A stretch of DNA of 64,000 nt. Source: Candidatus Accumulibacter aalborgensis. Lineage in GTDB: Bacteria > Pseudomonadota > Gammaproteobacteria > Burkholderiales > Rhodocyclaceae. Under the pieces are notes generated by a model. That model saw only the letters and a program-made list of their open reading frames with translations, was not told where the DNA came from and did not search any database. Shown here in pieces: positions 1 to 64,000 of this stretch (within the stretch, counting starts at the first letter, position 1; every line of letters starts with the position of its first letter). Position numbers and translations under genes: made by a program. The DNA lies in NCBI RefSeq assembly GCF_900089955.1, contig NZ_FLQX01000146.1, positions 1-64,000 of the forward strand, written 5' to 3'.

Positions 1-49
1 CCGCTACCGGCTGCCGCCTGATTGAGGGGCGGTGCCGGCGAGCGGGGGG

Positions 50-1297
50 CTAAACGATTACCTCTCGGCAGTATTCAGAGTCCTTGGAATTGTGGGACCA
101 GAAGAGTTGGAAAACGTCGGCAATATCAATTGCCTTTGCTAGGCCTGCTCTCCAGTTCTCACCCGAGCGGAGATTTTCAACGTCGATAAAAGTCTCATTC
201 CCTAAAGCCTTCTGTGCCAAATCGTATGATTCGGCAACTTCACTATCTTGCCTTGAGTACGACACAAAGATTTTTTGATAAAGAGTCGATGTCTGACTGG
301 ATAGCTTTGCCTGAGCAAGAGAATTTCCGCTCATCTTGGGCGATTTCGCCCCGACAATTTCTATTGCACAATTGCGTATCATAGCGATTTCTATCCCAGC
401 TACTTGAATTGAGAGATTAATTACGATCGTCTGTTCGGCTAATTCTTCTTTAGGTTCAAAAGAAAAAAGGAAGCGCTTATAACTCCCGTTCCATTTTTTT
501 GTTAATTCGCTTGGCTCAAAGCAAACATCATCACACTGGGGAACGACTGAAATTGGTGTGTTAAGCGCCAGTGGAACATTATGCTTAGCGCGATTCGGTT
601 TAGAACCTCCATCGCCAAGAGCATTCGAAAGCCCGCTTACATCGTTTTCTATGAGTGCTGTTAGCTTAGGCAAATGAGCATACACAACGAAGAGATAGTC
701 TTTATCACAAACTGCTGTTCGAGGGTAGTATGCAGTGAGTGCGACCGTATCGCCTGCAGTGAGTGCGGAATTTCCGAACCCAGCGCCCCCCATGTCTCGC
801 AATAGCAGTTTTACTCGCCAATTTATCCCTGCTAGCACGCTTGTGCCAATAGGTATATAAGATGCCACAAATCCAAGTGCTGCTCCTGCTACTCCTGCTA
901 CTCCTGCTGCTAGAGCATCACCAAAGGCTGAGCGCGCAATGCCCGCTATGGGGTGATGTTTTATTTTTCCCTCGTCAAGACGCTTTTCGTATAATCTTTG
1001 CAGCAGAATAACCAAACGTCTTCGGTGGACATTTTTCAGAAGAAGAGTGAGACGTTCCCACTCGTGTGGGATAATAGATCTGAGGATGGTCTCTTCTTCA
1101 ACGAATCTACTGGCGATGTCTAGCAACTCATCATCGTCGTAAACATCAGGTGGGAAGCGGGATAGTTGCATGACAAGGTGCGCTAGAGGCTCTCGATAGC
1201 CGCGAGGGTTAAGAAGGCACAGCGATCGGCAAACTGCTATCCTGTCTCTAGCTAAGTCACGATAGGATTCTAGGGAATGGATATTATCGTTACTCAT
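50..1297 (-). CDS. TIR-domain protein with truncated C-terminal TIR
   Basis: A 415-residue protein. It has a helical N-terminal half, a Gly/Ala-rich hydrophobic segment (about residues 128-160) that may insert in a membrane, a middle beta-rich part, and a C-terminal TIR-type start (KIFVSYSRQDSEVAE, about 342 on). TIR domains cleave NAD or act as signalling adaptors, often in anti-phage defence. The glutamate of YCRE (residue 412), in the place of the catalytic Glu of NADase TIRs, is kept, but only about 74 TIR residues remain of the usual 130 or so. Translation past the stop gives no TIR-like sequence. A GGGAG Shine-Dalgarno supports the ATG at 1297. The gene is clearly more AT-rich than its neighbours, which suggests transfer. 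Function is inferred; the truncation may have inactivated it. Confidence 0.75.
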   Translation of the reverse strand: MSNDNIHSLESYRDLARDRIAVCRSLCLLNPRGYREPLAHLVMQLSRFPPDVYDDDELLDIASRFVEEETILRSIIPHEWERLTLLLKNVHRRRLVILLQRLYEKRLDEGKIKHHPIAGIARSAFGDALAAGVAGVAGAALGFVASYIPIGTSVLAGINWRVKLLLRDMGGAGFGNSALTAGDTVALTAYYPRTAVCDKDYLFVVYAHLPKLTALIENDVSGLSNALGDGGSKPNRAKHNVPLALNTPISVVPQCDDVCFEPSELTKKWNGSYKRFLFSFEPKEELAEQTIVINLSIQVAGIEIAMIRNCAIEIVGAKSPKMSGNSLAQAKLSSQTSTLYQKIFVSYSRQDSEVAESYDLAQKALGNETFIDVENLRSGENWRAGLAKAIDIADVFQLFWSHNSKDSEYCREVIV

Positions 1298-1625
1298 CGA
1301 AATAACTCCCTAATCGAGCAACTCTTAGAGCTTAGTTCGCTCGTCAAGTTGGTTATTGCCACAAAGGCGTCACAGGTACTTATCATAGCACCGCGTAGTC
1401 TTACCGCCAGCAATGTCTTATATTCTTGCTAGCAGACGGGTCGTCACTACGGAGAACTCGCGATCATTACCACATCATAGTAGAAGCCTACCGAAACGGC
1501 GCACGCCTTGCTGTTTGCTGGCGCCTGTCATCCTGTGAAATGACCTTTCACCAGGTGAAATGCCGGTCCCCAAAGGTATGCCGGCCATAGAAGGTGATGC
1601 CTAAAAAAGTTTGATTAGTTGGTCC
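1298..1625. other. AT-rich intergenic junction
   Basis: No gene is visible between the TIR gene and the broken comEC. The DNA is AT-richer than the flanking chromosome. It holds a perfect 7-1-7 palindrome, TTTCACCAGGTGAAA, at 1546-1560, with another GTGAAATG copy just upstream. No transposon end was recognised. The promoter of the TIR gene should lie near 1298-1400. Confidence 0.5.
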
Positions 1626-2399
1626 CTAGATAGACATCAGATGCGTCACTCCGGTCTGCCTGAACAAGCGCCATTGGTCGCTGGGAATCGCCTGTTCGTC
1701 ACCGATCGCCAGCGCTGCCAGAATGCCTCCGTAGGGCGCATCGGGCAGGACCTCGAAGAACGATCGGCGTATTCGTTCGCGCCAGCGCTCGATGACATAG
1801 TCAGGCCGCAAAATGAAGTCGTCGAGACGTTCTGCGACAGCGCGCGGACGCACGTAACCCGTCGCCCGCAGGCCGCGCTCGAAGAGCCAGGCCTCGTAGT
1901 CGAAGCCATGCGGGTTGGCGTTGCCGTGCGGACGTTTGAGGCGAACGGTGAAGCGCCAGCGCTCACCCGGACGAAGCGCCAGCTTTTCGCGCCACTCGTC
2001 CTCGAGAACGCCGTGATACCAGGAGAGCATGATTCGTTGCGGCAGTCGCGCGCCAGGCGCGTCGACCGACTCGACGTCAAACTCGAAGCGCTCGCCGCGC
2101 TCGAAGGCATGCGGCAGCACGGCGACCACTCCGACGATCTGCACATCGCGGCCCTCCCACTCGGCTGGCAGGTAGTCTTGCAGGCGATATTCGGCGAGCA
2201 GCACCGCCCACGCCAGGCCGAGCAGTGCGCAGAGCAGCGGCGACGCCACTCGTCCAAGCACGTTCCGATGGCGTCCGGGCCAGAGCAGGAGCGAGAAAGC
2301 CATGGCCAGCAAGCCGGCGACGAGCGGCCACTCCGGTAGCGTCTCCTGCATCTGGATGAAGCCAACGCCAAGGGCGAAGGCAATGATACTGATGCGCAT
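1626..2399 (-). pseudogene. comEC: comEC/rec2 5' fragment (DNA uptake channel), truncated
   Basis: ComEC is the inner-membrane channel for single-stranded DNA in natural transformation, usually about 750-800 residues. These 257 residues match its N-terminal part: two membrane helices, then the DUF4131 OB-like domain with LRPGERWRFTVRLKRPHG and ANPHGFDYEAWLFERG. The frame stops at GVTHLMSI, exactly where the competence domain motif normally continues with SGLHV. The channel and the metallo-beta-lactamase-like domain are missing, so this copy cannot work alone. The missing part may lie left of the window if DNA was inserted here, or may be lost. Confidence 0.85.
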
Positions 2400-2602
2400 G
2401 AGGCATTAGACCTGAAAATCCGGGTCGAGCGCGCATTTCCTTGGGCTGGCGCAAGGTCGACTGTAGATGGTCTCTATTGTCCTGCACGGAGAGCTTGCCG
2501 GCGCTCATGCGCGAGGATTCTTTTGCTACCATGTACGCAGGGGTATCGGCGTGGTGCTCTGCCGACAAAACGACCACGTCCTGTTCAGTGGAAAGCACGA
2601 TC

Positions 2603-4783
2603 ATGATCAACGAATTGGGCCGCTTGTTGGCCGTAAACGACTATCTTCCCCACGGCTATTGCCTCAGTTGGTCGCCGCCGCTGGTGTTGACTTACGTGGT
2701 CAGCGACATCCTTATTTTCCTGGCGTATTTTTCCATGCCCTTGGCCATCGGCCACTTCGCACGGCGGCGCAAGGACTTTCCCTACCGCTGGCTTTTGTGG
2801 CTGTTCGCCGCCTTCATCATGGCCTGCGGTGCAACGCACCTGATGGGCGCTATCGTCCTGTGGCAGCCGATGTATGGCCTGGATGCGCTGCTCAAGGCGC
2901 TTACCGCCGTCATTTCGGTGGTCACCGCCTTCGCCCTTTGGCCCTTGCTGCCGCATGCCCTGAAATTGCCCAGCCCCGATCAGTTGCGGCAAGCCAACCG
3001 GGATTTGCAGAGCGAGATCGCCGAGCGCAGGCTCGTCGAGGAAGCCCTGAGGTTGGCGATGAAGGCGGCGGCGGATAGCGCGCAGGAAGATCGAATGCTG
3101 ATGGCGGCGATCGTCCAATCGTCCGGGGACGCCATCGTCGGTGCGACGCTGGACGGCATGATCACCAGTTGGAACCGCGCCGCCGAGGATATTTTCGGCT
3201 ACCGTGAGGAAGAAATCCTGGGGCACTCGATGCTTCTCCTCGTTCCTCCCGAACATCAGAACGAAGAGGAGCAGATGCTCGCTACGATCCGGCGTGGCGA
3301 ATCGATCAGGGATGTCGAGACGGTGCACGTCGCCAAAGACGGCCGCCGGATCGACGTTTCGCTCACCGTCTCGCCCATTCGGAACAAGGAGGGGCAGATC
3401 ATCGGCGGTTCGCAGATCGCCCGCGACATCACCCGGCGCAACATGGCGGAAGCAACGCTGAAAGAAAGTGAGTCGCTTTTGCGTGCCGTTTTTGACCACG
3501 CCGCCGTCGGTATCGCCCAGGTATCGACCACGGGAAGGTTTCTGCAAATCAATCAGGAGTATTGCCGGATCATCGCTTATTCCCGCGACGAGGCCCTGTC
3601 GCAAGGACTTACTTTTCAGCAGATCACTTTCCCGGAAGATCTGCCGACCGATCTGGAAAACATCAACGCGCTGCTTGACGGCAGCTCCGATCGCTACGCC
3701 CTGGAGAAGCGTTACGTTCGCAAGGATGGCGGCATTGTCTGGGCCAGCCTCTCGGTATATCTGTTGCGCAACGACAGCGGTGCGCCTCTGTACCTGATCA
3801 GCGCCGCACAGGACATCACCCGGCGCAAGCAGGCCGAAACGGAGCGGCGCTCCGCCCTCGAGCAACTGACCCGCAGCAACAGCACACTGATAGCGCTCAA
3901 CGAGAAGCTGGAGCAAACGCAGGGACAACTGCTGCAGTCCGAAAAAATGGCAGCCATCGGCCAGTTGGCCGCCGGCGTTGCGCACGAAATCAACAATCCC
4001 GTCGGCTTTGTCTATTCCAATCTCGGTTCGCTCAAGGAGTACCTGACCGGCCTGCTGCGACTGGTGGATGCCTACCACCGGGCAGCCAAAAGCTGTTCGC
4101 CCGGTGACCCGGTGCTGCAGGAAGCGGACCGTCTGGCGCGTGATTTTGACCTCGACTTCGTGCGTCACGATGCCATCGCGCTGCTCGCCGAGACGAAGGA
4201 TGGCCTGGAGCGGGTCAAGTGCATCGTCCGTGACATGCGTGAATTCTCGCATTCCGATGGAGCGGAGTGGCAGACCGTCGACCTCCACAAGTGCCTCGAC
4301 AGCACCCTGAATATGGTCTGGAACGAGCTGAAATACAGGGTCACCCTGGTCAAAGACTACGGCGATCTGCCTGATATTCACTGCTTGCCCTCGCAGTTGA
4401 GCCAGGTCTTCATGAACCTGCTGATCAACGCCGCTCATGCCATCGGCGAACGAGGGACCATTGCGCTGCGCACTGGCCGTGAGGCCGATACGGTCTGGGT
4501 CGAGGTCGAGGACTCCGGGGTCGGCATCTCGCCTGGCAACCTGGCGCATATTTTCGAGCCTTTCTTTACCACCAAGCCTGTAGGTAGCGGCACTGGCCTT
4601 GGCCTGGCGGTTTCTTACGGGATCATTCGGAAACACCAGGGGCATATCGACGTGCGCAGCGAACTCGGCCAGGGCACCACATTCCGCGTCATCTTGCCGA
4701 TTCACTCGCCGGGACCCGGCGCACCATCAACTGCCGCTGCGCCGATCCTGGCTCATCCGCAGGGGGACCCATCATGTCGATGA
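2603..4783 (+). CDS. Ethylene-receptor-like histidine kinase (EBD-PAS-PAS-HisKA-HATPase)
   Basis: A 726-residue sensor kinase. Its first about 120 residues form three membrane helices that match the ethylene-binding domain of plant ETR1: [15 protein letters not shown], then DFPYRW, then MACGATHL. The ETR1 copper ligands Cys65 and His69 correspond to Cys75 and His79 here. ETR1 Asp25, Tyr32 and Pro36 correspond to Asp35, Tyr42 and Pro46. Two PAS domains follow (about 165-285 and 290-415), then HisKA with the phosphorylated His461 in GVAHEINNP, and an HATPase domain (575-710, [12 protein letters not shown]). There is no receiver, so a separate regulator must exist. ATG 2603 was chosen over an upstream ATG because the homology begins there and a GGAAAG Shine-Dalgarno precedes it. 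The end overlaps the next gene by 10 bp. Ethylene binding is inferred from conserved residues; another copper-linked ligand is possible. Confidence 0.85.
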
Positions 4784-6546
4784 CTTTGAGAGATTCGCTG
4801 GCCCGCCATACGGTGGCGGAGTTGAAGGACCTGGTGAGCCACCTGCCGGGCGCCGGAAGCGCGGGCCGCAAGGACGAACTGGTTGAACGAATCGTCGGCA
4901 CGCTGCTCGGCCCTGGAGTGCAGGCCATCTGGTCGGCCCTCGACGAGACGCAGAAAGCTGCCGTCGCCGAGGCCGTGCATCACCCGCGCGGTGAGTATTC
5001 GGAGCGATGCTTTCGCGCCAGGTACCTGCGCGTGCCCTCGTTTCAGGTAGCTAGTGCAAAATCGTCCGGCTATTCCGCGAGCAAGAGCTCGGCCCTGGCC
5101 CTGTTCCTTCACTACTCGCCTGATGAATCTTGCTATTGCGTTCCGACCGACCTCCAGGCGCGTCTGCAGGCGTTCGTGTTGCCGCCCGCACCGTTGAGCC
5201 TCCAGAGTTCCGAAACCCTGGCCGAGGACGAAAGCTTGACGATCCGCCTGACCGAGCGTGAAGCCTTGCAGGAAGTGGCGGTGATGTTGCGCACCATCGA
5301 ACAGGCACGTGTTCTGGTCAGCGAGAAGACTTCGACGCCGGGCACCGCCACCCTGCGCTTGCTCAGCGAAAAACTGGCAGGGGGTGACTTTTACCCGTCG
5401 GTCGAGAAGAAGGAGCGATGGGGCCAGGAAATCGGCCCGATCAAGGCCTTTGCCTGGCCGATGTTGCTGCAGGCCGGCGGACTGGCGGTGCGTGTAGGAA
5501 CTCGCCTGGTAATCAGCCCGGCGGGCATCAAGGGCCTGAGCATGCCGTCGGCGGAAGTGCTGCGCGGGCTTTGGCGAAAGTGGCTCAAGACGACCCTGTT
5601 CGACGAATTCAGCCGCGTTGACACGATCAAGGGGCAGAACTCCAAGGGGCGTGTGATGACCGCTGCCGCTCCCCGGCGCGCGCCGATTGAAGAGACTTTG
5701 CGCGACTGCCCGGTCGGCCGCTGGATCACCTTCGACGACTTCTCTCGCTTCATGCGAGCGTCCGATCGGCACTTTGAGGTGACTCACGATACCTGGAAAC
5801 TCTACCTCTGCGAACGCCAGTACGGCAGCCTGGGTTTCAACGGATCGGGCGGCTGGAACATCCTGCAGGAACGCTACCTGCTGGCCGTCCTTTTTGAATA
5901 CGCGGCAACGCTCGGCCTGGTGGATGTGGCTTACCATGATCCCGCCGACGCCAGGAATGACTTCAGCGACCTGTGGGGCACCGACGAGCTGTCCTTTCTG
6001 AGTCGCTACGATGGCCTGACCGCCTTCCGCGTGACGCCCCTCGGCGCTTACCTGCTTGGCCTCGAGGCCGCCTACCGGCCGCTGGCCATCGTCAGCAGCG
6101 TGGCCTTGTCCGTGTCGCCCGACCTGCGGGTAAATGTCGTCGCTGGCGCCCTCGCTGCCGAGGAAGCGCTGCTGCTCGAAAGCTGGGCCGTGGCGGAGCA
6201 CGGAGGCTGGCGGCTGGATCGGGACAAAGCGCTGCTGGCCATGGAGAAAGGCCACGCCATCGCCGAATTGAAGGGCTTTCTGGCAAGCGCTCACGAACTG
6301 CCGCTGCCCGAGTCAGTGGATTCATTCCTCCAGTTCTGCGAGCGTAATGGCCAGGCGCTGAAGACGGTCGGCAGCGCCGTGCTGATCGAGTGCCGCGACA
6401 CCGACATCGCCGATGAAATTGCCGGTCGCCGGGAAACGGGCTCACTGTGTTTGCGCGCTGGGCCAAGAATGCTGGTCGTGCGCAGCGACCAGGTGGACAA
6501 GTTTCGCGAGCGGGTTCGGCTGCTTGGCTTCGGCATGATGTCGTGA
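4774..6546 (+). CDS. SAP-like/helicase-associated (XPB N-terminal-like) protein
   Basis: A 590-residue soluble protein. The N-terminus (TVAELKDLVSHL to DELVERIVGTLLG) resembles a SAP DNA-binding helix-extended-helix. The C-terminal about 150 residues (SPDLRVNVVAG, then LLAMEKGHAIAELKGFLAS, then LPLPESVDSFLQF) resemble the Helicase_C_3 / XPB-Ssl2 N-terminal domain found in helicase-associated proteins. No Walker motifs are visible, so it is not itself a helicase. A strong AGGGGG Shine-Dalgarno lies inside the kinase gene, and the start overlaps the kinase stop by 10 bp, so the two are translationally linked. Whether the kinase controls it is unknown. A role in DNA transactions is inferred from the domains. 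Confidence 0.65.
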   Translation: MSMTLRDSLARHTVAELKDLVSHLPGAGSAGRKDELVERIVGTLLGPGVQAIWSALDETQKAAVAEAVHHPRGEYSERCFRARYLRVPSFQVASAKSSGYSASKSSALALFLHYSPDESCYCVPTDLQARLQAFVLPPAPLSLQSSETLAEDESLTIRLTEREALQEVAVMLRTIEQARVLVSEKTSTPGTATLRLLSEKLAGGDFYPSVEKKERWGQEIGPIKAFAWPMLLQAGGLAVRVGTRLVISPAGIKGLSMPSAEVLRGLWRKWLKTTLFDEFSRVDTIKGQNSKGRVMTAAAPRRAPIEETLRDCPVGRWITFDDFSRFMRASDRHFEVTHDTWKLYLCERQYGSLGFNGSGGWNILQERYLLAVLFEYAATLGLVDVAYHDPADARNDFSDLWGTDELSFLSRYDGLTAFRVTPLGAYLLGLEAAYRPLAIVSSVALSVSPDLRVNVVAGALAAEEALLLESWAVAEHGGWRLDRDKALLAMEKGHAIAELKGFLASAHELPLPESVDSFLQFCERNGQALKTVGSAVLIECRDTDIADEIAGRRETGSLCLRAGPRMLVVRSDQVDKFRERVRLLGFGMMS

Positions 6547-6571
6547 GCGGAGGTGGGCAATACGGGTGCCG

Positions 6572-9049
6572 TCAGTCCTTCGTCTCCTGGCCGAAGCGCT
6601 CCTTCCACATGCGAAAAGCGTCGCGGATCTCGTTTCTGAGGTGTTCATCGTCCCAGGGCTTGTTGAGGTACTTATATACCGCCCCCCTGTTGATCGCGTC
6701 GGTGACGACGCTGATCTCTGAATAGCCTGAAAGGACCAGGCGTACCGTTCTCGGATAGAGGGTCTTGACGCGGGCGAGCAGTTCGACGCCGGTCATCATC
6801 GGCATTCGCTGGTCGGTGAGGATCACCTCGACTTCCTCGCGAGCCAGGATGGCAAATGCAGCCTCGGCGCTGCCGGCGGCGAGCACCCGGTAGCCTTCCC
6901 GACGCAACAGCCGGTTGAGTGCCGAAAGAATGTTGGGTTCGTCGTCGACCAACAGCAGCGTGGGCAGGGCATCGCTCTTTCCGGCGCCGAAGTGGAGGCG
7001 TTGACCGCGGTGGCGCAGGGTGGCGATTTCATCGGCCGGCAGGGGTCGCGAGAAGAAATAACCCTGCATCTCGTCGCAGTCAATGCGGCGCAGGTATTGC
7101 ATTTGTTCCTCGGTCTCGACGCCCTCGGCGAGGGTGACCTTGCCGAGCGTGTGCGACATGGCGACGATGGCCTGCACAATGGCGGCGTTGGTCGGATTGG
7201 TGGTCACGTCGCGGACAAAGGACTGGTCGATCTTGACCACGTCGATGGGAAAGCGCGACAGGTAGGCAAGCGAAGAATAGCCGGTACCGAAATCATCGAG
7301 CGACAGTCGCACGCCAATTTCCTTGAGGCGCTGGCTGGTGCTGGCGGCGACCGCCACATCGTGCATCATCGCTCCTTCGGTGATCTCGATCTCTAGCGCC
7401 CACGCGTCAATCCGGTGCGCGGCAAGTGCATCGCCGACGGTCAGGTGGAGATTGGCGAAGCGGAAATGACGCGCCGAGAGGTTGACGGCGACCTTGATCG
7501 ACGGCAGGCCGGCGTCCAGCCATTGCCGCATCTGGCGGCAGGCCTCGGCAAGGACCCATTCGCCGATGGCGATGATCAAGCCGCTTTCCTCGGCAGCCGG
7601 AATGAAGTGCCCGGGTAGGATGAGACCTTTTTCTGGATGCTGCCAGCGTACCAGCGCCTCGAGACCGATGACGGCTCCTGTCTGCAGGCTGACCTGCGGC
7701 TGGTAATGAAGCAGCAGTTGCTTGCTTGCCACAGCCTGGCGCAACGCTGCGAGCAACTCCTGGCGGCCAGAATCCTCGTTGGCCAGCAGCGCGTTGTAAT
7801 GGGCGACGCTATCGCCACCGGCGCGCTTGGCCATTTGTGTCGCACTGGCGGCGCGCGCCAGGAGCTCACCGGCCTGCTTGCCGTCGTCCGGAAAACACGC
7901 GATGCCGATCGACGAGCTGACCTCAAGCTCATGGTCATCGATGGTGAGGGGCGCGCGAATGGCCGCGAGCAGACGTTCCGAGACATCGAGGCCGTCGTCC
8001 AGCGACGGCGACTCAGGAACGGCGAACAGCAAGCCGAATTCGTCGTTACCGAGTCGGGCGACGATGTCGGCGTCGCGTACGGTGGCGCCAAGCCGACGTC
8101 CGATCTCGATCAGCAGGCGATCGGCGCATACGTGCCCGAGCAGACGGTTGACGTTCGCGAAGTCATCGATGTCGACGTGCACGACGGAGATTCCGGTCCC
8201 TTGATCGTCGGCGAGCAGGGCCAGTCGCGTCAGTTCGTTCATGAAGCCGGCACGGTTATGCAGTCCGGTGAGCGCATCGGTGCTCGTCAAAGCCTCCAGC
8301 CGATCTTCCAGTTCACGCTCTTTCGAGACTTCTTCGGCGATCGAGAAGTAGGAGCTGACGCATCCCTGGTCGTCGACGATCGGGGAGATGGTCATTCTTT
8401 GGCGATAGATCGCGCCGTCCTTGCGCTGATTGGTGAACTCGCCGGTCCACACCGTGCCGGCATGGAGCGCTGCCCACAACTCGCGGTAGGTCGCCTCGGG
8501 TGTCAGCCCGGAACGGAACAGGCGCGGCGAGCTGCCGATGAGATCCTCGGCGGAGTAGCCGCTGATCGCCGATGCTGCCGGATTCGCGAAGACGATCGAC
8601 AGGTGGGCGTCAGTGATGATGATCGACAGCGGGTTGTGCTGCGCGACGTCACGAAAAAGCGCCGCGGCCTTCATGTTCTGGTGCACGCGCGTCACATCGG
8701 CGCCCACCACGCAGATCGGCGCGCGGATGGCATCGCTACCGGCGTGGCGTTCGAGCGACCACGAAATTCGGAACCGTTGGCCGCCGCTCGCGGTTACCGT
8801 CGTCGCGAGGGCGCCGAGGTAGCCGTACGCACCCACCTCACTGACCAGGGCCAGGAACTCCTGCGACTCGGTTGCGTCCAGTTTCAGCAGATCCGCCAGC
8901 GGCCACTGGAAAACCTGATCGAGGCGGTCGTAGCCAAGCAGGCGCAGGCAGAAGGCATTGACATAGCAGACCGCGAGTTGCGCATCGACGCGAATGACCA
9001 GCAGGCCAAGCTCATCGTGGAGCGCTTCGTGTGCGCTTTCGCCGCTCAC
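6572..9049 (-). CDS. PAS-PAS-GGDEF-EAL-REC c-di-GMP protein
   Basis: An 825-residue protein. Its order is two PAS domains (about 1-245), GGDEF (255-415), EAL (430-680) and a C-terminal receiver (690-815). The GGDEF signature is changed to GNDEF, though the RxxD inhibitory site (RDAD, five residues upstream) is kept, so cyclase activity is doubtful. The EAL half keeps EALVRW, DDFGTGYSS, VKIDQSF and AEGVETEEQ, so it is probably an active c-di-GMP phosphodiesterase. The receiver (LLLVDDEPN, LTDQRMPMMTG, NKPWDD) sits at the C-terminus rather than the usual N-terminus. It starts with GTG inside a GTGA overlap with the hemerythrin stub. It is the last gene of a minus-strand signalling operon, convergent with the SAP gene and 25 bp from it. 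Confidence 0.9.
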   Translation of the reverse strand: MSGESAHEALHDELGLLVIRVDAQLAVCYVNAFCLRLLGYDRLDQVFQWPLADLLKLDATESQEFLALVSEVGAYGYLGALATTVTASGGQRFRISWSLERHAGSDAIRAPICVVGADVTRVHQNMKAAALFRDVAQHNPLSIIITDAHLSIVFANPAASAISGYSAEDLIGSSPRLFRSGLTPEATYRELWAALHAGTVWTGEFTNQRKDGAIYRQRMTISPIVDDQGCVSSYFSIAEEVSKERELEDRLEALTSTDALTGLHNRAGFMNELTRLALLADDQGTGISVVHVDIDDFANVNRLLGHVCADRLLIEIGRRLGATVRDADIVARLGNDEFGLLFAVPESPSLDDGLDVSERLLAAIRAPLTIDDHELEVSSSIGIACFPDDGKQAGELLARAASATQMAKRAGGDSVAHYNALLANEDSGRQELLAALRQAVASKQLLLHYQPQVSLQTGAVIGLEALVRWQHPEKGLILPGHFIPAAEESGLIIAIGEWVLAEACRQMRQWLDAGLPSIKVAVNLSARHFRFANLHLTVGDALAAHRIDAWALEIEITEGAMMHDVAVAASTSQRLKEIGVRLSLDDFGTGYSSLAYLSRFPIDVVKIDQSFVRDVTTNPTNAAIVQAIVAMSHTLGKVTLAEGVETEEQMQYLRRIDCDEMQGYFFSRPLPADEIATLRHRGQRLHFGAGKSDALPTLLLVDDEPNILSALNRLLRREGYRVLAAGSAEAAFAILAREEVEVILTDQRMPMMTGVELLARVKTLYPRTVRLVLSGYSEISVVTDAINRGAVYKYLNKPWDDEHLRNEIRDAFRMWKERFGQETKD

Positions 9050-9213
9050 GGGGTACCTCCTGCCTTGCCTGCTGCGGCGTCGGCGCGAAGCGTGGCTTCG
9101 CCGCTGGCGAGCAGCAGCGCGATCGTAGTGCGCAGATCGACGAGTCCCCGATGCTGGCGATCGACGAATTCGATAGCGGTGACGAAGTGTTCACTCCAGG
9201 GCATGAAAGCCAT
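9046..9213 (-). CDS. Truncated bacteriohemerythrin (helix A only)
   Basis: A 55-residue product beginning MAFMPWSEHFVTAIEFVDRQ and then HRGLVDL, the typical first helix of a bacteriohemerythrin (aromatic W, then the D-x-QH iron-ligand motif). Full hemerythrins are about 130 residues and need ligands from all four helices, so this cannot hold a normal di-iron centre. ATG 9213 has an AAGGAA Shine-Dalgarno at good spacing. Its stop overlaps the GTG start of the following gene (GTGA), so translation of the stub probably feeds ribosomes to that gene. It may be a deletion remnant of a once complete sensor. Confidence 0.6.
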   Translation of the reverse strand: MAFMPWSEHFVTAIEFVDRQHRGLVDLRTTIALLLASGEATLRADAAAGKAGGTP

Positions 9214-9292
9214 CTTCCTTGTTCCTTGAACTCCAACAAAAATCAATTGCGCTGCGCCGATGAAGTGCGGCCGTGACCACGTGAGGTCCCGG

Positions 9293-10948
9293 TCAGGCCG
9301 GATTACTCGGCAGAATCACCCTGAAAATCGAACCCTTACCGAATTCGCTGCTGACCTCGATATGGCCACCGTGCTGATGCACTATCCCGTAGGCCAGCGA
9401 GAGCCCCAGTCCGGTGCCTTTGCCGACTGGCTTGGTGGTGAAGAACGGGTCAAAGATCTTCTCCAGATGTTCGGGCTTGATACCCTTGCCGGTATCTGCC
9501 ACTTCTACCCAGACGCTCTCCCGATCATGGCCGGTACGCACCGTGATGCTGCCGTGGCTGTCGATCGCATGCGCCGCATTGAGCAGCAGGTTCATGAACA
9601 CCTGATTGAGTTGCGAAGGAAAACAGCGGATTTGGGCGATGTGGCCATACTCCCTGACCACTTCGGCCTTGTCCTTGAGTTCGTTCGACACCACATTCAG
9701 CGTGCTCTCGATCCCCGCTTCCAGATCGGCCCACTCGGGCTCCGAACCGTCCACGCGAGAGAATTCCTTCAGGTCCTGCACGATGCGTTTCACACGCTGC
9801 AAGCCGTCCACCGACTCGGTCAGCAGGTTGCCAATATCTTCGCGCAAAAACGCGGCATCGATTTCGTTCTTCAGCCGGGTGATATCGTCGAGCACGCCAC
9901 TGGCCAGCGATCCTTCCACTTTCTCGTATGCCGCGAGCAGCCGGAAGATATCCTCGGCATAGCGCTGCATGGTCCCGAGATTGGAGTTGACGAATCCTAT
10001 CGGGTTATTGATCTCGTGCGCCACGCCGGCCGCCAGTTGACCAATCGAGGCCATTTTTTCCGATTGCAGCAGCTTATGGTGGGTGTCTTCGAGTTTGTCG
10101 ATCAGTTCTTCCTGATGCAGCTTCTCGGCCTCCAGAGTCGCGTTGGCGGTCTGCAGGTCGGCCGTACGTTCCCTTACTCTTTCCTCCAGCCTGGCGCGTG
10201 AATCGCGCAGCGCCTCCTCGGCCCGCGTCCTTTCGGTGATATCGTTATAGCCGAAAACTCGGCCGACGATGCGCTCGCCGAGATACTGCGGGCGCGATCT
10301 GCATTCGAAAACCCGGGCATCCTTGAGCCGAAAGAGGTCTTCGGTTTCGCTGCTGTCGGCAATCGCTTGCAAGCGTGTGCGACAGGCATCGTCCTCAACG
10401 ACCTGCTGCACCATGAATTCGAGGATCGCCGAATCGTCCCGGTCGAGCAGCAGGTCCTCGGGGATCTCCCACATGCTGCTGAACAGACGGTTCATGCTGG
10501 CGATTCTGCCCTGCCAATCGATCACCAGGATGCCATTGCCGGTCGATTCCAGCGTTGCCCGCAGTTGCGACAGGGTTTGTTCCAGAGCGTCCTCGACCTT
10601 GCGCTCGTGCTGAATATCCCTCGCCTGGACAAGCAACAGGGGCGTCCCGTGATGATCAAGCATGCGAACGGATTTCGTGACCGTCAGCAGGGAACCATCG
10701 GCGCAAAGATAGAGCCCCTCCTGGCCGTCAATGTCCTGATACTGACCGTTGCGAACCTCTTCCCAATAGAAGACGTCCTGCAACGAGCTTTCGATGTCCG
10801 TGATGGTCATCGCCGCCAGTTCCTCGCTGGCATAGCCGAGTGTCTGCTCGACGACCCGATTGGCCACCAGGATGCGCAAATGGCCGGGCTCAACCAGGAG
10901 CATCATGTACGGGCTGTAATTCAGCATCAATTGCTCAAGGCTGCTCAT
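9293..10948 (-). CDS. PAS-PAS histidine kinase
   Basis: A 551-residue cytoplasmic sensor kinase with no membrane segment. It has PAS 1 (about 10-115), PAS 2 (125-240), a coiled coil (245-290), HisKA with His311 in [13 protein letters not shown], and HATPase ([14 protein letters not shown]). The HisKA/HATPase block is nearly the same as in the kinases at 2603, 14817 and 25452, so they are paralogues with different sensory ends. The start overlaps the stop of the HD-GYP gene (ATGA), giving translational coupling. It probably feeds the receiver domains encoded upstream in the same operon. Confidence 0.9.
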
Positions 10949-12219
10949 CGGGCGAATGTTTCCTGTCCGGGCTGGCCGGCATCAAAATAATAGCTGACCC
11001 GCTTGCGTGGACTGAGGTAGTTGTAAACTTCCCCCGGCACTTGTGCCGGCCTGACCGGCTTGGCAATATTGACGTGCGTTTCGCGCGCCAGGTCGACCAG
11101 CAGCGCTTCATGTTGGGGAATCTTCGCGTCGTAGATCAGGATCATCGGTTTCATCGGCTTGTCCGTATTGACGGTCGCGACCATGCCGATGACGCCATTG
11201 GAGAGTTGCACGATCGTCCCTGGCGGATAGACGCCAAGACAACGGATGACCACCTTCAGCAGCGTTGGATCGAATTTGCCGCGCAGTCTGGCGAACATCA
11301 CCGAAAGCGCCTCGTGTGGCGTCAGGGCATCGCCGATATTGAGCGGATTGCACAGCTCATCGTAATGGTTGGCAATGGCCACGATGCGCGAGAGCAAGCC
11401 GATCGACTCGCCCATGAGCTTGTCGGGATAACCCGTACCATCATAGGATTCGTGGTGCGCTCGGATGATGGCCAGGATGGCCGGGGCAAACTTCAGTTGC
11501 TGGCCGATGGCCACGCCGTACTGACAATGCATCTCGTACAAGTGGCGCTCGGCCGGCGTCAGTGCGTCCGTTTTCCTGAGAATCCTGCTTGGGATATCCC
11601 GCCTCCCGATATCGTGAAACAGCGCCCCCATGCCCAGTGCGCCAACCATCTCTTGCGGCAGGTGGAGTTCGCGCGCCATCATCAGCGACAGCATGGTGAC
11701 GTTCAAGGCATGAAAATACAATTCCTCACCGCCCATCTTGTCGCCCATGACATGAATCGCAAGTTCCGGAGCACACAGGATCGACTCGGCAATCTGGGTC
11801 ACCAGTTCCGTCGCCTGGCGTACGGCCTCCGTCGGCCGGGCCAGCAGATTCTTCTCGATGTCGCGAATGGTTTGCGCTGAATTGATAAAGGCATTCTCGA
11901 TGCGCGCTGCAGTCTCGCGCTGCGCCTTGATCTGTTCCGTCATGACGTTCTTGGCGGCGAGCGTCGACGTGATATCCGGCCTGGCTTCGGCCGGCGGATC
12001 GGTCGGCAGCGCCGTCTGCGGTGGCGGAGCGATGTCGCTCAGCGCCGGGTCGTAGCGAACGGTCTTCAGCCCCAGGCTGCGGATGGTCGCGATCTGCTCC
12101 GTGGAACTGATCTTGAAACGGCTGAAGGGGAAGGGATGTTTCAGCCAACCGAGTTCGAGGTCGACATACATACCGACCTGGAGTTGATCGACGGTGATCC
12201 GGGGAAGATCGGGAATCAT
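10945..12219 (-). CDS. DUF3391-HD-GYP c-di-GMP phosphodiesterase
   Basis: A 424-residue protein. The N-terminal DUF3391 domain (ITVDQLQVGMYVDLELGWLK) is followed by an HD-GYP phosphodiesterase domain with GALFHDIGRRDIP, the HHESYDGTGYP motif and a typical C-terminal tail. HD-GYP enzymes linearise c-di-GMP through a two- or three-iron centre. The catalytic HD, the later HH and the intact GYP motif all suggest activity. It overlaps the PAS kinase gene by 4 bp and follows the small response regulator by about 120 bp in the same direction. Confidence 0.92.
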   Translation of the reverse strand: MIPDLPRITVDQLQVGMYVDLELGWLKHPFPFSRFKISSTEQIATIRSLGLKTVRYDPALSDIAPPPQTALPTDPPAEARPDITSTLAAKNVMTEQIKAQRETAARIENAFINSAQTIRDIEKNLLARPTEAVRQATELVTQIAESILCAPELAIHVMGDKMGGEELYFHALNVTMLSLMMARELHLPQEMVGALGMGALFHDIGRRDIPSRILRKTDALTPAERHLYEMHCQYGVAIGQQLKFAPAILAIIRAHHESYDGTGYPDKLMGESIGLLSRIVAIANHYDELCNPLNIGDALTPHEALSVMFARLRGKFDPTLLKVVIRCLGVYPPGTIVQLSNGVIGMVATVNTDKPMKPMILIYDAKIPQHEALLVDLARETHVNIAKPVRPAQVPGEVYNYLSPRKRVSYYFDAGQPGQETFAR

Positions 12220-12341
12220 GAAGTGGCCTCGTTTACTCGCCCGCGCCGCCAGCGTAGACCACGGCGATGTCGGCCAAAGATCCGATCAGCCAGCAGCACG
12301 AACGAGGAATCCTGGTCGAGCTCGAACATCGCGGTCCGCGA

Positions 12342-12905
12342 TCAGTCGTCGACCAGCGTTTCGTCAATCAGCACAGAGCCGTCTGGCCCCCAATTGACGT
12401 AGGTGATGCCGGGTTCCTCGGCTTCGAGCCGGCAACGTTCTACTTGCTCCGCGGTCAGGCTGCCCTGCGCAAGGCGCATCTGGTTGGCGAGATGCTGGTT
12501 TTCCAGCGTCGCGTCGCGCAGGGCAAGCGCCTGGCCGATGGCCGAGATCAGCTCGTAGTCGTTCCAGGGTTTGGCGATGAAGCGGGTGATCTGCGCCTCG
12601 TTGATCGCCCGGATGAGCCCATTGAGATCGGCGTAGCCGGAGAGAATCAGGCGTGGCGCACCCGGCTGCAGCGCGCGAAACGCCTGCAGGAACTGAACGC
12701 CGTCCATTCCCGGCATGCGGTAGTCGGACAGGACCAGGTCATACGCTGTGTAGCGCGCTTTCTTGAGCGCCTCGAACGGATCTTCGCAGCAATCGACATC
12801 AAACCGGTCGCTGCGCCCGGCGGCGCTGCCGGGCGCGAGCAGCAGCAGCCGACGCAACGACTTGAGGATCGAACTTTCGTCATCAACGATCAGGATGCGG
12901 CTCAT
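12342..12905 (-). CDS. Response regulator, single receiver with C-terminal extension
   Basis: A 187-residue protein: a receiver domain (MSRILIVDDESS, phospho-acceptor Asp61 in LVLSDYRMPGMDG, Lys in AKPWNDYE) plus about 50 residues with no known output domain. The KPWxD motif and the pattern of its last helix match the receivers of the neighbouring HD-GYP and EAL proteins. ATG 12905 is set by a GGAGG Shine-Dalgarno; the longer open frame upstream overlaps the next gene and is not needed. It may relay or compete for phosphoryl groups inside this operon. Confidence 0.88.
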   Translation of the reverse strand: MSRILIVDDESSILKSLRRLLLLAPGSAAGRSDRFDVDCCEDPFEALKKARYTAYDLVLSDYRMPGMDGVQFLQAFRALQPGAPRLILSGYADLNGLIRAINEAQITRFIAKPWNDYELISAIGQALALRDATLENQHLANQMRLAQGSLTAEQVERCRLEAEEPGITYVNWGPDGSVLIDETLVDD

Positions 12906-12927
12906 GGGGACCTCCGATACGGGTTCG

Positions 12928-14268
12928 TCACTTGCGGTCGGGGCGGATGTGCAGTGGCGGAATCGGACCTTCGCGCCGCGCGTATTCCTGAATCTGGCGG
13001 ATGACAACAGCGTCGAGCAGGTAGTCGGCGGCAAGCAGCAAAGCGCCGTCGCGGCCGGCGAGGTCACGCGCAAGGGCCATCCCCGGCCTGAGTTCTGCGG
13101 CCGTGACCAGGATATCGTGCTGGCTTTCGTGAGAGGCTCCGCCGAGCATGTCGAGGAAGGCGTCGACCACACTCGCGTCGTAGCGCTTGCCGCGCGCCTT
13201 GACGAGCATGCCCTTGGCCTCGCTTTCGCTCAAGCGCTTGTCGTAGAGGATGCCGCACTGCAAACCGTCGTAATCGTTGGCCACCGCAAGGATGCGCGCA
13301 GCCAGCGGAATGCTCAGTCCCTGTCGTTTTTCAGGCCAGCCTTCGCCGTCGAAGCGCTCGTGATGCAAGCGGATGGTCAAGGCAACGTCCTTGAGCTGGT
13401 CGAGTGGCATCAAGGCCTGCTCGCCGGCCAGGGCGTGTTTGCGGTAGCGACTGAGTTCTTCGCCGGCCATACGTGATACGGGCTTGGTCAGCAACTCGTC
13501 GGCAAATCCGATCTTGCCGATGTCGTGTAGCAGGCCGGCAAGAAAAATGTCCTGCTGTTCCCGCCCGTCCATGCCCATTTTCTCGGCTGTGCGGCGAGCC
13601 AGGTCGGCAACCCGGCGTGAATGACCGGCGACCGCGCCACCACGCATCTCGATCAGCCCGGAGAACATCTTGACCGAGACGATGAAGTTCTGCTTGAGCT
13701 GCTGGTTGGCCACGCTGAGGAGACTATTGACGTCTTGAATCTCGGCGGTACGTTCACGGACGCGTTGTTCGAGATCGGTGTTGAGACGCCACAACTCGTC
13801 GTTCTGCGTCTGCGTCAGTGCCAGCAGACGGATGTTCTCGGCCTTCAAGCGCGAGCGCTCGAGCGCGTCGCGGATGGTCAGCAGCAGATCGTTGTCGTCC
13901 CACGGCTTGGCGATGTAGCGGTAGATCTCGCCGCGGTTGATGGCAGCAATCGTCGAAGTGACGTCCGAATGTCCGGTGAGCAGAATGCGCGACACCTGCG
14001 GCCAGCGCTTGCGAGCCTCTTCGAGGAAGCGTGCGCCGTCCATTTCCGGCATGCGCATGTCGGAAATGATGAGGTCGATGTCTTCGCGAGCGAGAACCTC
14101 GAGGCCAGCGGCGCCGCTTTCGGCGGTGTGTACCCGGTAGCCACTGGGGCGTAGTAAACGGCGCAGCGAAGACAGGATGCTCGCCTCGTCGTCGACCAGC
14201 AGGAGCGAAGGTGGCCGGTCGGTTGCCGGCAAGCTTGCGCCGGGATTCGGGGCTGTGGAATCGGTCAT
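12928..14268 (-). CDS. REC-HD-GYP response regulator
   Basis: A 446-residue protein: receiver (about 20-140, phospho-acceptor Asp70 in LIISDMRMPEMDG, AKPWDD), a coiled linker (150-190), and an HD-GYP domain (LLHDIGKIGFADELL, then HHERFDGEGWPEKRQG). The GYP signature reads GWP, a variant that may change c-di-GMP handling or partner binding, while the HD and HH metal ligands are present. ATG 14268 is in an ATGA overlap with the small membrane gene upstream. Such RpfG-like proteins hydrolyse c-di-GMP when phosphorylated by a cognate kinase, here perhaps the PAS kinases nearby. Confidence 0.9.
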   Translation of the reverse strand: MTDSTAPNPGASLPATDRPPSLLLVDDEASILSSLRRLLRPSGYRVHTAESGAAGLEVLAREDIDLIISDMRMPEMDGARFLEEARKRWPQVSRILLTGHSDVTSTIAAINRGEIYRYIAKPWDDNDLLLTIRDALERSRLKAENIRLLALTQTQNDELWRLNTDLEQRVRERTAEIQDVNSLLSVANQQLKQNFIVSVKMFSGLIEMRGGAVAGHSRRVADLARRTAEKMGMDGREQQDIFLAGLLHDIGKIGFADELLTKPVSRMAGEELSRYRKHALAGEQALMPLDQLKDVALTIRLHHERFDGEGWPEKRQGLSIPLAARILAVANDYDGLQCGILYDKRLSESEAKGMLVKARGKRYDASVVDAFLDMLGGASHESQHDILVTAAELRPGMALARDLAGRDGALLLAADYLLDAVVIRQIQEYARREGPIPPLHIRPDRK

Positions 14269-14498
14269 GGTGAACTCACTACGCTGGGGTGGCTGCCGTC
14301 TATCGGCAGGATGATCCGGTATTCGCTTGCCAGCACATCCCGCTTGAACAGGGCCGCTGCGCCAAGGACCAGGCCCATGCTCAGGATGCCGCCGCCAAGA
14401 TAGCGCGAGAAGGCCTTGGCGCGCGCCTTCGCAGCCTGCGACACAGCGCGGCGCTGCAGCGATTGCCGTGGCGATGCAGACGGGCATGGCTCAGACAT
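14265..14498 (-). CDS. Small single-pass membrane protein
   Basis: A 77-residue hypothetical: basic N-terminus (SLQRRAVSQAAKARAKAFSR), one membrane helix (YLGGGILSMGLVLGAAALF), then a short tail. It overlaps the REC-HD-GYP start by 4 bp (ATGA), the main reason to believe it is translated. No family was recognised. The tail EYRIILPIDG recalls the last strand of histidine-kinase ATPase domains, which could be chance or a remnant. It would be the first gene of the minus-strand operon. Confidence 0.45.
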   Translation of the reverse strand: MSEPCPSASPRQSLQRRAVSQAAKARAKAFSRYLGGGILSMGLVLGAAALFKRDVLASEYRIILPIDGSHPSVVSSP

Positions 14499-14816
14499 GG
14501 TTCCAAGGTTCCCTGGTCGGCTCGCGCGCCCCGGCAGGCGGCAGCGGCTGCCGGCGCGCTGTGCCGGACGCGAACGCGTGATGGTGCTTGAGCAGCCAAG
14601 GATAAGCCCGCCGCAGCAAAAAGGCCAGAGCACGGCCCACCATTGCTTGATTTATCCCCGTCGCGTAGTATCCATCAGGAGGTATTTCGCGGGCGCCATG
14701 ATGAGGGTGTTGGTAACCGTATCCTGCCAGAGATGGCCGCTCGTGTTTTCCGCTATCGCCGCCAGCCACGGAAAAATCAGCCCTGCAATACGCGTTGTGC
14801 AGGAGGCTCACCTGAA
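14499..14816. other. Divergent intergenic region
   Basis: It separates the minus-strand signalling operon from the plus-strand kinase and must hold promoters for both. No clear sigma-70 boxes, hairpin or RNA element stands out. An AGGAGG Shine-Dalgarno at 14801-14806 sets the start of the kinase gene. Confidence 0.5.
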
Positions 14817-16904
14817 TTGGAAAGCACTACCCCAACGTTGAAGCTGAGTATCCGCCAAGGATTGCTGCTCTTCATCACGCTCGCCAGCCTGATCCTGGCC
14901 GGCGTCGCCGGTCTCGGCGTGTGGGGCACATGGCGCGGTCAGGAGAGTTTGCGCGAGGTGTTGACCGAGGAAGTCTACGCAACGCAGCAGCTTGTCGAGG
15001 TCTACACGCAACTCACCAGCATACCCGCGCGGATGTACGGGGTGCTCAACGGCGATACCAGCGCCGTCGGTGCTCGCAGCCACCTCGTCGGCGCCCGACG
15101 TGACCTTGCGCTCGGCTGGCGACGCTATCGCGCAGCGCTCGCCGACGGAGCAGACGAAGAAGAGAAGACGCTGATCGCGGCGATTGATCCGCCGTTGAGC
15201 GCTTTGCCGGCTTTGCTGGACCGCATCGACCATCTCCTTGCTGTCGACGACCGGCCGGCGATCGCTGCGCTCCTCAGCCAGGAGTGGTGGGACATCCGGT
15301 TGCAGGTCATGGCGCCGCTCAGCCGGCTGATCGAGCTTGAGCAAAGCCACGTGGAGGTGGCCTACGCTGTGGCGCAAGGCGTCTACCGGCAGACATTGAT
15401 TGGCCTGGGGCTGCTGCTCGCCGCCGGCATGGCGATCTTCTTCGGTTTTTCACGCCGCATCTTCGACCATGTGATGACCAGGCTCGGCGTGATCGAGGAC
15501 GCTTTGACGCGGATCGCCGCCGGCGACCTCGAAACGCGCATCGGCGGCAGCCACAGCGGCGAGTTCGGGCGCATCGTCGGCGCGCTCGACCGGACGGTCA
15601 GCAGTCTGCGCGCGGACCGCCAGGCGTTGGAGATCTTGCAGCAAGGCCAGGCCTCGATCCTCGAATCGATGGCCGAGGGATTGTACGGCACCGACGCCGA
15701 GGGCAGAATCACTTACGCCAATGCGGCGGCGGAACACCTGCTCGGCTGGAGCGCTGGCGAAATGCGCGGCCAGTTCGCGCACCAGATGTTCCACCACACG
15801 CGAGCCGACGGCACGCCTTATCCGGTCGAGGATTGCCCGATACATCGCGCCTGCTTGACCGGGCAGCCGTGCCGTTCGGACGACGAGTTGTTCTGGCGCC
15901 GGGACGGCAGTAGCTTCCCGGTCGAAATGGCCGGCGCGCGGATCGGCACCCCCGAGCGCACCGTCGGCAGCGTCGTCGTTTTTCGCGACGTCACCGATCA
16001 GCGCTCGGCCAAACTGGCGCTACGCGCCAACGTCGAGCGACTCACGGCGATCAACCGTCGCCTGGAGGAAACACAAAGCCAGCTCCTGCAGTCGGAGAAA
16101 ATGGCGTCGATCGGTCAACTGGCGGCTGGGGTGGCGCACGAGATCAACAACCCCGTGGCCTTCGTCAATGCCAACCTCAGCAGTCTCAGGTGCGAAGTTG
16201 GCGACCTGCTGCGAGTTCTCGACGCCTACCAGGCGGCCGACCCGATCCTCGCGGCGCATCCGGCAGTGATGAAAACGATTGCCGCGGCCAGAGACGCCGC
16301 CGAACTCGACTACCTGCGGGCGGACATAGGCGCACTGATCGATGAATCGCTCGACGGCATGCAACGCGTCCGCAAGATCGTCCAGGACCTCAAGGACTTC
16401 TCGCGCGTCGGCACGGCCGAGTGGCAGTTCGCCGACCTCGAGGACGGACTGGACAGTACGCTCAACATTGTCTGGAACGAAGTCAAGTACAAGGCACTGG
16501 TGGAGAAGGAGTACGCCGGCTTGCCCAAGGTCGAATGCATCGCGGCGCAGATCCACCAGGTCTTCATGAACCTTCTGGTCAACGCTGCCCAGGCGATCGA
16601 AAGCCACGGAACCATCACGCTGCGTACGGGTTTCGCTGGCGCCGAGGTCTGGGTCGAGGTCGAGGACACCGGCCAGGGAATTCCGGCGCATGAATTGAGC
16701 CGCATCTTCGATCCCTTCTTTACCACCAAGCCGGTCGGCAAGGGAACCGGGCTCGGCTTGTCGTTGGCTTACAGCATTGCGCAGCGACACCGGGGGAGGA
16801 TCGAAGTCAGCAGTCAAGTCGGTGTTGGTTCACGTTTTCGTCTTGTGCTGCCGGCCATGCGGGTGCAGGCCGAGGTGTCGGCCAGCGGTGAAGCCACGGG
16901 CTGA
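14817..16904 (+). CDS. Membrane histidine kinase (HAMP-PAS-HisKA-HATPase)
   Basis: A 695-residue sensor kinase: TM1 (LLLFITLASLILAGVAGLG, about 12-32), a helical periplasmic domain (about 35-190), TM2 (LIGLGLLLAAGMAIFFGF), HAMP (ending GRIVGALDRTVSSL), PAS (about 280-400, with a Cys-containing insert), HisKA with His441 in [13 protein letters not shown], and HATPase ([14 protein letters not shown]). An unusual TTG start at 14817 is proposed because a perfect AGGAGG lies 10 bp before it and the homology starts right after; the upstream ATG at 14643 would add 58 residues without family features. It is divergent from the c-di-GMP operon, whose receivers may be its targets. Confidence 0.88.
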   Translation: MESTTPTLKLSIRQGLLLFITLASLILAGVAGLGVWGTWRGQESLREVLTEEVYATQQLVEVYTQLTSIPARMYGVLNGDTSAVGARSHLVGARRDLALGWRRYRAALADGADEEEKTLIAAIDPPLSALPALLDRIDHLLAVDDRPAIAALLSQEWWDIRLQVMAPLSRLIELEQSHVEVAYAVAQGVYRQTLIGLGLLLAAGMAIFFGFSRRIFDHVMTRLGVIEDALTRIAAGDLETRIGGSHSGEFGRIVGALDRTVSSLRADRQALEILQQGQASILESMAEGLYGTDAEGRITYANAAAEHLLGWSAGEMRGQFAHQMFHHTRADGTPYPVEDCPIHRACLTGQPCRSDDELFWRRDGSSFPVEMAGARIGTPERTVGSVVVFRDVTDQRSAKLALRANVERLTAINRRLEETQSQLLQSEKMASIGQLAAGVAHEINNPVAFVNANLSSLRCEVGDLLRVLDAYQAADPILAAHPAVMKTIAAARDAAELDYLRADIGALIDESLDGMQRVRKIVQDLKDFSRVGTAEWQFADLEDGLDSTLNIVWNEVKYKALVEKEYAGLPKVECIAAQIHQVFMNLLVNAAQAIESHGTITLRTGFAGAEVWVEVEDTGQGIPAHELSRIFDPFFTTKPVGKGTGLGLSLAYSIAQRHRGRIEVSSQVGVGSRFRLVLPAMRVQAEVSASGEATG

Positions 16905-16957
16905 GCAGGATTGAAGGCCAGGGAAGGAATTCCTCGGGTGACCAATCTTTCGGTATG

Positions 16958-17335
16958 ATCGCCCTGGCTCAGGAGCACAATCTTCTCGCGCAGGGTGCGC
17001 ACTTCGGGAATCCGATCGAGACCCAGTAGCTTGCCCCACTCGCCAGGCGCACACGAGCGCAGGGACTCGACCGATTCCAGTCGCGCCAAGGCCATGAAGG
17101 CGATCAACATCAACATACCGTCGATCCCGTAGTAACCCGGTGGCAGCGTCAGCTCCTCACCTCCTTCGAGCAGCCCCACTGCCAATAAGGCGGGTAGCGC
17201 AAACAGCACCCCTCCCCGCGGCACGTCGACGGCCGCCTGGAAGTGGGGAGCGACCGCATTCAGCCCGCCCACGCTGGCCGCCACCCGGGCTTCCAGCTTC
17301 CGGTTCGGCACGAACCGACCGCCAGCGGTCACGAC
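16958..17335 (-). pseudogene. Transposase N-terminal remnant
   Basis: About 125 codons resemble the start of a large putative transposase family: FVPNRKLEARVAASVGGLN, then LPPGYYGIDGMLMLIAFMAL, then CAPGEWGKLLGLDRIPEVRT. The match ends at LLSQGD, after which the frame reads through unrelated sequence antisense to the kinase end. No catalytic DDE part is left. It touches the 3' end of the diguanylate cyclase gene, so an element once inserted just behind that gene. The family assignment is from memory of similar proteins and is moderate. Confidence 0.6.
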
Positions 17336-18321
17336 TCTGCCGATGCCGCTTGCGCCGCCACGCAGACGCGGTTGCGGCCGCCTGCCTTGGCCGCGTAGAG
17401 AGCGAGGTCGGCTTCCCCGATGAGCAAGTCCGGGCCCGTTGCCAGGTCGGGAACGCAAGTCGCCACGCCCAGGCTGAGCGTCACCCAGGGGCCAACATCA
17501 CTGGTCGCATGCGGCAATTCCAGAGCCTCGACTTTGCCCCGTAGACGGTCCGCCACGGAGTGCGCACACTCAAGGTCTGTGCTCGGCAGGATGACGGCAA
17601 ATTCCTCGCCGCCGTATCGCGCCGGCAGGTCGGCGGCACGGAAGATCTGCCGCTGCAGGATTCCGGCCACCGCCTTGAGACAACCATCGCCGCCCTGGTG
17701 TCCGTAGTGGTCGTTGTAGCGCTTGAACTGGTCCACGTCGGCCATGATCAGCGATAGCGCTTCGCCCCGGCGCCGGCAGCGGCTCCACTCGACCTGCAAT
17801 CTCTCGTCAAAGCTGCGCCGATTGGCAATTCCGGTCAAGCCATCGCAAGTGGCGAGTTGTTGCAGGGCGAGCTGGGCATTCTTCTGCTCGGTCATGTCGC
17901 GCAGAGTTTCGACGACGGCAATCAGTTGGCCGTCGTCGGCGTAGATCGGGCCGGCGTCGACGGCCAGATAGAGGCGGCAACCCAGCCGGGGCATGAGGCA
18001 CCAGGTCTCGGCCCTGAGTCCGTAGCCGTTCTCGGAGGGTTCGGTATGCTCAGAGTAGAGCGTTGCCAGTTCGGCAATTCGGCCCTGGGCGAGAACGTCA
18101 GCCAGACAGAGCCGGGGCTCTGAATAAAAGGCTTGCCAGTGGTTGGTGGTACCGACGACATCGGCCGCCGGCACGCCGGTCAGGCGTTCGCAGGCATGGT
18201 TCCAGATGATTACCTGACCACTGGGGTCGAGGACGAAGGTCGGGACGACCAGGTGCTGCATGAGGCTGACGGCGAAAGCACGTTGCCGGGCCCGAACTGC
18301 CGATTTCTTGTCGGTCATCAA
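17329..18321 (-). CDS. PAS-GGDEF diguanylate cyclase
   Basis: A 330-residue protein: PAS (about 20-145, with [13 protein letters not shown]) and GGDEF (155-315). The active site is intact ([12 protein letters not shown]) and the RxxD inhibitory site (RAAD) lies exactly five residues before it, so the enzyme should make c-di-GMP and be product-inhibited. It starts with ATG ATG; the ATGA at 18318-18321 overlaps the lolD stop, so it is co-translated with the Lol transporter genes. That pairing is unusual. The PAS subtype is like the second PAS of the kinase at 25452. Confidence 0.93.
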
Positions 18322-19019
18322 TCTTCTCCTTGGCCCTCGCCGGACGCATGCAGGCAGCCATCGCGCAGGGTCAGGATTCGCCCGACGCGGCCAGCCAGCG
18401 CCGGGTCGTGGGTGACGACGACAAAGCTCGTCTGCCGCGAGCGATTGAGCGCCAGCATCAATTCGAACACGCTCTCGGCGGTCTGCCGGTCGAGATTGCC
18501 GGTTGGCTCATCAGCGAGCACGCAAGCCGGCTCGGTGACCAGCGCTCGGGCGATCGCCGCCCGCTGGCGCTCGCCTCCCGACAGCTCCGATGGGGTGTGC
18601 TGCAGGCGGTGCCCGAGCCCCACCTCGGTGAGCACTGCCGCGGCGCGTGCTTCGGCCTCGGCCTTCGGCAGCCGCCGGATGAAGAGCGGCATGGCGACGT
18701 TCTCGAGCGCGGTGAACTCGGACAGCAGATGATGAAACTGGTAGACGAAGCCGAGGTGGCGATTGCGCAGGACACCGCACTCGGCGTCATCGATGGTCTC
18801 GAGATCGTGGCCCATCAGCTGGACCTTGCCGCCACTGGCGGTATCGAGACCGCCGAGCAGGTGCAGCAGCGTGCTCTTGCCTGAACCCGACGAGCCGACG
18901 ATCGCCACGCGCTCGGCGACGCGTACTTCGAGGTCGACGCCGAGCAGGACCGGCACGTCGGAATCGCCCTGGCGAAAGATCTTGCGCAGGCCCTGACAGG
19001 CCAGTACCAGTTCACTCAT
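18318..19019 (-). CDS. lolD: Lipoprotein-releasing ABC transporter ATPase LolD
   Basis: A 233-residue ATPase of the LolCDE complex, which lifts outer-membrane lipoproteins from the inner membrane to LolA. Walker A is GSSGSGKST, the signature is LSGGERQR, Walker B is [13 protein letters not shown], and the H-loop is VVVTHD. The Q-loop region [18 protein letters not shown] is typical of LolD. ATG 19019 overlaps the end of lolC by 8 bp. Length and motifs fit an intact gene. Confidence 0.95.
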
Positions 19020-20259
19020 AGCGCAGCGCCGCCGCGGGATTGACCCGTGCCGCTCGCCAACTGGGATAGAGCGTCGCCACCAGCGCCAGCACAAAGGCGA
19101 CGCCGGTGATCGTCGTCACGTCGCGCCACTGAAGTTCGGAGGGCAGGTTGGAGATGTAATAGACCTCCTTGGCGAGAAACTGCGTGCCGAGCAGGCGCTC
19201 GATGAACGGCACGACGACATCGACATTGAGCGCCAGCGCCACGCCGCCGGCGACACCAAGGCCGAGGCCGATGAAGCCGATCAGTGCGCCTTGAACGATG
19301 AACACCGCCATGATGCTCATCGGGCTGGCGCCGAGCGTGCGCAGGATGGCGATGTCGGCCTGTTTATCGGTCACCGCCATGACCAGTGTCGAGACGATAT
19401 TGAACGCTGCGACGGCAATGATCAGCGACAGGATGATGAACATCATGTTCTTCTCGATCTGTACGGCACGAAAGAAGTTGGCATGGCTCTGTGTCCAGTC
19501 GCTGATGAAAGCATCGGTGTCGAGTGTGCTGGCCAGCGCGCGCGCCACGCGCGGCGCCAGAAAGAGGTCGTCGAGTTTCAGGCGCACGCCGGAAACCCGG
19601 TCATCCATGCGATAAAGGCGCTGCGCATCGCTGAGGTGGATCAGCGCCAGCCCGCTGTCGTACTCGAACATGCCGACCTCGAACAGCCCGACGACGGTGA
19701 ACGTCTTGAGCCGCGGCACGACACCGGCTGGCGTCACGACGCCCTGGGGCGCGATCAGCGTCACGCGTTCGCCGACCGAGACGCCGAGCGCGCGCGCCAG
19801 CTCGGCGCCGAGAATGATGTTGAAGCTGTCGGGGGTCAGCGCGTTGAGCTGGCCGCGTTTCATGTGTGCGCCAAAATCGGCCACCTTGCCTTCCTGGTCC
19901 GGCAGAATGCCGCGCACCAGAGCGCCACGCACCGCCTGCCCGTAGGCCAGCATACCCTGCGCCTGGACGAAGGGCGCCGCGCCGGTCACGTGTGGCTGGC
20001 CGGCGGCCTGCGTGGCAACACCTTCCCAGCCGGCCATCTCGCCGTTGGCGCCGGTGATCTCCACGTGCGAGACGACAGCAAGAATCCGTCCCCGGAGCTC
20101 GGTCTGAAAACCGTTCATTACCGACAGAACGACGATCAGAGCGGCGACGCCGAGCGCGATGCCGAACATCGAAATCAGCGAGATGAACGAAATGAAGTGG
20201 TTGTGCTTCTTGGCCCGCGTGTAGCGCAGGCCGATCAGCAACTCGTAAGGGAGGGCCAT
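19012..20259 (-). CDS. lolC: Lipoprotein-releasing permease LolC/LolE
   Basis: A 415-residue inner-membrane permease of the Lol complex: N-terminal motif [22 protein letters not shown]1 ([22 protein letters not shown], split by the fold), a large periplasmic MacB-like domain (about 50-265), then three C-terminal TM helices with the FtsX fold. Only one permease gene is present, so the complex may be LolD2 with a LolC/E hybrid (LolF-like), as in many non-enteric bacteria. It precedes and overlaps lolD. Confidence 0.93.
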
Positions 20260-20387
20260 CAGCGGCGGAAGCTCATCTCAGGGGGCATTTTTGGAGTGCC
20301 GTAACGGCAAGGCCATTATGCTACTCTTTTCCGCTGCTCTCCGTGCTGGCAGCCGCCGGCACGGAAACGAATGAAAGACCGCTGTAG

Positions 20388-20404
20388 TGGGCTTGCGAAG
20401 CCCA
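20388..20404. repeat. REP-like hairpin 1
   Basis: Perfect palindrome TGGGCTT-GCG-AAGCCCA (7-bp arms, 3-nt loop). It lies between lolC and the ADP-ribosyltransferase-like gene and shares its core style with the hairpin at 20496. Confidence 0.55.
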
Positions 20405-20473
20405 ACACTTTGCCATCACTCGCCGAAGCAGCCCTGATCACGCGTTTCGCAGCCGACGAGTGTGGATCGCAAG

Positions 20474-20490
20474 AACCCTCTCGGAGGGTT
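20474..20490. repeat. REP-like hairpin 2
   Basis: Perfect palindrome AACCCTC-TCG-GAGGGTT (7-bp arms, 3-nt loop), immediately before hairpin 3. It could also fold in RNA from the minus-strand gene ending at 20521. Confidence 0.55.
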
Positions 20491-20495
20491 GGTTG

Positions 20496-20519
20496 TTGGG
20501 GTTCGCAAGCTCACCCCAA
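20496..20519. repeat. REP-like hairpin 3
   Basis: TTGGGG and CCCCAA arms around TTCGCAAGCTCA, ending 2 bp from the stop of the minus-strand gene. The GTTGGGGTTCGC...CACCCCAA pattern resembles extragenic palindromes common in proteobacteria. Confidence 0.5.
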
Positions 20520-20520
20520 G

Positions 20521-21132
20521 CTACGCGCTACCGCAGGCGCCGGCGATCGGTCGAAAGTAGCCCTTTAGGCATGCAGTCTCGCGAACGCATATCTGGATGT
20601 GGTTGTGTTTGCGAAACCCCGCCCGCGGGTACAAAGGACGGCCTTCCAGGAATGGCGCACGGATGGTGTCGTAAGGCAGTTCACCGCGCAATTCCCGGTA
20701 GGTGTGCAAGTAGTTGATCACCGCGCAGTCCAGAAAGCGGCCCGCCTTGTCCGGCGTCGGCCCCAGGTTCTTGGGCGGGGGAGTGCCGATCTTCTTGAAT
20801 GTTTCTATCAGCTCTCGGTGACCGTCGGCGACCTGTTGCAGTCCATCGCCATCGAAAAGGTCCAGGCAGTGCTTCAGATCGATGATCGCCCCAAGGACGA
20901 ATGGATCGGCGATCTTTCCTTCCTGTTGTCGATGGTTGGCCCATTGCAGCGCTCGGCCTGGGTTTCCCTCCCAGAAGTAGATGCCGTGCCCCAGCCAGTC
21001 ATACTTCTTCTCTGACCACTTGAGATGAGGCTCCTCGCCGCGAAGGAGCCGCTCCGCGGTGCTCTTGTCGCAACCGTGAAAGCCCAGCACGAAACTGGGC
21101 TGAAACTCGTACTCCGACCAGATGCCCGGCAT
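20521..21132 (-). CDS. Putative ADP-ribosyltransferase-fold toxin
   Basis: A 203-residue protein of a family I know only as hypothetical. The N-terminal FVLGFHGCDKSTAERLL, then YDWLGHGIYFWEGNPGRAL, looks like the beta1 His and beta2 Tyr elements of ADP-ribosyltransferase folds (HG...G-IYF, as in DUF3990-type proteins). HNHIQICVRE and CLKGYFRP near the C-terminus could supply the third catalytic position. The start overlaps the stop of the preceding small gene by one base (TAATG), the layout of many toxin-antitoxin pairs. The catalytic assignment is an inference; no target is known. Confidence 0.55.
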   Translation of the reverse strand: MPGIWSEYEFQPSFVLGFHGCDKSTAERLLRGEEPHLKWSEKKYDWLGHGIYFWEGNPGRALQWANHRQQEGKIADPFVLGAIIDLKHCLDLFDGDGLQQVADGHRELIETFKKIGTPPPKNLGPTPDKAGRFLDCAVINYLHTYRELRGELPYDTIRAPFLEGRPLYPRAGFRKHNHIQICVRETACLKGYFRPIAGACGSA

Positions 21133-21362
21133 TACCGGCGATACGGTTCGGTGAGCTGTCCACAGTCGTCGATGAGCCCCGCCCGGCGGAGAAATTCGGC
21201 GGCGCTTTGTTTCGAGTCGCGGATCTCCCGACCAAACGCCTTGATGTCTGCACTGCGTTGGTCCGGCGTCAATCGCCGCACCATCCTTCCGGGGACGGTG
21301 GTCACCGGCAGAACGGCGACCGCATCCCCCTGCGCATTATTTTGCGCCAATCGGTGTTTCAT
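21132..21362 (-). CDS. Small partner protein (antitoxin-like)
   Basis: A 76-residue protein with a disordered start and a compact C-terminal helical motif (IKAFGREIRDSKQSAAEFL, then RRAGLIDDCGQLTEPYRR). Good Shine-Dalgarno (GGAGG, spacing about 9). TAATG coupling to the ADP-ribosyltransferase-like gene suggests an antitoxin or regulator of it. No DNA-binding motif was recognised. Small proteins with this ending often sit before toxin-like genes, but that is recollection, not a search result. Confidence 0.6.
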   Translation of the reverse strand: MKHRLAQNNAQGDAVAVLPVTTVPGRMVRRLTPDQRSADIKAFGREIRDSKQSAAEFLRRAGLIDDCGQLTEPYRR

Positions 21363-21585
21363 GGCTGATGTCCTCCAGCCGCCCGCGAGGTCGTCGTCTG
21401 ACCGCTACGGGCGTGCAAAAAGCCGCGTGACAGGCGACTTTACTTTGCCGCCAAAGTTATCACAACCAGCTTCCGCGTCAATGATCGACGTTAAAAAGAA
21501 GCCTAGCGTCTGCCTCGGCTCCTTGCCGCTCGTCGCTGCCTGTCAACAGAGCCTGACGGGCAGCGATGAGCCTTGGCGGCGACGA

Positions 21586-22194
21586 TCACGCCGCTGGTTT
21601 CTGCCTCCGGCGGCTGGCCAGAAGTCCAAGCGCGCCGAGGGCGAGCAGGCTCAGCGAAGCGGGTTCGGGAATGTTGTTGAGCGCGTTGTCGGAACGGAAA
21701 GCTGCCGTCCAGCCAAGTGCCCGCAGATCAAAGGCGAGGTACATCGTCGCGTCAAATGCAGCGAGGTCTTCTTCCCAGTAGTTGCCGCCTGGGCCTGGCA
21801 CGCCTCCCGGCCCCCCTCCTCCGTACGGAAGCTGATTTTCTGTATCGGACGAAAACGCCAAGACGTACAGTTGTACCCCGTTTGGATCAAGACCATCTTC
21901 TACAACACCGAAGACGTCACCAATCGAGGTTGTCGGATTATGGGGATCATCGAAAAGCGTCGTATAGTTGCCAAATTGGCTTGGGTCGCCCGCGGTGGTG
22001 AGTCTATAAACGAAATCCGGGCCGTTACGGACTTCATCGGCCTCGCTGATCTGCACGTATTCGACAACGTTGCCCCCCGCGTCCCAGACGGTAAAATCGT
22101 CCGAGTGGCTGGCTTGCGCGCTGAACGGCAGGGCGCCGAACAGCAGCGCCGTGACGAGCGAAATCCTGGAAACAGGGCTTGAGTTTGGCTTCAT
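21586..22194 (-). CDS. PEP-CTERM sorting domain exported protein
   Basis: A 202-residue secreted protein: signal peptide (LVTALLFGALPFSAQAS), an acidic beta-rich middle, a Gly-rich stretch (GGGGPGGVPGPGG), and a C-terminal PEP-CTERM tag (NNIPEPASLSLLALGALGLL, then ASRRR), which exosortase recognises at the inner membrane. Such proteins go with exopolysaccharide and floc formation. ATG 22194 is preferred over a GTG five codons upstream because AAGGA lies at the right distance. The middle part has no recognised enzyme domain. Confidence 0.88.
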   Translation of the reverse strand: MKPNSSPVSRISLVTALLFGALPFSAQASHSDDFTVWDAGGNVVEYVQISEADEVRNGPDFVYRLTTAGDPSQFGNYTTLFDDPHNPTTSIGDVFGVVEDGLDPNGVQLYVLAFSSDTENQLPYGGGGPGGVPGPGGNYWEEDLAAFDATMYLAFDLRALGWTAAFRSDNALNNIPEPASLSLLALGALGLLASRRRQKPAA

Positions 22195-22604
22195 GGTGTA
22201 TTCCTTCACAGACGGCTGTTCGGTAATCAGGGAAAGTAGACGCCGGGGCGCAGAATCGGGACAAACTACCGCACGCCGCCTCGTCGGGGCCGAATTCTCG
22301 AACTCGATCGCCCCTGTTCAGCGAGAAAGCAATTTTTATGCCGCGAACCGCTACCAGAAACATTCGTTATATTAATTAGATTGTTGCGATAATGGCACAG
22401 TCTCGATGCCTGATCGCGGAGGAGCGAGTGTAAAATTTTTCGACACTTGGCCTGCCCCGTCGACGGTGCTCACGGGGTCTTCGAGGCGGCGCCAGGTCAT
22501 CGGATGCGGGCTACGCCGGCCCCCTTGGCTTGGCTGAGGTTTGATACCATGACCTGCTTCGCCATTCCCTTTTCAGCGACCGTCCACCGGCCGCCCAGCC
22601 CGCC
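22195..22604. other. Intergenic region, AT-rich patch
   Basis: A divergent gap between the PEP-CTERM gene and the rpfE-like gene. An AT-rich stretch at about 22345-22400 is the best place for promoters. No hairpin with a T-run, RNA gene or further reading frame was recognised. Confidence 0.45.
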
Positions 22605-23660
22605 ATGCAGCTCACCGTCGTTGTTCCCGAACTGGTCTGGCCTGAACCGGACGACCAGGAAACCTTCGCCGCTCTGGCTTGCCCTGGGCTTGGCACGCTG
22701 ATCGCGCGCAGTCAGCTCAGCCGGCGGCCGCCGCAGTCGCTCGAGGCGACGCTCTGCGACGCCTTCGGGCTGGCCGACAACGTCGCCTACGCCGCTTTCC
22801 GAGTGCTCGGCGAGACCACCCTGGCGGCCGTCTCCGACGCTTGCTGGCTGTGCGCCGACCCGGTGCATCTACGCTTGCACCAGGAGCGCCTGATTCTTGC
22901 CGACGGCGGCAGCCTGGGAATCGAAGGCGCCGAGGCCGCGGCGATCGTTGGCCACCTCAATCGGCAGTTCTCCGACGTCGGCACTTTTCACGTCGCTGCT
23001 GCCGATCGGTGGTATCTCCAGCTTGCCGGGACGATCGATCTTGGTCACTTCGATGTCCTGCCGCTGTCCACGGTTGCCGGCCGCCGTGTCGGCCGGCAAC
23101 TGCCGGAGACATCACAGGTCCGCTGGCTGCGCCAGTTGCTCAACGAGGCCCAGATGGTCCTGCACCAGCATCCGGCCAACGAGAGACGCGAAGAAGAAGG
23201 CCGACCGACGGTCAACAGCCTGTGGCTGTGGGGCGCAGGCGTTCTTCCGGCAGTCACCGCGAGCCGCTTTGGCGCCATCTGGGCCAACAACCCGCTGGCG
23301 CGTGGCCTCGGTCGTGCTTTCGGCGTTCCGGTGCAGCCGCTGCCCGATGATGCCGGCGCGTTGTTGGCACGAGCGCCTGCCGGCAGCCGGCAACTGGTCG
23401 TCCTCGACGCGCTGCAGGCGCCGGTGCAGTATGAAGACGCCGCCGCCTGGCGCGCCGGCCTGCTCGACCTCGAAGCGCGCTGGTTCGCACCGCTGCAGAA
23501 GGCGCTGGCCGGCGGCAAGGTGCAGCGAGTGCGTCTGGAAGCGTCGACAGCTTACGCCACGCTGGCCTGGGAGAGCGGTCGCAGTGATCAGTGGAGGGCC
23601 TGGCGCCGCGCGGAGCCGCTGGCCGCCACCGCCCAGTCACTGGCCAGAGGCGAACCATGA
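22605..23660 (+). CDS. RpfE-type regulatory protein (phosphoglycerate-mutase-like)
   Basis: A 351-residue cytoplasmic protein of the family usually called 'RpfE-type regulatory protein' or phosphoglycerate-mutase-like, found directly before recJ in many betaproteobacteria. Recognisable parts are LTVVVPELVWP, DPVHLRLHQERLILAD and NSLWLWGAGVLP. The biochemical role is not established. Its stop overlaps the recJ start (ATGA), so the two are co-translated. Confidence 0.75.
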   Translation: MQLTVVVPELVWPEPDDQETFAALACPGLGTLIARSQLSRRPPQSLEATLCDAFGLADNVAYAAFRVLGETTLAAVSDACWLCADPVHLRLHQERLILADGGSLGIEGAEAAAIVGHLNRQFSDVGTFHVAAADRWYLQLAGTIDLGHFDVLPLSTVAGRRVGRQLPETSQVRWLRQLLNEAQMVLHQHPANERREEEGRPTVNSLWLWGAGVLPAVTASRFGAIWANNPLARGLGRAFGVPVQPLPDDAGALLARAPAGSRQLVVLDALQAPVQYEDAAAWRAGLLDLEARWFAPLQKALAGGKVQRVRLEASTAYATLAWESGRSDQWRAWRRAEPLAATAQSLARGEP

Positions 23661-25405
23661 CGCGCATCGTCAGCCGCCCGATCGCGCAGCGCGCACAGTG
23701 GCAGCTCGAACAACAGGGCTTGCATCCCTTGCTTGCCCGTATCTATGCGGCGCGCGGCATCAGGACGCGCAGCGAACTCGATTACGCGTTGCCGTCGCTG
23801 CTGCCGCCGGCCATGCTGACCCACGCTGCCGAGGCCGCCGTCCTGCTCGCCGACGCCATTGCCGCAAAGGCCAGTATCCTGATCGTCGCCGACTACGACT
23901 GCGACGGCGCGACGGCCTGCGCGGTCGGCATCCGGGCGCTACGCGCCTTCGGCGCACACGCCGATTATCTGGTACCGAACCGCTTCACCTACGGCTACGG
24001 CCTGTCACCCGACATCGTCGACCTGGCCGCGACGGGCAAGCCCGACCTGATCGTCACCGTCGATAACGGCATCGCCAGCGTCGACGGCGTTGCCCGCGCG
24101 CGCCAGTTGGGAATCGCGACGCTGATCACCGACCACCACCTGGCCGGCGACGAGTTGCCCGCTGCCGACTGCATCGTCAACCCCAACCTGGCGCACTGCG
24201 AGTTCCCCAGCAAGTGCCTGGCCGGCGTCGGCGTCATCTTCTACGTCATGCTCGCGCTGCGCGCCGAGCTGCGCATGCGCCACTGGTTCACCGAGGGTAG
24301 CGGGCGCAGCGAGCCGCCGCTGGCGACCTTGCTCGACCTCGTCGCGCTGGGTACCGTCGCCGACGTCGTCAGACTTGACCACAACAACCGTGTGCTCGTC
24401 AGTCAAGGCCTGCAGCGCATCCGCCAGGGCCGGCTGACGCCCGGCCTGCGGGCCATCTTCCGCGCTGCCGGACGCAATCCGGCACAGGCCTCGGGCTTCG
24501 ACCTCGGCTTCATGATCGGCCCGCGCCTGAATGCCGCCGGCCGCCTCGCCGACATGTCGCTGGGCATCGAGTGCCTGATCACCGATGACGAAGGACGCGC
24601 GATGAACATCGCGCAACAGCTCGACGCGCTCAATCGCGAACGGCGGGAAATCGAAGCCGGAATGCAGGAACAGGCGCTGAGTCAACTCGCGCAAGCGGCT
24701 GCCGCTCTTGACGCCACTCCTGGCACCGCCCTTGGCGCCAACCCCGCGGCCGCCGCCGGCGTGTCGCTCTTCGACGCTGGCTGGCACCAGGGAGTCGTCG
24801 GCATCGTCGCGGCACGAATCAAGGAGAAGCTGCACCGCCCCGCCTTTGCCTTCGCCCGCGGTGACAACGGCGAAATCAAGGGCTCGGGTCGTTCGATTGC
24901 CGGCCTGCATCTGCGCGATGCACTGGATCTGGTCGGCAAGCGTGCGCCCGGCCTGCTGCTGCGCTTTGGCGGGCACGCGATGGCTGCTGGCGTGACGATC
25001 CGGGAGAGCGATTTCGAGTGCTTTCGCGAACTGTTTGCCCAGGTCGCCGACGAGCTGCTGGCGCCGGCCGACCGCACGCGCACGCTCGAAACCGACGGTG
25101 CGCTGGAATCGGCGTATTTCTCGATCGCCACCGCGCGACTGCTCGAAGTCGAAGTCTGGGGCCAGGGTTTTCCGGCGCCGATTTTCGCCGACGAGTTCGT
25201 CGTCGAGAGCCAGCGCATCCTCAAGGACAAGCACCTCAAGTTGCGGCTGCGCAAGGGGACGCAGCAGCTCGATGCGATCCAGTTCAACTTTCCTCGGGCG
25301 CCGAGCGGAACGATACGCGCCGCTTACCGGCTGGCGATCAATGATTTCAATGGGGTGCAAACGCCGCAGTTGATGATCGAACATATCGAGAACGTTGGCG
25401 GCTGA
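23657..25405 (+). CDS. recJ: Single-stranded-DNA-specific exonuclease RecJ
   Basis: A 582-residue 5'-3' ssDNA exonuclease for recombination and mismatch or base-excision repair. The DHH-family motifs are intact: VADYDCDGATAC (about 78-89), TVDNG, ITDHHLAGDELPAADCIVN and GTVADVV; the DHHA1 part has GSGRSIAGLHLRDAL and RFGGHAMAAGVTI; an OB-like C-terminal domain follows. ATG 23657 is set by the ATGA overlap with the rpfE-like gene and by the family start. Confidence 0.96.
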   Translation: MTRIVSRPIAQRAQWQLEQQGLHPLLARIYAARGIRTRSELDYALPSLLPPAMLTHAAEAAVLLADAIAAKASILIVADYDCDGATACAVGIRALRAFGAHADYLVPNRFTYGYGLSPDIVDLAATGKPDLIVTVDNGIASVDGVARARQLGIATLITDHHLAGDELPAADCIVNPNLAHCEFPSKCLAGVGVIFYVMLALRAELRMRHWFTEGSGRSEPPLATLLDLVALGTVADVVRLDHNNRVLVSQGLQRIRQGRLTPGLRAIFRAAGRNPAQASGFDLGFMIGPRLNAAGRLADMSLGIECLITDDEGRAMNIAQQLDALNRERREIEAGMQEQALSQLAQAAAALDATPGTALGANPAAAAGVSLFDAGWHQGVVGIVAARIKEKLHRPAFAFARGDNGEIKGSGRSIAGLHLRDALDLVGKRAPGLLLRFGGHAMAAGVTIRESDFECFRELFAQVADELLAPADRTRTLETDGALESAYFSIATARLLEVEVWGQGFPAPIFADEFVVESQRILKDKHLKLRLRKGTQQLDAIQFNFPRAPSGTIRAAYRLAINDFNGVQTPQLMIEHIENVGG

Positions 25406-25451
25406 CCTCTCAGGCGATTTGAGGACTAAACTTGGAAGGTGAACAGATACC

Positions 25452-27236
25452 TTGACGAAAGCGATGACGGTCGTGGGACCTGAACTGAACGCAGCACCGC
25501 AGATGACCTGCGGCGATTCCCCTTTTGCGTTGCTCGATGCGGTGAGCAGTTCGGTATTCGCCCATCGGGGGGGGCAGATTCTGTTTGCCAATACGGCAAT
25601 GGAACGTTTGAGCGGACGTTCGCGCAGCGAACTGGCGGCCCTTGGCTACCTTGACCTGGCCCATGAAGACGACCAGCCGGACTGGCGCCAGTTTACCGAT
25701 GCCTGTCTGCGCAACGAGGCGGGGACGAGCAGCCACGAGTTTCGCCTGCTTGCCAAGGACGGGCAGGTCCGGCTCGTCGCAGCCAAGGTCAGCCTTGTCC
25801 AGGTCGGCGGACAAGCGACGCTGATCGCCTCCTTCGCCGACCTCACCGAGCGCAAGCACCGGGACGCAGGGCGATGTAGCCTGCAGCGCCTGCTGAGACA
25901 GATAGTCGATGGCAGCCCGGTGCCGGCCTTTGTCATCGACGCTGATCACAAGCTGACCCACTGGAACCGTGCCTGTGCCGCGATTACCGGCGTGCCGGCC
26001 AGCGACATGCTTGGCACGCGACGGCAGTGGGTCCCTTTCTATCCCGCGGAGCGGCCGGTGATGGCTGATCTGATCGTCAGCGGCGCTGTCGATGACCTTC
26101 TCGAACAAAACTATCACGACAAGCGCCTGAAGCGCTCGTCGCTGATCGAGAGCGCTGTCGAAGCCGAGGACTTTTTCCCGCATTTCGGCGATGGCGGCTG
26201 CTGGCTTTACTTTACGGCCGCACCGCTGTTCGACGAGGCAGGGCAGATCGCCGGCGCCATCGAGACCCTGCAGGATGTAACCGCGCGGCGCAAGGCGGAA
26301 AGCGACTTGCGCACCTACCAGGCGCAACTGGAAACCCTGGTCGAACAGCGCAGCGCACAGCTCGAACACGCTAGCCAGAGGCTCTTGCAGTCGGAAAAAC
26401 TCGCCTCGCTCGGCCAGCTTGCCGCGGGAGTGGCTCACGAAATCAACAACCCGATCAGTTTCGTCTATTCCAATCTCGGCTCGCTGGGAGCTTACGTCGC
26501 CGACCTTCTGGCCATCGTCGAAGCCAACGAGGCCGCCGAGTTGTCGATCAGCACGCCGACGACGACAGCGAAGACAACAGCGCCATGCCAAAAGGTCGAT
26601 ATCGAGTTCCTCAAGGAAGACATCCCGACCTTGATTCACGAATCGCGCGAGGGAATTCTGCGGGTCAAGAGAATCGTCCAGAACCTGAAGGAATTTTCCC
26701 ATCAGGATAGTGTGCGGGAGTGGCAGTGGGCCGACCTGCACAAGGGCCTCGACTCAACGATCAACATGGTCAACAGCGAGGTCACGCGTACAGCGCACAT
26801 CGCCAAGGAATACGGAACATTGCCCGAGGTCGAGTGCCTGCCCTGGGAGTTGAACCAGGTGTTCATGAACCTGCTGATCAATGCCGCCCACGCCATGGGC
26901 AACGATTACGGAACGATCACCGTTCGCACGGGAACTTGTGGCGACGAGGTCTGGGTTGAAGTTGCCGACACCGGCAGCGGCATTCCGGAAAGTATACGGA
27001 GCAGGATTTTCGACCCCTTCTTCACCAGCAAGCCGGTCGGAAAGGGGACCGGCATGGGCTTGTCGATTGCCTACGGGATCATTCAGGCGCACCACGGCCG
27101 GATCGAACTGAAAAGCGAAATGGGCCAGGGGACGACGTTTCGCGTCATCCTGCCGATCAAGCACAGCGAGGCGGCCGATGGAACAGAAGCCGCTGTCACC
27201 GTGGATCCCGACGGGCAAAGCGGCGCCAGCGGGTGA
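25452..27236 (+). CDS. PAS-PAS histidine kinase
   Basis: A soluble sensor kinase of 594 residues from the TTG at 25452 (an ATG at 25464 would make 590). PAS 1 is at about 25-135 and PAS 2 at 145-290, the same subtype as in the diguanylate cyclase at 17329. A coiled coil follows, then HisKA (His329 in [13 protein letters not shown], numbered from the TTG) and HATPase ([14 protein letters not shown]). Its stop overlaps the GTG start of the acyl-CoA dehydrogenase (GTGA), an unusual coupling of a sensor to a metabolic enzyme. No cognate regulator is adjacent. Confidence 0.88.
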
Positions 27237-28420
27237 CCTCCGGACAGACGATTACCATCATGCTCAACGCAGACGACGAGTACCGGGAGATTCGCGAGGC
27301 CATCCGCGACCTGTGCCGCCAATTCCCGGACGAGTATTTCCGCGCCATCGACGCGCAGCGCGCCTATCCCGAGGCTTTCGTCGCTGCGCTAATCGGCGCC
27401 GGCTGGCTGTCGGCGATAGTTCCCGAGGAATACGGCGGCTCCGGCCTGGGGCTGACGGCAGCGAGCGTGATCATGGAGGAGATCAACCGCTGCGGCGGCA
27501 ATGCCGCCGCCGTACACGGCCAGATGTACAACATGGGCACCTTGATGCGCAACGGCAGCGCTGCGCAGAAGGCGAGGTACCTGCCGGACATCGCTGCCGG
27601 CAAGCTGCGTATCCAGTCGATGGCGGTGACCGAGCCGACGACGGGCAGCGACACTACCCGAATCCGGACCACCGCCGTGAAGAGGGACGGACGCTACGTG
27701 GTCAACGGCCAGAAGGTCTGGATTTCGCGCATCCAGCATTCAGACCTGATGATCCTGCTGGCGCGCACAACGCCGCTTGCCGAGGTGACGCGAAAATCTG
27801 CGGGCATGTCGATCTTCATCGTCGATCTGCATGATGCGCTGGGCAACGGCCTCTCGGTGCGGCCGATCGCCAACATGGTCAATCACGAGACCAACGAACT
27901 GTTCTTCGACAATCTCGAGATCCCTGCCGAGAACCTGATCGGCGAGGAGGGGCAGGGCTTCAGGTATCTCCTCGACGGACTGAATGCCGAGCGGACGCTG
28001 ATCGCCGCCGAGTGCATCGGCGATGGTTACTGGTTCATCGAACGCGCCACGCGCTATGCCAACGAGCGCGTTGTCTTCGACCGGCCGATCGGGCAGAACC
28101 AGGGCGTGCAGTTTCCTATCGCCGAAGCCTTTATCGAAGTCGAGGCGGCGAACCTGATGCGTTTCAAGGCCTGCGCGCTGTTCGACGGACAGCAGCCCTG
28201 CGGCGCCGAGGCCAACATGGCCAAGTACCTCGCCGCCAAGGCCTCGTGGGAAGCGGCCAACGTTTGCCTGCAGACGCACGGCGGCTTCGGCTTCGCCACC
28301 GAATACGACATCGAGCGCAAGTTCCGCGAGACCCGCCTGTATCAGGTGGCGCCGATTTCGACCAACCTGATCTTTTCCTACGTCGCCGAGCATCTGCTCG
28401 GGCTGCCGCGGTCGTTCTGA
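27233..28420 (+). CDS. Acyl-CoA dehydrogenase
   Basis: A 395-residue FAD enzyme that makes the alpha,beta double bond in acyl-CoA thioesters. Typical blocks are VPEEYGGSGLGL, MAVTEPTTGSDTTRI, VNGQKVWISRI, LDGLNAERTLIAAE and QTHGGFGFATEYDIERKFRE; the Glu in the usual catalytic area is likely within TEYDIERKF. The start is GTG 27233, overlapping the kinase stop; ATG 27260 is an alternative with a weaker Shine-Dalgarno. The CaiB/BaiF gene follows after 10 bp, suggesting a pathway for activation and oxidation of one organic acid. The substrate cannot be read from sequence. Confidence 0.9.
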   Translation: MTSGQTITIMLNADDEYREIREAIRDLCRQFPDEYFRAIDAQRAYPEAFVAALIGAGWLSAIVPEEYGGSGLGLTAASVIMEEINRCGGNAAAVHGQMYNMGTLMRNGSAAQKARYLPDIAAGKLRIQSMAVTEPTTGSDTTRIRTTAVKRDGRYVVNGQKVWISRIQHSDLMILLARTTPLAEVTRKSAGMSIFIVDLHDALGNGLSVRPIANMVNHETNELFFDNLEIPAENLIGEEGQGFRYLLDGLNAERTLIAAECIGDGYWFIERATRYANERVVFDRPIGQNQGVQFPIAEAFIEVEAANLMRFKACALFDGQQPCGAEANMAKYLAAKASWEAANVCLQTHGGFGFATEYDIERKFRETRLYQVAPISTNLIFSYVAEHLLGLPRSF

Positions 28421-28430
28421 GCAGCCGGCC

Positions 28431-29609
28431 ATGCGTCCACTCGACGGACTGACCGTCATCGCCCTCGAACATGCGATTGCCGCGCCGTTCTGCACCCGGC
28501 AACTGGCCGACCTCGGCGCGCGCGTGATCAAGGTCGAGCGCCCGCACAGCGGCGATTTTGCCCGCGCCTACGACGAGCGCGCGCGTGGCCTGGCGTCGCA
28601 TTTCGTGTGGACCAACCGTTCGAAGGAGAGCCTGACGCTCGACCTGAAACACGGCGAGGCGCAGGCCATCCTGGCCAGGCTGCTCGACCAAGCCGACGTG
28701 CTGGTGCAGAACCTGGCGCCCGGCGCCGCGGCGCGTCTCGGCCTGTCCTACGAGTTGCTGTGCGAGCGGCATCCGCGGCTGATCGTCTGCGACATCTCCG
28801 GCTACGGGGCGAACGGACCGTATCGCGACAAGAAGGCCTACGACCTCCTGATCCAGAGCGAGTCGGGTTTTCTTTCGATCACCGGTTCGCCCGACGCGCC
28901 GGCCAAGGCGGGCTGCTCGATCGCCGACATCGCTGCAGCAATGTACGCCTACAGCAACATTTTGGCCGCGCTGCTGCAGCGCGGCAAGAGCGGGCGCGGC
29001 TGCCACGTCGAGGTGTCGATGCTGGAAAGCATGGTCGAGTGGATGAGCTACCCGCTGTACTACGCCTTGGACGGCGCGCCGCCGCCGCCGCGCGCCGGCG
29101 CTGCGCACGCAACGATCGCCCCCTATGGCCCATTCACTGCCGGCGACGGCAAGACGGTGATGTTGGGCCTGCAGAACGAGCGCGAATGGGAAGTGTTCTG
29201 TGCGCAGGTGCTTGAGCTCCCGGAGGTGGCCAGCGACCCGCGCTTCTCCTCGAACTCACGACGGACAGCAGCGCGTGACGAGCTGCACGCGCTGATCGTC
29301 GCCAGCTTCGCACACCTGAGCTCGGAACAGTTGATCGCCAGGCTCGACGCCGCGCAGATCGCCAACGCGCGCATGAACGACATGCACGAGGTCTGGGAAC
29401 ACCCGCAGTTGCGGGCACGCGGACGATGGACCGAAGTGGCGACACCGGCCGGCCCGATTCCGGCCTTGCTGCCTCCCGGCCAAGTCGATTCTTTCACGCC
29501 GCGCATGGATGCGGTGCCGGCGTTGGGGCAGCACACCGACGCCATTCTCGGCGAACTGGGCTGGGACGAAGCGGCCATCAGCCTTCTGCGTCAGGCAGGC
29601 GCCGTCTGA
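28431..29609 (+). CDS. CaiB/BaiF family CoA-transferase (class III)
   Basis: A 392-residue class III CoA-transferase: PLDGLTVIALEHAIAAPFC, LGARVIKVERPHSGDFAR, SLTLDLKHGEA, and the catalytic Asp in KKAYDLLIQSESG. Family members move CoA between organic acids through an aspartyl anhydride. It probably forms an operon with the acyl-CoA dehydrogenase. It does not look specifically like mesaconyl-CoA or formyl-CoA transferases, so the substrate is left open. Confidence 0.9.
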   Translation: MRPLDGLTVIALEHAIAAPFCTRQLADLGARVIKVERPHSGDFARAYDERARGLASHFVWTNRSKESLTLDLKHGEAQAILARLLDQADVLVQNLAPGAAARLGLSYELLCERHPRLIVCDISGYGANGPYRDKKAYDLLIQSESGFLSITGSPDAPAKAGCSIADIAAAMYAYSNILAALLQRGKSGRGCHVEVSMLESMVEWMSYPLYYALDGAPPPPRAGAAHATIAPYGPFTAGDGKTVMLGLQNEREWEVFCAQVLELPEVASDPRFSSNSRRTAARDELHALIVASFAHLSSEQLIARLDAAQIANARMNDMHEVWEHPQLRARGRWTEVATPAGPIPALLPPGQVDSFTPRMDAVPALGQHTDAILGELGWDEAAISLLRQAGAV

Positions 29610-29688
29610 CCGGGCGCCACCATGCTATGATCCGCGGCGTTTTGGCCTAGCCATTCGGTCGGCCTAGGCAGCAAGGAAATGGTAGCTT

Positions 29689-31431
29689 ATGGTCATCTTG
29701 GGGATTCACACCGGGCACGACGCGGGCGCCTGCCTGTTTGCCGACGACACGCTGCTCGCCTTCTGCAAGGAAGAGCGCCTGAACCGGGTCAAGAACGATG
29801 GCGGTTTCTTCCAACTGCAATCGGTTGACGAAGTCCTGCGCATCGCCGGCATCGACCGCCAACAGGTCGATGCCGTGGCCTTTACGCGCATGAAGTTTCC
29901 GGTGTCGTGTTTCCGAATCGCTGCCGTGCCGCTGAAGGACGTGCGCCGCAAGTTGCTCGGTCAGCAGCGTGATCGCTCGCTGGCCAGCCTGATGATCCGC
30001 CGGAAGAACCTCGATGCCGCTGCCTTTCTGGATTTTGCCCGGCTGCGCAAGCACATGGGTCTGCGCACAGATGTCGCGCTACACTTCTGCAACCACCACC
30101 GCGCACATGTGCTGTCATCGCTGCGTTACTGCGACTGGACCGATGACGTCCTTTTGGTAAGCTGTGACGGCGGCGGCGACGCCGCGCACTACTCGGCGTA
30201 CCGCTATGCCGACCAGCAGTTGCACGAAATCTGGGGTGGCGAGGAGACGATGCTCGGCCAGCCACAGAATGGCGGCGCTTCGATCGGACTGGCCTATGCC
30301 TTCGCCACTGCCGCCTGCGGCTTCAGGCCCAATCGCCATGAAGGCAAACTGACCGGTCTGGCGGCTTTTGGCCAGCCGACAGTGGCCAGCCAGATCGTCG
30401 CCTTGTTCCCGGTCGACGAGAAGGGTCATATCGATAACCAGCTGGCCGGCAGCAGGGCGCTGCACGAAGCGCTGGCGAACTTGTTCAGAGGTCTGTCGCG
30501 CGAGGATATCGCCGCCTCGATCCAGATGGCCACCGAGGAGGTGATCGTCAACTGGCTGCAGGCCTTGCTGAAAAAGTACCCGGCCAGGCACATCGCAATG
30601 AGCGGCGGGGTTTTCTCCAACGTTCGCCTGAACCAGTTGGTCGCCGCACTGCCGGGAATTGCCGAGGTATTCGTTTTCCCGGCGATGGGCGACGAGGGTT
30701 TGCCGGTCGGCGCCTGCATCGACTACTGGATCGCCAGCCAGGGCCTCGCGCGCTTGACCCGCGATCGCCTCACCCACCTCTACTACGGCTGGCCCTACAC
30801 CGGCGAGGATCTGCTCGCGGCCGGAGAGCGACTCGGTTTTCGTGTCGAGCGTAGCGCGGATCATGTCGACAAGACCGCCCAACTGCTGGCTGAAAACTGG
30901 GTCGGTGCCATCTTCCACGGGGCCATGGAAATGGGGCCGCGTGCCCTCGGCGCGCGCAGCATTCTGGCCAGCCCGGCGCAGCGCGAGGTCAACGACAGTA
31001 TCAACAAGCGCTTGCAACGCACCGAGTTCATGCCCTTTGCGCCCTTCGTCCTGGACGTGGACGCCGAGCGCCTGTACGACGTCGATGCACGCAATCGCTA
31101 TGCCTGCCGCTTCATGACCATCACCACCAGGGTCAAGCCCGAGTGGGCGAGCAGAATCCCGGCCGTGGTCCATGTCGATGGCACGGCGCGCCCACAGATC
31201 ATCGAGCGAGCGGTCAACCCGCTCTACTACGACATTCTCGCTGCCTTCAAGCGCATCACCGGCTTGCCGACGCTGGTCAACACCAGCTTCAACGCGCACG
31301 AGGAACCGATCGTCAACACCCCGGCAGAGGCCTTGCAGGCGCTGGCCGATAACCGCATCGACTTCCTGGTCTGTGAGGGCGGGATGGTCTTCCCGGCTGG
31401 CACGCCGGTACTCGGCTCACTGTCCGCCTGA
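29689..31431 (+). CDS. Carbamoyltransferase (NodU/CmcH/TobZ family)
   Basis: A 580-residue enzyme with the N-terminal Kae1-like metal/ATP fold (VILGIHTGHDAGACLF, CNHHRAHVLSSL, SCDGGGD, MSGGVFSNVRLN) and the C-terminal YrdC-like domain (FHGAMEMGPRALGARSIL, then LPTLVNTSFNAHEEPIVNTP). Relatives transfer carbamoyl from carbamoyl phosphate via carbamoyl-AMP to sugars or antibiotics. No biosynthetic cluster accompanies it here, so the acceptor is unknown. A Shine-Dalgarno-like AAGGAAA precedes the ATG. The gene ends just before the split kdpE remnant. Confidence 0.93.
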   Translation: MVILGIHTGHDAGACLFADDTLLAFCKEERLNRVKNDGGFFQLQSVDEVLRIAGIDRQQVDAVAFTRMKFPVSCFRIAAVPLKDVRRKLLGQQRDRSLASLMIRRKNLDAAAFLDFARLRKHMGLRTDVALHFCNHHRAHVLSSLRYCDWTDDVLLVSCDGGGDAAHYSAYRYADQQLHEIWGGEETMLGQPQNGGASIGLAYAFATAACGFRPNRHEGKLTGLAAFGQPTVASQIVALFPVDEKGHIDNQLAGSRALHEALANLFRGLSREDIAASIQMATEEVIVNWLQALLKKYPARHIAMSGGVFSNVRLNQLVAALPGIAEVFVFPAMGDEGLPVGACIDYWIASQGLARLTRDRLTHLYYGWPYTGEDLLAAGERLGFRVERSADHVDKTAQLLAENWVGAIFHGAMEMGPRALGARSILASPAQREVNDSINKRLQRTEFMPFAPFVLDVDAERLYDVDARNRYACRFMTITTRVKPEWASRIPAVVHVDGTARPQIIERAVNPLYYDILAAFKRITGLPTLVNTSFNAHEEPIVNTPAEALQALADNRIDFLVCEGGMVFPAGTPVLGSLSA

Positions 31432-31539
31432 CAAGACGCCGAGCAAGCGGTAGCCCACCCCCGTTTCGGTGAGAACGTGCTTCGGCCCGCTGGGATCGTC
31501 CTCGATCTTCTTGCGCAGCAGTCTAAAGTGGACCGGATC
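31417..31539 (-). pseudogene. kdpE: kdpE-like response regulator, 3' fragment
   Basis: The last about 40 codons of an OmpR/KdpE-type winged-helix domain (DPVHFRLLRKKIEDDPS, then HVLTETGVGYRLL). Upstream on the minus strand it runs straight into IS701-like DNA at about 31540. The missing part of the same domain (to VWGPAHVED) lies at 53587-53849, on the same strand and again next to IS701-like DNA, so the two pieces read as one gene split by about 22 kb. Confidence 0.75.
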
Positions 31540-31549
31540 GGTAGAGGAC

Positions 31550-32065
31550 CGGGCGTGCCAGTATCTGCAGGGGCTGTTCCAGAGTTCGCGCCGGAACGTG
31601 GAATGTATGGCGGAAGCGGTGGCCAACAGCGATTACCAATCGCTGCATCACATGCTGAGCGAGTCAAACCGGGATCGGCGCGGCGTGCGTCGGCAACCGG
31701 TCGTCGATGCCAACGCCCATTGCGGCTACCCCAGCGCGCAGTTGCTCGACGAGAGCGCGTTTGAGAAGAAGGGAGAGATGTCCGCTGGCGTGGCGAGGCA
31801 GTGGAACGGTCGCCTGGGGAAGGTCGATAATTGTCAGGTGGGCCTTTTTGCCGCAGTGACTCGGGATGGCCTGGCCAGCGTGGTGGATGCCGAGTTGTAG
31901 CTGCCGGAGAAATGGGCCAACGATCAGTTTCGTCGCGAGGGCGTCGGGGTACGTTTGCCGTTCCGTGACGGCGAGAAGGGCGAGGTCATGGCCGGCTATC
32001 TGACCCAGCGGACATGGGTCTGGGAGGGCCAGGCGCCGTCGGCCAGCCGCTGGCACCGGACGCCG
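31550..32065 (+). pseudogene. IS701-family transposase remnant (left)
   Basis: Transposase-like reading frame: CQYLQGLFQSSRRNVECMAE, then LLDESAFEKKGEMSAGVARQ, then WNGRLGKVDNCQVGLFAAV, characteristic of IS701-type transposases (the DE-S-F-KKG motif includes a catalytic Asp). An in-frame TAG at 31898-31900 replaces the residue before LPEKWANDQF. Later, at YLTQRTWVWEGQAP, the frame resumes a region far downstream in intact relatives, so an internal stretch is gone. It is plainly inactive. Confidence 0.8.
31582..31720 (+). repeat. Inverted repeat, left copy (139 bp)
   Basis: Transposase DNA repeated in opposite orientation at 53447-53585. By eye the copies differ at four positions over 139 bp. 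Together they bound the copper island. Confidence 0.88.
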
Positions 32066-32101
32066 TTCGCTTCGTTGGCGCTCCTGAATCGCTCGCTTCC
32101 C

Positions 32102-33262
32102 TCAATGCGTCATACAGCCTGGGTTCATGTGCTTTGCTCCCTGGCAACGCAGGGCGCGCTCATTCCAGAGGCTCTTCATATAGGCGACCAGGTCTTCGGC
32201 ATCGCTGGGGCTCAAGCGCCCCTCGAAAGCCACCATCCGGCTGTTCGGTACCGGACTCCCCTTGAGGATGGTGTTCTGCAACTGCTGATCGCTGTGATGC
32301 CAGGCGTGTGCACTGTCGTCGAGCGCGGGCGCAAGGCCCTGCAGGCTCTTGCCGAATTGTGGCGCTTCACCTATTCCAGCGGCGCCATGGCAGGTCTGGC
32401 AATTGCCTGCGAACAGCTTTTCGCCACGCTTCTCCGCCGCGCTTTCCGGTCCGCGTGGCCGGCTGATCGCCTGCCAGCTGCGGCCGTCGTCTGCGCTGAC
32501 GAAGAGCTTGCCGATATGGGTAGCGGCAAACAGTTGATTACCGTTTCGAGCCATGACCAAGATCGCCTGTCCGCCGAAGGTGTTGGCCAGCGGCGTCCAT
32601 GCCAATTCGGGCTCGTGTGCTTTGAGAAAGCCTTGCCCGAACTGAAAACTGTAGAGGGTTCCGTCAGGCTCGGCGCTAACCATGGTCACCGGAATACGCA
32701 ACATCGACGCCGGTCGCCAGGAAGCACCATCGTCAGACGAAAAGCGCAAGCCCCCCTCGGTGCCCGCATACAGACCGCCTGGCGACGCCGAGATGTTCAT
32801 CAGCTTGTCAGGTGCATCGCCGCTGCGCGTCCACGTGCGACCGCTGTCGCTGCTGCGGTAGACACCGTCGGCGACAGCGTACAAGCGTTTCCCGTCGATC
32901 GGACTGACCGTCAGCAGGGTGAAGCTTTCGGGCCCAGCCTGACTCTGTCGTTGCCAATGGTTGCCACCGTCATTTGATCGAAGCAGTCCTCCCGACTGGC
33001 CACTTCCGTACAGCATGTTCGCGTCGGACGGGTCGATAGCGAGGGCGAGGAAACCGCCATCGCGCTTGGCGCGCAAGGTCAGCCGACCATCCGGCTGCAC
33101 GAGGTAGAGGCCCTCCCTGGTTGCAGCCAGCACGCCATCGCTACCGTTGGATGGCGCGAGTGCGAAGATCCGACCCAAGTCCGGGGCAGCGACGGCTGCG
33201 GGCGGGACGACAAACAGCAAGGCAGTAAGGCAGCGCACGACGGACAAGGCAAATGTCTTCAT
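32102..33262 (-). CDS. Secreted BNR beta-propeller-cytochrome c fusion
   Basis: A 386-residue exported protein: signal peptide (ALSVVRCLTALLFVVPPAAVAA), several BNR/sialidase-type propeller blades (LLRSNDGGNHW, VYRSSDSGRTW, RFSSDDGASW, LFVSADDGRSW), then a class I cytochrome c domain with haem site CQTCH (about 295) and the axial Met probably in SRMVAF. Fusions of these two parts are uncommon. It is divergent from the copper regulator genes with a cop-box-like site between, suggesting copper induction. A role in periplasmic copper oxidation or electron transfer is inferred. ATG 33262 is chosen for the signal peptide. Confidence 0.82.
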   Translation of the reverse strand: MKTFALSVVRCLTALLFVVPPAAVAAPDLGRIFALAPSNGSDGVLAATREGLYLVQPDGRLTLRAKRDGGFLALAIDPSDANMLYGSGQSGGLLRSNDGGNHWQRQSQAGPESFTLLTVSPIDGKRLYAVADGVYRSSDSGRTWTRSGDAPDKLMNISASPGGLYAGTEGGLRFSSDDGASWRPASMLRIPVTMVSAEPDGTLYSFQFGQGFLKAHEPELAWTPLANTFGGQAILVMARNGNQLFAATHIGKLFVSADDGRSWQAISRPRGPESAAEKRGEKLFAGNCQTCHGAAGIGEAPQFGKSLQGLAPALDDSAHAWHHSDQQLQNTILKGSPVPNSRMVAFEGRLSPSDAEDLVAYMKSLWNERALRCQGAKHMNPGCMTH

Positions 33263-33391
33263 GGAGCGTCCAATCCTTCGATCGTTGAAAGTGATAACAG
33301 CCACGCGAGGCACGGCGAGCTCAAAACGACTTGCGGCAGAGCGGGAAACGCCTGTAGTCCACGATGATGCGCATGTCACCCCGTCTGAAAG

Positions 33392-33418
33392 CTGACATGG
33401 GAATTACATTTTTGTAAT
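33392..33418. promoter_or_regulatory. cop-box-like operator 1
   Basis: CTGACA-N5-ATTACATTTTTGTAAT with a perfect ATTACA-N4-TGTAAT dyad, between the divergent propeller-cytochrome gene and the CusR-like gene. An almost identical site lies at 53388. It resembles the binding sites of CusR/CopR/PcoR-type regulators. Confidence 0.65.
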
Positions 33419-33482
33419 GAGGTTCCACCGGCGCCGCAAGCGGGCACAATCTCGAACAAGGACTTGGCAGAGGGCAACGCAC

Positions 33483-34163
33483 ATGAAGATCCTGATTGTC
33501 GAAGATGAGCCAAAGACGGGCGATTACTTGCACAAAGGCTTGCTCGAGGCGGGTTTCGTTGTCGATCTCGCACGCGATGGTCTCGATGGGCTGCACCTGG
33601 CATTGAGCGGTGACTACGACCTGATCGTGCTCGATGTGATGCTGCCGTCGCTGGACGGCTGGGCGGTGCTGAAGACCGTGCGCCGCAGCGGCCACGAGAT
33701 GCCGGTACTCTTCCTCACCGCACGCGACGGCGTGGAAGACCGGGTGCGCGGGCTGGAACTAGGTGCGGACGACTACCTCGTCAAGCCCTTTGCCTTTTCC
33801 GAGCTGCTTGCCCGCGTCCGCACGCTGTTGAGGCGTGGGCGATCACAGGAGGTCGAGATGCTGCGGGCCGCGGATCTGGAGCTGGATCTGTTGCGCCGCC
33901 GTGTCAGTCGCGCGGGCATACGCATCGATCTCACGGCCAAGGAATTCGCGCTGCTTGAGCTCCTGCTACGCCGCCAGGGTCAGGTGTTGCCGCGCTCGCT
34001 GATCGCCTCGCAAGTGTGGGACATGAACTTCGACAGCGACACCAATGTGATCGACGTCGCGGTGCGTCGCTTGCGTGTAAAAGTTGACGAGCCCTTCGAA
34101 CCGAAGCTGATCCGCACCGTGCGCGGGATGGGCTACGTGCTCGAAATTCCGGAGTCTCGCTGA
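33483..34163 (+). CDS. Heavy-metal response regulator (CusR/CopR-like)
   Basis: A 226-residue OmpR-family regulator: receiver with phospho-acceptor Asp51 ([15 protein letters not shown]), Lys in LVKPFAF, and a winged-helix DNA-binding domain ([20 protein letters not shown], then [19 protein letters not shown]). The [11 protein letters not shown] and [13 protein letters not shown] motifs fit the CusR/CopR/SilR group. It is expected to activate the copper genes through the cop-box-like sites here, including its own. ATG 33483 fits the family start; the gene is followed after 2 bp by the sensor kinase. Confidence 0.93.
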
Positions 34164-34165
34164 GC

Positions 34166-35569
34166 GTGCGACCGTGGCCGAGGTCACTGACCACGCGTCT
34201 GGCGCTGCTGTTCGCTCTGCTCACCGCCCTCCTCTTGGTTGTCGCCGTTTTGGTACAGGGACATGCCGTCGAAGGTCATCTTCGCGAGCTCGACGATCAG
34301 GAACTGACTGGCAAGGTGACGCTCATCAAGAACCTCCTGCATCGCGCGGAGTTGTCCGAAACCCTGTCACGCCGCCTTGACGATGCCTTCATCGGACACG
34401 ACATGTTGGGGGTGGTATTACGCAACGCCGCGGGCAGGGTTATCTATGCCTTTCGCCCGGACCACTTCGGTGAACTGCAGCTGGCCGATGACGCAGCGCC
34501 GGATGTTACGACGATATGGGAAAAAGGCGGCAAGCAATACATCGGGCTGCAAACCAGCGTTGAGGCGCTCGATTTCTGGTCCAGGCCGACACGCTTGAGG
34601 GCTCTGGTCGGACTCGATATTTCACATCAGGTGCGCTTCCTGGAAGAGGTACGCAAGCGCCTGTGGATCGACATCTTCCTTGCTGCGATCGTCGCCGCGC
34701 TGTTCGCTGTGTTCGCCGCACACAGCGGACTTGCACCGCTGCGCCGAATGACGGCCACCGCGCGCGGCTTGTCAGCCGAACGTCTCGGCGAGCGCCTTGC
34801 CGAGCGTGATGCACCGACCGAAGTTCGCGACCTGGTGATCGCGTTCAACGGCATGCTGGGGCGACTGGAATCATCGTTTCGCCGTTTGTCCGATTTCTCT
34901 GCCGATCTGGCCCACGAGTTGCGTACGCCAGTCTCGAACCTGATGACCCAAACCGAGGTCGCCCTGTCACATACCCGGAGTCCGGACGAATACCGGGAAG
35001 TCCTCGCATCCAACCTTGAAGAGTACGAGCGCATTGCACGCATGGTCAGCGACATGCTGTTTCTTGCCCAGGCAGAGAACGCGTATCTGCCGCGCTTGGC
35101 CGAAGCGGTCGATTTGGCCGATGAAGCACGGGCACTGACTGACTTTTATGAAGCGCTGGCTGAAGAGAAGGGTGTGCAGATCGTCGTCGCCGGGGAGGCG
35201 ACGGTCACTGTTGATCGCCTGATGATGCGTCGTGCGCTTTCCAACCTGTTGTCGAATGGACTTCGCCACTCGTTCTCAGGAAGCATGGTCGAGATTTTCA
35301 TCTCCCGCCAGGCCAGCTTGGCGACGCTGGCAGTGAGAAATCACGGCGATACGATTCCGGCCGATCAACTGTCGCAGATCTTCGAGCGCTTCCATCGCGC
35401 AAGCCCAGAGCGACACCGTCACGGAGAGGGCGCCGGACTGGGGCTGGCTATCACCCGCAGCATCGTCGAGATGCACGGCGGTGGAATCGACGTGACGTCC
35501 GACGCTGGCGTAACAACCTTCACGCTGCATCTGCCGCTGGCCTCCGCGGCACCTCCCGCGAATGCTTGA
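34166..35569 (+). CDS. Heavy-metal sensor histidine kinase (CusS/CopS-like)
   Basis: A 467-residue kinase: TM1 (LALLFALLTALLLVVAVLV), periplasmic sensor (about 35-165), TM2 (IFLAAIVAALFAVFAAHSGL), HAMP (PLRRMTATARGLS on), HisKA with His250 in DLAHELRTPVSNL, and HATPase (GEGAGLGLAITRSI). The layout and the GLAPLRRMT motif are typical of CusS/CopS copper or silver sensors. It starts with GTG 34166, just after the regulator. Confidence 0.92.
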   Translation: MRPWPRSLTTRLALLFALLTALLLVVAVLVQGHAVEGHLRELDDQELTGKVTLIKNLLHRAELSETLSRRLDDAFIGHDMLGVVLRNAAGRVIYAFRPDHFGELQLADDAAPDVTTIWEKGGKQYIGLQTSVEALDFWSRPTRLRALVGLDISHQVRFLEEVRKRLWIDIFLAAIVAALFAVFAAHSGLAPLRRMTATARGLSAERLGERLAERDAPTEVRDLVIAFNGMLGRLESSFRRLSDFSADLAHELRTPVSNLMTQTEVALSHTRSPDEYREVLASNLEEYERIARMVSDMLFLAQAENAYLPRLAEAVDLADEARALTDFYEALAEEKGVQIVVAGEATVTVDRLMMRRALSNLLSNGLRHSFSGSMVEIFISRQASLATLAVRNHGDTIPADQLSQIFERFHRASPERHRHGEGAGLGLAITRSIVEMHGGGIDVTSDAGVTTFTLHLPLASAAPPANA

Positions 35570-35891
35570 GCAGTCGGCCGTTTCGTGAGGATTTGCTGCT
35601 CGCTGAAAAGTGCCCATGGCGGCGCATGCCACCGAAGGTGACTGAATCGTAATCCGGCGGTCATCTCTTCGTGGGGACCCGACTGGCACCATACGCAAAG
35701 GTAAAGGATGTTGCAAAACGAGAAAACCGGCTGGTCAGACAGATGCTGGACAGGTGCGAATACCTGGTGTTCGCAGAACGTACAAGACAGCAGACGTTGA
35801 CCAACGGCAGATCGCTTCTGGCGACCACTCTCGTTCCTGAACACGCCCCTTGCGGGGCTGCTCATTGTTGGTTCTGAACCGGAGAAATATC
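35570..35891. other. Intergenic region before merR-like gene
   Basis: No supported gene. Short open frames on both strands have no family look. The GGAG at 35881-35884 is the Shine-Dalgarno of the following GTG-start gene. No CueR-type dyad promoter was seen here. Confidence 0.4.
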
Positions 35892-36320
35892 GTGCAAGTC
35901 AGCGCGCTCGCAACTCTGGTTGGCGTCACACCGGATACTGTCCGCTATTACTCGCGTATCGGGTTACTGGTTCCAGCCATCGACGCCGACAACGGCTACC
36001 GTCGCTTCAAGGATGCCGACGTCACTCGCCTGCGCTTTGTCTTGCGCGCCAGGCGGCTCGGCTTCCATCTGGACGAAATTGCCGAGATTCTCGGCATGTC
36101 CGATCGCGGCCGAACGCCGTGCCCAGTGGTCAGAGAGATCGTCCAGCGGCGCATCGCCGAAACGCGCGAACGAGTGGCCGAGCTGCAGGCCCTGCAGGCG
36201 CGCCTGGAACAGGCGCTGGCGCTGTGGGCGGGAATGCCCAACGGCGAACCCGACGGTCACGCCACCTGTGCGTTGATCGACGCGACTGGCGACGAGTGCC
36301 AACTCACAACCGAGGCTTGA
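35892..36320 (+). CDS. MerR-family metal-responsive regulator
   Basis: A 142-residue regulator: N-terminal winged HTH (ALATLVGVTPDTVRYYSRIG, then NGYRRF), a long dimer helix, and Cys residues in RTPCPVV (about 77) and in the tail TCALIDATGDEC that could bind metal. The tail differs from the classic CueR loop, so Cu, Zn or Pb sensing cannot be told apart by eye. GTG 35892 has GGAG at 7 bp and matches the usual MerR start; an upstream ATG would add an unlikely leader. The CueR-type promoter before the copper ATPase at 38583 is a plausible target. Confidence 0.88.
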   Translation: MQVSALATLVGVTPDTVRYYSRIGLLVPAIDADNGYRRFKDADVTRLRFVLRARRLGFHLDEIAEILGMSDRGRTPCPVVREIVQRRIAETRERVAELQALQARLEQALALWAGMPNGEPDGHATCALIDATGDECQLTTEA

Positions 36321-36400
36321 CCTATCAGTAGCTCGCGGGGTCCAGGCTGCGATCTGCGAAAAACTGAACAGTAACCGAAACATGGATATGAACTTGAATC

Positions 36401-36664
36401 ATGAATACGCATGACCATTCCGCGAACGAAACGCCTCGCGACCCGTCTGACGACAGGACCAGCCGACGCGTCAAATGGGTGTTCGGCGGCTTCGCCGCGT
36501 TCGCCCTGATTCTGCTCGCCGTCGAGCACCGCACCCATCTGCTTGCCTGGTTGCCCCCCTGGTGGCCCTGGCTGTTCCTGCTGGCTTGCCCGCTGATGCA
36601 CGTTTTCATGCACGGCGGTCACGGGAGTGACGACGGCACATCCAGCAAGGCCGATGACAAATGA
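36401..36664 (+). CDS. DUF2933 small membrane protein
   Basis: An 87-residue protein with a charged, His-containing N-terminus, two close hydrophobic helices ([18 protein letters not shown] and [20 protein letters not shown]) and a short HGGHGSDDG tail. The second helix with [12 protein letters not shown] is the DUF2933 pattern found in metal-resistance loci. His and Met residues could bind copper at the membrane. It overlaps the next gene by 4 bp (ATGA). Confidence 0.82.
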
Positions 36665-37161
36665 GCGACTCGACCCCTGCCTACGGCCTGTGGTCGCTGG
36701 TGGCGATCAACTCTGCTGTGTTCATCTTCTTCGCCTTCAGTTTTTTCGAGCCGCGCAGCAAGCGCGACTGGCGAACGCTGGGCATGTTCTCGGCATTCAT
36801 CGTCGCACTGTTCACCGAGATGTACGGATTCCCGCTGACTATCTACCTGCTCTACGGATGGCTGACGCAACAGTTTCCGGGCGTTGATTTCCTCGGGCAC
36901 GACGCCGGTCACTTGCTGGAAGTGATGTACGGCTGGCGATCGAACCCGCATTTCGGACCGTTCCATCTCCTCTCGACGGTCTTCATTGGAGGCGGTTTCT
37001 GGCTGCTGTGGGCAGCGTGGCGCGTGCTCTACGCGGCGCAGGCGAGCGGCACCTTGGCCGCGACCGGACCCTACGCGCGGCGCACGCCAGCCTTCCTGCC
37101 GCGTTGGCCCGTCGCTTCCGGGACCGCAGCAGTGAGTTGGAAAAACGAGGAACGTCCATGA
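36661..37161 (+). pseudogene. Isoprenylcysteine methyltransferase-like membrane protein, internally deleted
   Basis: A 166-residue frame related to the full 218-residue paralogue at 46430. The N-terminal half ([18 protein letters not shown]) and the third membrane helix are kept. After TGPYAR the sequence jumps directly to [10 protein letters not shown], which corresponds to the end of the paralogue (YRLRVPGFIPRWG). The catalytic methyltransferase core (LVRHPQYTG and the following helices) is missing, so enzyme activity is unlikely. Both ends remain tightly overlapped with neighbours, so it may still be translated. Confidence 0.72.
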
Positions 37162-37505
37162 CGCGCGTCACGAGGCTCGTATTGGCAGGCCTGGGCGTCG
37201 TCGGGGCCGGAGTGGTCCAGGTCGCCGGGGCAGCCACGGCGACTGGCGAATCGACCTACCAGTCCAGTTGCGTCGCTTGCCATGGTGCGGATGGCGGCGG
37301 CGTGCTGCCTGGCGTTCCCGATTTTACTGCCACGGACGGCCCGCTGGCCGTCGCTGACGAGGTACTGGTCAAGCGTATCGCCGAAGGCTTTCAGAGCCCC
37401 GGGTCACCGATGGCGATGCCACCGCGGGGCGGCAACCCGGGTTTGCGCGACGAGGACATCAGGGCGGTCGTGCGCTACATGCGCCAGGAATTCGGCGTCA
37501 GATGA
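37158..37505 (+). CDS. Periplasmic c-type cytochrome
   Basis: A 115-residue protein: signal peptide ([20 protein letters not shown]) and one class I cytochrome c domain with haem-binding CVACH (about 38-42) and an axial Met likely in MAMPPRGG. It starts in an ATGA overlap with the gene before, with a GAGGAA Shine-Dalgarno. It may pass electrons during periplasmic copper oxidation together with the propeller protein encoded next. Confidence 0.9.
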
Positions 37506-37582
37506 CAAAACGAGCGCTCGGACGCTATGACCAGACGCACCAAAGCCTGACGAAATCTACTCCCACAAAAAAGGATATCAAC

Positions 37583-38572
37583 ATGAAATTCACCTTGAGT
37601 CTGGCCGCAACGGCCATGGTCATGACCCTCTCGGCGCAGCCGGCCTGGGCCGGCCTGACCGTCTACATCCCGCTCGGCTCGGCCAACAAGGTCATCGCCG
37701 TCGACGCGGCGAGCAATCGCATCACCGCCACTTACGACGGCGTCGACAATCCGCACGGCCTGGTCGCCACCCCGGATGGTGAATACCTGGTCGCCGGCAG
37801 CCTGTCCGAGACACCCTTGCCACAGGGCGCCGCGATCGATACGCCGAATAGCAAGCTGGCGGTGATTCATCCCGCGCACGGCCACGTCATGTCGACCATC
37901 CCGGTGGCCGGGTGGACGCATCATCAGGCGATCACACCCGATGGTCGCTATGTGCTGTCTACACATCCGACGCGTGGCGGCATCAGCGTCGCTGATCTGA
38001 CCGAGAACAAGGTCGTCCACACCGTCGCCACCGGGCCGGCGCCGAACTACGCGGTGGTGACTCCCGATGGCAAGCGCGTCTACGTCAGCAACAGTGGCAA
38101 CGGCACGATCAGCGAGATCGATACGGCGGACTGGAAAGTCACGCGCACCCTGGAGGCCGGGGCCTCGCCCGAGCACATGCTGCTGGCACCCGATGGCAAA
38201 CGGCTTTACGTGGCCAACGCCCGTAGCGGCGCGGTCAGCGCGGTTTCACTGGAAACCGGCAAAGTCGAGCGCGAATACGCGATGGGCAAGCGCCTGCACG
38301 GGCTCGACATCAGCGACGACGGCCGCTGGCTGTTTGTCAGCCTGATCTCCGAAGACAAGCTGGTGGCACTCGATCCGCAGACGGACGAGCGCCACGTGTT
38401 GCCGCTCGCACCCGCGCCGTATCACCTGGGTGCTGTGCGCGGCACCGGCAAGCTCTACGTTTCCAGCCGCAAGGAAGCGAAGATCTGGGTCGTAGACCAA
38501 ACCTCGCTGAAACTGCTGGACACCATCCAGCTTCCCGGCGGCGAAGGGCATCAGCTGGCAATCGTGCCTTGA
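37583..38572 (+). CDS. Periplasmic YVTN-type beta-propeller protein
   Basis: A 329-residue exported seven-blade type propeller: signal peptide (LAATAMVMTLSAQPAWA), then repeated motifs such as NKVIAVDAASNRI, VTPDGKRVYVSNSGN, LAPDGKRLYVANARSGAV and GKLYVSSRKEAKIWVVD. YVTN propellers bind ligands or proteins; no catalytic residues are recognised. It is co-oriented between a cytochrome gene and the copper ATPase. ATG 37583 has AAGGA 7-8 bp before it. Confidence 0.86.
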   Translation: MKFTLSLAATAMVMTLSAQPAWAGLTVYIPLGSANKVIAVDAASNRITATYDGVDNPHGLVATPDGEYLVAGSLSETPLPQGAAIDTPNSKLAVIHPAHGHVMSTIPVAGWTHHQAITPDGRYVLSTHPTRGGISVADLTENKVVHTVATGPAPNYAVVTPDGKRVYVSNSGNGTISEIDTADWKVTRTLEAGASPEHMLLAPDGKRLYVANARSGAVSAVSLETGKVEREYAMGKRLHGLDISDDGRWLFVSLISEDKLVALDPQTDERHVLPLAPAPYHLGAVRGTGKLYVSSRKEAKIWVVDQTSLKLLDTIQLPGGEGHQLAIVP

Positions 38573-38582
38573 GAAAAACCGC

Positions 38583-38613
38583 TTGACCTGTGAGCGACAC
38601 ACAGGTCAAAACT
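38583..38613 (+). promoter_or_regulatory. CueR/MerR-type promoter for the copper ATPase
   Basis: A -35 box TTGACC, a 19-bp spacer and a -10-like AAAACT. The dyad ACCTGTG-N7-CACAGGT starts inside the -35 box. This is the same 7-7-7 geometry as CueR-controlled copA promoters (ACCTTCC-N7-GGAAGGT). It lies 30 bp before the ATPase ATG. A terminator is less likely because no T-run follows on either strand. Confidence 0.68.
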
Positions 38614-38642
38614 GCTAGCAGTACTACCTGGAAAGGACAGCC

Positions 38643-41063
38643 ATGGACCCGAAAACACGGTTGAGCGGGAACGACCATCATCACCAGCCCGAACATTCTC
38701 ACGCCACGCACGGCTTGCACCACGACCATGCTGCAGCCGACGTCACGACGGTAAAGGATCTGGTCTGCGGCATGTCTGTCACTCTTGGCGCGGGCAAGCC
38801 GAGCTTCGAGTACGACAGGACGACTTGGCACTTCTGCTCGCAGAAATGCCGCGACAAGTTTGCGGCGGACCCGGCGCACTACCTGACCGGCGCGCACAAG
38901 AAGCAAGCGGAGCAAGCGCCTCCAGCACCTGCCGGCACGCAATACACCTGCCCGATGCACCCGGAAATCGTTCGCGACGCACCCGGGGATTGCCCGAAAT
39001 GCGGCATGGCGCTGGAGCCGATGGGCGTTCCGACCGGCGACGAAGGCGCCAATCCTGAACTGGTCGATTTCAGGCGCCGGCTATGGATCGGTGCGGTGCT
39101 GACCGTTCCCCTGCTGGTGTTGACCATGGGGCCCTTCCTCGGTCTGGGCTTCGTCCGCGATTTGCTCGGTGAGCGCACGGCGCAATGGGTCGAGCTGGTC
39201 CTGGGTACGCCGGTGGTACTGTGGGCCGGCTGGCCTTTCTTCGTTCGCGGCGTCAAGTCCGTGGTCAACCGCAGCCTCAACATGTTCACGCTGGTCGGCC
39301 TGGGTGTCGGCTCGGCGTATCTGTTCAGCATCGTCGCGGTCCTCTTTCCTGGCGTGTTCCCGGATGGCTTCCGCGACGCGCAGGGACATGTAGGCGTCTA
39401 TTTCGAGGCCGGCGCGGTGATCGTCGTCCTGGTTCTGCTCGGTCAGGTGATGGAACTCGGCGCGCGCGCGCGCACCGGCTCGGCGATCCGAGCGCTGCTC
39501 GATCTCGCCGCCAAGACGGCGCGCGTGATCCGTGCCGACGGGCGCGAGGAAGAAATACTTCTCGAGGAAGTCGTTGTCGGCGACCGCGTGCGCGTGCGCC
39601 CGGGCGACAAGGTGCCGGTAGACGGCGTGGTGGTCGACGGCCGTTCGTCGATCGACGAGTCGATGATCTCGGGCGAGCCGGTGCCCGTGGAAAAGGTCGC
39701 TGGCGACCCGGTGACCGGCGCGACGATCAACGGCACCGGCTCGCTGATTGTGGAAGCGAAACGTGTCGGAGGCGATACGGTGCTCAGCCAGATCGTCGAC
39801 ATGGTGGCCAATGCGCAGCGCTCGCGTGCGCCGATTCAGAAGCTCGCCGACTCGGTTGCCGGCAAGTTCGTTCCGGCCGTGATCGGCATCGCCATCCTGG
39901 CGTTCATCGTCTGGGCGATCTGGGGACCCGCGCCGGCGCTTTCCTATGGGCTGGTAGCGGCCGTGGCCGTGCTGATCATCGCCTGCCCTTGCGCATTGGG
40001 CCTGGCGACGCCGATGTCGATCATGACCGCGACCGGGCGCGGCGCGCAGGCCGGCGTCCTGATCAAGAACGCCGAGGCCCTGGAGCGCTTCGCCAAGGTC
40101 GACACGCTGATCGTCGACAAGACCGGCACGCTGACGGTGGGCAAGCCGAAGCTGGTCGCGGTGCTGCCCGCTGCCGGACATGAAGAGGCCGAGGTCCTGC
40201 GCCTCGCGGCGAGCCTGGAACGTGGCTCTGAACACCCGCTCGCCGAGGCGATCGTCAGCGGCGCCGAAGAACGTGGCGTCGAACTGGCCAGCGCCGAAGA
40301 ATTCGAGGCACTCACCGGCAAGGGCGTCAAGGGCGTGGTTGACGGTCAGGCTGTTGCCCTGGGCAATGCGGCGCTGCTCGCCGAACTGGGCCTCGATGGC
40401 GGCGCGTCCAGTGAGTTCGTCGAGGCGGCAAACGCCCGTCGCGACCAGGGCGAAACAGTGATGTTCGTCCTCATTGGCAGCGAAATCGCCGGCCTGGTGA
40501 GCGTCGCCGATCCCGTCAAGGAGACGACGCTTGAAGCGCTCAAGGCGCTGCACGCCGAGGGCCTGACGATCATCATGGCGACCGGCGACAACGAACGCAC
40601 GGCGCGTGCCGTTGCCGGCCGCCTGGGCATCGATGAAATCCGCGCCGACGTACTGCCCGCGGACAAGGCGCGGATCATCAAGGAGTTGCAGGCCAAAGGC
40701 CACAAGGTGGCGATGGCCGGCGATGGCGTCAACGATGCACCGGCGCTGGCGCAAGCCGACGTCGGCATTGCCATGGGCACCGGCGCCGACGTGGCCATCG
40801 AGAGCGCGGGGTTCACGCTGGTGAAGGGTGACCTCAACGGTATCGTGCGGGCACGGCGCCTGGCGCGCGCGACGATGCGCAACATCAGGCAAAACCTGTT
40901 CTTCGCGCTGGTCTACAACGCCGCCGGCGTGCCGGTAGCTGCGGGTGTCCTGTATCCCTTCCTGGGCATTCTCGTTTCACCCATCTTTGCCGCCGCGGCG
41001 ATGAGTCTCTCATCGATCTCGGTGATCAGCAACGCCTTGCGGCTGCGCAGGACCCCTATCTGA
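38643..41063 (+). CDS. copA: Cu(+)-exporting P1B-1 ATPase with YHS and CPMHP domains
   Basis: An 806-residue copper pump: His-rich start, a YHS domain (about 35-80: DLVCGMSV, then HFCSQKC), a zinc-ribbon-like metal site ([20 protein letters not shown], about 100-120), then the P1B core. CPC at 448-450 ([11 protein letters not shown]), phosphorylated Asp492 (DKTGTLT), [16 protein letters not shown] and [11 protein letters not shown] are intact. TM7 [15 protein letters not shown] and TM8 [14 protein letters not shown] fit Cu(I) specificity. It has a MerR-type promoter of its own and expels cytoplasmic Cu(I) to the periplasm. Confidence 0.95.
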
Positions 41064-41079
41064 CTTGATGGAGAAAGCG

Positions 41080-41568
41080 ATGCCAACAGAAACCAAAGTA
41101 AAAGACGTGGTGTGCGACATGATGGTCGAGCCGGATAGTTACCGCTTCTGCTATCAGGGGAGAGACTATGCGTTCTGCTCAGCGCAATGTCGCGAGCGTT
41201 TCGAGGCCCATCCGCACTTGTATGTCGGCACACCGGGTCATCCCGCGCCGAAGAAACAGGGGCTGGTGGTGTTGAAGCAACGACGGTTTGTCGTGGATGG
41301 GGCGCTCGACGAGACTCAGGCGAAGCAACTGCAAGCACAGATCCACGCAATGATGGGCATCAAATCTTTGGCAGTGAATGGCGCGGAAGTAGTGGTGACC
41401 TACGATCTGCTGCAGGCTACTGCTACACAAATTGAAGCGGCTCTCGATCAAGCCGGGGCACATCTCGGCAACGGCTGGGGAGAGAAGTTGCGCCGCGGGT
41501 TCATCCATTTCACCGAAGAGTGTGAGATCAACAACCTACAGGGTAGTCCACCCGCAGGATGCCACTGA
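41080..41568 (+). CDS. YHS domain protein with HMA-like C-terminal part
   Basis: A 162-residue protein: YHS domain (about 7-50: DVVCDMMVEPDSYRF, then YAFCSAQCRERFEAHPHLY), then a ferredoxin-like region (LVVLKQRRFVVDGALDETQ, about 60-130) that resembles a heavy-metal-associated domain without its CXXC, and a tail with two Cys (EECEIN and AGCH). ATG 41080 is chosen for the GGAG 6 bp before it. It sits directly after the copper ATPase and may deliver metal to it. Confidence 0.8.
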   Translation: MPTETKVKDVVCDMMVEPDSYRFCYQGRDYAFCSAQCRERFEAHPHLYVGTPGHPAPKKQGLVVLKQRRFVVDGALDETQAKQLQAQIHAMMGIKSLAVNGAEVVVTYDLLQATATQIEAALDQAGAHLGNGWGEKLRRGFIHFTEECEINNLQGSPPAGCH

Positions 41569-41662
41569 CGACTTATCCAATCCTCTGGCCACGGCAGCGG
41601 CAACAATACCGGGATAGTCCCAGATCGGATTTGCCATCCGCAGCAATGCAAAGGAGAAACAC

Positions 41663-41800
41663 ATGGCGATCTATCGCGGAACCCCCGTCTATTTCGAGTC
41701 GCGCGAGAACCGTGATCGCTTTGAAGCGTCGCCCGACCAGTTTCCGAGTGTGCAGGCGGTAAAGCCGGCAGAACCCGGTCGCCGGCATGGCTGCCGCTGA
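41663..41800 (+). CDS. Very small YHS-like protein
   Basis: A 45-residue product, MAIYRGTPVYFESRENRDRF then EASPDQF, matching the second half of a YHS domain but with the metal-binding Cys pair replaced by Glu and Asn. A strong AAGGAG lies at the right distance from the ATG. It is either a degenerate YHS fragment or a small partner of the neighbouring YHS proteins. Confidence 0.5.
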   Translation: MAIYRGTPVYFESRENRDRFEASPDQFPSVQAVKPAEPGRRHGCR

Positions 41801-41826
41801 ACCGGGCACTCTTCGGCAACCAGAAA

Positions 41827-42963
41827 ATGCGAATGCTACCTGACGAAAACGACTCCCGAATGACCGAGAACGAAACCTCCCGAACGATTTCCACAGTGCA
41901 CCAGGAGTTCGCGCCAATCGAGATCGTGGGCGCCGGACCCGCCGGTCTGGCTGCCGCGATCACGCTTGCGCGGGGCGGCAGGAAGGTTGTGCTGCATGAA
42001 GCGCAGCGCGAGGTCGGCCATCGCTTCCAACGTGATCTTCAGGGCCTCGAGAACTGGTCTGGCAAGGGCGACGTGCTCGAAGTTCTGCGCGGTTCTGGAA
42101 TCACGACCGATTTCGTTATGGCGCCCTGCACCCACGGTATCGGCTTCGATGCCTGGGACCGCCGCTACCCCCTGCGCAGTTCGGCGCCGATCTGCTATCT
42201 CGTGGAGCGCGGCCCGGGGCGCGGCAGCCTCGACCGCGCGCTGCTCGATCAGGCCCTGTCGCTGGGGGTCGAGCTGCGTTTCGGCAGCCGCAAGGACCAA
42301 TTGCCCGGCGCGGGTATCCTGGCCACCGGCCCGCGTTCGGCCAGCGTCATCGCGGTCGGCTACCACTTCGAGACATCCCTCGCAGACGGCTTCTGGCTGG
42401 TCCTCGACGATGCCCTCGCGCCGGGTGGCTACGCCTATCTTCTGGTGATGGGCGGTCGTGGCACGGTCAAGAGCTGCATGTTCAAGGGTTTTGCCGAGCA
42501 AAGAACCTACGTCCAGCGCACCGTCGACCGCTTCCGCCGTCTGCTCGGTTTCGAGATGCAGCATGCGCGCTTCCACGGTGGCGCGGGCAATTTCTTCGTA
42601 CCGACAACAGCCCGCCGTGGACACCACCTGGTGGCGGGTGAGCAGGCAGGATTTCAGGACGCGTTCGCCGGTTTCGGCATGCGATACGCGATCCTGTCGG
42701 GCGTGATGGCGGCGCGCAGCATGCTGGAACATAACACCGACTACGACGACCTGTGGCGGCGAGAGATGAAGGGCCTGATCGACACTGCCGCGTTGAATCG
42801 AGCGGTCTACGACCACCTCGGCAACCATGGCTATCGCTGGTTACTGCGCGCACAAGCGCCGATCAGCGACACCACGACGTTTCTGCGCTGGCTCTATGGA
42901 CCGTCGCACCTGCGACGCCTGCTGCTGCCCTGGGCGCAGCGGCGCTTGCTGGCCGTCGGCTAA
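41827..42963 (+). CDS. FAD-dependent oxidoreductase (geranylgeranyl reductase-like)
   Basis: A 378-residue flavoprotein: Rossmann FAD motif IVGAGPAGLAAAITLARGG (about 33-51), a second conserved GAGILATGPRSA, and the FAD C-terminal motif region AGFQDAFAGFGMRYAILSGV. It resembles the geranylgeranyl reductase/FixC group, but its substrate is unknown. In-frame ATGs at 41833 and 41860 are other possible starts; the FAD motif is still far from the end in either case. Sitting between YHS genes, it may belong to metal redox chemistry. Confidence 0.8.
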   Translation: MRMLPDENDSRMTENETSRTISTVHQEFAPIEIVGAGPAGLAAAITLARGGRKVVLHEAQREVGHRFQRDLQGLENWSGKGDVLEVLRGSGITTDFVMAPCTHGIGFDAWDRRYPLRSSAPICYLVERGPGRGSLDRALLDQALSLGVELRFGSRKDQLPGAGILATGPRSASVIAVGYHFETSLADGFWLVLDDALAPGGYAYLLVMGGRGTVKSCMFKGFAEQRTYVQRTVDRFRRLLGFEMQHARFHGGAGNFFVPTTARRGHHLVAGEQAGFQDAFAGFGMRYAILSGVMAARSMLEHNTDYDDLWRREMKGLIDTAALNRAVYDHLGNHGYRWLLRAQAPISDTTTFLRWLYGPSHLRRLLLPWAQRRLLAVG

Positions 42964-43061
42964 ACGACCTCGACCGCGCGACACCCGAATGCAGCAGCAT
43001 CACCACAAGACTCAAGTCATGCCGACTTCAGAGACCTATTTCAACGCAACGCAAGGAGAAA

Positions 43062-43247
43062 ATGATGAGCAGGGACGACAGCAAGGCAATACAAAGAAAG
43101 CGCGAGGACCGCGATCCAGTCTGCGGCAAGCGCATCAACCGCAACAAGGCGCACATCACCCTTCAGTACAAAGGCAATGAATACCTCCTTTGTTGCCCGA
43201 TCTGCCAGGCGGAGTTCGAGCGCGATCCGGAGCGCTATCTGCAGTGA
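43062..43247 (+). CDS. Small YHS domain protein
   Basis: A 61-residue protein: charged start, then a complete YHS-type metal site (DRDPVCGKRINRNKAHITL, then LLCCPICQAEFERDPERYL). Four Cys residues could bind a metal ion. AAGGAG precedes the double ATG. It is a compact relative of the YHS domain in the copper ATPase. Confidence 0.85.
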   Translation: MMSRDDSKAIQRKREDRDPVCGKRINRNKAHITLQYKGNEYLLCCPICQAEFERDPERYLQ

Positions 43248-43413
43248 GTTTCGATGGCGGCGCGATCTCGGTACAAGCTGATTGTTCAGGGGCCAGGGCC
43301 GACGTGCAACGGGCGTCATCTGCCTTCCGAGTGTCCGCCGCTTGCGTTTTCTCGACCGCGGCGGCGCCTGTTTGGTGCCACCTTGCCGGGCGCCGGATTG
43401 GCTGGAAGCCGCG

Positions 43414-43551
43414 ATGATGCTTAACAGAGAGGAAACCCGGGATCTTTATCGCCGACGCGCGAAACGATATGACTTGTCAATCCAGCTCTATCGGCTTTCT
43501 GGATTCGCGCCAGAAAACGCAGTGATGCGCTACGCAATCGATGCTTTCTGA
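43414..43551 (+). pseudogene. SAM-dependent methyltransferase 5' fragment
   Basis: 45 residues (REETRDLYRRRAKRYDLSIQ, then LYRLSGF) match the start of a class I methyltransferase family in which this helix precedes the SAM-binding motif. The SAM motif itself is missing and the frame ends inside the next gene start. It is a remnant left by deletion. Confidence 0.6.
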
Positions 43552-43921
43552 AACGCCAACCCAGCAAAGCCGGAGAAAACAGATCTCCAAGAAACTCGTA
43601 CTGCTCGCCCTTGCCGCCGCATTCAGCCTGCCAACACTGGCCGACGAGGCCGCCCTGAAGAAGGCGGTTGAAGCCAAGCTCGGAGCTGCGGTCACCAGCC
43701 TTACCAGGACGCCCTATCTCGGGCTCTATGAGGTCTACGCCAACGGCCGGGAGGTCATCTACACCGACGAGAAGGTTTCGGTGCTGCTCGTCGGCTCGCT
43801 GATCGACGGCAAGACGATGAAAAACGTGACCATCTGCACTTTCCTCTATCCGATCCTCTCGCCGAATTCTATCGAGAAGTCCAACACCGCGTTGTTCCCA
43901 GCCATCGATGGGGGACTATAA
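43541..43921 (+). pseudogene. dsbC: dsbC-like disulfide isomerase with catalytic deletion
   Basis: A 126-residue frame: signal peptide (LVLLALAAAFSLPTLA), then the N-terminal dimerisation domain of DsbC (LKKAVEAKLGAAVTSLTRTP, then LYEVYANGREVIYTDEKV). After DGKTMKN the sequence jumps to FLYPILSPNSIEKS, which in DsbC lies well after the CxxC active site. The thioredoxin CxxC motif and the rest of the C-terminus are lost, so isomerase activity is impossible. The current start lies in the methyltransferase remnant. Confidence 0.82.
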
Positions 43922-44236
43922 GTGCGGAACCGCCGAACGTCCCGATAGAAGCCATCGTGTGACGACTTCCCGGACTGCCGGTCGGGTACTCGTCTCTTAT
44001 GTGCGCTGACGTACAGGCTGACTTGGACGAAAAGCGGAGTATCCGGTGAGCGCCGTATATTACCCGGCATGTCTGGGGATTGCGGAAAGAGATCCCGCAC
44101 GGAATGGCTGAAACCGGGCAAAGAGTATGGCGAGGTGAATCCGAACCGTTGCCATGTCCTACAGAACCACAACGAACGACGAGGTACACCTCACAGGCCC
44201 TCGATAAATCGTTCTCGAAATAGCCGGAGGCGCTTG
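43922..44236. other. Intergenic region before CPH-type ATPase
   Basis: No supported gene. A GTGCG start and small hairpins made a group II intron remnant worth considering, but no domain V was found. GGAGG at 44226-44230 serves the following gene. Confidence 0.4.
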
Positions 44237-46324
44237 ATGAACGAGCACGGACACACAGGCAAGGAGCACAAAGAGCACCAAGGCCATCAAAACCACCATG
44301 CTGACATGGCGGCGGATTTTCGCCAGCGCTTCTGGATCTCGCTGGTCCTGACCCTGCCAATCCTCATCCTCTCGCCGCTGCTGCAATCGCTGGTCGGCCT
44401 GCGCGAAACCATCCGCTTCTCCGGCGACGTCTATGTTCTGTTCGGTCTTTCTTCCGCGGTCTTCTGGTATGGCGGCTGGCCGTTCCTCAAGGGACTGTTC
44501 GCGGAAATCAAATCCCTTAAGCCCGGAATGATGACCTTGGTCGCCGTCGCTATCGGCACCGCCTATCTCTACAGCAGTGCCGTGGTGTTCGGCCTCACCG
44601 GCAAAGTGTTCTTCTGGGAGCTGGCCACCTTGGTTGACATCATGCTGCTGGGGCACTGGATCGAGATGAACTCGGTGATGGGCGCGTCCAAGGCGCTGGA
44701 GGCGCTGGCCAAACTCATGCCCTCCGACGCGCACAAACTCATGCCCGACGGCAGCGTGAAAGACGTGCCCTTGGGCGAACTGGCGGTGGATGACAAAGTT
44801 CTGATCAAACCGGGCGAGAAGATCCCCGCCGACGGTGTTGTCGTCAAGGGCGAGAGTTCGGTCAATGAAGCGATGCTTACCGGAGAATCGACTCCAGTCA
44901 TGAGGAAGGCCGGCGGCAAGGTCATTGGTGGCTCGATCAACGGCGAAGGGGCGCTCACCATCGAGGTCAAAGGCACTGGCAAGGATTCCTTTCTGTCGCA
45001 GGTCATCGACCTGGTGAAGCAGGCTCAGGAAAGCAAGTCGAAAACCCAGAAACTCGCCGATACCGCTGCCATGTGGCTCACCATCATAGCGCTGGGCGGC
45101 GGTGCGATTACCTTCCTCATCTGGCTGGTATTCATGGACCAGGAAATCGCTTTCGCCATCGAACGCGCGGTGACCGTGATGGTGATCGCCTGCCCGCATG
45201 CGCTCGGTCTCGCCGTGCCCCTGGTCGTCGCGGTGTCTACGGCCCTGGCCGCGGGCAACGGGCTGCTCATTCGCAATCGCCCTGCGTTCGAAAGCGCCAG
45301 AAAACTGCAGGCGGTCATTTTCGACAAGACCGGCACGCTCACCGAGGGTCGCTTTGGCGTGACCGACACTCTGGTACTTGCCGATGACATCAACGAAGAC
45401 ACTCTGCGCAAATACGCGGCTTCCGTGGATGCCAACTCCGAGCATCCGATCGCCAAGGCGATTGCCAATGCCTCGGAAACCAAGCTACCCGTGGAAAACT
45501 TCAAAAGCATCCCCGGCAAAGGCGCCGAAGGCAGGGTCGAGGGCAAGGAGATCAAGGTGGTCAGCCCGGGCTATTTGAGCGAGCAGAACATCGATCATGG
45601 CGATGAGCGCGTCCAGCCGTTGCAGGCCCAGGGCAAGACGGTGGTGTTCGTCCTCGCCGACGGGAAGCTGAAAGGCGCAATCGCCCTGGCCGACATCGTC
45701 CGGCCCGAGGCGAAGCAGGCCATCGATGCCCTCAAGGCGCTAAACATCCGCTGCATGATGCTCACTGGCGACAATAAGGCGACGGCCAAATGGGTATCGG
45801 ACCAGCTCGGACTGGATGAATACTTCGCCGAAGTCCTGCCCCAGGACAAGGCCGCCAAAGTGAAGGAAGTCCAATCCCGCGGCGTGCTGGTGGCCATGAC
45901 CGGCGACGGCGTGAACGACGCTCCGGCGCTGGCGCAGGCCGATGTGGGCATCGCCATTGGCGCCGGTTCCGATGTGGCGGTGGAAACCGCGGACATCATT
46001 CTGGTGCGCAGCAACCCGCTCGATGTCGTTGCCATTGTCCAGCTTTCCCGCGCCACCTATCGCAAGATGATTCAGAACCTCGTCTGGGCGACTGGCTACA
46101 ACGTCGTCGCCATTCCGCTGGCGGCCGGCGCGCTCTACGCCTGGGGTGTATTGCTCACACCCGCCCTGGGGGCGGCGCTGATGGCGGTAAGCACGGTGAT
46201 CGTGGCCATCAACGCGCGGCTGCTGAGACTGAAGGCCGGGTCAGAGCATGAAGCCAAAGCGAAGCCTAAACCTGAAGATAAAGTCGAGGCCAACGCCGGC
46301 CCTAAGTCCAAAGCCAAAAAATGA
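44237..46324 (+). CDS. Copper P1B-3-type ATPase (CPH motif, CopB-like)
   Basis: A 695-residue heavy-metal pump: His-rich N-terminus (HGHTGKEHKEHQGHQNHH) and the P1B core with CPH at 319-321 (ACPHALGLAVP) instead of CPC, phosphorylated Asp363 (DKTGTLTEG), SEHPIAKAI, LTGDNKA and [14 protein letters not shown] pumps of the CopB group export Cu(II)/Cu(I) or silver. It has no YHS or HMA domain, and a Lys-rich C-terminal tail. ATG 44237 is chosen for GGAGG 6 bp before it. It complements the CPC-type pump at 38643. Confidence 0.94.
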   Translation: MNEHGHTGKEHKEHQGHQNHHADMAADFRQRFWISLVLTLPILILSPLLQSLVGLRETIRFSGDVYVLFGLSSAVFWYGGWPFLKGLFAEIKSLKPGMMTLVAVAIGTAYLYSSAVVFGLTGKVFFWELATLVDIMLLGHWIEMNSVMGASKALEALAKLMPSDAHKLMPDGSVKDVPLGELAVDDKVLIKPGEKIPADGVVVKGESSVNEAMLTGESTPVMRKAGGKVIGGSINGEGALTIEVKGTGKDSFLSQVIDLVKQAQESKSKTQKLADTAAMWLTIIALGGGAITFLIWLVFMDQEIAFAIERAVTVMVIACPHALGLAVPLVVAVSTALAAGNGLLIRNRPAFESARKLQAVIFDKTGTLTEGRFGVTDTLVLADDINEDTLRKYAASVDANSEHPIAKAIANASETKLPVENFKSIPGKGAEGRVEGKEIKVVSPGYLSEQNIDHGDERVQPLQAQGKTVVFVLADGKLKGAIALADIVRPEAKQAIDALKALNIRCMMLTGDNKATAKWVSDQLGLDEYFAEVLPQDKAAKVKEVQSRGVLVAMTGDGVNDAPALAQADVGIAIGAGSDVAVETADIILVRSNPLDVVAIVQLSRATYRKMIQNLVWATGYNVVAIPLAAGALYAWGVLLTPALGAALMAVSTVIVAINARLLRLKAGSEHEAKAKPKPEDKVEANAGPKSKAKK

Positions 46325-46429
46325 CCAAGCTATTGAAGAACGAGAACACGAGGTTTCGATGTGCCTGAGACGTCGTGAAAATCGGAATCAAAAGACAGTG
46401 ACCGCAAGAACCAAAAAGGAAACCACGCC

Positions 46430-47086
46430 ATGAACGAACACATTGAACATTCCGGAGCCTGGGGCATCGCGCTGATCGTGATCGTCGTGGCTTCGTGGTT
46501 TCTCTACCGCTATCTCGCGCCCAAGACATGGAGGGAGTGGGCGAGTGCCGGCGTGATACAGGCCTTCATCATCGCCCTCTATGCGGAGATGTACGGATTT
46601 CCGCTCACCATCTACCTGCTCATACGGTTCTTCGGCATCGATCAGACCGATCTTAATGCCAGCCTTTGGTCCACGCTGCTGGGCTTCGGTGAGATGGGCA
46701 TGATGATCGCGATGCTCCTCGGGTACTTTATTCTGTTCACCGGTCTGGGGATTTTCATGGCGGGGTGGCGCGTCCTCCATCGTGCTCGCCAGGAGAAACG
46801 TCTCGTAACGGACGGACTCTACGGATTGGTGCGACACCCCCAATACACTGGGCTTTTCATCGCAATCTTTGGCGAAGGTATCGTCCATTGGCCGACTATT
46901 TTCTCCGTCGCGCTCTTCCCCGTCATCATTGTCGCCTATGTCCTGCTGGCGCGAAGTGAGGAGCGCAAGATGGTGGAACAGTTCGGTGAAGAATACCTCG
47001 CCTACCGGCTTCGCGTGCCCGGGTTCATCCCGCGCTGGGGGCAATGGGGCGCCATGACCACCGCGCGAGACGATACCCCTGCCTGA
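46430..47086 (+). CDS. Isoprenylcysteine carboxyl methyltransferase family membrane protein
   Basis: A 218-residue membrane protein of the ICMT/phospholipid methyltransferase family: five or so hydrophobic helices and the conserved SAM-binding C-terminal region (DGLYGLVRHPQYTGLFIAIF, then RSEERKMVEQFGEEYLAYRL, then VPGFIPRW). The bacterial substrates in metal islands are unknown. It is the intact paralogue of the shortened gene at 36661. Its position after a copper ATPase suggests a shared transcript. Confidence 0.85.
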   Translation: MNEHIEHSGAWGIALIVIVVASWFLYRYLAPKTWREWASAGVIQAFIIALYAEMYGFPLTIYLLIRFFGIDQTDLNASLWSTLLGFGEMGMMIAMLLGYFILFTGLGIFMAGWRVLHRARQEKRLVTDGLYGLVRHPQYTGLFIAIFGEGIVHWPTIFSVALFPVIIVAYVLLARSEERKMVEQFGEEYLAYRLRVPGFIPRWGQWGAMTTARDDTPA

Positions 47087-47148
47087 AATATCTCAAGACC
47101 GCGGGAAACCGAAGTCGAAATGTCAATCACAACTGACAATGGAGAGAC

Positions 47149-47340
47149 ATGACCATGAACGAAGCAACAGCCGTGACCAGAGACCCTGTGTGCGGAATGA
47201 CCGTGGATCCAGCGACGGCCGTCCACGCCGAACGCGATGGGAAAACGTTCTACTTCTGCGGCGAGTGCTGTCGGACAAAGTTCTTCTCCACTCCGGCTGA
47301 CGCCAAACCGAAGCACAAGTCTGGTGGCTGCTGCAGCTAG
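47149..47340 (+). CDS. Small YHS domain protein with Cys-rich tail
   Basis: A 63-residue YHS protein (RDPVCGMTVDPATAV, then FYFCGECCRTKFF) with a C-terminal GGCCS. Six Cys residues in all give it strong metal-binding potential. A GGAGAG Shine-Dalgarno precedes the ATG. It is the last gene of the plus-strand part of the copper island. Confidence 0.87.
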   Translation: MTMNEATAVTRDPVCGMTVDPATAVHAERDGKTFYFCGECCRTKFFSTPADAKPKHKSGGCCS

Positions 47341-47548
47341 GTCTTTAGCAATGCTCTCAACGTAGCACGCCAATAGCATAAATACATCAGCGCGGCCGGC
47401 AAACTGGTTGAACGTTGGGGATGTACCCGGCAAAGTAGCTATCCCATTGATACAGAGGTAAAGTTTTATATGCTGTGATTTTTATGTCAACGTCGTTGAC
47501 TCGTTCTCTAACCTCCTATTTTCTCAATCTTTTTTCATTTAGTCGCGT

Positions 47549-47690
47549 TTGACGGAGAAGGCTTTATCCCGAACAGGCATTCTCAGTTTTCCCCGCCTGA
47601 TCGCCTGCCTGCTCGGTGGATACACGTCCAAAGTGCAGTCTGAACTGGACGCCTTCTTCACCAACGTGGCGAAACTGTGCAAAATCCCTG
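47549..47690 (+). pseudogene. IS4-like transposase N-terminal remnant
   Basis: A frame reading EKALSRTGILSFPRLIACLL, then SELDAFFTNVAKLCKIPEV, resembles the N-terminal part of IS4-type transposases. It runs into the 3' end of the minus-strand AhpD-like gene and has no catalytic part. The preceding 47341-47548 is AT-rich without a gene. Confidence 0.6.
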
Positions 47691-48212
47691 AGGTTCCACG
47701 CCAAGTGCTGCATTGAATTTGCTCGACATATTCTGGAACGCCACGAGTGCGGTTAGCTCGATGATGGCATCATCGTCGAAATGTACGCGCAGGCGGGCGA
47801 AGTGCTTCGGTGTTGTCTGTCGGTCAGACCACGTCATCGCCTCTGCATAGGCGAGCGCAGCTTTTTCCTGCTCCGAGAACTTCGTGCTGTCCTCGAAAAC
47901 CGGGAGGTCGGCAAGCTTCCCCGGATCCACGCCGCGTTTCAGCACGGTCGCAGAATTGATATCCACGCAGAACGCACACCAGTTGATCTGCGACACCCGC
48001 ACGGTGACCAGCGATCGCAAGGCGGGCGCCAACGGCGATGCCCGCCGGTCGAGCGCGCCATAGAGCGTGGCGAGCGCGGCGAAAACCTTGGGCGTGCGGC
48101 CCCACAGCTTTGCCGGTTCAAGCACCGAGCCATAGCGGCGCCGCTGATTCCAGAAGAACAGCCTGACGTACCAGGGAAATCGATGGGCCTTGGATGAGTC
48201 AACAAAAGCCAT
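47658..48212 (-). CDS. AhpD-like carboxymuconolactone decarboxylase family protein
   Basis: A 184-residue protein with the AhpD fold signature: RSLVTVRVSQINWCAFCVD holds the redox CxxC (CAFC), followed by an all-helical C-terminus ending SKFNAALGVEPQGFC. Family members are peroxidase partners or decarboxylases; here a thiol redox role under metal stress is plausible. ATG 48212 has GGAG 8 bp before it. The last few residues come from the joint with the transposase remnant but add only a short tail. Confidence 0.82.
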   Translation of the reverse strand: MAFVDSSKAHRFPWYVRLFFWNQRRRYGSVLEPAKLWGRTPKVFAALATLYGALDRRASPLAPALRSLVTVRVSQINWCAFCVDINSATVLKRGVDPGKLADLPVFEDSTKFSEQEKAALAYAEAMTWSDRQTTPKHFARLRVHFDDDAIIELTALVAFQNMSSKFNAALGVEPQGFCTVSPRW

Positions 48213-48402
48213 ACACTTTTCTCCAGGTGTCCGCTGGCGCAAACTCGGATCACTCCGGCGTCGTTGACATCGGTAGATCGTGAGACATCGGCTCGCGCGG
48301 TCGGGTCCGACGACGAAGTGCCCGCTCGACCAGCTAGCCGAGGTCGGCTCGACGCCTTGGCGCGGAGCTACTCGCACGATTCGTCAGTTGATCAAGCCTT
48401 CC

Positions 48403-48900
48403 TTAGCTGCGCAGGTAGGCAAGCAGGTCTTCCCAGTCGCGACTGCCCATCGACCAGCGCGGCATGTCCTCATCCAGGGGATTCCCGGCCGGGTCGGCAC
48501 CCTGGAAGACTGCGCGTCGCAGGGTGTCATCGGTGTACCGTTCGTGCCCCCCGTGACCATCGCCGTCGTGGTGTTCGCCGAAAAGTGCCTCGCGGCTAAG
48601 GGGCGGTGCCGTCTCCCAAAATTTGGGCATCATCCGCGCGCCGTGACGGTCAGAGCCGTGGCAGGTTGCGCAACCGCCGCCCATCATGCGCATGTGCAGA
48701 TTTCCACCCTTGCGGGTGATCGCATCGCCGGATGCGCTGGTGCCAGTGAAGTAGATACGCTCACCGTTGTTCGCATAGCGATCCGGGACCACGGAGTTGC
48801 TCATCATATGCCCCGGCCCCATATCGCAACCGGAAATAAGGATAGCCAACAACCCTCCCAGCAGGGATGTCACTCGTCTAACAGGGATCGCAGTGTTCAT
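48403..48900 (-). CDS. c-type cytochrome lipoprotein
   Basis: A 165-residue protein with a lipoprotein signal (SLLGGLLAILISGC, lipid Cys near residue 24) and a haem site CATCH (about 77), followed by His-rich GEHHDGDGHGGHERY and an axial Met probably in DMPRWSMGS. It is probably attached to the outer or inner membrane facing the periplasm. It is transcribed away from the CopA/CopB pair. ATG 48900 is chosen for the signal peptide; the Shine-Dalgarno is weak. Confidence 0.84.
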   Translation of the reverse strand: MNTAIPVRRVTSLLGGLLAILISGCDMGPGHMMSNSVVPDRYANNGERIYFTGTSASGDAITRKGGNLHMRMMGGGCATCHGSDRHGARMMPKFWETAPPLSREALFGEHHDGDGHGGHERYTDDTLRRAVFQGADPAGNPLDEDMPRWSMGSRDWEDLLAYLRS

Positions 48901-49186
48901 GGAGATCTTGGCTCTATCACTTTCTTGTGAGTTGATCTTGGGCTTGAGGTCATTTGGCCGTTCGGTTGGCATCGGCCAGCGCGTGCTGCTGTCCTTTCCG
49001 GCGAGTGCGAGAACTTGCCCAGTGCATCCCGGTGGCAACGGCAACCAGCACAGCGCTTCAGGAAATGATCTGGGTGCCGGCGCCTCGTAACCGACCAGTC
49101 CGTGCAACAGGTACGGCTGCCAAGGCGGCGGTGGGGATAAAGCCGCGCTTCCTGAGCTTCTTTAGCAGCAAGCTCTGCGTTCTTTG

Positions 49187-50233
49187 TCAAAACCAGAAGC
49201 GCAGGCCGGCAACCCACAGAGTGTCACTTGTTCGGGTGCCCTCGGCGCGGGCCAAGTCGGCTGTCTGGCCGAACTTGCTGGTCCATTCGACGCCCACATA
49301 CGGCGCGAACTGGCGGGAGACCTCGTAGCGCAGGCGCAAGCCAGCTACCGCGTCGGAGAGGCCGCTGCCGGTGCCGCGGGCGGTATCGTCCTTGCCGTAG
49401 GCGTCGATTTCGACGCGCGGCTGGAGAACCAGGCGCTGCGTGAGCAGCAGCTCGTACTCGGCACTCAGGCGCCATGCCGTGCGTCCTTCATCGCCCACGT
49501 AGCCGGTCAAGTCCAGCTCGAACCAGTACGGCGCGAGTCCTTGTACGCCGAAGGCGGCCCAGGTTCGGTTGGGTCCTTTTCCCGAATCAAAGCGCACGCC
49601 GATCTGCGTGTCCCAGTAGCTGGCGATGGCGTGACCCCAGAGCACTTCGCTGCGCGCTTCCTCCAGCTTGCTGTTGGCGTAGTTGCCCTCCGCCTTGAGT
49701 ACCAGGCGATTGTAGTCGCGGCCGAACCAGGCTCGCGCATCGTAGGAGGTGGCATTGCCATCGCCGCCATACACCCGCTCCAGGCGGTCGAAGAGCACCG
49801 TGCCAAAGCTGTGTTCATCGGCGAGACGCAAGCGCTCCGGCCCGGGGAGGGCATACTTGCCCGTGTCGAGCGTATAGCCGTCGGAGTAAGCGTTCGGGTC
49901 ACGGGCGTCGGCGGGCGCCCTGCCGCCCTGCATCTGCAGGTCACCATGGTCCATGCCTGCCATGCCGCCCGGAGCATCAGCCGGATGGGTCTTCGTCTTG
50001 CCGCTGTCGGCATCGGGCACGGTGGCAGACTCCATGGTTCCGTGATTCATTCCGGACATTGGCGTCGCGGGTGCGGCGGCGGGCGCTGGTGACGGATCGC
50101 CATGATGTCCCGCGTGTTCGTCGGCCGTTGGCACCGATTGCGCCCACGCGGTGGCTGCTCCCGACAAGGCAATGGCCAGGGCCAGCGCGCTGAATCGCTG
50201 CAGCGTTTTCTCCCTTCTGACTGAAGCGCTCAT
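49187..50233 (-). CDS. copB: Outer-membrane copper resistance protein CopB/PcoB
   Basis: A 348-residue protein: signal peptide (ALALAIALSGAATAWAQ), a Met/His-rich stretch with MSGMNHGTME and MAGMDHGDLQMQG, then a beta-barrel domain (FDRLERVYGGDGNATSYDAR, FGRDYNRLVLKAEG, LLLTQRLVLQPRVEIDAYG) ending in Phe (VAGLRFWF), typical of outer-membrane proteins. CopB works with the CopA oxidase to handle periplasmic copper. ATG 50233 overlaps the CopA stop by 4 bp. Confidence 0.93.
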   Translation of the reverse strand: MSASVRREKTLQRFSALALAIALSGAATAWAQSVPTADEHAGHHGDPSPAPAAAPATPMSGMNHGTMESATVPDADSGKTKTHPADAPGGMAGMDHGDLQMQGGRAPADARDPNAYSDGYTLDTGKYALPGPERLRLADEHSFGTVLFDRLERVYGGDGNATSYDARAWFGRDYNRLVLKAEGNYANSKLEEARSEVLWGHAIASYWDTQIGVRFDSGKGPNRTWAAFGVQGLAPYWFELDLTGYVGDEGRTAWRLSAEYELLLTQRLVLQPRVEIDAYGKDDTARGTGSGLSDAVAGLRLRYEVSRQFAPYVGVEWTSKFGQTADLARAEGTRTSDTLWVAGLRFWF

Positions 50234-52059
50234 GTCACCACCACCTCGCGGAACATGCCCGCGTCCATGTGGAACAGAAGGTGGCAGTGCCAGGCCCAGC
50301 GACCGAGCGCGTTCGATGTTACGAGAAAGCTCAAACGCTGGGCGGGCTGCACTGGAATCGTGTGCCGCCGGGCCTGGAATTTCCCGTCTGATGATTCGAG
50401 TTCGCTCCACATGCCGTGCAAGTGCATGGGGTGGGTCATCATCGTGTCGTTGTGCAGGATGACCCGCAGGCGTTCGCCGTAGTTGAAATGCACCGGGGTC
50501 GATTGGCCAAACTCGAGGCCGTCGACCGACCAGGCGTAGCGCTCCATGTTGCCGGTCAGATGGAGCTCGATCTCGCGCTCTGCCCCGCGCGGGTCTAGCG
50601 GGCCGCCGATGGTCGACAGGTCGGCGAGAGTGAGCACCCTGCGGCCACTGTTGCGCAGGCCGACACCCGGGTCGTCGAGATTGGTGCGCGGCATATCCAC
50701 GCGCATGTCGGTACTCGGGCCGTACTCGGTGCGGGCATGACGCACGGTCTGGCTGGCAGTCGCCAGGCCGCCCGTGGGCATGCCGTGCTGGCTGTGATCC
50801 ATGGCCATCTCGCCGTGGTTCATGCCGGCCATGGCACCGTGGTTCATCTGACCTGCGGCAGCATGATCCATGCCGCCCATGGCGCGGCTGGTCATCCCGG
50901 TGCCCATCGCGCCCATCATGTCGGCCATCGTCAGCCGCTCCGGAGCGTCGACTTCGGGCACGTTTGCACTCACGCCTTCACGCACGGCCAGCGTCCCGCG
51001 GGCATACCCGCTGCGGTCCATCGATTGCGCGAAAATGGTGTAGGCCTCGTCTTTCGGCTCGACGATTACGTCGTAGGTTTCACCCGGGCCGAAGCGGAAC
51101 TCGTCGACGCTTACCGCCTCGACATCGACGCCATCCGCCTGAACCACGGTCATTTTCAGGCCCGGGATGCGCACGTCGTAGAAGGTGTTGCCGGCGCCGT
51201 TGACGAAGCGCAGGCGTAGCCGCTCGCCGGGACGGAACAGGCCGGTCCAGTTGCCGGCCGGCGTGGTGCCATTCATCAGGTAGGTGAGCGTCGCCGCCGA
51301 CAGGTCGGCCAGGTCGGTCGGACTCATGCGCATTTCGTTCCACATCTTGCGCTTGCCGACCGCCGCCTGCAGACCCTCGCGCGAGGCATCGCGGAAGAAC
51401 TCGACTGCCGTTGGCTGGTTGTAGTTGTAGTAGTCGCTCTTGCTCTTCAGCTTGGCGAACACCTGCATCGGGTCCTGGGCGGTCCAGTCGGACAACTGCA
51501 CCACCAGGTCTCGATCGGCGCGGATCCTTTCGCCGTCACGCGGCTCGATGATGATCGTGCCGTACATGCCGGTAATCTCCTGCATGCCGGAGTGCGAGTG
51601 GTACCAGTAGGTACCACTCTGCTCGATCCGGAACCGATAGGTGAAGGTTGCACCAGGCGCGATGCCAGGGAAGCTGATGCCGGGCACGCCGTCCATCTGG
51701 TAGGGCAGGATGATTCCATGCCAGTGGATCGAGGTCGCTACGGGCAGGCGATTGGTGACCCGGATGGTGACCTCATCACCCTCGCGCAGGCGCAGCGTGG
51801 GTGCGGGAATCGAGCCGTTGATGGTCGTCGCCATGCGTGGAGTGCCGGTGAAGTTCACCGCGGTTTCGGCGATGACCAGATTGATGTTCGCTCCCGACAG
51901 TATCGGCATCGCGGCTGCCGAGCCCTGGCTGGCAGCCGCCAGAGCGCGGCCAACGAAGGACGACAGTCCCGCCAGCACCCCACCGGCCGCAAGGCCCTGC
52001 ACAAATCGCCGCCGTGGCGGGTGTGGAACGGCGAGCGAAAACGGCAAACGATTCGTCAT
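50230..52059 (-). CDS. copA: Multicopper oxidase CopA (TAT-exported)
   Basis: A 609-residue copper oxidase: twin-arginine signal (PRRRFVQGLAAGG), type 2/3 copper ligands HWHGIILPYQ and WYHSHSGMQE, and type 1/3 ligands HPMHLHGMW and WAWHCHLLFHMDAGMF. The insert MGGMDHAAAGQMNHGAMAGM and further repeats is Met/His-rich, as in PcoA/CopA, and binds extra copper. It oxidises periplasmic Cu(I) to less toxic Cu(II). A cop-box-like site lies about 130 bp upstream. It shares its symbol with, but is unrelated to, the ATPase CopA. Confidence 0.95.
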   Translation of the reverse strand: MTNRLPFSLAVPHPPRRRFVQGLAAGGVLAGLSSFVGRALAAASQGSAAAMPILSGANINLVIAETAVNFTGTPRMATTINGSIPAPTLRLREGDEVTIRVTNRLPVATSIHWHGIILPYQMDGVPGISFPGIAPGATFTYRFRIEQSGTYWYHSHSGMQEITGMYGTIIIEPRDGERIRADRDLVVQLSDWTAQDPMQVFAKLKSKSDYYNYNQPTAVEFFRDASREGLQAAVGKRKMWNEMRMSPTDLADLSAATLTYLMNGTTPAGNWTGLFRPGERLRLRFVNGAGNTFYDVRIPGLKMTVVQADGVDVEAVSVDEFRFGPGETYDVIVEPKDEAYTIFAQSMDRSGYARGTLAVREGVSANVPEVDAPERLTMADMMGAMGTGMTSRAMGGMDHAAAGQMNHGAMAGMNHGEMAMDHSQHGMPTGGLATASQTVRHARTEYGPSTDMRVDMPRTNLDDPGVGLRNSGRRVLTLADLSTIGGPLDPRGAEREIELHLTGNMERYAWSVDGLEFGQSTPVHFNYGERLRVILHNDTMMTHPMHLHGMWSELESSDGKFQARRHTIPVQPAQRLSFLVTSNALGRWAWHCHLLFHMDAGMFREVVVT

Positions 52060-52190
52060 CTTTCAATGGTCTCCAAGCGGAAATGGCGTCGCCGTGCGGC
52101 GCGGTGCGACGGATCACTCTGCAGGCGGGAAAACTGCACTGGAGCGAGCATGGCATAGCGACGCGGCACTGTCAGGAAGATGAACACATC

Positions 52191-52206
52191 ATTACAAAAC
52201 TGTCGG
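52191..52206. promoter_or_regulatory. cop-box-like operator 3 (weaker)
   Basis: ATTACAAAACTGTCGG: one half-site identical to the other two boxes (ATTACA-N4-TGT) and a poorer second half. It lies upstream of the multicopper oxidase gene. The rest of 52060-52373 shows no gene. Confidence 0.4.
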
Positions 52207-52373
52207 TTTTCGAGCCCGGTCAGTCGGCGCTGCCGGGGTCACCTTTAAGCCGCCCATGGCCATCGCGTGCCTGGTGCCGGTACACGTCGATTGACGAGGT
52301 GCAGGCAGCCAAAACGTGCCGGTGCGAGTTGCCGACGCATCCGACCGATCCGGTTCAACGACTGAGGGTGACC

Positions 52374-52811
52374 TTATCGGATGCCGGCCTTGCGCTGCTC
52401 GAGCCGCACATAGGCGGTGATCTGCGCGACGTCGTCCGGGGTCAGGCCGGGAACAGGCGGCATGTCGCCGAACTGCCAGTGGTGCGCCCGCGAGCCACTT
52501 TTTACGGCCAACTGGAAAGCCGCGTCGCCGTGATGCGAGGGTTCATAGATCTTGCTCAGCATCGGCGGCCCCTTGTCGCTGCCTTGCAGTTTAGCGCCGT
52601 GGCAGGAAGCGCAGTTCTTCTCGAACAGGACCTTGCCTGCCGTCGGGTTGGGCATCAGCCCGGGGCTCGGCTGCGGTACTTGAATGTCTTGCGCCGCGAC
52701 CGGCAGGCTGATCGCCAACGCGACGATTACCAGCGCGAGCAGACAAAGCTGCAGGCGGGTGTTGCGCTGGTTTGCGGAAATCGCCAGCGAGCGATTGGGT
52801 GACTGGTTCAC
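52374..52811 (-). CDS. Periplasmic c-type cytochrome
   Basis: A 145-residue protein: signal peptide (LCLLALVIVALAISLPVAAQ), class I cytochrome c with CASCH (about 68-72) and a likely axial Met in GDMPPVPGL. It is probably translated from GTG 52811. Together with the other three cytochrome domains of the island it gives this locus an unusually rich electron-transfer set. Confidence 0.88.
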   Translation of the reverse strand: MNQSPNRSLAISANQRNTRLQLCLLALVIVALAISLPVAAQDIQVPQPSPGLMPNPTAGKVLFEKNCASCHGAKLQGSDKGPPMLSKIYEPSHHGDAAFQLAVKSGSRAHHWQFGDMPPVPGLTPDDVAQITAYVRLEQRKAGIR

Positions 52812-52966
52812 TTATGCGTTTCCCCCATGGTCGTGATGGCGGCCAGCGCCTGGCGGCGCTGCCGAGCAGCACGAATGTGGTACCGGCTTGGCATGTGCTT
52901 CTGCATTGGCCTTCCGCCAATCACGAAAGCTGGCCAGAAGTCGTTTCAGCCAGTGAATCATTTGCC

Positions 52967-53305
52967 TTATTTCCCTTGACTGCCATGCGCTCCGGGCGTC
53001 ATGGGCATCCCTTGCTTACCCTGCATGCCCGTGTTGCCTTGGCCACCGCCCATCGGGCAGCCAGCGCCGAAGTCTTTCATCATCGCTTGCATGTCGTCCA
53101 TCTGTGCCGCCATCATCGGCATGCGAGCTTCGCCTTCAGTCTTCTGCATGGTTTGCATACGCGCCTGCATGGTCTGCATTCGGGCCTGCATCTGATCGTG
53201 CGGCGGGTTCGCCGGCGCCGTTTTCTCGGCAGCCAGCAAGGCGACTGGTGCGCTCAGCGCAGTGACCAAGGTGATCATCAGGATCTTGCGGGACAGGGTT
53301 TTCAT
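52967..53305 (-). CDS. Met-rich periplasmic protein (probable copper binder)
   Basis: A 112-residue protein: signal peptide (ILMITLVTALSAPVALLAA), then near-repeats MQARMQTMQARMQTMQKTEG and MPMMAAQMDDMQAMM, a single Cys (GAGCPMGGG) and a Gly/Met tail. Mature copper chaperones such as CopC/CopK-type or SilE-like proteins also rely on Met, but no exact family was recognised. The near-perfect cop-box-like site 83 bp upstream argues for copper control. Confidence 0.75.
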   Translation of the reverse strand: MKTLSRKILMITLVTALSAPVALLAAEKTAPANPPHDQMQARMQTMQARMQTMQKTEGEARMPMMAAQMDDMQAMMKDFGAGCPMGGGQGNTGMQGKQGMPMTPGAHGSQGK

Positions 53306-53387
53306 GGCTATTCCTCTGATTGGTTAGCGGCTCGTCTGTGGCAATACACCACATCCACGAGTATTGACGATCGATACCGACAACGAC

Positions 53388-53414
53388 CTGACACAGGAAT
53401 TACATTTTTGTCAT
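53388..53414. promoter_or_regulatory. cop-box-like operator 2
   Basis: CTGACA-N5-ATTACATTTTTGTCAT, matching operator 1 at 33392 except for three positions by eye. It lies upstream of the Met-rich protein gene and near the right end of the island. Confidence 0.62.
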
Positions 53415-53446
53415 CTGCGTTCTTGTTTGGTCACGCCCCACGGTAA

Positions 53447-53585
53447 ATGGGCGTTGGCATCGACGACCGGCTGCCGACGCACGCCGCGCCGATCCCGGTT
53501 TGACTCGCTCAACATGTGATGCAGCGCTTGGTAATGGCTGTTGGCCACCGCTTCCGCCATACATTCCACGTTCCGGCGCGAACTC
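53447..53585 (-). repeat. Inverted repeat, right copy (139 bp), IS701-type remnant
   Basis: Reads as transposase on the minus strand (SSRRNVECMAEAVANS, then LHHMLSESNRDRRGVRR, then PVVDANAH), pointing into the island. It is the inverted partner of 31582-31720. The rest of the element is missing. Its outer edge touches kdpE-like sequence. Confidence 0.88.
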
Positions 53586-53586
53586 G

Positions 53587-53849
53587 GTCTTCGACGTGCG
53601 CCGGGCCCCAGACGTTTTTCAGCAGTTGGCGACGGGTCAGCACGCAATCGGGATTGGCGATCAGATCGCTGAGCAGCCGGTATTCGATCGGTGTCAGGTG
53701 GATCGGGTTGCCATTGCGCACAACGCTCACCACCCCGCTGCTTGGGGTTCGCGCGCAGGCGTGGCGTCCGAGGGCGGCTGGCTGCCGTTTCTACACGAAA
53801 CGACACAGAGCCGCCACTCAGCGGTCCCAAAGGGCTTGGTCAGATAGAC
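53587..53849 (-). pseudogene. kdpE: kdpE-like response regulator, middle fragment
   Basis: It reads YLTKPFGTAE (end of a receiver domain), then, after a frame change, VVRNGNPIHLTPIEYRLLSD, then LTRRQLLKNVWGPAHVED, the start of a KdpE-type winged helix. The frame breaks into IS701-like DNA exactly after VED. The 3' piece lies at 31417-31539. The N-terminal receiver half is not found upstream. Confidence 0.75.
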
Positions 53850-54017
53850 GACGACAATGACAAAAGGCGGGTCGGTCGTCTGGAGAACCGATCTCGCTGC
53901 ATTCGGTGGCACTCTCTCAAGAAAAGCGCTCCCTGCCGGCAGGGGCAAATGTTTACACCATTTTTATTTTCGATTTAGCACACTGGCTACCTCTCGTCTG
54001 AACTTCACTTGCCGGCC

Positions 54018-55538
54018 ATGGACACCGCATTGCCATCCAGTTGGCGCAGGGCCCGATACGTAGTCGCTGCCGTCCTCTGTCTGCTGACGATGCTCGGGAC
54101 GCTTCCGCTGCGGGAGTTGCTCGATCTCGCCAACATCGTGATGATCTTCCTGCTGACCGTGTTCGTGGCCGCCGTCTGGCTTGGGCGAGGTCCAGCGGTG
54201 ATGGCGGCCTTCCTTGCTGTGGCCCTGTTCGACTTCTTTTTCGTTCCGCCACATCTGTCGTTTGCCGTCGCTGACGGACAGTATCTGGTGACTTTCGCGG
54301 TCATGCTGGCCGTCGGACTGATCACCTCCCACCTGGGCGCACTTCTTTCCGAGCGGACGACCGAGGCCCAGTCGCGAGAACACGAGACGCGAGCTTTGTA
54401 CCAATTGGCACGCGATCTTGGCGGCGCGCTGACGGTCGGCCAGGTCGCCGACATCACACAGCATTTTCTGGCTACGGTCGACATGGAGGGCACCGTGCTG
54501 GTTGCCGACACACAGCGGGAAATTGCCTCCTTTCATGAATACGGCGGCCACCACCTGAATGATCTGGAGCAGGGCTTCGCACGTTCGGCCTACGAACGGC
54601 GGACAATCGTCGAGACGGATACACTGGCCGGGATGGGCGTGGCCATCGTCTTTCTGCCGCTCGTGGCCCCGGCGCACGTCCTTGGCGTGCTGGCCCTGGC
54701 GCCACGGACGGACGACGTCGACCACGTGCGCTCTCTGCGACCTTTGCTGGAAGCGGTCGCGTCACTGTTGGCGATCACGCTCGAACGGCTGCACTACGCC
54801 GAGGCAGCGCAGAGCAGCGAACTGCAGGTTTCGGCCGAGCGCTTGCGGACATCGATCCTGTCGTCGCTGTCGCACGACTTGCGGACACCGCTGACGAGTC
54901 TGGTCGGCCTCGCCGATACGCTGGTACAACGGCAGCCCCCGCTGGACGAGGGCGCCATCGAGACGGCAGGCATCATTCGCGATCAGGCGCACGCGATGCA
55001 TCACCTGATGTCGAATCTGCTCGAAATGGCGCGCCTGCAGGCGGGAGCCGTCACCCTGAACAAGGAATGGCAGCCCTTCGACGAGGTTGTCGGCTCGAGT
55101 GCGCGTCTGCTCACCGGTCTTCTCGCCCACCGCAAACTTGAAATCGGACTGTCGCGGAATCTTCCCTTGGTGCACTTCGATGCCGTTCTGCTCGAACGTG
55201 TCCTGTGCAATCTGCTAGAAAACGCCGCCAAGTATTCGCCGCCAGAGGCGCGGATTCAGGTGATCGCCGGCACGCGCGAGGAATGGCTGGAGGTCAGCAT
55301 AGGGAACGACGGCCCCGGCTTTCCCGCCGCTCGCATCGACCACGTTTTCGATCCGTTTGCCAGGGGTGAGCGGGAGCCGGCGGTGGCTGGCACGGGCCTG
55401 GGCCTGGCGATCTGCAAGGCGATCATCGAGGCCCATGGCGGCACGATCGTCGCCGAGAACCGTCCCGGTGGTGCCTGCGTGCGCTTCACGCTTCCCCTCG
55501 GCACGCCCCCGGCCATGGAAGAAGAGGCGACGCCATGA
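54018..55538 (+). CDS. KdpD-type sensor kinase lacking the N-terminal KdpD domain
   Basis: A 506-residue kinase equal to the C-terminal half of KdpD: DUF4118 with four close TM helices (VVAAVLCLLTMLGTLPL, IVMIFLLTVFVAAVWL, GPAVMAAFLAVALFDFFF, FAVMLAVGLITSHLG), GAF (about 135-265), HisKA with His286 (SLSHDLRTPLTSLVG) and HATPase (GTGLGLAICKAI). The N-terminal KdpD/USP domain with its Walker A loop is absent. With KdpE and Kup following, it should sense potassium or osmotic state. ATG 54018 is used; TTG 54009 is possible. Confidence 0.88.
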   Translation: MDTALPSSWRRARYVVAAVLCLLTMLGTLPLRELLDLANIVMIFLLTVFVAAVWLGRGPAVMAAFLAVALFDFFFVPPHLSFAVADGQYLVTFAVMLAVGLITSHLGALLSERTTEAQSREHETRALYQLARDLGGALTVGQVADITQHFLATVDMEGTVLVADTQREIASFHEYGGHHLNDLEQGFARSAYERRTIVETDTLAGMGVAIVFLPLVAPAHVLGVLALAPRTDDVDHVRSLRPLLEAVASLLAITLERLHYAEAAQSSELQVSAERLRTSILSSLSHDLRTPLTSLVGLADTLVQRQPPLDEGAIETAGIIRDQAHAMHHLMSNLLEMARLQAGAVTLNKEWQPFDEVVGSSARLLTGLLAHRKLEIGLSRNLPLVHFDAVLLERVLCNLLENAAKYSPPEARIQVIAGTREEWLEVSIGNDGPGFPAARIDHVFDPFARGEREPAVAGTGLGLAICKAIIEAHGGTIVAENRPGGACVRFTLPLGTPPAMEEEATP

Positions 55539-56221
55539 GCGAGACGACCGCGCGCGTCATCGTCGTCGAGGACGAACCGCAAATCCGTCGCTTCGTCTGC
55601 GATGCCTTGCGCCGGGAGACTTGTGTCGCGATCGAGGCGGCCACGGCGCGACAAGGGCTCGACGAAGCCGCCGGCGGCAAGGCCGATCTGGTGATCCTCG
55701 ACCTTGGCCTGCCCGACATGAACGGCATCGACTTCATCCGCGATCTGCGCTCCTGGTCGCCGGTGCCGATCCTGATCCTGTCGGCCCGCTCGGCGGAGCG
55801 CGACAAGATCGCTGCCCTCGATACCGGCGCCGATGACTATCTGGCCAAACCCTTCGGCGTCGGCGAACTGCTGGCGCGCGTGCGTGCCCTGCTCAGACGT
55901 CACTGGCACGGTGACGCGAAGCCTGTGCACCAGTTTGGCGAGGTCGAGGTGGACCTCTCGCGCCGTATCGTCAGCCGTTGCGGCGCCGAGATTCACCTGA
56001 CGCAAATCGAGTATCGCCTGCTGGCGGTGATGCTCGCCAACAGCGGCAAGGTGCTCACCCATCGCCATCTGATCCACGAGGTATGGGGGCCGGGCCATGC
56101 CGACCGGGGCCATTACCTGCGCATCTACGTCGGCCGGCTACGCCAGAAGCTCGAGACGGACCCCACCCAGCCGCAGCACATCCTGACCGAGACCGGCGTC
56201 GGCTATCGCTTCCAATCCTGA
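55535..56221 (+). CDS. kdpE: Response regulator KdpE
   Basis: A 228-residue OmpR-family regulator: receiver with phospho-acceptor Asp56 (DLVILDLGLPDMNGIDF), Lys in LAKPFGVGELL, and a winged helix (HLTQIEYRLLAVMLANSGKV, then VWGPGHADRGHYLRIYVGRL, then ILTETGVGYRF). The last motifs are the KdpE hallmark. The start overlaps the kinase stop (ATGA). kdpFABC is not in the window, so the nearby target is probably kup, 22 bp downstream. Confidence 0.93.
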   Translation: MSETTARVIVVEDEPQIRRFVCDALRRETCVAIEAATARQGLDEAAGGKADLVILDLGLPDMNGIDFIRDLRSWSPVPILILSARSAERDKIAALDTGADDYLAKPFGVGELLARVRALLRRHWHGDAKPVHQFGEVEVDLSRRIVSRCGAEIHLTQIEYRLLAVMLANSGKVLTHRHLIHEVWGPGHADRGHYLRIYVGRLRQKLETDPTQPQHILTETGVGYRFQS

Positions 56222-56243
56222 ATCCTGAAACAAGAGAGAAAAC

Positions 56244-58118
56244 ATGTCTGCAAACACCGCCGAGAGCCGTCTGGCCGGCCTTTCGCTGGCTGCCCTTGGC
56301 GTCGTCTATGGCGACATCGGTACCAGTCCGCTGTATGCGCTGAAGGAGGTCTTCGGCGGCGAGCACCATCCGGTCCCGATCACGCCCGATAACGTCCTCG
56401 GCATTCTCTCGCTGATCTTCTGGTCGCTGATGATCGTCGTCAGCCTGAAGTACGTGAGCTTCATCATGCGCGCCAACAACAAGGGCGAAGGCGGCATCAT
56501 GGCCTTGATGGCGCTGGCCCTGCGGCCGATCGAGCCGGGCTCGTGGCAACGCAGGCTGATCATGCTGCTTGGCCTGTTCGGAGCGGCCCTGTTCTACGGC
56601 GACGGCGTCATCACGCCGGCGATTTCTGTGCTCTCGGCGATCGAGGGACTGGAGGTGGCAACGCCCGCCTTCAAGCCCTACGTACTGCCGATCTCCTTGC
56701 TCGTCCTGGTGCTGCTGTTTGCGGTTCAGCGTCACGGCACAGCCGCCGTGGGCAGGTTTTTCGGACCGATCATGGTACTCTGGTTCCTGATCCTGGGCAT
56801 CCTCGGCTTGATCAGCATCGCCCACGACCCGGCGGTGCTGCGCGCGCTGGGGCCGTGGCACGCCGTCCGTTTCTTTGCCGACAAGCCCATTCTCGGGTTT
56901 TTTTCGCTGGGCGCCGCCGTCCTGGTGCTGACGGGCGGCGAAGCGCTGTATGCGGACATGGGGCACTTCGGGCGCAAGCCTATCCAGGTCGCCTGGTTTG
57001 GCTTGGTACTGCCGGCGCTGGTGGTCAACTATTTCGGCCAGGGCGCGCTGTTGTTGCGCGATCCGCAAGCGATTGCCAACCCGTTCTACCTGCTGGCGCC
57101 GGACTGGCTGCTCTATCCGATGGTCGTTCTGTCCGCCGTGGCAACGGTGATCGCCTCGCAGGCGGTGATTTCCGGCGCGTTCTCGATCACGCAGCAGGCG
57201 ATCCAGCTCGGCTTCTCGCCGCGCATGGAGATCAGCCACACTTCGGATCAGCAGATGGGGCAAATCTACCTGGCAGGCATCAACTGGACGCTGCTCTTCG
57301 CTGTCGTCGCGCTGGTGCTCGGCTTCGGTAGTTCGTCGAATCTGGCGGCGGCGTACGGCATCGCCGTGACGGGCACGATGTTCATCACCGACCTGCTGGC
57401 TTTTGTCGTCGCGAGATACGTCTGGGGCTGGCCGGTCTGGCGCGCATTTCTGGGTGCCCTGCCCTTCGCGATCATCGATCTGGCCTATTTCGCGGCCAAC
57501 TCGGTCAAGATCGCCGATGGCGGCTGGTTCCCCTTGCTCTTCGGCCTGTGCGTCTATTTGCTGCTGTCGACCTGGAAACGTGGCCGCGACCTGCTCAGTG
57601 CCCATCTGGCGATGGATGCGATGGACACCAGGACTTTCGTCAAAGGGGTTGAAGAGGCGACCCGAGTACCGGGTACCGCGGTCTTCCTGACCTCCAACCC
57701 CGACCAGGTGCCTCACGCCATGCTGCACAGCCTGAAGCATTACAAGGTATTGCACCAGCGCATGGTGCTGGTCTCGGTCCACATCCTCGACGTTCCGCGC
57801 GGCACCGATGCCGGCCGAGTCGAGGTCGCGAAGATGAACAGCGACTTCTGGCAGGTCAAGGTGTTCTACGGTTTCATGGAGCAACCCAACCTGCCGCTGG
57901 CGCTGGAAGGGTGTGCCGACTACGGGCTCCATTTCGACCCGATGGACACCTCGTTCTTCCTCGGTCGGGAAACGCTGCTTCCGCGACTCAATACCGAGAT
58001 GTGCCGCTGGCGCGGCAAGCTCTTTGTCTCGATGTTCCGCAACGGCGGCAGCGCCGCAAATTTCTTCGGGCTGCCGGCAAATCGCGTCGTCGAATTGGGG
58101 ACGCAAGTCGTGATGTAG
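56244..58118 (+). CDS. kup: Kup potassium transporter
   Basis: A 624-residue K(+)/H(+) symporter of the KUP/HAK family: LGVVYGDIGTSPLYALKEVF, NNKGEGGIMALMALA, GDGVITPAISVLSAIEGLEV, GGEALYADMGHFG and a hydrophilic C-terminal domain. About twelve TM helices. It follows kdpE in one operon; pairing of KdpDE with Kup rather than KdpFABC is uncommon. A good Shine-Dalgarno (AAGAGAG) precedes the ATG. Confidence 0.96.
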   Translation: MSANTAESRLAGLSLAALGVVYGDIGTSPLYALKEVFGGEHHPVPITPDNVLGILSLIFWSLMIVVSLKYVSFIMRANNKGEGGIMALMALALRPIEPGSWQRRLIMLLGLFGAALFYGDGVITPAISVLSAIEGLEVATPAFKPYVLPISLLVLVLLFAVQRHGTAAVGRFFGPIMVLWFLILGILGLISIAHDPAVLRALGPWHAVRFFADKPILGFFSLGAAVLVLTGGEALYADMGHFGRKPIQVAWFGLVLPALVVNYFGQGALLLRDPQAIANPFYLLAPDWLLYPMVVLSAVATVIASQAVISGAFSITQQAIQLGFSPRMEISHTSDQQMGQIYLAGINWTLLFAVVALVLGFGSSSNLAAAYGIAVTGTMFITDLLAFVVARYVWGWPVWRAFLGALPFAIIDLAYFAANSVKIADGGWFPLLFGLCVYLLLSTWKRGRDLLSAHLAMDAMDTRTFVKGVEEATRVPGTAVFLTSNPDQVPHAMLHSLKHYKVLHQRMVLVSVHILDVPRGTDAGRVEVAKMNSDFWQVKVFYGFMEQPNLPLALEGCADYGLHFDPMDTSFFLGRETLLPRLNTEMCRWRGKLFVSMFRNGGSAANFFGLPANRVVELGTQVVM

Positions 58119-58128
58119 CGTTTGGGGC

Positions 58129-58167
58129 GGCTTGAGACGACGACGTGCAACGTCGTCGTCTCAAGCC
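58129..58167. repeat. Perfect 18-bp inverted repeat with 3-nt loop
   Basis: Arms 58129-58146 and 58150-58167 are exactly complementary around GCA. It starts 11 bp after the kup stop and ends within the kdpD remnant. No T-run follows on either strand, so a plain intrinsic terminator is not clear. Confidence 0.9.
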
Positions 58168-58401
58168 ATCAGCGTGACATCGGCATAGCGCATGCGCTCG
58201 AAGGCAATCGCCACCAGACTGGCAAAGCTCTCGACCTGTCGATATGCATCCCGACCCAGCACGCGCAGCGCTGAGCATGGTGCAGGTTTTGCCGACACCG
58301 GCGGCTGCGCCGAAGTAGATCTTCAGCTTGCCGCGGGTAGCCTTGGCTTCCTCCTCCTGAACGCGAGCCAGAAGTTGATCGGGATCGGGACATCCGGTCA
58401 T
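58161..58401 (-). pseudogene. kdpD: kdpD remnant (N-terminus joined to GAF end)
   Basis: The first about 45 codons match the start of KdpD (DPDQLLARVQEEEAKATRGK, then LKIYFGAAAGVGKTCTM with the Walker A GAAAGVGKT). Then, in another frame, SFASLVAIAFERMRYADV resembles the end of the KdpD GAF domain. Hundreds of codons are missing between. Its ATG overlaps the corA stop, so corA-kdpD was once an operon on this strand. Confidence 0.8.
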
Positions 58402-59363
58402 AGCCATCCCATGCGCCGGAAGCGGAAAAACAGCAAGCCCATGGCACCGACGATGATCAGCAGCGCCATGGGGTAGCCGTATTCCCACTGCAATTCAGGC
58501 ATCGACCTGAAGTTCATTCCCCAGATCCCGGCAAAGGCAGTAGCGATGGCAAAGATTCCAGCCCAGGCGGCGAGGCGCTTGGCGACATCGTTCTGCTCGA
58601 TGGCTACCGACGACAGGCTGACCTGGATGGCGGTGCTGATGGTGTCGCGTAGGGTGTCGAGGTGAGCGTTGATCCGTGTCAGGTGGTCATAGACATCGCG
58701 AAAATAGTGGCGGCTGCTCGCCGAGACCGGCGGCACGCGACCGCTGGCAAGTTTGCTGACCGCTTCCATCAGCGGCGCTACAGCATGCTTGACGACGGTG
58801 ACACGACGTTTGAGGTCGTAGAGCCGCTCGATGTTGAAGCGCGCAGCCCCCTTCTCGAAGATGCGCTCCTCGATGCCTTCAAGTTCCGTTTCCATGGTGT
58901 CGACAATCGGAAAATAGCGGTCGACCACCGCGTCCATCAGAGCATAGAGGACGAAACCCGACCCTTGTTTGAGAACTTCGGGCTCGCGTTCGCATCGCTC
59001 GCGTATCCCCAGCAGATGCTGGCCGCTCCGGTTACGTACCGAGAGGATGAAATTGTGGCCGACAAAAATATCCAACTCGCCGACGGCGATCCCGCCGTTC
59101 TCCATATCGAGCAGGTGGAGAACGGCGAACAGGCCGTCGCCATACTCCTCGAGTTTCGGCCGTTGGTGGCCGTGATTCGCGTCTTCGACGGCAAGCGCAT
59201 GGAGGTCGAATTCCTCGCGCATCTTCTCCAGTTCGTCCTGGGTAGCATCGCTCAGGGCGACCCAGACGAAGCAATCCTGATCCCGCAGGTAGCCACTGAT
59301 TTCCTCGATATCGATATCAGCGAGCTTCTTGCCTTCGCGGTAGGCAACGCAGTTGATCAGCAT
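58398..59363 (-). CDS. corA: CorA-family magnesium/cobalt transporter
   Basis: A 321-residue channel: cytoplasmic alpha/beta funnel domain, a long stalk helix, TM1 with the hallmark GMN motif (GIWGMNFRSMPELQWEYGYP) and TM2 (MALLIIVGAMGLLFFRF), ending in basic residues. It transports Mg(2+), Ni(2+) or Co(2+). ATG 59363 fits the family start. It precedes and overlaps the kdpD remnant. Confidence 0.95.
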   Translation of the reverse strand: MLINCVAYREGKKLADIDIEEISGYLRDQDCFVWVALSDATQDELEKMREEFDLHALAVEDANHGHQRPKLEEYGDGLFAVLHLLDMENGGIAVGELDIFVGHNFILSVRNRSGQHLLGIRERCEREPEVLKQGSGFVLYALMDAVVDRYFPIVDTMETELEGIEERIFEKGAARFNIERLYDLKRRVTVVKHAVAPLMEAVSKLASGRVPPVSASSRHYFRDVYDHLTRINAHLDTLRDTISTAIQVSLSSVAIEQNDVAKRLAAWAGIFAIATAFAGIWGMNFRSMPELQWEYGYPMALLIIVGAMGLLFFRFRRMGWL

Positions 59364-59902
59364 GAACGCGGCTCCGGAGTGGGAATATCGGCATTTTCTC
59401 TGTTTTCGTCGCCGCAGGGAGATGCGTCTCCGCTGCTCTGGCCCAGGGCGCAACGGGTATTGTGCCGACCGGCAGTGCAATGCGCTGCGCTGAAGTCGTG
59501 ACGAGCTTGATCGGCACGGGTGTCCGGTCTGCCGGAGCGGCGAGGTGCAGGGCTTCGATGCGGGTCTTGACCGCTTCGGCCAGGGCCGGGTTCAGCGGCC
59601 CCGGATGTACGATGATGATCAGGGCATTGAATATGCCAGCCGAGAGAACGCGCCGCGACCTGTAAAGAAACGATAAATATTGCCGGTTGGCGAGTGCCCG
59701 CTGTGCGCGAGGCCCTCCTCCCGGCGCTTCCATTTCATGCCTTTCGGGTGCTTCCCGGAGCGCGCGCAGGCGTCCTGCAGACGGAGCTTGACGAGTCGCT
59801 GAACGCCAGAGATACTTCGGCTGAAGCGGCCGGAATTGCGTCCGTTCTCCTCTCTCTACGAGACCCTCTTTCTCGATCAACCGAATCTGGACCAGCAAAA
59901 AA
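59364..59902. other. Divergent intergenic region, corA / fba
   Basis: Open frames exist on both strands, and one minus-strand frame (ALIIIVHPGPLNPALAEAVK) looks protein-like but has no good start, Shine-Dalgarno or known family, so no gene is called. The promoters of corA and fba should be here. Confidence 0.4.
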
Positions 59903-60973
59903 ATGAGCACACAAATCAAACCGGGCGTCGCCAGTGGCGACCAGTTGCAAGCAATCTTCGATCTGGCCAAGGAAAAGCACTTCGCTCTTCCGGCGGTGAA
60001 CGTGATCAACACCAGCACGGTGAACGCGGTCATCGAAACCGCCAAGGAACTCAATGCTCCGGCGATCATTCAGTTTTCCAACGGTGGCGCGCAGTTCTTC
60101 GCCGGCAAGGGGCTCGACAATGCCAGTCAACGCGCCTGCGTCGCCGGCGCCGTCTCCGGCGCCTTTCACATCCATCTGATGGCCGAACTGTATGGCGCGA
60201 CCGTCGTCATGCACACCGACCACGCAGCCAAGAAACTGCTGCCCTGGATCGACGGCCTGCTCGATGCCGGCGAGCAGTACTTCAAGGCGCACGGCAAGCC
60301 GCTCTACAGCTCGCACATGCTCGATCTCTCCGAAGAGCCGATCCAGGAGAACATCGAAATCTGCAAGCGCTACCTAGAACGTATGAGCAAGATGGGCATG
60401 ACGCTGGAAATCGAACTGGGCGTCACCGGTGGCGAAGAAGACGGCGTTGACAATTCCGGTGTCGACAGCTCCAAGCTCTACACCCAGCCCGAAGACGTGG
60501 CCCTGGCCTACGAAGAACTCTCCAAGGTCAGCGATCGCTTCACCATCGCCGCCGCCTTCGGCAACGTGCACGGCGTCTACAAGCCGGGCAACGTGAAGCT
60601 GCAGCCGATCATCCTGAAGAACTCGCAGGACTACGTGCAGAAGAAGTTCGGCACAGGCGACCGCCCGGTCAACTTCGTTTTCCACGGTGGATCGGGGTCG
60701 ACGCTCGAAGAAATCCGCGAAGCGATCGGTTACGGCGTCGTCAAGATGAACATCGACACCGACCTGCAGTGGGCCTTCTGGGATGGCGTGATGGGCTTCT
60801 ACAAGAAGAACGAAGGCTACCTCCAGGGCCAGATCGGCAATCCGGAAGGCGACGAAAAACCGAACAAGAAGTACTACGACCCGCGTGCCTGGCTGCGCAA
60901 GGGTGAAGACGCTTTCCGCGCCCGTCTGAAGCAGGCCTTTACCGACCTGAACAATATCGGCACGCTGGCGTAA
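59903..60973 (+). CDS. fbaA: Fructose-bisphosphate aldolase, class II
   Basis: A 356-residue zinc aldolase that splits fructose-1,6-bisphosphate in glycolysis and makes it in gluconeogenesis. The length and motifs fit the E. coli FbaA type: FSNGGAQFFAGKGL, zinc-ligand His in VVMHTDHAAKK, LEIELGVTGGEEDGVDN, GNVHGVYKPGN and FVFHGGSGS. It sits 89 bp before the PPi-phosphofructokinase, so the two central glycolytic steps are linked. Confidence 0.96.
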   Translation: MSTQIKPGVASGDQLQAIFDLAKEKHFALPAVNVINTSTVNAVIETAKELNAPAIIQFSNGGAQFFAGKGLDNASQRACVAGAVSGAFHIHLMAELYGATVVMHTDHAAKKLLPWIDGLLDAGEQYFKAHGKPLYSSHMLDLSEEPIQENIEICKRYLERMSKMGMTLEIELGVTGGEEDGVDNSGVDSSKLYTQPEDVALAYEELSKVSDRFTIAAAFGNVHGVYKPGNVKLQPIILKNSQDYVQKKFGTGDRPVNFVFHGGSGSTLEEIREAIGYGVVKMNIDTDLQWAFWDGVMGFYKKNEGYLQGQIGNPEGDEKPNKKYYDPRAWLRKGEDAFRARLKQAFTDLNNIGTLA

Positions 60974-60996
60974 GCGACTGTTCACAGCATGAAAAC

Positions 60997-61035
60997 GGGC
61001 TGGCCCAAGTATGGGCATGGGCCGGCCCTTTCTTG
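60997..61035 (+). terminator. GC hairpin with T-rich tail between fba and pfp
   Basis: GGGCTGGCCCA and TGGGCCGGCCC arms (one G-T pair) followed by TTTCTT. It may end part of the fba transcripts and so lower pfp expression relative to fba. Confidence 0.6.
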
Positions 61036-61062
61036 CCTTTCTTGTCCACCGAGGATCCCACC

Positions 61063-62769
61063 ATGACCACCCTGGTCGAGCAGTTACTCAATACCGAAGC
61101 GCACAAGTCGATTTTCGAATCGGCCGTTCGCCAGAATCTCCTCCCGGTCTGCGCCGCGTTCGGCTCGTCCGACCAGCCGCAGCCGGTCAGCTTCCGCAGC
61201 ACCGACCGCGTCCTGAGCACCAAAGACAGCGCTGGCGTGCGCGCACAGTTCCCGCAAAGTGTCGCCGCGTCGGGCAATGTCGTCCTCACTTCGGCCGGAC
61301 CCAGCAGCGCAGCGGTGCACGGCAAGCGCGTCGCCGTACTCTTCTCGGGTGGCCCGGCCGCCGGTGGCCACAACGTCGTCTGTGGTCTGAAGCGTGTTCT
61401 CGGCGCCGGCAACACGCTCTTCGGCGTCACGGCCGGTCCCAAGGGCCTGCTCAAGGGAACGCTGTTCGAGATCACCGATGCCCACGTCGACTTCATTCTC
61501 AACACCGGCGGTTTCGACTTCCTCGGCTCGGACCGCACCAAGATCAAGAGCGACGAGCAGTTCGCCCAAGTCAGGGAGACCTGCGTCAAGCACAATCTCG
61601 ATGCGATCGTCGTCGTGGGTGGTGACGATTCCAACACCAATGCCGCCGTGCTCGCCGAGTCGCTGTTCTCCGGCGTCAAGGCGGACGGCTCCGGCGTGCA
61701 GGTGATCGGCGTGCCGAAGACGATCGACGGCGACCTGCAGATCGGCGACCTGCTGGCGATTTCGTTCGGCTTCGATACCGCGACGCGGATCTACAGCGAA
61801 ATGGTCGGCAACATCCTGCAGGACACCAGTTCTTCGCTCAAGTACTGGCATTTCGTCAAGCTGATGGGGCGCTCCGCCTCGCACGTCGCGCTCGAAGTGG
61901 CCCTGCAGACCAAGCCGGCGATGACCCTGATCTCCGAAGAAGTGGCGGCGAAGAAGATGTCGCTGGCCAGCATCATCGACGGCATCGCGCAGGTCATCGT
62001 CGAGCGCTCGCACAAGGGAATGAACTACGGCGTGCTGCTGGCGCCTGAAGGACTGATCGAGTTCATTCCGGAAATGAACGCCATGATCGCAGAACTCAAC
62101 GATGTGCTCGCGCATCACGTGACCGAGGTCGCCGCTCTCGCCGACGACGCCAAGCCGGCGTTCATCGGCAGCAAGCTCAGTGCCGACAACGCCAGCCTGC
62201 TGGCCTCGCTGCCCGATTACATCGTCAACATGCTGCTCGCCGAGCGTGACTCGCACGGCAACCTGCAGGTTTCGCTGATCCCGACCGAGCAGTTGCTGAT
62301 CGACATGGCCAAGCAACGGGTCAAGGAACTCGATGCCGCCGTTCCCTTTGCCGCCCACAAGCACTTCCTCGGCTACGAAGGCCGTTGCGGCGCGCCGACG
62401 CTGTTCGACGCGGCCTACACCTATAACCTTGGCCTGACTGCCGGCTCGCTGATCCTCGACGGCCGCACCGGCTACATGGCGACGATCACCGGGCTGACCA
62501 GCGGCGGCACGCCGCAGGCGATCCCGCTTGCCGGCCTGCTGAACATCGAACGCCGGCACGGCCAGGACGAGTTCGTGATCGAGAAGGCGCTGGTCAGGAT
62601 GGATTCCCCGGCCATGCAGTACTTCGTTTCACGGCGCGACGACTGGGCCAGCAATGACCTCTTCGCATCGCCCGGTCCGCGCCAGTTCTGGGGCCCGACC
62701 ACCCATCAGCAACCGATCAGCGTCGCGCTCAACTCAGGCGCCGACTCGCTGATGTTCCAGATCGGCTGA
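61063..62769 (+). CDS. pfp: Diphosphate-fructose-6-phosphate 1-phosphotransferase
   Basis: A 568-residue long-type PPi-dependent phosphofructokinase. It phosphorylates fructose-6-phosphate reversibly, with pyrophosphate instead of ATP. VLFSGGPAAGGHN binds the phosphate donor, VVVGGDDSNTN has the Asp-Asp that marks PPi rather than ATP use (ATP types read GGDGS), and PKTIDGDL holds the catalytic Asp. Length and C-terminal domain match the plant beta-like group. The GAGGA Shine-Dalgarno sets ATG 61063. PPi use saves ATP in polyphosphate-accumulating bacteria. Confidence 0.95.
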   Translation: MTTLVEQLLNTEAHKSIFESAVRQNLLPVCAAFGSSDQPQPVSFRSTDRVLSTKDSAGVRAQFPQSVAASGNVVLTSAGPSSAAVHGKRVAVLFSGGPAAGGHNVVCGLKRVLGAGNTLFGVTAGPKGLLKGTLFEITDAHVDFILNTGGFDFLGSDRTKIKSDEQFAQVRETCVKHNLDAIVVVGGDDSNTNAAVLAESLFSGVKADGSGVQVIGVPKTIDGDLQIGDLLAISFGFDTATRIYSEMVGNILQDTSSSLKYWHFVKLMGRSASHVALEVALQTKPAMTLISEEVAAKKMSLASIIDGIAQVIVERSHKGMNYGVLLAPEGLIEFIPEMNAMIAELNDVLAHHVTEVAALADDAKPAFIGSKLSADNASLLASLPDYIVNMLLAERDSHGNLQVSLIPTEQLLIDMAKQRVKELDAAVPFAAHKHFLGYEGRCGAPTLFDAAYTYNLGLTAGSLILDGRTGYMATITGLTSGGTPQAIPLAGLLNIERRHGQDEFVIEKALVRMDSPAMQYFVSRRDDWASNDLFASPGPRQFWGPTTHQQPISVALNSGADSLMFQIG

Positions 62770-62823
62770 ACACGCGGAAGTCGGAATGCTCTGCGATCTG
62801 TCCAGCAGAAACGGCGTTGACCC

Positions 62824-63060
62824 ATGAAGGGCCGCGCCAGTACAAGCCTCGCCGGCCCTGCGCTGCCCTGGAAACCGGTGGCCGGCGAGTGGGTCCTGGT
62901 GCGCTCGGACGCGATGGTCAGCACGAGCCCGGTCGACGTCTACCTCATCGTCGAGGCCCCGAGTCTGTATGTCCATGGTTTCGAGTCCGTGGCCGGCGAG
63001 AGCAAGGGTGCATGGCCGCGTCGGAGGAAGGTGACTACGGCGAAGCGCTGCGCTGGATGA
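62824..63060 (+). CDS. Hypothetical N-terminal piece before TPR gene
   Basis: 78 residues. The part EWVLVRSDAMVSTSPVDVYL, then IVEAPSLYVHGFESVAGE, is protein-like, but from about 63005 it turns into low-quality Arg-rich sequence, while the TPR frame (+2) becomes convincing. This suggests one gene with a frameshift near 63005-63015. No family was recognised. Confidence 0.4.
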   Translation: MKGRASTSLAGPALPWKPVAGEWVLVRSDAMVSTSPVDVYLIVEAPSLYVHGFESVAGESKGAWPRRRKVTTAKRCAG

Positions 63061-63524
63061 AGGCGGCGGAAGAAATCGCCGGCCTGTCGGCCGAGGTTCT
63101 GTGTCGCTATGCCATCGTCTACAGCTACATCGACCAGGAGCAATCCGCGATCTGTCATCGGCAATGCCTGGAAAAAAATCCGCAACACCCGCGCGCCCAT
63201 TATCTGTTGGGCATCGATCACCGCGAGCACGGGCGAATCGATGCCGCCATCGATGAGTACAGAAAGGCCATCGACAACTATCCGCGGAGCGACCGCTTCC
63301 ACCTCAATGAGGCCTGGAATAACCTGGGAACGGCCTACCACGAGCTGGGGGATCTCGCGCAAGCGAAGGAGGCCTGGGAGACCGCCATCATGCTCATGCC
63401 CTCGGATGAAATGTCGGTACGTAATCTCCTGAACTGCATCTGCGACAATCCGGCCCTACCCCCCGCCATGCGCGAGCCCAGCGCGCTCGTCGGCCAGATG
63501 CTCAAACGCAAGGGGTATCTCTGA
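63012..63524 (+). CDS. TPR-repeat protein
   Basis: A 170-residue helical protein with tetratricopeptide repeats: DYGEALRWMKAAEEIAGL, HYLLGIDHREHGRIDAAIDE and NNLGTAYHELGDLAQAKEAW. TPRs hold protein partners. Its ATG at 63012 has a weak AAGG; it may really be the C-terminal part of the frame starting at 62824. A role near central metabolism is unknown. Confidence 0.65.
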   Translation: MAASEEGDYGEALRWMKAAEEIAGLSAEVLCRYAIVYSYIDQEQSAICHRQCLEKNPQHPRAHYLLGIDHREHGRIDAAIDEYRKAIDNYPRSDRFHLNEAWNNLGTAYHELGDLAQAKEAWETAIMLMPSDEMSVRNLLNCICDNPALPPAMREPSALVGQMLKRKGYL

Positions 63525-63671
63525 GGCACGACTGGCCGAGCAAGCAGCGCTCGTGCCGCCGGCAAGGCCGCCGCCCTGCCTTGAGGCAGCCAGGCGCTGC
63601 GGCGCACCACGATGAGGCGTTTCCATGGCCCGACTCGCCTGTCGACATGCCAATCCATTGATCTGTTTACA

Positions 63672-63688
63672 TGGCACGTCTTTTGCTT
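63672..63688 (+). promoter_or_regulatory. Sigma-54-type promoter
   Basis: TGGCAC-GTCTT-TTGC fits the -24/-12 consensus (TGGCAC-N5-TTGC) exactly. It lies 23 bp before the ATG of the NasA-like gene, leaving space for a start site and Shine-Dalgarno. Nitrogen control is expected for such a gene. Confidence 0.75.
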
Positions 63689-63710
63689 TGAATTACCGGG
63701 AGCAAAAGCC

Positions 63711-64000
63711 ATGAACAAACCAGTCAAATCCACCTGTTGTTACTGCGGCGTCGGCTGCGGGCTGCTGGTCGACACCGAAGCCGGGCAGATCGTCGGCGTG
63801 CGCGGTGACCCCGATCATCCGGCCAACGCGGGTCGTCTGTGCACCAAGGGTGCCTCGCTCCACCTGACGGCGCGCCCTGACGATCGCCTGCTGTATCCCG
63901 AACTGCGCCGGCGGCGCGGGCTGCCGCGTCAACGCGTCGGCTGGGACGACGCGCTGGATCATGCCGCCGAACGCTTTGCCGCGATCATCCGCAGCCATGG
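63711..64000 (+). CDS. Molybdopterin oxidoreductase, NasA-like (5' part only)
   Basis: The first 96 codons, cut by the window end. They include the N-terminal 4Fe-4S motif CCYCGVGCGLLV, then GVRGDPDHPANAGRLCTKGA, typical of the bis-MGD nitrate reductase/formate dehydrogenase family. The spacing and PANxGRLC block fit cytoplasmic assimilatory nitrate reductase (NasA), which reduces nitrate to nitrite. GGGAG precedes the ATG. The sigma-54-type promoter supports nitrogen assimilation, but a formate dehydrogenase is not excluded. Confidence 0.82.
   Translation, partial: MNKPVKSTCCYCGVGCGLLVDTEAGQIVGVRGDPDHPANAGRLCTKGASLHLTARPDDRLLYPELRRRRGLPRQRVGWDDALDHAAERFAAIIRSH

Follow-up and report, generated by a model that had tools for sequence, protein, structure and literature searches.

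A sensor kinase with an ETR1-type ethylene-binding domain and a methionine-type pocket in Candidatus Accumulibacter aalborgensis

The locus described here raises the question of whether Candidatus Accumulibacter aalborgensis, probably a betaproteobacterium, carries a copper-dependent ethylene receptor and, if so, to which output such a receptor would report. The window (the whole stretch of DNA that was analysed, 64,000 nucleotides) contains a gene for a histidine kinase, which a sequence-only reading had interpreted as a sensor of ethylene or of another copper-bound signal. ETR1-like sensors of this kind are already known in bacteria. Putative ethylene receptors were found in many proteobacteria in work that also reports AzoEtr1 as a proven receptor (PMC11819568), and the novelty first seen in a receptor from a non-photosynthetic proteobacterium has to be given up. 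In the open-access literature, no report was found of an Accumulibacter with an ethylene receptor. What is new here is the fixed change in the binding pocket, the chimeric build of the protein, and its genomic setting.

The ETR1-like membrane domain proposed by the sequence-only reading was borne out by profile search. The ethylene-binding domain (EBD) profile PF25487 matched the N-terminal 162 amino acids alone with an E-value of 7.5e-38 and the whole 726-amino-acid protein with 1.1e-36 (hmmscan), scoring 125–129 bits against a cut-off of 27 and covering profile positions 2–97 of 97. None of the 14 control genomes was matched by this profile, which makes a chance match very unlikely, and the host genome (4.7 Mb, 181 contigs) holds a single copy. 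An AlphaFold2 model built from a 36-sequence alignment predicted long helices at residues 25–55, 62–85, and 91–112 (mean pLDDT of 88.3, block pLDDT of 88–97), consistent with three N-terminal transmembrane helices. The EBD profile found no PDB sequence at E ≤ 1, a Foldseek search of the PDB with the EBD model returned no fold at E ≤ 0.001, and no unrelated membrane domain with a better fit to the N-terminus turned up in either search. Rfam and tRNA scans of the whole window gave no matches.

The two PAS domains and the kinase that had also been proposed were found. The PAS and HATPase_c domains scored above their cut-offs, and the HisKA region remained below its own (20.3 versus 26.9 bits). 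The phospho-acceptor histidine H461 lies inside an HEINNP box, the N box starts at residue 605, and the G boxes start at 637 and 663; the protein thus has the phospho-acceptor His, N box, and G boxes of a two-component kinase. The product of this reading frame is almost certainly a member of the ETR1-type EBD family. We classed it from its sequence as an EBD-family sensor kinase rather than as a proven ethylene receptor, because six of the seven ETR1 binding residues are kept.

Table 1. Features of the window; positions are counted from the first nucleotide of the 64,000-nucleotide stretch.
Feature	Position	Strand	Basis and remarks
comEC 5' fragment, left edge of block	1626..2399	-	DUF4131/Competence (Pfam); 257 codons
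EBD-PAS-PAS-histidine kinase	2603..4783	+	ATG start at 2603, stop at 4783; 726 aa
Ethylene-binding domain (EBD; ETR1_N, PF25487)	2681..2968	+	Residues 27-122; three membrane helices (predicted)
Met45 codon, ETR1 Ile35 position, mark of Met-type clade	2735..2737	+	EBD alignment, tree
PAS 1	3101..3430	+	Residues 167-276, best stretch; Pfam score above cut-off
PAS 2	3542..3802	+	Residues 314-400, best stretch; Pfam score above cut-off
HisKA-like region, phospho-acceptor His461 (codon 3983-3985)	3959..4090	+	Residues 453-496; Pfam score below cut-off
HATPase_c catalytic domain	4388..4702	+	Residues 596-700; E 2.3e-25, above cut-off
Helicase_C_3-like protein	4774..6546	+	Below Pfam cut-off; overlaps kinase gene end by 10 bases
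PAS-GGDEF-EAL-REC protein, candidate c-di-GMP output	6572..9049	-	Pfam
PAS histidine kinase without EBD	9293..10948	-	Pfam; best kinase match of EBD kinase (54%)
DUF3391/HD-GYP protein, candidate c-di-GMP phosphodiesterase	10945..12219	-	Pfam
Receiver (REC) protein	12342..13172	-	Pfam
REC-HD-GYP response regulator, best candidate partner	12928..14487	-	Pfam
HAMP-PAS histidine kinase without EBD	14643..16904	+	Pfam; kinase 54% to EBD kinase
PAS-GGDEF protein, final block gene before lolD	17329..18321	-	Pfam
Copper region: CusRS-like pair, two metal P-type ATPases, CopB, multicopper oxidase	33417-52059		Pfam

The window EBD contains D35, Y42, P46, I72, C75, H79, and K98, and all the residues listed by the sequence-only reading (Cys75, His79, Asp35, Tyr42, and Pro46) were present. 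The numbering of ETR1 is taken to map onto the window protein with a constant offset of 10, and D25 and Y32 presumably complete the seven binding residues of ETR1. On this numbering, the copper-site residues Cys65, His69, and Asp25 are found as C75, H79, and D35, and the position of Ile35 is occupied by Met45, a residue that had gone unmentioned; the set of seven residues that ETR1 requires for ethylene binding is accordingly incomplete. In published accounts, I35, P36, I62, C65, and H69 were named as essential in ETR1 (PMC6586836), D25 was assigned to the copper site together with C65 and H69 (PMC12643061), and a conserved Asp-Lys salt bridge was described (PMC13012798). The conserved Lys98, whose column holds Lys in 87 out of 104 EBD rows, is likely the partner of the Asp. 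In the Ile35 column of the same rows, Ile was found 75 times and Met 25 times, with Leu, Val, Thr, and a gap once each; when methanotroph sequences were added and duplicates removed, Met occurred in 29 out of 210 rows, one of them partial. Natural variants were also observed at other ethylene residues, with Asp25 replaced by Asn, Glu, or Gly and Pro36 by Ser or Ala in several EBDs (L118, L133, L096, L148, L121, L132, and others).

A maximum-likelihood tree was computed from 103 rows chosen from the 210, with column 45 and the partial sequence L090 omitted. A branch supported at 99/96 set all 28 Met rows apart, one change being sufficient, in a tree of 126 columns only whose bootstrap was not quite settled and in which many other forks stay open. 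The clade spans beta- and gammaproteobacteria as well as Magnetococcales, with records from Rhodocyclaceae/Rhodocyclales, Sterolibacterium, Rhodoferax, Polaromonas, Methylobacter, Methylococcaceae, Magnetococcales, and unassigned proteobacteria; these named records are metagenome bins, in which single contigs may be misplaced. By crossing class borders, the clade points to horizontal transfer of the Met-type EBD.

The change from Ile35 to Met could abolish ethylene binding; overall, an ethylene reading of the EBD kinase appears likely. The alternatives weighed below carry odds that overlap and do not sum to one. The strongest, a real though lesser possibility that overlaps with our preferred explanation, is that the protein is an ordinary bacterial ethylene receptor like AzoEtr1 in which Met45 reflects neutral drift. 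In favor of this, Ile to Met is a conservative replacement, the 130-bit score lies within the range of 98–147 bits of the order's other over-cut-off members, and AzoEtr1 is a precedent for ethylene binding by proteobacterial EBDs. However, Met is retained throughout a clade of 28 rows that spans several lineages, and states other than Ile and Met make up only four of the 104 rows.

Less probable is that the Met-type domain does not serve ethylene but senses Cu(I) or copper redox state or, via copper, CO, acetylene, or oxygen. The retention of Cys, His, and Asp alongside the replacement of Ile35 by Met, a usual Cu(I) ligand in general, would fit such a role, as would the mixed hosts of the Met clade; against this, six of the seven ethylene residues are unchanged and the same domain serves ethylene in plants and in at least two bacteria. 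The window's copper genes speak against copper sensing as well, the nearest being located about 29 kb from the kinase gene, beyond genes that we take, by eye, to be lolC, lolD, and recJ. The sequence-only reading had cited these copper-handling genes in its favor, a support that this distance removes. A link between them and the EBD kinase was rejected, given the same distance and the housekeeping genes in between.

To locate the origin of its parts, the protein was cut and each part compared with 123 proteins, comprising EBD proteins (some cut at the locus end) and the window's own proteins. Identity to Met-type proteins of other species reached 84% for the EBD part (residues 1–125) and 64% for PAS 1 with its linker (126–285); the latter was 49–64% identical in 14 of the 17 Met-type proteins and 29–40% in L062, L074, and L076. 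The kinase part (411–726) was 52–54% identical over 288–295 residues (294–311 bits) to three kinases of the window that lack an EBD, versus 127 bits and 32% identity for the best EBD protein. No EBD protein exceeded 37.4% over at least 100 residues of this part, and the best kinase match elsewhere in the host genus was 55%. As the EBD and PAS 1 resemble foreign EBD proteins and the kinase resembles local non-EBD kinases, a sensor module was joined to a local kinase type, and on these alignments the window protein is a chimera with a modular sensor.

The gene lies in a block between comEC and lolD. In the window, the spacing between these two genes is 15.9 kb (2441–18317) and is filled with signalling genes; in ten loci chosen from nine of the 27 relatives in the host genus, it is 2.16–2.29 kb. 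In relatives where the fetched stretch reaches that far, lolC and recJ come after lolD. None of the block proteins had a match between comEC and lolD in the ten loci at E ≤ 1e-20, and an EBD was found in one out of 28 genomes of the genus, that of the host alone. The comEC fragment occupies the genus's usual comEC site, and a longer copy with an open frame of 774 and 90% identity to the fragment is present on another host contig. In two other genomes (G012 and G021), an additional comEC copy stands next to a lolD and has a short frame (279). At the window's left end (50–1297, minus strand), we observed a protein with a C-terminal TIR domain, whose frame ends within the domain (profile positions 1–70 of 122). 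Beside lolC (20521–21132, minus strand), a protein of 203 amino acids had no Pfam match at E 0.001 and appeared, by eye, ADP-ribosyltransferase-like.

The Helicase_C_3-like gene that overlaps the kinase gene is probably an incidental neighbour. A functional link was rejected: matches to it, partial in some cases, occur in 12 other genus genomes, none of which contains an EBD, and of three loci inspected by eye, two (L102 and L103) have it near an Hsp70-like ORF. This gene is also the next one after the kinase gene, which has no adjoining receiver gene; receiver genes adjoin the EBD kinase in L065, L068, and L075 and, by reading, in L070. Because of this difference, the choice of a partner receiver for the window kinase is a guess. 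An EBD kinase gene with a receiver gene was also seen near a Cas9 gene on a conjugative-type plasmid of Novosphingobium (p2, L165). Since the gene is present in a single genome of the genus, the host lineage can do without it. It is nevertheless improbable that the protein is a vestigial or orphan chimera, with an EBD accidentally fused to a local kinase and its signalling lost, as the restriction to one genome, the chimeric kinase, the missing adjoining receiver, and the truncated comEC alongside might suggest, for the reading frame stays open throughout its 726 codons, the kinase retains its catalytic boxes, the ORF has a GC3 of 0.76 like that of the neighbours, and the EBD shares 84% identity with that of a relative.

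HD-GYP genes encode, by family, c-di-GMP phosphodiesterases. Near Met-type EBD genes, we found eight HD-GYP matches in 7 of the 17 loci (228 kb) versus 0.81 expected on the basis of whole-genome PF13487 counts (17 genomes; P = 2e-6), a count that includes the near relatives L075 and L077 and was made with a search profile seeded partly from three Met-type loci. Without these three seeding loci, four matches were found versus 0.62 expected (P = 0.004). Two matches fell within the window's first 20 kb, versus 0.04 expected. No HD-GYP gene was found near 28 Ile-type loci (438 kb) or near 15 same-genus loci without an EBD (255 kb), zeros that prove little because the respective expectations were only 0.15 (calculated for 18 named Ile-type loci) and about 0.5, most Ile-type hosts having few HD-GYP genes. 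Moreover, L075 has an EBD histidine kinase gene that overlaps a receiver gene, with an HD gene next in line; in L062, a hybrid kinase gene stands between those for an EBD-PAS protein and a REC-HD-GYP protein. In Azospirillum brasilense, ethylene was reported to lower c-di-GMP and biofilm formation and to lead to polyhydroxybutyrate (PMC11819568). We infer c-di-GMP as the output of the window kinase, with chances that are evenly balanced.

Taken together, we favor a model in which the Met-type EBD, Cu(I), and ethylene or another pi-ligand would act through His461 and a receiver of the block on c-di-GMP, and give it as a whole a probability of about 0.5. The EBD would dimerise in the inner membrane and hold Cu(I) at Cys75 and His79; Cu(I) binding itself is very probable. 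The copper would bind ethylene, which is slightly favored as the natural ligand, or a different small pi-ligand (acetylene or CO, for example), and Met45 would tune affinity or selectivity. Ligand binding would then alter autophosphorylation at His461. In plant ETR1, kinase activity is inhibited by ethylene, and indirect evidence points the same way for SynEtr1. The phosphate would pass to a receiver, either unlinked or nearby, for which the REC-HD-GYP and EAL-REC proteins of the block are the likeliest candidates, so that the ligand level might set c-di-GMP and thereby the attachment or storage state.

Of the genomes examined, an EBD over the cut-off was found in 25 of 399 for the order, 12 of 369 for the class, and 28 of 398 for the phylum. 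In the family of genome G681, it was found in 88 out of 151 genomes (loci L201–L310; Fisher P of about 2e-44 against the class sample, uncorrected for phylogeny, the class sample including both the host and G681), with six matches in one genome (G1257). We regard this family as methanotrophs because pmoB was present in 136 of the 151 genomes and two of them (G1283 and G1245) share their pmoB places with the Methylobacter records L069 and L070. Among 110 methanotroph-type rows, which are the best-scoring matches plus a few others rather than a random draw, 95 had Ile, 10 had Met, and five had another letter; with these counts, Met45 as a methanotroph form was rejected. Among EBD-bearing genomes, pmoB was found in 5 out of 39 (5 of 23 Met-type and 0 of 16 Ile-type entries, G889 and the genome of L076 possibly being the same), so that Met45 is not a methanotroph marker. 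The host genome gave no pmoB match and is, by this test, not that of a methanotroph.

Ethylene strongly inhibits methane oxidation and poisons gammaproteobacterial methanotrophs by way of their own methane monooxygenase. A recent comparison of methanotrophs with respect to ethylene, whose main text contains neither 'receptor' nor 'histidine kinase', names a MEDS-domain regulator in an epoxide gene cluster (PMC11507031). This regulator provides a rival route of response to ethylene in the species concerned. In the open-access literature, no report of an ethylene receptor or ethylene-sensing kinase in methanotrophs was found, although an earlier mention is possible. We tentatively propose, as a doubtful extension, that EBD copper receptors are standard in gammaproteobacterial methanotrophs and that the Met-type, retuned in affinity or ligand, was transferred among some of these and other proteobacteria including the host, reporting gas to c-di-GMP. 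The EBD count in methanotrophs may matter more than the window protein itself: should these EBDs bind ethylene, it becomes directly testable whether methane oxidisers possess a sensing layer for hydrocarbon gases. In addition, a pocket change fixed in a clade makes the role of the residue testable on a natural series.

Among known systems, AzoEtr1 of Azospirillum brasilense Sp7 is similar in being a proteobacterial protein with an N-terminal EBD, a PAS domain, and a histidine kinase, and it was shown to bind ethylene (PMC11819568). The EBD from the AzoEtr1 strain (L162) is 50% identical to the window EBD over residues 14–132 and has all seven residues, whereas the window protein has Met45. AzoEtr1 was described as a protein of 525 amino acids with one PAS and an overlapping receiver gene (PMC11819568), in contrast to the two PAS domains, other kinase type, and lack of an adjoining receiver in the window. 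SynEtr1 of Synechocystis (slr1212), compared by its description, has an N-terminal EBD and a histidine-kinase output to a response regulator, and is described as binding ethylene, with ethylene altering biofilm and phototaxis; it carries a cyanobacteriochrome light domain where the window protein has PAS. Plant ETR1, the namesake of the Pfam domain, shares the Cys, His, and Asp of the copper site on the above numbering but has Ile35 where the window protein has Met45, and no GAF match was found in the latter. Plant receptors were stated to signal mainly without histidine kinase activity (PMC11819568).

Also close are the Met-type proteins L061–L077 (from Rhodocyclales, Polaromonas, Rhodoferax, Methylobacter, and Magnetococcales), with an EBD region 69–84% identical to that of the window, the same Met, and, in most of the 17 as given above, a similar first PAS. 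They differ from the window protein in their outputs, which include classical and hybrid histidine kinases, HPt, and GGDEF-EAL. Ten relatives were scanned and exhibited a histidine kinase (L064, L067, L068, and L069), HK-REC (L061 and L076), HK-REC-HPt (L074), GGDEF-EAL (L063), or PAS only (L062 and L073), the frame of L073 stopping inside the PAS and possibly being broken. Some of these Met-type relatives have an adjoining receiver gene or a nearby HD-GYP gene.
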